From a virus, in the IMG/VR virus record IMGVR_UViG_3300010885_020684, positions 1 to 21,064 of that record: a DNA stretch of 21,064 nt; one strand, 5' to 3'. A model generated the notes under the pieces. The model was not told the origin of the DNA. It worked only from the letters and a program-made list of their open reading frames with translations, and did no database searches. Numbering within the stretch: the first letter of the stretch is position 1; the number at the start of each line of letters is the position of its first letter. Positions 1 to 21,064 of this stretch are shown piece after piece. The position numbers and the translations under genes are program-made.

Positions 1-81
1 GACGGCAAAGGCATGGTTTTGGACCGTAATGCCCTGCTAGATCAGATCCTGGGTAAGAATCGCTCAGAGGAAAAGAAGTAA
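1..81 (+). CDS. C-terminal end of an upstream gene (partial)
   Basis: Frame 1 is open from the window edge and ends at TAA (79-81), giving 26 residues that finish with a charged tail (KNRSEEKK). The gene begins outside the window. Its place just upstream of head-type genes suggests a head morphogenesis gene, but 26 residues are too few to assign a family. The charged lysine/glutamate end is compatible with a scaffold or core protein; this is only a guess. Confidence 0.6.
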   Translation, partial: DGKGMVLDRNALLDQILGKNRSEEKK

Positions 82-86
82 ACGGA

Positions 87-94
87 CATAAATA
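87..94 (+). promoter_or_regulatory. T4-type late promoter octamer CATAAATA
   Basis: CATAAATA lies in the 35-nt gap after the partial gene. T4 late promoters consist of TATAAATA centred about 10 nt before the start, read by the gp55 sigma factor. By that geometry transcription would start near 100, leaving a leader of about 17 nt with AGGA (103-106) before the ATG at 117. The same octamer with a G first recurs at 7365, 8904, 15436 and 20664. Confidence 0.55.
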
Positions 95-116
95 TAGAAT
101 ATAGGATCAATCCCAC

Positions 117-734
117 ATGAAAAATTTATCAGCATACTTTCACGAAACTCATAAAGTTTACGAGTTCCGTATTAAGATGGCACACGTAGAACCCAAGGAC
201 GAAGTGCTTGAACGCATCAAAAACGCACTGGACTGTTTCCAAGTTGAAACTATCACAGCAGTAAAAAGATTACCAGTCACAGAACATTGGGAATTTGCCA
301 AAGAGGGTGCGTGTGATTGCTACATGTTTGATGTTGGTATACGTTATCCAACTATCCCCGGGCAGATTCGTCAGTTGATTGGCGAACGTGCCGGTATCAA
401 TGCAGCCTGGGTTGATGTTAAAACCATGGCTGATGCATTGAATGAACAATTGGTATGGGGACATGTTGAAAGCAACGAAGACGAAAGCCCGTTGTTGACC
501 AAAGAAGATCTAGGTGGCCCCAGCGCACAAGACGTAGTTGGCTCGAAACGTCTAACTGGCCTGATCAAAGAACTCAGTGCCAATACACGCAAGTACGAAG
601 TACAAGGTACTGATACCACAGTAGGTGGTGCTAAAGATCCCGCATATGGTAAAACCACCAACGATGTTGCACAGAGCAACACAAGTCCAATTGGCAGCGT
701 TAAGAATAAATTACAAGGTCCCCGAGGAACATAA
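117..734 (+). CDS. Conserved phage head-region protein, ferredoxin-like N-domain
   Basis: 205 residues. I do not recognise a named family with certainty. The first about 105 residues alternate as beta-alpha-beta-beta-alpha-beta (strands near 14-24, 44-50, 69-77 and 97-102; helices near 27-40 and 81-94), which suggests a ferredoxin-like two-layer fold. The rest is polar and low in hydrophobic residues, probably extended, ending in GPRGT. It follows a late promoter octamer and is 2 nt upstream of the 923-residue gene, so the two are almost certainly co-transcribed late genes. T4-type phages carry small prohead core proteins (gp67, gp68) in this neighbourhood, so a core or scaffold accessory role is plausible but unproven. 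It has no clear (I/L)xE site in its first ten residues, unlike several neighbours. Confidence 0.75.
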   Translation: MKNLSAYFHETHKVYEFRIKMAHVEPKDEVLERIKNALDCFQVETITAVKRLPVTEHWEFAKEGACDCYMFDVGIRYPTIPGQIRQLIGERAGINAAWVDVKTMADALNEQLVWGHVESNEDESPLLTKEDLGGPSAQDVVGSKRLTGLIKELSANTRKYEVQGTDTTVGGAKDPAYGKTTNDVAQSNTSPIGSVKNKLQGPRGT

Positions 735-736
735 TC

Positions 737-3508
737 ATGAGCAGTATATATACAATTTTGGAAAATCTCAACAAGGTAACAGTTAAGCAAGAGCCGCAAG
801 AGAATAAGAAATCTCAGCCAGTCTACGAAAGTGTAGAAGCCAAGGGATCGATTCTTAAAGGTGTTACCACAGTCGAACAAAAATTGCGTGAGCAATTTGC
901 CGCAATGAAAGAAGCATCTTATGTACACAAAGGCACATACGGTACCGAGTACCAAGGTGATCCCGATGATGCAGATGCACCCAAGCGTGGTCGTCCTGCC
1001 AAAGGCACAGCTAAAAAAGAAAAAGTTATTCGTGTAAAAGGTCCTAAAGGTCGTCCTAAGAAAGATCCTGCGGCCAGTGCTCCTGCCAACATTGGTAACG
1101 ATCCATTTGGTCGTGTGCCAGACAAAGCACCCAAAGGCGCCAAAGGCACAGTGGTCAAAGGCAAAGGCAACATTGACACAGTTGATGAAGCGGCCAAATA
1201 TCGTGACGCCAAATACAAAGACCAATTGTACACACAAGAACCACGTAGTGCCGAAGATGATTACTATGATCTAGACTACTACACTGGTGCCAAACCCGAT
1301 GATTATGCAGGTGCCAAACGCATCAAAGGCGGCGGGGAATTTGATCATAACGATCCTTTGCAAAAAGGTTTTGGCCGTCATGGTCACGACACATTAGAGC
1401 GTGGCCCAAGAAAAGGCATGCCTTCACGTGATCATATCACCAGCCTCAAAGGCAGTATCAAAGCCGCACACGGTACTCATGCCGAACCAACCCTGCCAGA
1501 AGGCGCAAAGAATCCCTATGCCATCGGTATGGCACAGGCCAAGAAAGAAACTGGACTGGGCCGAGCCACTGCTAAAAATTTACCCAAGAGTACTGTGAAA
1601 CGTGCCCACCATATTGGCAAAACCATCAAGGCCAATGAAAGTAGTCTTCGCATGGCCAAGTTGTTGATTGAAGGTGTCAACTTCACCGAAATGATCAAGA
1701 AGAAAGACATCACACTACAAGAGATGTTGGCTGAATTGCAAAACGACATCCAAACATTCAAAGAAACAGGTCATTGCAGTGAACTCTTGCGTGACTGCAT
1801 GGAAGTACACAGCTTCAACAAGCAACAGTTAAATGATGCTGTCATGGATGAAAGTCCTGTGTTTAGCATGGCAGCCGACAGACAAAAGCGCGGAGAGTTT
1901 CCTGCACCTCTGCCACAAGACAACAAGCCAAGCATGATGGACAGAGCAAAAGCATTTGGAGGCCATGTACTAAACAAGTTGGGTCACGGCAGTGATGAAG
2001 ACATGAAAGCAGATCTGCGCCGTAAGATGGGCATGAAAGAAGCCGCAGAACTAAACGAGCTGGCCCGTCTAGCAGGCCTAACAGTTAAAGAAGGCAACGA
2101 CGGCAAGCACGAAGTTGACGAATCCGATGATGACGATGATGGCAACATGCACATGGCCGATGTGCTGAGAGGCATTGCACAAAAGTTTGCACAGAAAGCA
2201 CACCAAGGCGATGATGGTCAGTTCTGGACTGATCAAGCAGGTATTGTGATGAAAGCTTCACGCACCATTGACCAACAGGGAATGGAAGCCGGTATGCAGG
2301 TGCTGAACACTTGTGACTGCTGGGACGCACTGGGTGACGAATTAGAATTGCATGACATTGAAGTACAAGATCTAGTTAACCAGTACGGTCTGGACCAACA
2401 TGCCGCTGGCGATTATCGCAACTTTGGCAGCGACTATGATGGCGCCAACGAAGATCCGCACGGTTGGGATGACGAAATGGAAGAAGGTGCCGAAGCTAGT
2501 GGTTTTTATGTTAACCATGAAATGAGAACTGGTGATCCAGAACGAGTTGCTGGGCCTTTTACAAGTCAACAAGAAGCACAAGCATGGATCAATGATAATG
2601 TACCAAACCCCAGTGATGAACCATATTATAATATATCACAGGTAGGCTTCAATGAAGATGACGAGGAGCCATGGCATGGCATCCACAACCCCGAAACTTT
2701 GCAAGATTTGATTGCTGACGCTCAAAGCATGGATTACGATGATTTCCATGATACACATAGTAGCCTACTCAATGATCCTCGTGAGTTCTGGGATCACTAT
2801 CACGATGGTATGGAAGAAGGCGCCGGAGTCATGCACTTCAAGGCCGAAAAAGCCAAAGAAGCCGGCAAAGATCATTTCAACATGGGTGGTGAAGAATTCC
2901 CTGTGCAAGAAGGCGAAACCTGCCCGACTTGCCACAGTGAGCCATGCTGTTGCGAAGACATGGAAGAAGCCGACCGAGAGTTGGCCAAACTCAAAGAAAA
3001 CTGCGGCATTGTGAGCCCAATCGGTAGCATGGCACAAGACATGCAACAGCAACAACAGCAACAAGGCAAGCTGAGCATCAACACAAGCCAAAGCACAGAC
3101 GGTACCAAGAATATCAATATCAGTGCTGATGGCGAAGCCGCTGACCAACTGATGCAAATCCTAAAGATGGCAGGCATGGCCAGTGGGCAACAGGCTGAAG
3201 TAGTTGTCACAGCACAACCAATGGAAGCCAAAGAATATGGCAATACTGATGTTGAAGAGCCAGAAGAAGTGTTGAATACACCTCGTCCGCGTGTCAAAGG
3301 CATGCACAGCGCAGAAACTGTAGGGTTTGCCAATACCAGCGATGACCTGCACAAGCAAAAAGGACAACATCCTAAGACTGCTGCCAAAGGTGACAATCCC
3401 CTGGCCACACATCGTCATCATGAAGAAACTTTAGAAAGTGCCAATCCTTTAGACGCATTGGGTGCAAAACTAATGGCTGAATACCAAGCTATTAAAATCA
3501 CAAAATGA
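737..3508 (+). CDS. Large modular, mostly disordered virion/prohead protein
   Basis: 923 residues, with a good Shine-Dalgarno site (GAGGAA, 724-729). The N-terminus reads MSSIYTILE, an (I/L)xE site at residue 9 like a T4 capsid-targeting peptide. Residues about 80-145 are Lys/Gly/Pro-rich with two AT-hook-like cores (RGRP near 84-87, KGRP near 104-107), implying DNA contact. A motif NPYAIGMAQAKK lies near 259-270. Residues about 436-450 contain RLAGL. Acidic linkers (DDDDD; three MEEGA/MEEA repeats) separate small domains, one near 588-637. A Cys cluster CPTCHSEPCCC (729-739) could bind zinc. Seven glutamines follow (770-776), then a short Ser/Thr-rich and 'DGEAADQLMQILKMAGM' segment. The stop overlaps the next start (ATGA). 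The composition suggests an internal head protein that contacts DNA or a scaffold-like polyprotein; no enzyme motif was seen. Confidence 0.8.
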   Translation: MSSIYTILENLNKVTVKQEPQENKKSQPVYESVEAKGSILKGVTTVEQKLREQFAAMKEASYVHKGTYGTEYQGDPDDADAPKRGRPAKGTAKKEKVIRVKGPKGRPKKDPAASAPANIGNDPFGRVPDKAPKGAKGTVVKGKGNIDTVDEAAKYRDAKYKDQLYTQEPRSAEDDYYDLDYYTGAKPDDYAGAKRIKGGGEFDHNDPLQKGFGRHGHDTLERGPRKGMPSRDHITSLKGSIKAAHGTHAEPTLPEGAKNPYAIGMAQAKKETGLGRATAKNLPKSTVKRAHHIGKTIKANESSLRMAKLLIEGVNFTEMIKKKDITLQEMLAELQNDIQTFKETGHCSELLRDCMEVHSFNKQQLNDAVMDESPVFSMAADRQKRGEFPAPLPQDNKPSMMDRAKAFGGHVLNKLGHGSDEDMKADLRRKMGMKEAAELNELARLAGLTVKEGNDGKHEVDESDDDDDGNMHMADVLRGIAQKFAQKAHQGDDGQFWTDQAGIVMKASRTIDQQGMEAGMQVLNTCDCWDALGDELELHDIEVQDLVNQYGLDQHAAGDYRNFGSDYDGANEDPHGWDDEMEEGAEASGFYVNHEMRTGDPERVAGPFTSQQEAQAWINDNVPNPSDEPYYNISQVGFNEDDEEPWHGIHNPETLQDLIADAQSMDYDDFHDTHSSLLNDPREFWDHYHDGMEEGAGVMHFKAEKAKEAGKDHFNMGGEEFPVQEGETCPTCHSEPCCCEDMEEADRELAKLKENCGIVSPIGSMAQDMQQQQQQQGKLSINTSQSTDGTKNINISADGEAADQLMQILKMAGMASGQQAEVVVTAQPMEAKEYGNTDVEEPEEVLNTPRPRVKGMHSAETVGFANTSDDLHKQKGQHPKTAAKGDNPLATHRHHEETLESANPLDALGAKLMAEYQAIKITK

Positions 3509-3882
3509 AAATAACAGAGATCATCACAGAAGATCTAGATGGCGTTACTGGTAAACCCGGCATGCACCATCATCATGCCGCGGCCATTCCCGGTGCCGAA
3601 ATATGGCCTGAACTGGACAACAGTAGCGGTTACAAGGCCTATCGCTTTAGCCTAGGACTAGGCGGCATGCCAGATCATCCCATGGACACCAAAGGTCCCA
3701 CTGGTCTTAAAATGGTCACTATTGCTTACACTCCAGAAGAAGCCGACATGTTGTCGGCTGCTGCCAAGCATTTTAAAACCAAGGGCTATGAACTCAGCCC
3801 CAAAGGTAGTTCAGAGCCCGATGACACCCATAGAGAAAGCCCGTATCATAGACCGGGACCGATCAAGTTGATTCGAAAATGA
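3505..3882 (+). CDS. Small probable internal head protein, paralogue A
   Basis: 125 residues; the start overlaps the preceding stop by 4 nt (ATGA), so translation is probably coupled. It begins MKITEIITE, a 9-residue peptide closing with ITE, which fits the T4 capsid-targeting and gp21-cleavage pattern (I/L)xE. A short His-rich stretch (HHHH near 21-24) follows. Residues about 65-98 could form a small alpha/beta unit (LKMVTIAYTPEEADML, then KHFKTKGYEL). The C-terminus HRESPYHRPGPIKLIRK closely matches the end of the next gene, so the two are probably diverged duplicates. Function is unknown; packaging into the head with the DNA is inferred from the N-terminus and context. Confidence 0.75.
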   Translation: MKITEIITEDLDGVTGKPGMHHHHAAAIPGAEIWPELDNSSGYKAYRFSLGLGGMPDHPMDTKGPTGLKMVTIAYTPEEADMLSAAAKHFKTKGYELSPKGSSEPDDTHRESPYHRPGPIKLIRK

Positions 3883-4259
3883 AATGCAACGAAATTATAA
3901 TTGTGGAGTCCATGGGCAAAAAGCCCGACCACGCCAAACATGCCAGTCAAGGTGAGTGGAAGTTCCGCGACAAGGGCGGTTGGAATCCCACTTACAATTT
4001 AAATCGTGTTATGATGGCAGCCGCAATGGCCGATGGTTCAGACAAGCCCGTCAAAATGGACAAAGTCAGTTGGATTGGTGTACACAACTGGGCACGACCA
4101 TACTCCGAAATTGAAAACAAAATGATGGCACAGGCCTTGAAAGCCACAGACAGTGAAATACATCACGTTGAAACTGATCACAAGAGTTCAGAACATCCAG
4201 AAGTACATCGAGTAAGTCCACACCATACACCTGGTCCCATCAAGTTAAAACAGAAATGA
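3879..4259 (+). CDS. Small probable internal head protein, paralogue B
   Basis: 126 residues, coupled by ATGA overlaps to the genes on both sides. The N-terminus MKCNEIIIVE ends in IVE at residue 10, again matching the (I/L)xE capsid-targeting pattern. The body resembles the 'deaminase-like small alpha/beta' layout of paralogue A only loosely. The C-terminus HRVSPHHTPGPIKLKQK shares the pattern HRxSPxHxPGPIKLxxK with the preceding protein. The conserved tail on otherwise divergent bodies suggests a docking or sorting peptide. No catalytic motif was identified. The role as an internal head protein is inferred, not shown. Confidence 0.75.
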   Translation: MKCNEIIIVESMGKKPDHAKHASQGEWKFRDKGGWNPTYNLNRVMMAAAMADGSDKPVKMDKVSWIGVHNWARPYSEIENKMMAQALKATDSEIHHVETDHKSSEHPEVHRVSPHHTPGPIKLKQK

Positions 4260-4705
4260 AACAGTATCGCATAACAGCTCAGGATCATTCTCATGATCAT
4301 ATACCTGATGCTGTAATGGCCGAGGATGAGTTGTTGGCCATACGACACCTGGCCGGACTGGGCCGCGGTCTGTTAGAAGACCTGTCCCCAATAACCATGA
4401 CACCAACATCAGCAGATGCCCGTGACATGCCGGCTATGAGCCCAGTGGGATCAAACATTTCCATCACCGGCATGGAAAAACAACGACTAGAAAAACAATT
4501 ACATATTGTACCCGGCACACCCGAATGGTTTCAGCTGTGGTTCAGTCGTCCGTACCTGACTGGTGAAAAACCCGTGGGGGATCAGCGTCCCAAGCGTGAA
4601 CCCAATCCCACATACCTGCTGGACAAAAACGGCAATGCCGATCAAGACCGAGTAGAACAACTTGCGACTCGATTAGAACGCAAGTTTCGTAACTCAAGCA
4701 ACTAG
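4256..4705 (+). CDS. Conserved small phage protein with RxLAGL motif
   Basis: 149 residues, third in the ATGA-coupled chain. An N-terminal His/Asp-rich segment is followed by AIRHLAGLGRGLLED (28-42). The RxLAGL core recurs in the 923-residue protein and at the extreme C-terminus of the 489-residue protein. The centre is proline-rich and probably extended. The segment HIVPGTPEWFQLWFSRPYL (about 83-101) is the likely folded, conserved core. It lacks the (I/L)xE N-terminal peptide of its neighbours. Its last 12 nt overlap the 3' end of the convergent HNH gene. Late, head-related role inferred from operon position; molecular function unknown. Confidence 0.75.
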   Translation: MKQYRITAQDHSHDHIPDAVMAEDELLAIRHLAGLGRGLLEDLSPITMTPTSADARDMPAMSPVGSNISITGMEKQRLEKQLHIVPGTPEWFQLWFSRPYLTGEKPVGDQRPKREPNPTYLLDKNGNADQDRVEQLATRLERKFRNSSN

Positions 4706-5221
4706 TTTTTCAACACCCAAGTATTTGTTCCACGATTCCTGTTTCACAGTGAAAGGCAAGTCTTTCCACTTGTTGACCAGGTTGTAGTATTCTGGGCGAT
4801 GCGGCAAGTTCTTTGGACGCATCAACTTGGAACCTTTGTGATGGTTACAACTCTTGCAACTGGTGACACAGTTGTCCCATGCAGTCTTACCGCCGGCCGC
4901 CCTGGGCACCACATGATCGATGGTCAAGTCTTCGTAGTCGAATATGTCTTCACAGTATTGACACTCAAACAGGTCACGTAGGTACATGTTGTAGCGACTG
5001 AACTTGACATGTTTCTTATATTTGAAATAGTCTGTGGTCACACAAACACTGGGCACATTGATAGCCAAGCGTTCCGAATGCACTATCCAAGTTGGATAAG
5101 TTTCAAGTACATGGACTTTTTTAAGAAACATTAGTTTTATAGCATGTTGCCAATTGATAACGCTCAAGGGCAGTACGGAAATTGGACGATAATCTTGATT
5201 AAGCAGTAAGCAGTCACTCAT
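4694..5221 (-). CDS. HNH endonuclease (lone minus-strand gene)
   Basis: 175 residues from the ATG at 5219-5221 (MSDCLLLNQDYRP). An upstream in-frame start at 5257 is rejected because it would overlap terL and lacks family resemblance. The C-terminal half carries the HNH motif: CQYC zinc knuckle, then LTIDHVVPRAAGG with the central His and metal-binding Asp/His, an Asn in AWDNCV, and the second knuckle CKSCNHHKG. The N-terminal LLLNQDYRPISVLPLSVINWQHAI matches bacterial stand-alone HNH nucleases of about 165-180 residues. It is the only minus-strand gene here. Its 3' end overlaps the preceding gene by 12 nt and its start is 12 nt from terL. It could be a homing-type nuclease or a packaging-associated nuclease; HNH proteins next to terminases assist packaging in some HK97-type phages. 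Confidence 0.9.
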   Translation of the reverse strand: MSDCLLLNQDYRPISVLPLSVINWQHAIKLMFLKKVHVLETYPTWIVHSERLAINVPSVCVTTDYFKYKKHVKFSRYNMYLRDLFECQYCEDIFDYEDLTIDHVVPRAAGGKTAWDNCVTSCKSCNHHKGSKLMRPKNLPHRPEYYNLVNKWKDLPFTVKQESWNKYLGVEKLVA

Positions 5222-5233
5222 AAGTAATAGATA

Positions 5234-6802
5234 ATGGCAAAATTTGACGAACAACAATTAGTAAAGACGCCCCATAAAAAATCGTCTTATACAGAACAGC
5301 AAATCATGGAATTTGCTCGCTGTGCAGATCCTGTGGCGGGACCACAGTATTTTATGGACAACTACTTCTACATACAACACCCCGTCAAAGGTAAGATGTT
5401 GTATCACCCTTTTGAATATCAAAAGCGTCTTATTGATACTTATCACTGTCACAGATTCAGTATAGCATTAATGCCCAGACAAACAGGCAAATCAACCAGT
5501 GCCGCCGGCTACTTGTTATGGTATGCCATGTTTGTTCCTGACTCAACAATTCTTATTGCGGCTCACAAGTATACAGGAGCACAAGAAATTATGCAACGAG
5601 TTCGGTATGCCTATGAACTGTGTCCGGACCATATTCGTGCAGGTTGTACCAGTTACAACAAAGGCAGTTTGGAGTTTGAAAATGGTAGCCGTATTGTAAG
5701 TCAAACCACAACAGAAACAACAGGTCGTGGTATGAGTATTACATTACTGTACTGTGATGAGTTTGCGTTCGTGCGTCCCACCATTGCCAAAGAGTTCTGG
5801 ACATCCATATCACCCACACTGAGCACTGGTGGTAAGGCCATTATCACAAGCACACCAAACTCAGACGAAGATCAATTTGCCCTGATATGGAAGCAGGCCA
5901 ACAAGTGTGTGGATGAATTTGGAAACCGAACCGAACTGGGCATAAACGGATTCAGAGGCTTTCAGGCCAGTTGGCAAGAACATCCAGACCGTGACGAACA
6001 ATGGAAAACAGAAGAAATTGGTCGCATCGGTGAAGAGCGTTTCCGGCGCGAACATGGGTGCGAATTCTTGATCTACGATGAAACACTAATCAACAGCACC
6101 ACCCTGATTGAAATGGCCGGCATAGATCCTGTTGAACGACAAGGTCAAGTGCGTTGGTACAAGAAGCCTACCAAAGGACATCAATATTGTGTAGGACTAG
6201 ATCCCAGCTTGGGCACCGGTGGCGACTATGCCGCTTTGGAAATAATCGAAATACCCACAATGATGCAGGTGGGCGAGTGGCAGCACAACAAAACACCAAT
6301 ACAAAGGCAAATTGTCATCATGAAAGAGATCTGTGATTACTTGTATGAAGTCACAGGTTCTGATACGGACATATACTACAGCGTGGAAAACAACACCATT
6401 GGTGAAGCATCGTTGATTGCCATTGCTGAAATTGGTGAAGAAAACATACACGGAACATTCTTGACAGAACCTAAAAAAGTGGGCAATGTGCGTTCCTATC
6501 GCAGAGGATTCAACACCACACACAAGAGCAAACTCACAGCCTGTGCCAAGCTGAAGAGCTTGATCGAAACCCGGCGTATGCACATAGCCAGCAAAAACTT
6601 GATCAGTGAACTAAAGACTTTTGTGGCCACTGGCAATACTTTCAAAGCCAAAATTGGAGAAACTGATGATCTGGTCATGAGCCTGATCTTGGTATTACGC
6701 ATGATACAAATGTTACAGAGCTTTGATGCTGAGTTAGACCAAACTCTCAGGGACGGATTAGATGAGTTCATTGAGCCCATGCCATTTATAATGACCATGT
6801 AA
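5234..6802 (+). CDS. terL: Terminase large subunit (gp17-like ATPase/nuclease)
   Basis: 522 residues, somewhat shorter than T4 gp17 (610). It powers DNA translocation into the prohead and cuts the concatemer. ATPase motifs seen: adenine/Q motif HPFEYQKRL (58-66), Walker A MPRQTGKST (80-88), Walker B LLYCDEFAF with D175-E176, and coupling motif III AIITSTPN (202-209). Nuclease (RNase H fold) motifs seen: VGLDPSLGTGGD with D323, YYSVENN with E385, and GETDDLVMS with D478/D479. All catalytic residues are present, so the enzyme looks intact. There is no strong Shine-Dalgarno site before the ATG. The small subunit gene (gp16) is not visible in this window. Confidence 0.97.
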   Translation: MAKFDEQQLVKTPHKKSSYTEQQIMEFARCADPVAGPQYFMDNYFYIQHPVKGKMLYHPFEYQKRLIDTYHCHRFSIALMPRQTGKSTSAAGYLLWYAMFVPDSTILIAAHKYTGAQEIMQRVRYAYELCPDHIRAGCTSYNKGSLEFENGSRIVSQTTTETTGRGMSITLLYCDEFAFVRPTIAKEFWTSISPTLSTGGKAIITSTPNSDEDQFALIWKQANKCVDEFGNRTELGINGFRGFQASWQEHPDRDEQWKTEEIGRIGEERFRREHGCEFLIYDETLINSTTLIEMAGIDPVERQGQVRWYKKPTKGHQYCVGLDPSLGTGGDYAALEIIEIPTMMQVGEWQHNKTPIQRQIVIMKEICDYLYEVTGSDTDIYYSVENNTIGEASLIAIAEIGEENIHGTFLTEPKKVGNVRSYRRGFNTTHKSKLTACAKLKSLIETRRMHIASKNLISELKTFVATGNTFKAKIGETDDLVMSLILVLRMIQMLQSFDAELDQTLRDGLDEFIEPMPFIMTM

Positions 6803-6803
6803 T

Positions 6804-7373
6804 ATGCAAATAACACCAATAACTGACCGGTTGTTTCAGGTTGAAAACTTGCTTCCACAACAGTTGGTTGATCAGTTACTGGCCAAGGATTGGATGGCCG
6901 CTGCCTGGCAAAAGCAAGACATGCAATTGGATTGGCTACGCAGGGCATTGACCACCGAAGCAGACCCTGTATTGATGGAAGCCAGTGATTACATAGCAAC
7001 GCTAAAGCCACAAATCGAAGAACTGTGTCGTGTGAACTTTGGTCGACGGACAAATCGCGGCAATACAGTGTGGTGGATCGATGAGCCCAATTTCACAGTA
7101 GACATGCACACAGATGGTGAACTGCGGTCTACCATGCAAATATATTGGGTATCTCCTGCTGACAATTTGGGTACAATTTTCAGTGATTTTAAAGATCCTG
7201 TAAATCCATACAAAAAATTTGTGCCAGCAGTCAATACTGGATATATCATGTTAAACGGACCCAACCCCGATGGGTCACAGCCCTTGCTTTGGCACGGCAT
7301 GCTGAACCCAGTGCCAGCAGGCACATTCCGTGTGTCCAGCTATACAACCTTTGGCCCATATACAGATAAATAA
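6804..7373 (+). CDS. 2-oxoglutarate/Fe(II)-dependent oxygenase-like protein
   Basis: 189 residues, starting 1 nt after the terL stop. The layout fits a double-stranded beta-helix dioxygenase: an iron-binding HxD (H102-T-D104 in FTVDMHTDGE), a distal His (H164 in LLWHGMLNP) and an Arg for 2-oxoglutarate (R176 in GTFRVSSY). The N-terminal half is helical, as in prolyl-hydroxylase-like phage members. Such proteins are common in T4-like aquatic phages and may hydroxylate a protein or a nucleic-acid base; the substrate here is unknown. The terminal codons merge with the GATAAATA box of the next gene. The fold assignment rests on the spaced H/D/H/R residues and is fairly good; the reaction is inferred. 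Confidence 0.75.
   Translation: MQITPITDRLFQVENLLPQQLVDQLLAKDWMAAAWQKQDMQLDWLRRALTTEADPVLMEASDYIATLKPQIEELCRVNFGRRTNRGNTVWWIDEPNFTVDMHTDGELRSTMQIYWVSPADNLGTIFSDFKDPVNPYKKFVPAVNTGYIMLNGPNPDGSQPLLWHGMLNPVPAGTFRVSSYTTFGPYTDK
7365..7372 (+). promoter_or_regulatory. Late promoter octamer GATAAATA, 5 nt before a start codon
   Basis: GATAAATA overlaps the stop of the oxygenase gene and ends 5 nt before the ATG at 7378. With the T4 late geometry (octamer at -13 to -6) the transcript would begin at the A of that ATG, giving a leaderless message. An almost identical module (GATAAATAACAxTATG) precedes the gene at 15449. Confidence 0.5.
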
Positions 7374-7377
7374 CATT

Positions 7378-8847
7378 ATGAGAGAAATAGACAAAATTGC
7401 AGAAAACTTGTTTGACAAGATCCGTAGCCGATTTAGTAATGTAAATCTAGGTGATGACACAGCCAAACGCACCCAAGATCCAGAGCAAGCCAGATTTTTT
7501 AACTTTGACTTTGATGTTGACGGAGAAGTGTTGGGCAATGTCACAGTCAGCTTGATTGACGAAAAGTCTATGAAAGTGTACTTTGGCAGCGACATCATTG
7601 ACAGCATCAAAGAAGACAACGAAGACACTGACGCTAAAAAAGAAGCATGGTACGACTTCTTGAGAAACTTGCGTAAGTTTGCCAAGCGTAACATGTTGAA
7701 CTTTGACACTAGAGATGTTGCCAAAAGCAATTTGCAACTCAAAGATATCAAACAACAAACCAAGGCAGATGATACCGTGAGCAAAGATGAAATCAATGTA
7801 ACTGAAAGTAGACTGTATGGAACCAGAAGACACAGTTTTATGGAAGTTGGCCCATGTAAATTACGAATTGTACACAGCGCAGATATTGATGAAGAAAAGC
7901 ATGGAGCTCGTGGACGCAAGATTGAACAAATCTTTATTGAAACACCACACGGTGAGCGATTCCTAGTACCGCACCGGCACTTGGGTTGTGCGGCCGCCTT
8001 GGCCACACATGTTGCACACGGTGGTGAACACAATGATGAAATAGCCGAGTGCATGAATGGCATGGTTGCTGAAATGGGCAACATGAGTCATTTTGTGCGT
8101 TCAGTAAAACGCCGTACAGACCTAGATGACGAGACAGGTGAAATGGCGCAGGCGGCCGTTAACAGATACAACGAACTCAAGAACCAACTGAAGCGTCTAA
8201 GAAGCCCACGCCACTACTTGGATTTTGTTGAAAGCTATATGCCAGAATCCGCAATAGAGGATGAATATGATGTTGACGCATTGCGTGAGCGTTTTGTTAA
8301 AAAAATGTATGATGAGCGTTTTGATGCCGCATTACCATTTGTGTACAGAGCACACAAGCGACAACAAGAAAGTCTTAATTCGCCAATGGCAGAAGAATTC
8401 GAGTCCTGGGCCAATGGTATATTAGAAGGTACTTGGGCCATGCCCGAATCAGAAGAAGAAATCCGTAAACTAGTTGAACTAATGGGCAAGCCACTGTTGG
8501 TTGGTGTCAATGGCGAAGATGCCACTAGCGCACTGTACAGCGTGATTGGTGATGACCAATTATTTGATGACATACACAACATGGCTGATATCAAAGGTGA
8601 AGATTACGATTGCCGACCCGAAGTGCTAAAATGGGTAAAACAAAACATGCCTGCGGTGGTGCCACAAATTGAAGCAGTGATGCAAGATGAAAAGGCAGAA
8701 CCACAACCAGGTGCAGAGCCAGTATTGGGTACAACACAACCTGCTGAACAACCTGCTCCTGCTCCCGCCCCGGCACCTGCACAGCCCGTGATGCAAAGTG
8801 CTGATCCATTGGACTTCATCCGTTCCTTGGCTGGACTCAAACGATAA
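7378..8847 (+). CDS. Probable virion/internal protein with CTS-like start and Pro/Ala linker
   Basis: 489 residues from ATG 7378; an in-frame ATG at 7330 is rejected because it overlaps the oxygenase and would hide the conserved MRE start. The N-terminus MREIDKIAE ends in IAE at residue 9, the (I/L)xE pattern, and strongly recalls T4 MKTYQEFIAE. The middle (about 150-250) contains an alpha/beta region with HGERFLVPHRHLGCAAALA. A helical, charged region follows. Near 445-465 there is an Ala/Pro repeat linker, and the protein ends DPLDFIRSLAGLKR, with the RxLAGL motif found in two other head-region genes. This layout (sorting peptide, body, flexible linker, short terminal helix) suggests a packaged or scaffold-bound protein. 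No enzyme motif was recognised. A terminator follows 14 nt after the stop. Confidence 0.8.
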   Translation: MREIDKIAENLFDKIRSRFSNVNLGDDTAKRTQDPEQARFFNFDFDVDGEVLGNVTVSLIDEKSMKVYFGSDIIDSIKEDNEDTDAKKEAWYDFLRNLRKFAKRNMLNFDTRDVAKSNLQLKDIKQQTKADDTVSKDEINVTESRLYGTRRHSFMEVGPCKLRIVHSADIDEEKHGARGRKIEQIFIETPHGERFLVPHRHLGCAAALATHVAHGGEHNDEIAECMNGMVAEMGNMSHFVRSVKRRTDLDDETGEMAQAAVNRYNELKNQLKRLRSPRHYLDFVESYMPESAIEDEYDVDALRERFVKKMYDERFDAALPFVYRAHKRQQESLNSPMAEEFESWANGILEGTWAMPESEEEIRKLVELMGKPLLVGVNGEDATSALYSVIGDDQLFDDIHNMADIKGEDYDCRPEVLKWVKQNMPAVVPQIEAVMQDEKAEPQPGAEPVLGTTQPAEQPAPAPAPAPAQPVMQSADPLDFIRSLAGLKR

Positions 8848-8861
8848 AACCAAAATTTGGT

Positions 8862-8895
8862 AAAGAAAATGGGCAAAGTAATTTGCCTTTTCTTT
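8862..8895 (+). terminator. Rho-independent terminator, probably bidirectional
   Basis: Stem AAAGAAAA plus GGCAAA (8862-8877, with a 2-nt bulge), loop GTAA, then TTTGCC and TTTTCTTT (8882-8895). The A-rich and T-rich outer arms give a U-tract on either strand. It separates the late block from the gene 32 transcription unit, whose -35 box begins at the last base of the stem. A short palindrome ACCAAAATTTGGT (8849-8861) lies directly upstream. Confidence 0.8.
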
Positions 8896-8923
8896 TGACT
8901 TGAGATAAATAAACATGTATACT
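8895..8923 (+). promoter_or_regulatory. Sigma70 promoter for gene 32
   Basis: TTGACT (8895-8900), a 17-nt spacer and TATACT (8918-8923) are close to the TTGACA/TATAAT consensus. Expected start is near 8930, giving a leader of about 55 nt. It lies right after a terminator and before a replication gene, as expected for an early or middle promoter read by host RNA polymerase. Confidence 0.8.
8904..8911 (+). promoter_or_regulatory. Late octamer GATAAATA inside the sigma70 spacer
   Basis: The octamer, followed by AAC, sits between the -35 and -10 boxes of the sigma70 promoter. It would start late transcription near 8917, so gene 32 could be made both early and late. The arrangement recurs at 20652-20680. 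Confidence 0.5.
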
Positions 8924-8944
8924 GCAAAGAGTGCATTATACATA

Positions 8945-8983
8945 TTAAGGCACACAATTAAGGCACATTTTTAAGGAGAACTA
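8945..8983 (+). repeat. Three 13-nt TTAAGG repeats in the gene 32 leader (possible operator)
   Basis: TTAAGG occurs at 8945, 8958 and 8971, exactly 13 nt apart. The first two units share TTAAGGCACA; the third supplies the Shine-Dalgarno site AAGGAG (8973-8978), 7 nt before the ATG. The leader is A/U-rich and looks unstructured. In T4 and RB69, gp32 represses its own translation by binding cooperatively to UUAAA-type repeats around the ribosome site. A similar role here is inferred from position and periodicity. Confidence 0.6.
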
Positions 8984-8985
8984 TT

Positions 8986-9978
8986 ATGGCCATGACTTTA
9001 TCTGAAATTCGCGCAAAACTGCAATCTCAAGACAACCGTAAAACCGGTAATCAACAAGGCGGTGACAACGCCATTTACGCACACTGGAACATTCCAGAAA
9101 ACACAACAGCCCGCGTAAGATTCCTCCCCGACGCAGATCCAAAGAACTCATTTTTCTGGGTTGAACGCCTGATGATCAAATTGCCATTTGCTGGCGTTAA
9201 AGGTCAATCAGACAGCAAACCAGTTGTTGTTCAAGTACCTTGCGTTGAAATGTATGGAGACGCTTGCCCGGTATTGGCAGAAGTGCGTACCTGGTTCAAA
9301 GACCCTAACCTAGAAGAAATGGGTCGTAAGTATTGGAAGAAAAAATCTTATCTGTTCCAAGGCTTTGTGCGTGACAACCCAATCGGTGATGACAAGACTC
9401 CGGAGAATCCAATCCGTCGCTTTGTTATTAGCCCACAGATCTTCAACTTGATCAAGAACGCACTAATGGATCCAGAAATGGAAAACTTGCCCACAGACTA
9501 TGCGGCAGGCTTGGACTTCTCAGTTAAGAAGACCAGTAAAGGTGGTTATGCTGACTACAGCACCAGTACTTGGTCACGCAAAGAGTCTGCACTCACAGCA
9601 GTAGAAGCGGCCGCAATTGAGCAGTATGGACTTCACAACCTAGGTGATTTCTTGCCCAAGCGTCCCACTGATGTGGAGTTAAAAGTCATCAAAGAGATGT
9701 TTGAAGCATCTGTTGATGGACAGCCTTACGATCCAGATCGTTGGGCCAACTACTACAAGCCATATGGTTTGTCAGCAGGTGCTGGTAGCACAGGTGACGA
9801 AGTTGCCGCTCCATCAGTCAAGGTTGCCGCTCCAGCAGTGGCCAAGGCTGAAACTCCTGCTTGGGAAGATGATGCCGCAGAAGCCGCAGAAGCTATTTCG
9901 GTAGCCGCACCAGTTGCTAAACCATCAAGTCAAAAAGCCGAGGACATCTTGGCCATGATTCGTAGTCGAAAACAGTAA
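8986..9978 (+). CDS. 32: Single-stranded DNA-binding protein (gp32-like)
   Basis: 330 residues, close to T4 gp32 (301). It coats single-stranded DNA during phage replication, recombination and repair. The order of motifs matches gp32: a basic N-terminal arm; an OB-fold core beginning ARVRFLPDADPKNSFFW (42-58), like gp32 'AVIRFLPS'; a zinc-loop equivalent CVEMYGDACPVL (C86, C94); and a KYWKKKSYLFQGFV strand like gp32 'SYWANILVV'. An Ala/Val/Pro-rich linker leads to a C-terminal peptide AEDILAMIRSRKQ. The fourth T4 zinc ligand position is Leu and the spacing is shorter, so zinc binding may be lost. The C-terminus ends basic rather than strongly acidic as in T4, so partner contacts probably differ. 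Strong Shine-Dalgarno site and own promoter imply high expression. Confidence 0.92.
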   Translation: MAMTLSEIRAKLQSQDNRKTGNQQGGDNAIYAHWNIPENTTARVRFLPDADPKNSFFWVERLMIKLPFAGVKGQSDSKPVVVQVPCVEMYGDACPVLAEVRTWFKDPNLEEMGRKYWKKKSYLFQGFVRDNPIGDDKTPENPIRRFVISPQIFNLIKNALMDPEMENLPTDYAAGLDFSVKKTSKGGYADYSTSTWSRKESALTAVEAAAIEQYGLHNLGDFLPKRPTDVELKVIKEMFEASVDGQPYDPDRWANYYKPYGLSAGAGSTGDEVAAPSVKVAAPAVAKAETPAWEDDAAEAAEAISVAAPVAKPSSQKAEDILAMIRSRKQ

Positions 9979-10799
9979 TGCAACTGTCGGTAGTTTTAGG
10001 CTCCTCCACTCCGGAGGAGTCTTTTTCCATTGCACTTTATGACAATTGTTTTGTAAATAAATGGATCGATGAATTTCGTTGGTGTAACAGCAATTCTGTA
10101 ATCAACCAACAGGATGCGTTTTCAACACTGATGTCTGTTGAGGAAGCCGCGACAGTACTATTGGATTCTTGTACCACTATTAATCGATATCTCAAAGACT
10201 TTGTAGAAATTAGATCCGATATTGCAAACCAATCGCAAGAGTACTACAACTATTTGCATGGTGTGTTTGAACGGCTGACAGGAACATTTGATCGACCTAC
10301 CAGATTGTTTACCATTGCCAATGCAGAACTTAGAACAGCCATTAGAAATTTAAACTTTTATGTACACAGAGTAGAGCAACAAACTGTTCCGTTGGTTAAC
10401 ATGTATTTGAATTTTGATAAAGATCAATATCGTAGAATTCCGTTTGAACCAGAAGATTACGACTTTTTTGAATTCTCTTTTCCTGCAGGTACCTTGTTCT
10501 TGCACTATGCAGAACTGGGCAAAGAATATTTTGATCTGTATGAAGATGGTTTAGAACTAGATTATACAGCATCAGTCAACTCGCATTATTACAGCGGTGA
10601 AGCAAGTTTGGCAGCCAGGGATTTTGATGCATTTGAGGATACCAAATTCAAACAATGGCTAATTGACAGAAACATTGATCCTTATAACAAGTCTCTGGCA
10701 CATGGAAAAATACCATTGGGCCGTGTGGACAATATAGATCAGGTCACAACCATGCTACAACGGCATCGATACATCAATCGGATTGAAATCCATGAGTGA
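9978..10799 (+). CDS. Unknown protein coupled to gene 32 and the radical SAM gene
   Basis: 273 residues. The start ATG shares its A with the gene 32 TAA stop (TAATG), and the last 8 nt overlap the radical SAM start, so translation is probably linked on both sides. I do not recognise the family. The middle (about 50-140) is predicted to be mainly helical, with many Asn, Gln and Tyr. The later part has aromatic and acidic segments (FEPEDYDFFEFSFPAGTLFLHYAELGK split across about 156-182). No catalytic signature or membrane segment is visible. A terminator-like hairpin lies within its first codons. Conserved coupling to the radical SAM enzyme would make it a candidate substrate or partner, which is inference only. 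Confidence 0.75.
   Translation: MQLSVVLGSSTPEESFSIALYDNCFVNKWIDEFRWCNSNSVINQQDAFSTLMSVEEAATVLLDSCTTINRYLKDFVEIRSDIANQSQEYYNYLHGVFERLTGTFDRPTRLFTIANAELRTAIRNLNFYVHRVEQQTVPLVNMYLNFDKDQYRRIPFEPEDYDFFEFSFPAGTLFLHYAELGKEYFDLYEDGLELDYTASVNSHYYSGEASLAARDFDAFEDTKFKQWLIDRNIDPYNKSLAHGKIPLGRVDNIDQVTTMLQRHRYINRIEIHE
9999..10026 (+). terminator. Terminator-like hairpin inside the start of a gene
   Basis: GGCTCCTCC (9999-10007), loop ACTCC, GGAGGAGTC (10013-10021, including one G-U pair), then TTTTT (10022-10026). It begins 20 nt after the gene 32 stop and encodes residues about 8-16 of the next protein. It probably ends most gene 32 transcripts and lets a fraction continue. The GGAGGAG arm could also mimic a Shine-Dalgarno site, but no suitable start follows it. 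Confidence 0.75.
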
Positions 10800-11907
10800 T
10801 ATAAATTCCATAGCGTTTGCACTTGATCCGGCCAATGTTCCTAGTTTTTTGCTAGACTGGGAAGTTACCAAACGGTGTAATTTAGACTGTGGGTATTGTG
10901 CCACAGGAGAGTTTGGAGGACATGACAACAGTCTCGAACATCCTCCTGTGGCAGAATGTCTACAGTCAATTGATTTTATGTATGAGTATGTTGACTTGTA
11001 CATGCGACACAAAAAACCCAGTCAACGCAAAGTGGTGTTGAATGTGTACGGTGGCGAAAGCCTGTTTCATCCGGACATTGTGGAGATACTTGAAGCCTGT
11101 AGAGATCGATATGCCAAGTACAAAGATGCATGGCATCTAACCATAACCTGTACAACCAACGGTGTGGTTGGAGCCAACCGATGGGCACAGATAGTACCCT
11201 TGGTTGACATGTTTATGATGAGTTATCATGCTGAAGCTCTGCCAAAGCAACAGCAACAGTACCTAGACAATGTCATGTATCTCAAACAACACAATCGACG
11301 AGTCAAATGTGTTGTGATGATGCATAACAATCCAAAATTGTTTGAGCAATCGCAAACAGTGGTGGAGTTTTGTAAAACCAACAACATAGATCATGTGGCC
11401 AAGGCATTGGATAACAGCGAAGCCAATTGGTCTTACAACAGCGCACAACAACAGTCCATGAAGGTACATTGGATAACCAAATCTGAACTATCCAATCGAC
11501 CAGTTATTGAACAAGGCCGCGCTTGTTGCGGCGGTAGGAAGCTCAGCGTCAATGGTGATTTGAAATCTCGCGATACCTTTGTGCATCGCCAAGGTTTCCG
11601 GGATTGGTACTGTAGTGTCAATTGGTTCTTTTTATTTGTTAACCAGAGCAACGGAACGGTATATACAAACAAAGACTGCATGACTAGTACCACCAACCGA
11701 GTTGAACCCCTGGGCAGGTTAAAAGAATATCAACAGATCCTTGATACTGTACAACAGCAATTAGACACTCAGTCTATGCCCATTATTCGTTGTGTCAAGG
11801 ACTCTTGTAGATGTGGCTTCTGTGCGCCAAAAGCACAAAACTTAGAAGATTTTATGAGTTTGATAGAACGCAATGTTCCGGACAAAGTGTTCTTGCAAAG
11901 CACATAA
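10792..11907 (+). CDS. Radical SAM enzyme with Cys-rich C-terminal domain
   Basis: 371 residues from ATG 10792, which overlaps the previous stop by 8 nt; a TTG at 10783 is possible but less likely. The [4Fe-4S]/SAM-binding motif CX3CX2C is clear in TKRCNLDCGYC (C29, C33, C36). The SAM-binding YGGES motif is at 86-90. The C-terminal third holds eight further Cys: C245-C246, C274, C296, and a cluster C334, C339, C341, C344. This resembles SPASM/twitch domains that hold auxiliary Fe-S clusters in peptide-modifying radical SAM enzymes. The reaction is unknown; modification of a protein or peptide fits the extra Cys, but a nucleic-acid target cannot be excluded. Radical SAM genes of this kind occur in aquatic T4-like phages. 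Confidence 0.9.
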   Translation: MSDINSIAFALDPANVPSFLLDWEVTKRCNLDCGYCATGEFGGHDNSLEHPPVAECLQSIDFMYEYVDLYMRHKKPSQRKVVLNVYGGESLFHPDIVEILEACRDRYAKYKDAWHLTITCTTNGVVGANRWAQIVPLVDMFMMSYHAEALPKQQQQYLDNVMYLKQHNRRVKCVVMMHNNPKLFEQSQTVVEFCKTNNIDHVAKALDNSEANWSYNSAQQQSMKVHWITKSELSNRPVIEQGRACCGGRKLSVNGDLKSRDTFVHRQGFRDWYCSVNWFFLFVNQSNGTVYTNKDCMTSTTNRVEPLGRLKEYQQILDTVQQQLDTQSMPIIRCVKDSCRCGFCAPKAQNLEDFMSLIERNVPDKVFLQST

Positions 11908-11921
11908 AAAAATGTTAAACT
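11893..11921 (+). promoter_or_regulatory. Possible extended -10 promoter before uvsX
   Basis: TTGCAA (11893-11898), 17-nt spacer, then TGTTAAACT containing an extended -10 (TG at 11913-11914) and -10 box TAAACT (11916-11921). Both hexamers match the consensus at 4 of 6 positions. The gap before uvsX (33 nt) has its own Shine-Dalgarno site. Moderate to weak evidence. Confidence 0.35.
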
Positions 11922-11940
11922 ATATCAAAGGAAATTTATT

Positions 11941-13011
11941 ATGGCAAAACCATTCGATGTAAGCAAATTTAGAAAAAACATTACCAAAGCAATTGATGGA
12001 ATTTCGGTTGGTTTCAATGACCCAACAGATTGGATCAGCACAAACAATTACGCACTGAACTATCTCATCAGCGGAGACTTTACCAAGGGTATCCCAATGG
12101 GCAAGGTCACTGTGTTTGCCGGCGAGAGCGGCGCAGGTAAATCGTTTATCTGTAGCGGTAATCTTGTTGCCAATGCACAGAAGCAAGGCATCTATCCAAT
12201 CTTGATTGACACTGAAAACGCACTGGATGAAGCATGGTTACATGCCTTAGGCGTGGACACAGACGAAGGCAAGATGTTGAAACTCAACATGGCCATGATT
12301 GATGATGTTGCCAAAGTTATCAGCGACTTTGTTAAAGAATATAAAACAATTCCGGACACAGAGCGTCCCAAGGTCTTGTTCATCATTGACAGCCTGGGCA
12401 TGTTGTTGACACCCACAGATGTGAATCAATTTGAAGCAGGTGAAATGAAGGGTGATATGGGTCGTAAGCCCAAGGCCTTGACAGCATTGGTTCGTAACTG
12501 TGTGAACATGTTTGGTAGTTTAAATATTGGTCTGGTTGCAACCAATCACACATATGCAAGCCAAGATATGTTTGATCCCGACGACAAGATCTCGGGCGGA
12601 CAGGGCTTTATCTATGCCAGCTCAATTGTAGTTGCCATGAAGAAGCTCAAACTCAAAGAGGATGAGGATGGCAACAAGATCAGTGAAGTCAAAGGTATCC
12701 GTGCCGCTTGCAAGATCATGAAGACACGCTACTCAAAGCCGTTTGAATCAGTGCAGGTAAAGATTCCGTATGAAACAGGAATGAATCCTTACTCGGGCCT
12801 GGTTGACCTGTTTGAGAACAAGGGATTTTTAACAAAAGAAGGCAATAGTCTTAAATACACACTAACAGATGGCAAGGTTATCAAGCAGTTCCGCAAGGCC
12901 TGGGAACGAAATGAAGATGGTTCATTGGATCAAGTAATGGCTGACTTTACTGCCAACCCACACCATGTGCTTGCAACCCCTGTAGAGGCAACAATAGAAG
13001 AGGAAGCCTAA
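11941..13011 (+). CDS. uvsX: UvsX-type RecA-family recombinase
   Basis: 356 residues (T4 UvsX is about 390). It forms ATP-dependent filaments on single-stranded DNA and drives strand exchange for recombination-dependent replication. Visible motifs: Walker A GESGAGKS (61-68), the switch IDTENALDEAWL (89-100) like RecA/UvsX 'D-E-A' segments with its catalytic Glu, Walker B KVLFIIDSLG (144-153), and the ATNHTYAS segment near 201 that corresponds to the RecA sensor 'NQ' region. KISGGQGFIYASS near 220 fits UvsX loop 2. The Shine-Dalgarno site AAAGGA (11927-11932) is 8 nt from the ATG. The gene lies with gene 32 and uvsY, its functional partners in T4. Confidence 0.95.
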   Translation: MAKPFDVSKFRKNITKAIDGISVGFNDPTDWISTNNYALNYLISGDFTKGIPMGKVTVFAGESGAGKSFICSGNLVANAQKQGIYPILIDTENALDEAWLHALGVDTDEGKMLKLNMAMIDDVAKVISDFVKEYKTIPDTERPKVLFIIDSLGMLLTPTDVNQFEAGEMKGDMGRKPKALTALVRNCVNMFGSLNIGLVATNHTYASQDMFDPDDKISGGQGFIYASSIVVAMKKLKLKEDEDGNKISEVKGIRAACKIMKTRYSKPFESVQVKIPYETGMNPYSGLVDLFENKGFLTKEGNSLKYTLTDGKVIKQFRKAWERNEDGSLDQVMADFTANPHHVLATPVEATIEEEA

Positions 13012-13239
13012 ATGAGTATCGAAGTTGATGTATTGAGTGAAACATATACTGTACTTAAACAGTATATTCCAGTTAAGGACCGTCAAGAAGCCGCAGACAA
13101 TTTGATGAGTATTTTGGTAGACCTGTTGGGCGACATTGAACTCAAAGAGTTTAGTGGTACTGATGCTAGTCTTAAAAAAGCTCTCAAAGAGTATGCTGGA
13201 GATGAAGACGAAGAAGAACCCTACGACTACGAAGATTAA
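13012..13239 (+). CDS. Small acidic protein between uvsX and uvsY
   Basis: 75 residues, starting directly after the uvsX stop (TAAATG) and ending 2 nt before uvsY. The body appears to be two or three helices (DRQEAADNLMSILVDLLGDI near 24-43), followed by a strongly acidic tail (DEDEEEPYDYED). The acidic end resembles DNA-mimic or protein-docking tails, for instance those that contact single-stranded-DNA-binding proteins. The family was not recognised. The position between two recombination genes suggests an accessory to the recombination complex. Its first ten residues end LSE, matching (I/L)xE, but I take this as chance given the neighbourhood. Confidence 0.75.
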   Translation: MSIEVDVLSETYTVLKQYIPVKDRQEAADNLMSILVDLLGDIELKEFSGTDASLKKALKEYAGDEDEEEPYDYED

Positions 13240-13241
13240 CA

Positions 13242-13694
13242 ATGTGGTATAACCGGATTGTACAAAATCTAGGTGAAATACCAGACTTTATCAACTACTA
13301 TGAAAATGAACTAGTAGAGGCAAAGTATGATTGTAATGTCAAGGGACACCTTGAAAAGAACATTGCAAACTTGCCGGGTATCACCGAACACCGCTTTAAT
13401 CAATTGCAGGAAATTGAAGCGGTGCTTAACTTTCTTAACATACAGTTGAGGAAAATTCGTCGCAAGCATTTTCAAAAGTACCTGGAAGCATACGCTAGAG
13501 CATTGACAAGTCGTGACGCTGAAAAGTATGTGGATGGTGAAGATGAAGTGATTGATTTTGAAACAATCATCAACGAGGTTGCACTTGTACGCAACAAATG
13601 GCTGGGCTTGCTCAAAGGGCTTGAGTCGAAGAACTTTATGATTGGCCATGTGACTAGATTGCGTACAGCAGGCATGGAGGATGTTGTACTGTGA
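13242..13694 (+). CDS. uvsY: UvsY-like recombination mediator
   Basis: 150 residues (T4 UvsY is 137). UvsY loads UvsX onto gp32-coated DNA. The best match is the C-terminal end: WLGLLKGLESKNFMIGHV, followed by TRLRTAGMED, mirrors T4 UvsY 'GALDAIKSRGFAIKHI...MRAFEAG' in spacing and in the GF/NF-x-I-x-H pattern. The rest is helical and basic in the middle (LRKIRRKHFQKYLEAYARAL), with an acidic segment before the final helices, also as in UvsY. Position directly downstream of uvsX supports the call. The N-terminal half is too diverged for a motif-level check. Confidence 0.8.
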   Translation: MWYNRIVQNLGEIPDFINYYENELVEAKYDCNVKGHLEKNIANLPGITEHRFNQLQEIEAVLNFLNIQLRKIRRKHFQKYLEAYARALTSRDAEKYVDGEDEVIDFETIINEVALVRNKWLGLLKGLESKNFMIGHVTRLRTAGMEDVVL

Positions 13695-13936
13695 TGGATT
13701 GGAAAGTTCGTGCCGATGAGTTGCTGTCAGAGTTTGACATGTGTTGCAAAGCCCGACCAATGAACAATACTGTAGAAGTTCAAATAGCCAAGGATTCTGC
13801 AGGTAAATGGGCAGTTCATTTAAACAATATGCGAGCCTGGGGCACAGACTTTGAAATAGCCGAAGCATGTCACCAGCTAGAACCCAGGTTAAAACAACTC
13901 AAAGAAAAAATAGTATTAGAAGTATTAACTAAATGA
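13694..13936 (+). CDS. Small conserved protein downstream of uvsY
   Basis: 80 residues from ATG 13694, which overlaps the uvsY stop (TGATG); an in-frame GTG 3 nt earlier is also possible. Residues about 24-49 form likely beta strands (NTVEVQIAKDSAGKWAVHL) and the flanks are helical, ending in a charged helix. The family is not recognised. It overlaps the methyltransferase gene by 4 nt (ATGA), so it links the recombination block to the cargo block. Function unknown. Confidence 0.7.
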   Translation: MDWKVRADELLSEFDMCCKARPMNNTVEVQIAKDSAGKWAVHLNNMRAWGTDFEIAEACHQLEPRLKQLKEKIVLEVLTK

Positions 13937-14688
13937 CACAATTTGCCAATCCACATTTAAGCCACGACCATAGTTTAGAAATACTAAATTTGCTCTACGG
14001 ATATGATAGTTTTTTAGATAGCCTCACTGTAATAGGAGACATGGGGTGTGGTGCAGGACTAGATGCTGTCTGGTGGGCCAATTTGGAAACTCGTGACGAC
14101 CCACCTGAACCTAGAAATTATCGAGTATATGCAGTTGATCGCAGTCTTAACAAGGTAGATGAAGAGATTCGCGAGATAGAAAATATCAGATGGATAGAAG
14201 GTAATTTTGAAGAGTATGGTATACTGCCAGAGCTACTGGATTTGGTGTGGGCACACGATACCTTTCAATTTGTTACAAGTCCACTGCACACATTGTCGGT
14301 CTGGAACAAACAGATGAATACCAATGGCATGTTGGTAATGGCCCTGCCTCAAACAATCAATTACGCCTATAACAGATTGACCTTTAGAACACATAATTAT
14401 TCTTATTTTAATTATAACATTTCAAATTTGGTTTATATGTTGGCCGTGAATGGGTTTGATTGTAGAGATGCATATTTTTACAAAAATGTTGAAACTGATT
14501 GGATATACTTGGCAGTATACAAAGCAGAAGAGCCAATGGATCCCAGTACCACCAGTTGGTTTGATCTAGCTGATAAAAAATTATTGCATCCAAGTGTAGT
14601 AGACAGCTTGAACAGATACGGACATGTTAGACAAGAAGATATAGTGTATCCTTGGCTAGACAAAGATTTCTATAGGGCAAAAACATGA
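13933..14688 (+). CDS. Class I SAM-dependent methyltransferase
   Basis: 251 residues. The Rossmann-fold methyltransferase motifs are in order: motif I VIGDMGCGAG (33-42) binding SAM; an acidic residue ending strand 2 (VYAVDRS, D69) for the ribose; ENIRWIEGNFEEY (83-95); and a post-motif DLVWAHDTFQFV (103-114) where the catalytic strand 4 lies. There is no NPPY or DPPY motif, so it is not a classical adenine or N4-cytosine DNA methyltransferase; a small-molecule, sugar or lipid target fits better. It overlaps the next gene, a nucleotidyltransferase-cupin, by 4 nt, so the two may act in one pathway such as making a sugar or polyol decoration. The substrate is unknown. Confidence 0.85.
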   Translation: MTQFANPHLSHDHSLEILNLLYGYDSFLDSLTVIGDMGCGAGLDAVWWANLETRDDPPEPRNYRVYAVDRSLNKVDEEIREIENIRWIEGNFEEYGILPELLDLVWAHDTFQFVTSPLHTLSVWNKQMNTNGMLVMALPQTINYAYNRLTFRTHNYSYFNYNISNLVYMLAVNGFDCRDAYFYKNVETDWIYLAVYKAEEPMDPSTTSWFDLADKKLLHPSVVDSLNRYGHVRQEDIVYPWLDKDFYRAKT

Positions 14689-15440
14689 AGATAGTAGTTT
14701 GTACCGGTGGCTTTGACCCTGTGCATAAAGGACATATACAATATTTGACAGAAGCCGCAAACTTTGGCGACATGTTGATTGTGGGACTCAATAGCGATGC
14801 TTGGCTTGAGAAAAAGAAGGGTCGTGCATTTATGCCTTGGGCAGAGCGTGCCGCGGTATTACAAGCAATGCGAGCAGTTACCCGTGTGGAAAGTTTTGCC
14901 GATGACGAGATTGGTAGTGCTAGAAATCTATTAATCAATATCAAGCGTCAGTTTCCTTATGCAGAAATAATCTTTGCCAATGGAGGCGATCGCACAGAAA
15001 ACAACATACCCGAAATGGATGTACCGGGCGTCGACTTTATTTTTGGAATTGGCGGCTTTTCCAAATCCAACAGTAGTGGCTGGATACTGAGTGAATGGAA
15101 AGCCCCAAAAACAGAACGCCCATGGGGGTACTACAGAGTACTACACGAAGTACCAGGAACCAAAGTAAAAGAATTAACCATCATGCCTGGGCAGTCATTG
15201 AGTATGCAACGACACTCAAATCGTGCTGAGTATTGGCATATTAGCCATGGCGCTTGTGATGTGTTTGGCATGATGCCCAATGGATATGCACTACCAGTGC
15301 TGTTGTTAAGTGAGCATATGAACTATCATGTGCCGGTTGAGCAATGGCATCAACTGACAAACCCCTACGAAGTTCCGTGTAAAATTGTGGAAATACAGTA
15401 CGGCACAGCCTGCACAGAAGAAGACATTGAACGGCGATAA
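14685..15440 (+). CDS. Cytidylyltransferase-like / cupin fusion protein
   Basis: 251 residues with two domains. Residues 1-about 125 are a nucleotidyltransferase of the glycerol-3-phosphate cytidylyltransferase/HldE type: GGFDPVHKGHIQYL (8-21) carries the HxGH active site (H14-K-G-H17), and ANGGDRTENNIPE (98-110) matches the GGDR/K segment. Residues about 145-248 are a cupin like the isomerase end of mannose-1-phosphate guanylyltransferases: RPWGYYRVL, then MPGQSLSMQRHSNRAEYWHI and VPVEQWHQLTNP. The two activities in one chain suggest activation and processing of a sugar or polyol phosphate. The usual isomerase partner of this cupin is a GT-A nucleotidyltransferase, so the pairing with an HxGH enzyme is unusual. 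Surface glycan or nucleoside-linked sugar synthesis is inferred. Confidence 0.88.
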   Translation: MKIVVCTGGFDPVHKGHIQYLTEAANFGDMLIVGLNSDAWLEKKKGRAFMPWAERAAVLQAMRAVTRVESFADDEIGSARNLLINIKRQFPYAEIIFANGGDRTENNIPEMDVPGVDFIFGIGGFSKSNSSGWILSEWKAPKTERPWGYYRVLHEVPGTKVKELTIMPGQSLSMQRHSNRAEYWHISHGACDVFGMMPNGYALPVLLLSEHMNYHVPVEQWHQLTNPYEVPCKIVEIQYGTACTEEDIERR

Positions 15441-15443
15441 ATA
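15436..15443 (+). promoter_or_regulatory. Late promoter octamer GATAAATA, 5 nt before a start codon
   Basis: GATAAATA followed by ACACTATG; the same string with one change occurs at 7365-7380. Here the upstream stop TAA is in a different register of the box than at 7365, so the match is not a by-product of coding. T4 late geometry puts the transcript start at the ATG (15449). Confidence 0.55.
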
Positions 15444-15448
15444 ACACT

Positions 15449-16975
15449 ATGCGTGAATTTATCAACCTTATTGAACAATTAAACGAAAACGGACTACCAC
15501 CAGGTGTGCTGGTAAACCAGCGTAATGGTACCAAATATTTGGAGGTACTGGTGGCCAAGATGCGGGCCAAGCAACCATTGGCACTCAATCCCGGCGTTAC
15601 AGCCAATTTTGGATTTGCCGCAACAGAAGCCTATGCTACTCCAGACTCTGTACAAGAGTGGGAAACTGCATTACAGCAGGCCAAACAGTCTCTTCTTGGA
15701 CTTGTACTACCTAAAAAAATCAATGTGACCTTTAAAGGACAAAAAGGTACTTTTACCATCGCTCCGGGTAATTTGTTCAAGAGCTCAGACTACACCGGGC
15801 GCGAAACAGTGGGTGGCGGTGTAAGCAAAGACTACAATGCCGGACATCTTAACGAACTGATCATGGGCTTGGCTGTCACAGCCAAGTTCTTGAATCAAGG
15901 TAAACCCATCACCAACGACCAGTTGTTGGCCATGGCCAGTCACAGTGATACTGAAACTGTGATTGATGACAAAACAAAAAAAGCCAAAGGCATTCGTTTT
16001 GTGCTGGAGCGTGTTGTCAAGTACGATGACCCCAGTACAAAGTCTGATCGTGTCAACTTGAGTGCGTTGATTCCCAATGCATCTGCACAGAGTTTTATTC
16101 GCCAGATGAATACCAATACACTGGGCGCCGATATTGTTGCCTTGTTTGCCAGTGCAATCAAATATGCCAACACCGCACCAACTGTGCGAACAGCCTGTGA
16201 TGTTGCTCGTGAAGATCCTAACAACAACTTGATTGAAGTCATTTGCGATGGCACATCAAGTGCTACTTCAACCAAAGCTGACCTTACACTGAAGATTGAT
16301 GGCAACTCGCCTGAAAAAGCACAAAAGAACCTGCTGAGTTTAAAAACAACATCCAGCAACACCCTGGGACAAATCAGTGGTCTAAAATTTGAGAGCATAC
16401 TTTTATGGTTTAAAACAAACTTTGGTATTGATGTGTCTCAGTACAAACAAGACTTTGATCCGGCATTAGACAAAGAAGTAGTTTATCAAAATCTCATGAA
16501 ACTGTATGACACAGTTTATCCTGCAGTAGAAAAAGAAGTTGAAAATCAAAGTCCTAAAAAAGAAGTCGCGATTGTGAAACAGTTAGCAGCCGCCGCAAAC
16601 TATTATGCACGAGGCGAAAGCCTCGAGGATGTTGAGATTGTCAAACTGGACGACAGTATCAAAGAAGGCAATTACAAAATTCTTCGCTTCACCGACAACT
16701 TGTATGATGCTATGCGTTACCTGGATTTAGAAACACGGTTTAAGAAAGAAGGCAACAATAGAACTATTCAAATTTGGGTCAAACCTGCTCCAGGTGTCAA
16801 GGTACCCAAAGGATCTAACCGGTTGTGTCAGTTCCGTACCACACGAACAGCAGGATATGCTCGCAACTATTTTGAATCAGGCCCTATGCTAGAGGCACTC
16901 ACAGAAGTGACTATAGAGCCCACGGAGCCAGCAGTCGCACAGCCTAAAGACATAGGCAGGCCCAGAAGAGCTTGA
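15449..16975 (+). CDS. Probable internal head protein, possible PD-(D/E)XK nuclease fold
   Basis: 508 residues. The N-terminus MREFINLIE closes with LIE at residue 9, matching the (I/L)xE capsid-targeting pattern, and the preceding DNA carries the same late module as the 489-residue gene. The centre has features reminiscent of restriction-endonuclease-like folds: a helix YNAGHLNELIMGLAVTAKF with E136, a strand KADLTLKIDG with D278, and LLSLKTTSSNTLGQISG with S297-L298-K299 in the place of the usual (D/E)xK. The acidic residue before Lys is absent, so activity is uncertain. C-terminal residues 390-470 look alpha/beta with basic patches. If packaged and injected, it could act early on host DNA or defences. 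Family not identified; late gene and head targeting are the better-supported parts. Confidence 0.75.
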   Translation: MREFINLIEQLNENGLPPGVLVNQRNGTKYLEVLVAKMRAKQPLALNPGVTANFGFAATEAYATPDSVQEWETALQQAKQSLLGLVLPKKINVTFKGQKGTFTIAPGNLFKSSDYTGRETVGGGVSKDYNAGHLNELIMGLAVTAKFLNQGKPITNDQLLAMASHSDTETVIDDKTKKAKGIRFVLERVVKYDDPSTKSDRVNLSALIPNASAQSFIRQMNTNTLGADIVALFASAIKYANTAPTVRTACDVAREDPNNNLIEVICDGTSSATSTKADLTLKIDGNSPEKAQKNLLSLKTTSSNTLGQISGLKFESILLWFKTNFGIDVSQYKQDFDPALDKEVVYQNLMKLYDTVYPAVEKEVENQSPKKEVAIVKQLAAAANYYARGESLEDVEIVKLDDSIKEGNYKILRFTDNLYDAMRYLDLETRFKKEGNNRTIQIWVKPAPGVKVPKGSNRLCQFRTTRTAGYARNYFESGPMLEALTEVTIEPTEPAVAQPKDIGRPRRA

Positions 16976-17000
16976 CAGCTAACGGCTGTTAGTGTATAAT
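16972..17000 (+). promoter_or_regulatory. Consensus sigma70 promoter for the tRNA genes
   Basis: TTGACA (16972-16977), 17-nt spacer, TATAAT (16995-17000): both boxes are exact consensus. The start would fall near 17007, 2 nt before the tRNA. The -35 box overlaps the TGA stop of the upstream gene. The spacer holds an inverted repeat CTAAC-GGCT-GTTAG (16979-16992), possibly an operator. Confidence 0.9.
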
Positions 17001-17008
17001 GCACTACG

Positions 17009-17083
17009 GGGCCAATAGCTTAATGGTAAAGCAGTCGACTCATAATCGATTGAGTGTAAGTTCAATTCTTACTTGGCCCACCA
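17009..17083 (+). tRNA. tRNA with CAT anticodon, probably tRNA-Ile2 (lysidine type)
   Basis: Full cloverleaf: acceptor GGGCCAA/TTGGCCC, D-arm GCTT...AAGC, anticodon stem GTCGA/TCGAT with loop CTCATAA (anticodon 17041-17043), T-arm GTAAG TTCAATT CTTAC, discriminator A and encoded CCA. CAT could mean Met, but the acceptor has C4-G69 and C5-G68, the pairs by which TilS tells tRNA-Ile2 from tRNA-Met, and the anticodon arm matches CGACTCATAATCG of E. coli tRNA-Ile2. It would read AUA codons after host TilS converts C34 to lysidine. Confidence 0.9.
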
Positions 17084-17102
17084 AATTTCAATCAAGGTTA
17101 CC

Positions 17103-17351
17103 ATGTTAACATACATCATCACATTCTTTGCTGTGTTTGCAACCGACATACTTTATGTGTATTTCTTGAAGGCTGTGCAAAACGACCAATCAGTCAATGC
17201 CAGTTTTTGGTCTGTGCTGGTCACACTGACAGGAACCATAACTGTGATCAGTTATACCGAAGACCACTGGGCTGTGATTCCGGCCTTGTTGGGAGCGGCT
17301 GTGGGCACTTATGCCGGCATGGCCCTAAGGCGAAGACAACACATAGAATAA
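17103..17351 (+). CDS. Small membrane protein between the two tRNA genes
   Basis: 82 residues from ATG 17103, with AAGG (17094-17097) 5 nt upstream; an earlier in-frame ATG at 17073 lies inside the tRNA and is rejected. Three hydrophobic segments are visible, near 3-22, 34-52 and 56-75, followed by a basic end ALRRRQHIE, suggesting a cytoplasmic C-terminus. The glycine-rich third segment (ALLGAAVGTYAGMAL) could pack helices. No signal peptidase site and no holin-specific motif is seen, although a holin or superinfection-exclusion role would fit the size. The gene ends 5 nt before tRNA-Arg, so it probably shares the tRNA transcript. Confidence 0.75.
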   Translation: MLTYIITFFAVFATDILYVYFLKAVQNDQSVNASFWSVLVTLTGTITVISYTEDHWAVIPALLGAAVGTYAGMALRRRQHIE

Positions 17352-17356
17352 AGTCT

Positions 17357-17431
17357 CTGCCTGTAGTATAATGGATAATACACATGACTTCTAATCTTGC
17401 AATCCAGGTTCGATTCCTGGCAGGCGGACCA
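17357..17431 (+). tRNA. tRNA-Arg (TCT)
   Basis: Acceptor CTGCCTG/CAGGCGG (one T-G pair), D-arm GTAT...ATAC, anticodon stem CATGA/TCTTG (one T-T mismatch) with loop CTTCTAA (anticodon 17390-17392), T-arm CCAGG TTCGATT CCTGG, discriminator A and encoded CCA. It reads AGA (and AGG) codons, which the phage uses often and high-GC hosts rarely do. Confidence 0.9.
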
Positions 17432-17441
17432 AATACATCAA

Positions 17442-18626
17442 ATGCAAACACTAGAACAAAATCCCAGACTAGGTTTTTACACCGTAGGCGATAAACGATT
17501 CTACAGCAAGCCACAGGCCTTGTTGGAAGCAACAGCCACTGGCCACTTTCCGCACTTCAACTTCAACAGAGAAGTATACAGTCGAATAGATACAACCGTA
17601 GAACCGCAAACGAGTCTGCGTGAATTGTATCGTATGCGGGCTCAGCAACTACGAGATCGATACGATTATATTAGACTTGAATTCTCGGGCGGCAGCGATT
17701 CAACAACCGTACTATATAGTTTTATCAACAATGGCATTCATCTTGATGAAGTTGTGTTCCGGTACCCTGCACAAGGCGACAAGAATCTTGGACCCGATGC
17801 CAAGAACATGAAGGCCGAAAATACCTTGAGTGAATGGCACTTTGCGGCCAAGCCTGTATTACAGAAACTCGCAGTCTCGCACCCAAATATCAAGATCACT
17901 ATGCATGACTTTAGTCAAAACATTCTTGACTATAAAGGTGATGAGTCGTGGGTAGAGAACGCTAGAGACTATCTGCATCCTGAGCACACATTCAAACATG
18001 ACCCTTTGGGCCTAGATGGACACAAGCAACTGGCCGAGTCGGGTAAAAGCATCTGTGTGTTGTACGGCATTGACAAGCCTAAGATCTGTATTCGAGATGG
18101 GCGTTGGTACCTGTACTTCTTGGACATACAGGCCAATCACAGCCAAGGTACCATAGGCCCTTACACCAACTTGACCACCGAATACTTTTACTGGCAACCA
18201 GACATTCCCGAGTTGATTATCAAACAGGCACACACCATTCGTAACTGGTTCCAACTGCCACATACACGACACCTACAGTTCTTGATGCGTTGGCCCAACC
18301 ATAGTCCCGCACAGCGCAATGCCTACGAACAGATTGCCCGTCCCCTGATCTACGAAGACTACGATCCTACCACTTGGCAAACAATGAAAAGCACCAACAA
18401 CTTCTACTCAGAAATGGGCTGGTGGTTCTTTAAGAACTTTACAGAAACTCGTTTTTATGAAGTTTGGAAAGCTGGTGTGGCACACATGGTGGACCGGATT
18501 GATCCCAAGTTCTTTACCTATGAGATGGGACGGCCTGTGGGCTTTACCGGGTTCATGGACACCTTCTACGACCTAGGACCTGCTGACTTTGTCAATAACG
18601 ATGCCATGTTGGATCTAATGCGCTGA
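17442..18626 (+). CDS. PP-loop ATPase family protein, copy 1
   Basis: 394 residues from ATG 17442, 10 nt after tRNA-Arg; the ORF extends upstream into the tRNA, so that start is rejected. After an N-terminal segment GFYTVGDKRFYSK shared with copy 2, the PP-loop RLEFSGGSDSTTVLYSF (78-94) carries SGGxDS, which binds the ATP pyrophosphate in PP-loop enzymes (TilS, ThiI, QueC, PAPS reductase, asparagine synthetase). Further shared blocks: INNGIHLDEVVF, YGIDKPK near 207-213, and EYFYWQPDIPELIIKQAH. These enzymes adenylate a carboxyl, carbonyl or tRNA position before transfer. No zinc knuckle or TilS C-terminal domain is evident, and no PAPS reductase Cys motif. The 1-nt overlap with copy 2 (TGATG) suggests a heteromer or sequential action. 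Confidence 0.85.
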   Translation: MQTLEQNPRLGFYTVGDKRFYSKPQALLEATATGHFPHFNFNREVYSRIDTTVEPQTSLRELYRMRAQQLRDRYDYIRLEFSGGSDSTTVLYSFINNGIHLDEVVFRYPAQGDKNLGPDAKNMKAENTLSEWHFAAKPVLQKLAVSHPNIKITMHDFSQNILDYKGDESWVENARDYLHPEHTFKHDPLGLDGHKQLAESGKSICVLYGIDKPKICIRDGRWYLYFLDIQANHSQGTIGPYTNLTTEYFYWQPDIPELIIKQAHTIRNWFQLPHTRHLQFLMRWPNHSPAQRNAYEQIARPLIYEDYDPTTWQTMKSTNNFYSEMGWWFFKNFTETRFYEVWKAGVAHMVDRIDPKFFTYEMGRPVGFTGFMDTFYDLGPADFVNNDAMLDLMR

Positions 18627-19759
18627 TGGAACAGTTTGGATTTTATCGTGTGGGCGATCAAAAATTCTACAGTAAGTTAGAAGCCGCACACGAGCACGAG
18701 CGTTCTGGTTTGCCACTCCGCTGGGATTTTAACGAAGCAGTATACAGCAGTTATGATTGGAAACAAGAGCCGGTTGAAACATTGGACGAACTGTATCGTC
18801 AACGGGCACAGCAGATCAGAGACCGATATGATTATGTTGTGCTTTGGTTCAGTGGCGGCGCAGACAGCAACAATGTATTAAATTCTTTCATCAACAACGG
18901 TATCAAGCTGGATGAAGTTGCCAGTTATGTGAACTACGAGGCAACCAAGGATCGCTACAATTTTCTCAATGGAGAAATTTACAATGTGGCCGCAGGCAAA
19001 GTAGAACAGGCAAGAATACAACAACCTGATCTACGACACACTGTGATTGACCTGGCCAAACAAACACTAGATCACTTTACTGCCAAAGAGACCAAGTTTG
19101 ATTGGATATATCATATGAATGGATATCTCAATCCCAACAATGCGGCCAAGCAAGATATCAAACTGCGTGAAGCTCACTGGCGTGATATGATTGCGTCTGG
19201 CAAGCGTGTGGGCTTTGTACACGGCATTGACAAGCCACGCATCAACGAAGTCAAAGGCAATTACTATTTTCGATTTGTGGACATGGTAGATACTGCTGTG
19301 AGTGGGCAAGTGCAGATGTTGAATCGTCCTTGGGACTTTGATGAAATGTTTTATTGGAGTCCAGACGCGGCCAAGATTGTGATCAAACAAAGCCATATTA
19401 TTAAACGCTATATGTCCCATGCCACTCCGTTGAGCCCATACATAACCGAAGATACTAGCAACATTGTGAGTCGAAACATCAATGGCAAACAATACTTTTT
19501 GAGTGTTGATGGCATCAGTTACTTGATCTATCCTGGTTGGTATCCGGTGCCGTATCAGGCCAAGGCACCCAGCCTGTTCTTTACACCCAGAGATGAATGG
19601 TTTTTTAACCTGCCAGATGATGATCCTGCTAAGTATTCTTGGAGAACAGGACTAGAACACATTTGGCGTATCATGCCAGACAAATGGAAAGAAGATCCTC
19701 GAGACATCAGACGAGGATTTAAAAAGATGCACAGCAAGGTTTATAATTTAGGATCATGA
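18626..19759 (+). CDS. PP-loop ATPase family protein, copy 2
   Basis: 377 residues, overlapping copy 1 by 1 nt. It is a clear paralogue: GFYRVGDQKFYSK (5-17), LDELYRQRAQQIRDRYDYVV (53-72), PP-loop WFSGGADSNNVLNSF (74-88, SGGADS 76-81), INNGIKLDEVA, FVHGIDKPRI and MFYWSPDAAKIVIKQSH. It has Asn-Asn after the loop where copy 1 has Thr-Thr, a change that may alter catalysis. The C-terminal third is distinct from copy 1. The gene ends with an ATGA overlap into the Bug-type gene, so the trio forms one translational unit. Asparagine-synthetase-like or tRNA-modifying chemistry are both possible; the substrate is unknown. Confidence 0.85.
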   Translation: MEQFGFYRVGDQKFYSKLEAAHEHERSGLPLRWDFNEAVYSSYDWKQEPVETLDELYRQRAQQIRDRYDYVVLWFSGGADSNNVLNSFINNGIKLDEVASYVNYEATKDRYNFLNGEIYNVAAGKVEQARIQQPDLRHTVIDLAKQTLDHFTAKETKFDWIYHMNGYLNPNNAAKQDIKLREAHWRDMIASGKRVGFVHGIDKPRINEVKGNYYFRFVDMVDTAVSGQVQMLNRPWDFDEMFYWSPDAAKIVIKQSHIIKRYMSHATPLSPYITEDTSNIVSRNINGKQYFLSVDGISYLIYPGWYPVPYQAKAPSLFFTPRDEWFFNLPDDDPAKYSWRTGLEHIWRIMPDKWKEDPRDIRRGFKKMHSKVYNLGS

Positions 19760-20655
19760 AAAGTTTAATTTTATCTTTGGCCATATTACTTGGCTCAGCT
19801 CAAGCAGAAACGATTCGTATTGTGGTACCTTTTGCACCCGGCGGAGCCGCTGACCAAGCCGCTCGTGTGCTAGAACGAACTTTAACCACACATACACAGA
19901 ACACGTATGTTGTAGAGTACCGTGCAGGTGCAGGTGGCGCCATAGGTGCCAATTATGTGGCAAAAAGTCGTGGATCTGACACAGTTTTGTTGATTCACAG
20001 CCTGGCTGTGGTGGTAAACAGTCTACAGCCTGATGCTGGTTACAGCCTAACAGAATTTGAACCTGTTGCCACTTTGGGCACAGTGCAATTGGCTCTGATT
20101 ACCAACGCCAAGAGCACAGTAAACACCATGTCAAAATTGTTGGCCACCCGAGAGCCGGTGTTCTTTGGCAGCAGTGGCAACGGTGCGGCCACACATATCG
20201 CTGGCGAATTGTTTGGCATCAACACCGGCGTCAACATGACGCATGTACCGTATAAGGGTGAAGCGGCCGCATTAACAGACATACTCAGCAACAATATCAA
20301 TCTGCTGTTTACTGGTGTGGGAGTGGCCCGAGATCAACCTGTTGTAGTACTGGCCGTGACTGGCAATCGGCGTAATCCGTTGTTTCCTGATACACCCACA
20401 CTACAAGAGTCTGGCATTCGGGGTTTCACAACCAGCCCCAATTGGTTGGTGTTGTTGGCCAACACAACAGCAGATCAGCGCACCTTGGCAGTGATTCGAA
20501 CCGCACTTGGTCGAGCACTGGCAGAGGACCCAGACCTATTTGGTCGAATAGGCATTGACACTGACAGAAAACAATTGTATAATACACAACAGTTCATGAA
20601 TTCAGAACGACAGCGTGTTCAAACAATTTTATCCAAAATACAGAAAAGTAATTGA
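19756..20655 (+). CDS. Bug/TctC-family periplasmic solute-binding protein
   Basis: 299 residues, with a signal peptide: MK, hydrophobic core LILSLAILLGS, and an AQA cleavage site after residue 17. The mature protein has the family landmarks (PF03401 type): IRIVVPFAPGGAADQAARVL (20-39), YRAGAGGAIGANYVAKS (55-71), YSLTEFEPVATLG (96-108), VFFGSSGNGAATHIAGELF (135-153), NMTHVPYKGEAAALTDIL, LAVTGNRRNPLFPDTPTLQE and SGIRGF. Bug proteins bind carboxylates and feed tripartite tricarboxylate (TctCBA) carriers or act as sensors. No TctA/TctB genes are present, so it would use a host carrier or only bind the ligand. The usual length is about 320; all core blocks are present, so it is not truncated. It is out of place in a virus and was probably acquired from a host; a betaproteobacterial source is inferred. 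Confidence 0.93.
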   Translation: MKSLILSLAILLGSAQAETIRIVVPFAPGGAADQAARVLERTLTTHTQNTYVVEYRAGAGGAIGANYVAKSRGSDTVLLIHSLAVVVNSLQPDAGYSLTEFEPVATLGTVQLALITNAKSTVNTMSKLLATREPVFFGSSGNGAATHIAGELFGINTGVNMTHVPYKGEAAALTDILSNNINLLFTGVGVARDQPVVVLAVTGNRRNPLFPDTPTLQESGIRGFTTSPNWLVLLANTTADQRTLAVIRTALGRALAEDPDLFGRIGIDTDRKQLYNTQQFMNSERQRVQTILSKIQKSN

Positions 20656-20680
20656 CACAAAGAGATAAATAAACTATAAT
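20652..20680 (+). promoter_or_regulatory. Consensus sigma70 promoter at the right edge
   Basis: TTGACA (20652-20657), 17-nt spacer, TATAAT (20675-20680), both exact. The -35 box overlaps the TGA stop of the Bug-type gene, just as the tRNA promoter overlaps its upstream stop. Expected start is near 20687, immediately before the ATG at 20688, so the first ORF may be leaderless. Confidence 0.9.
20664..20671 (+). promoter_or_regulatory. Late octamer GATAAATA inside the sigma70 spacer
   Basis: GATAAATAAAC occurs between the two boxes, as in the gene 32 promoter. It would allow late transcription of the same unit from near 20677. Confidence 0.5.
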
Positions 20681-20687
20681 AGAGACT

Positions 20688-20822
20688 ATGATGCAAACAT
20701 TATCCTTACATTCACTGAAACAAATGCCCCAGTTAGGTCTATCAGCCTATTGGTGCCTGTTTGCGAATGAGAGTAATGATCGCACACCAGAAATTCGTAG
20801 GGTCCAGGGAGACACCGTGTAA
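20688..20822 (+). CDS. Short leader ORF (44 codons), possible leader peptide
   Basis: ATG ATG at 20688-20693 opens a 44-residue frame ending at TAA 20820-20822. It has no Shine-Dalgarno site and its first base is next to the predicted promoter start, so translation would be leaderless. The product has no recognisable domain and no run of one amino acid like those in classical amino-acid attenuators. Its last codons cover the left arm of the antiterminator described at 20798. The ORF could be real, a regulatory leader, or chance within a non-coding RNA. Confidence 0.35.
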   Translation: MMQTLSLHSLKQMPQLGLSAYWCLFANESNDRTPEIRRVQGDTV

Positions 20823-20856
20823 TTACATAGTAACTACAACAAACCCCAGGACCCTA
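20798..20856 (+). promoter_or_regulatory. Antiterminator-like pairing competing with the terminator
   Basis: TAGGGTCC-A-GGG (20798-20809) can pair with CCC-A-GGACCCTA (20845-20856), eleven pairs around one A-A mismatch. The right arm uses ACCCTA (20851-20856), which is also the left arm of the terminator, so the two hairpins exclude each other. This is the layout of a transcription attenuator. Confidence 0.5.
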
Positions 20857-20885
20857 GGCTTAAAACACCTAGGGTTTTTTATTTT
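20851..20885 (+). terminator. Rho-independent terminator between leader and downstream gene
   Basis: ACCCTAGG (20851-20858), 9-nt loop, CCTAGGGT (20868-20875), then a T-rich tail through 20885. It lies between the 20652 promoter and the gene at 20896, whose Shine-Dalgarno site AAGGA starts at 20886. Confidence 0.85.
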
Positions 20886-20895
20886 AAGGAACAAA

Positions 20896-21057
20896 ATGAT
20901 AGATAAAAAAGACATGAGTCTTAGAGAGATTGAGTATTTGCGTAAGCATACTCTGACACCCGAACAACGACATGAGTTGATTAGGGACAAGTTAGAGCGT
21001 GCCGAGCGTATGCGACTACGCCCTAAGATTCAAGAGCGTAAACAAATCTATACTTAA
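20896..21057 (+). CDS. Small basic helical protein
   Basis: 53 residues from ATG 20896 with AAGGA (20886-20890) 5 nt upstream; the frame stays open further upstream but those starts lie across the terminator and are rejected. The protein is highly charged and predicted to be almost entirely helical (SLREIEYLRKHTLTPEQ, then HELIRDKLERAERMR), with many Arg and Lys. Size and charge suit a nucleic-acid-binding or host-takeover protein. No family was recognised. The gene may be followed by others beyond the window. Confidence 0.75.
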   Translation: MIDKKDMSLREIEYLRKHTLTPEQRHELIRDKLERAERMRLRPKIQERKQIYT

Positions 21058-21064
21058 CAGTATA

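Follow-up and report, generated by a model that had tools for sequence, protein, structure and literature searches.

Organization of the locus

The analysed stretch of viral DNA (hereafter the window; 21,064 nucleotides of IMG/VR record IMGVR_UViG_3300010885_020684) carries near its 3′ end an ORF for a TctC/Bug solute-binding protein (SBP), which follows two genes encoding PP-loop ATPases, PP1 and PP2 (Table 1). PP1 was listed with a TTG start at 17397 that overlaps the tRNA; the ATG at 17442 is the start in most homologues. PP2 and PP1 are 32% identical. The ATG of the SBP gene overlaps the PP2 stop codon as ATGA, and the stop-start overlaps at both the PP1/PP2 and the PP2/SBP junctions, in an arrangement that recurs in many phages, support the co-translation of the SBP with the PP-loop pair that the initial annotation had proposed.

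Table 1. Coordinates of the SBP cassette and its features in the window
Feature	Position	Strand	Remarks
Sigma-70-type promoter, TTGACA-17-TATAAT	16972-17000	+	12 of 12 consensus positions; upstream of tRNA-Met, tRNA-Arg, PP1, PP2 and SBP
tRNA-Arg (TCT)	17357-17431	+	Directly 5′ of PP1
PP1, PP-loop ATPase, 394 aa	17442-18626	+	ATG start; SGGSDS at 17685-17702
PP2, second PP-loop ATPase, 377 aa	18626-19759	+	Start overlaps PP1 stop; SGGADS at 18851-18868
SBP, TctC/Bug solute-binding protein, 299 aa	19756-20655	+	ATGA overlap with PP2
Predicted signal peptide, MKSLILSLAILLGSAQA	19756-19806	+	Simple hydrophobicity/AxA rule
Carboxylate-pincer signature PFAPGGAAD	19828-19854	+	First pincer loop; motif as in PMC5812351

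From its sequence, the upstream promoter is probably the operon promoter for the whole stretch from tRNA-Met to the SBP; L001-L004, four other contigs from IMG/VR, also have an exact TTGACA-N16..18-TATAAT 5′ of their PP genes. Two other exact TTGACA-17-TATAAT promoters were found, one within the end of the SBP gene (20555-20583) and the other right after its stop. The stretch 3′ of the SBP (20652-20890), which holds a promoter, a 44-aa ORF (20688-20822) and a CCTAGG hairpin with a T run, gave no match in Rfam and is strongly conserved in L001-L004; it is perhaps a small RNA or encodes a small protein.

A T4-type terminase, a gp32-like SSB and UvsX identify the window as phage DNA. The terminase is 53% identical to that of PA5oct/Paride-type jumbo phages (about 287 kb), and the 21-kb record is probably only a short piece of the genome of a large aquatic phage. 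The PP1-PP2-SBP order is shared by L001-L004, with SBP identities of 79-90%, while in a fifth contig (L005) the SBP lies at the contig edge and in a further phage an SBP homologue of 38% identity is located beside PP genes. In pairwise comparisons dN/dS was lowest for PP1 (0.02-0.03), followed by PP2 (0.06-0.08) and the SBP (0.10-0.13); all three genes are under purifying selection. The phage markers, together with the recurrence of the cassette in L001-L004, uphold the earlier view of the SBP as cargo of a T4-like phage.

The SBP is a TctC/Bug family member

The window SBP matched Pfam TctC (PF03401) with an E value of 6.3e-30 and 105 bits, above the curated cut-off of 27, and its relatives in PDB are BugD, Bug27 and terephthalate-binding proteins. 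Its AlphaFold model (pLDDT 94.6) was compared with known structures by Foldseek, which ranked BugD top (E 3.8e-23, TM 0.84) and thus identified a type II periplasmic-binding fold; adipate-, malate- and terephthalate-type receptors were found at a TM of about 0.85. The TctC signature P-F-x-A-G-G-x-x-D, the carboxylate-pincer motif reported to be nearly ubiquitous across the family (PMC5812351), has all four of its highly conserved positions intact in the window SBP, with proline in place of alanine at one less conserved site. Bug fold and pincer signature are thus retained, and the refuting conditions named in the initial annotation did not overturn it. The N-terminus, read with cleavage between MKSLILSLAILLGSAQA and ET, is signal-peptide-like, being hydrophobic with an AxA-type site, as called by a simple rule that is a heuristic and not a dedicated predictor. 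Pfam match, fold, pincer signature and rule-based export signal confirm the window SBP as a member of the TctC/Bug family, whose ligands are mostly carboxylates (PMC5812351); the initial description of an exported protein with the family blocks and a signal peptide therefore stands.

A tree was built from 45 phage SBPs and 11 bacterial proteins taken from plasmids. In it the window SBP grouped with phage SBPs of L003, L006, L054 and L055 at moderate support (87/91 and 80/88); many deep branches of the tree are without resolution, and several are long. The nearest bacterial proteins in the plasmid set are about 31-37% identical to it. Recent capture of the gene from a host is thus unsupported, as its nearest relatives are phage proteins and the bacterial ones reach at most about 37%. 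The gene was found in L001-L004 and L005, and TctC genes in many other phage contigs; GenBank phages yielded only two weak matches.

The phage SBPs are mutually diverse, often at 20-30% identity, and only 15 of the 45 in the tree set keep the full signature P-x-x-x-G-G-x-x-D; those without it may have changed ligand or role. To judge from these sequences the family has diversified in phages, and hence a ligand common to all members should not be taken for granted. Two second copies were also noted: the L003 contig has a TctC gene (L124:4170-5111, minus strand) away from the PP genes and amid other phage genes, possibly structural, and L008:10915-11777 harbours a copy in two frames and without a signal peptide that adjoins an intact one. 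Among the bacterial relatives examined, the nearest Bug proteins are in many cases orphans whose genes neighbour those of metabolism, for example for tricarballylate dehydrogenase and muconolactone isomerase, so a receptor-enzyme neighbourhood is normal in bacteria.

The PP-loop partners form a virus-restricted family with a predicted asparagine synthetase-like fold

A pattern-and-tblastn scan found 436 relatives of the PP proteins in IMG/VR, and a single match among 84,980 bacterial and archaeal species genomes. This match (L041), a contig 3 kb in length with the order PP-DctP-PP, was binned into a Methylococcaceae MAG and probably represents misbinned viral DNA. Since members without the query patterns escape such a scan, restriction of the family to viruses appears strong but not absolute. 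Three different PP members used as queries had no match in GenBank phages. Across 68 PP sequences SGGxDS is invariant or nearly so, and a set of invariant residues is common to all 68.

Profile searches against Pfam, NCBIfam, PHROGs and PDB gave no confident family for PP1 or PP2 of the window; QueC, LarE and PAPS-reductase were rejected as identities, as their matches were weak and, wherever an extent was given, covered no more than the region of the PP-loop. The predicted PP structure (pLDDT 91.3) was closest to asparagine synthetase B (1ct9; Z 10.8 over 287 residues, rmsd 5.2), followed by beta-lactam synthetase (Z 9.6) and carbapenam synthetase (Z 9.1), while NAD synthetases share the PP-loop fold at a Z of about 7. 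With about 10-12% identity and an rmsd of 5-6 for the best matches, the model indicates an asparagine synthetase-like fold class, from which the reaction is not readable. Enzymes of the asparagine synthetase/beta-lactam synthetase class adenylate carboxylates with ATP. PP1 has only about 80 residues before its PP-loop, thus the N-terminal glutaminase domain with its catalytic Cys is missing, and it has no Pfam class match. Moreover, PP carries GxDKP at what we take to be the position of the GEGSDE-type motif of AsnB. Because both the glutaminase domain and this motif are lacking, homology does not reveal the reaction of PP either.

TctC and PP genes are associated across phages

The linkage was surveyed starting mainly from PP genes, which formed 65 clusters at 80% identity, 51 of them with full flanks. 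TctC is located within 3 kb in 30 of these 51 clusters and within 200 bp in 22, with the other 21 having no TctC within 3 kb; all of the 43 SBPs that were aligned match Pfam TctC. Paired PP and TctC genes often overlap by 4 bp, and both gene orders occur, in divergent phages, which argues against one frozen block. For whole contigs, near-duplicates and records retrieved via the SBP were excluded; of the 39 TctC genes that remained, 30 lie at most 2 kb from a PP gene versus 4.8 expected by random placement. Among contigs of at least 90 kb the corresponding numbers are 16 of 22 versus 1.2, a count reached in none of 10,000 placements. A common cargo region could account for part of this adjacency. 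Neither the virus restriction of the PP family nor the enrichment of TctC genes around it had been noted in the initial annotation.

Carrier and porin genes in related phages

The initial annotation had noted that carrier subunits are absent nearby. This holds for the 21-kb fragment, in whose examined ORFs neither TctA nor TctB was recognised, but not for the phage group: of 39 related contigs, five encode a full-length TctA. A full TctB occurs in a single contig, and two short ORFs resembling TctB adjoin TctA. The remaining 34 contigs show no TctA, and many of them are fragments. Likewise, the absence of a carrier from the window says little, because this record is probably itself a fragment of a large phage.

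Two related phages have ordered blocks. In L121, from a 343-kb contig, the genes for Porin_4, TctA, a TctC-like protein and PP are contiguous on one strand (4434-9141), the last two overlapping; L122 (3624-9178, minus strand) has porin, TctA, a TctC-like gene, one extra gene and PP. Each block combines outer-membrane, periplasmic, inner-membrane and cytosolic parts. Both TctC-like proteins are below Pfam detection and were seen with our own profile (E 1.8e-10 and 1.8e-15), and the relatives of the porins point weakly to Burkholderiales/Neisseriales as hosts. A further TctA gene lies about 4 kb 5′ of the PP-TctC-DctP cluster of L027. The recurrent arrangement and the five TctA-encoding contigs, of which two have the porin-TctA-TctC-like-(PP) order, support the uptake role initially suggested for the SBP.

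Proteins of the DctP family (PF03480, the TRAP receptor) are encoded near PP genes in many phages, for example at L014:10225-11184, L006:13117-14082, L054:6353-7300 and L091:1205-2161 (minus strand). None of 38 such ORFs has a signal peptide by rule, so these proteins look cytoplasmic; the TRAP membrane subunit DctM was found in none of the 39 contigs. A PstS-like/PBP_like_2 phosphate-type binding protein is encoded 3 kb from the L027 cluster (4027-5028, minus strand).

A candidate module for carboxylate import and activation

On balance, the window SBP seems to be a functional periplasmic TctC/Bug receptor within a phage-specific module of carboxylate import and activation. PP1, PP2 and SBP would be made from one transcript during infection. 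The SBP would be exported, close around a carboxylate that had entered via the outer membrane, and hand it to a TctA-type carrier, either that of the host or, where tctA is present, the phage's own; the window SBP would be served by a host TctA or by a phage TctA encoded outside the fragment. In the cytoplasm, the PP-loop enzyme, seen as an ATP pyrophosphatase that resembles asparagine synthetase but lacks the glutaminase domain, would adenylate the carboxylate thus brought in, or a derivative of it, and couple it to an amine. We infer the transport, the identity of the carrier, the action of the synthetase on the imported ligand and the product; import followed by ATP-dependent activation is the most economical proposal because TctC proteins mostly bind carboxylates and PP-like synthetases adenylate them.

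A wider version of this proposal is more tentative: possibly, though doubtfully, large phages share an undescribed module in which a virus-only synthetase, exported TctC receptors and signal-less DctP-fold proteins, sometimes with porin and TctA, import an environmental carboxylate and convert it to a compound that is needed for infection and not supplied by host metabolism. If the import-and-activation proposal is right, some phages would import and activate a specific organic acid, going beyond a boost of host uptake. In many large phages a carboxylate-type receptor is genetically tied to a virus-restricted ATP-dependent enzyme, whereas most of what is known of solute receptors in phages comes from PstS, and there is a real chance that the TctC-PP module deserves its own category. 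For this unannotated enzyme family (436 contig stretches), the substrate could be found via the ligand of the partner receptor.

Alternative explanations

The strongest competitor, which we nevertheless consider unlikely, is plain auxiliary scavenging, where the SBP only raises host carboxylate uptake via the host TctAB and the PP genes are independent cargo of the same expression class. Where a host has many TctC genes and few for TctA, its Bug proteins are as a rule orphans (PMC5812351); phage PstS, thought to act in this way for phosphate, offers an accepted precedent (PMC6359870), and L027 carries a PstS-like gene. Against this, PP-TctC clustering in large contigs is far above random placement, and overlapping PP-TctC genes are kept in divergent phages in both orders, which independent cargo does not predict.

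An envelope role, in which the exported SBP wards off other phages as a decoy or blocker, or works as an extracellular sensor, instead of taking part in transport, is improbable. It would agree with the predicted export and with the signalling proposed for orphan Bugs (PMC5812351), but related phages have full-length TctA and porin beside TctC-like genes, the window SBP retains the ligand-binding fold and pincer signature, and no receptor-like partner was found.

Still less credible is delivery of a pyridine carboxylate (quinolinate or nicotinate) for NAD supply, with PP as an amide-forming, NAD synthetase-like enzyme. Although Bug27 and Bug69 bind quinolinate with a Kd of about 0.1 uM (PMC11452294) and the PP-loop fold is common to NAD synthetases, PP has no sequence link to NadE and matches the asparagine synthetase class better in fold, and the phage SBPs are too diverse to assume one ligand.

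Finally, an assembly chimera of a bacterial Bug gene and phage DNA has a negligible chance in spite of the abundance of Bug genes in bacteria, because L001-L004 carry the same junction at 79-90% identity with dN/dS of about 0.1, in line with the original judgement that the gene is no artefact, and the homologue beside PP genes in a further phage, the grouping of the SBP with phage proteins and the at most about 37% identity of the bacterial relatives found speak against it as well.

Comparison with known systems

The proposed import-and-activation module was set against known systems sharing its parts. Bacterial TctC/Bug receptors of the tripartite tricarboxylate transporter (TTT) family (BugD, AdpC/RPA4515, MatC and TphC) have the Pfam TctC domain, signal peptide, Bug fold and pincer signature in common with the window SBP, which differs in being phage-encoded and translationally coupled to a virus-restricted PP-loop pair. 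Cyanophage PstS, the known orphan SBP of phages (PMC6359870), is likewise a periplasmic protein of T4-type phages presumed to feed a host carrier; the window SBP is of another transporter and ligand class and is linked to an ATP-dependent enzyme, and some relatives of its cassette also carry a membrane subunit. Asparagine synthetase B and beta-lactam synthetase share the SGGxDS PP-loop and synthetase-domain fold with PP1 and PP2, which in contrast have no glutaminase domain and no family match at the sequence level.

In the publications searched, the TctC-PP cassette was not found and only mentions of tctA or tricarboxylate transport appeared: a tctA domain hit in a SUP05 virus contig (PMC4164917) and unexplained tricarboxylate transport neighbour genes in an OMZ myovirus scaffold (PMC8115048). 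These contigs have TTT transporter parts as here, yet the excerpts of the two reports describe neither a TctC-PP cassette nor the order porin-TctA-TctC. In the viral glnK-amtB-ompL block, genes for a transporter and an outer-membrane porin are combined in one phage operon (PMC8115048); this block concerns ammonium and not carboxylate and is without an SBP or synthetase.

Two other genes of the window were noted. A radical-SAM protein (10783-11907) looks by eye to be of the same family as one encoded near the L121 block (L121:2052-3227), and at 14685-15440 a cytidylyltransferase-like domain is fused to a mannose-6-phosphate-isomerase-type cupin.
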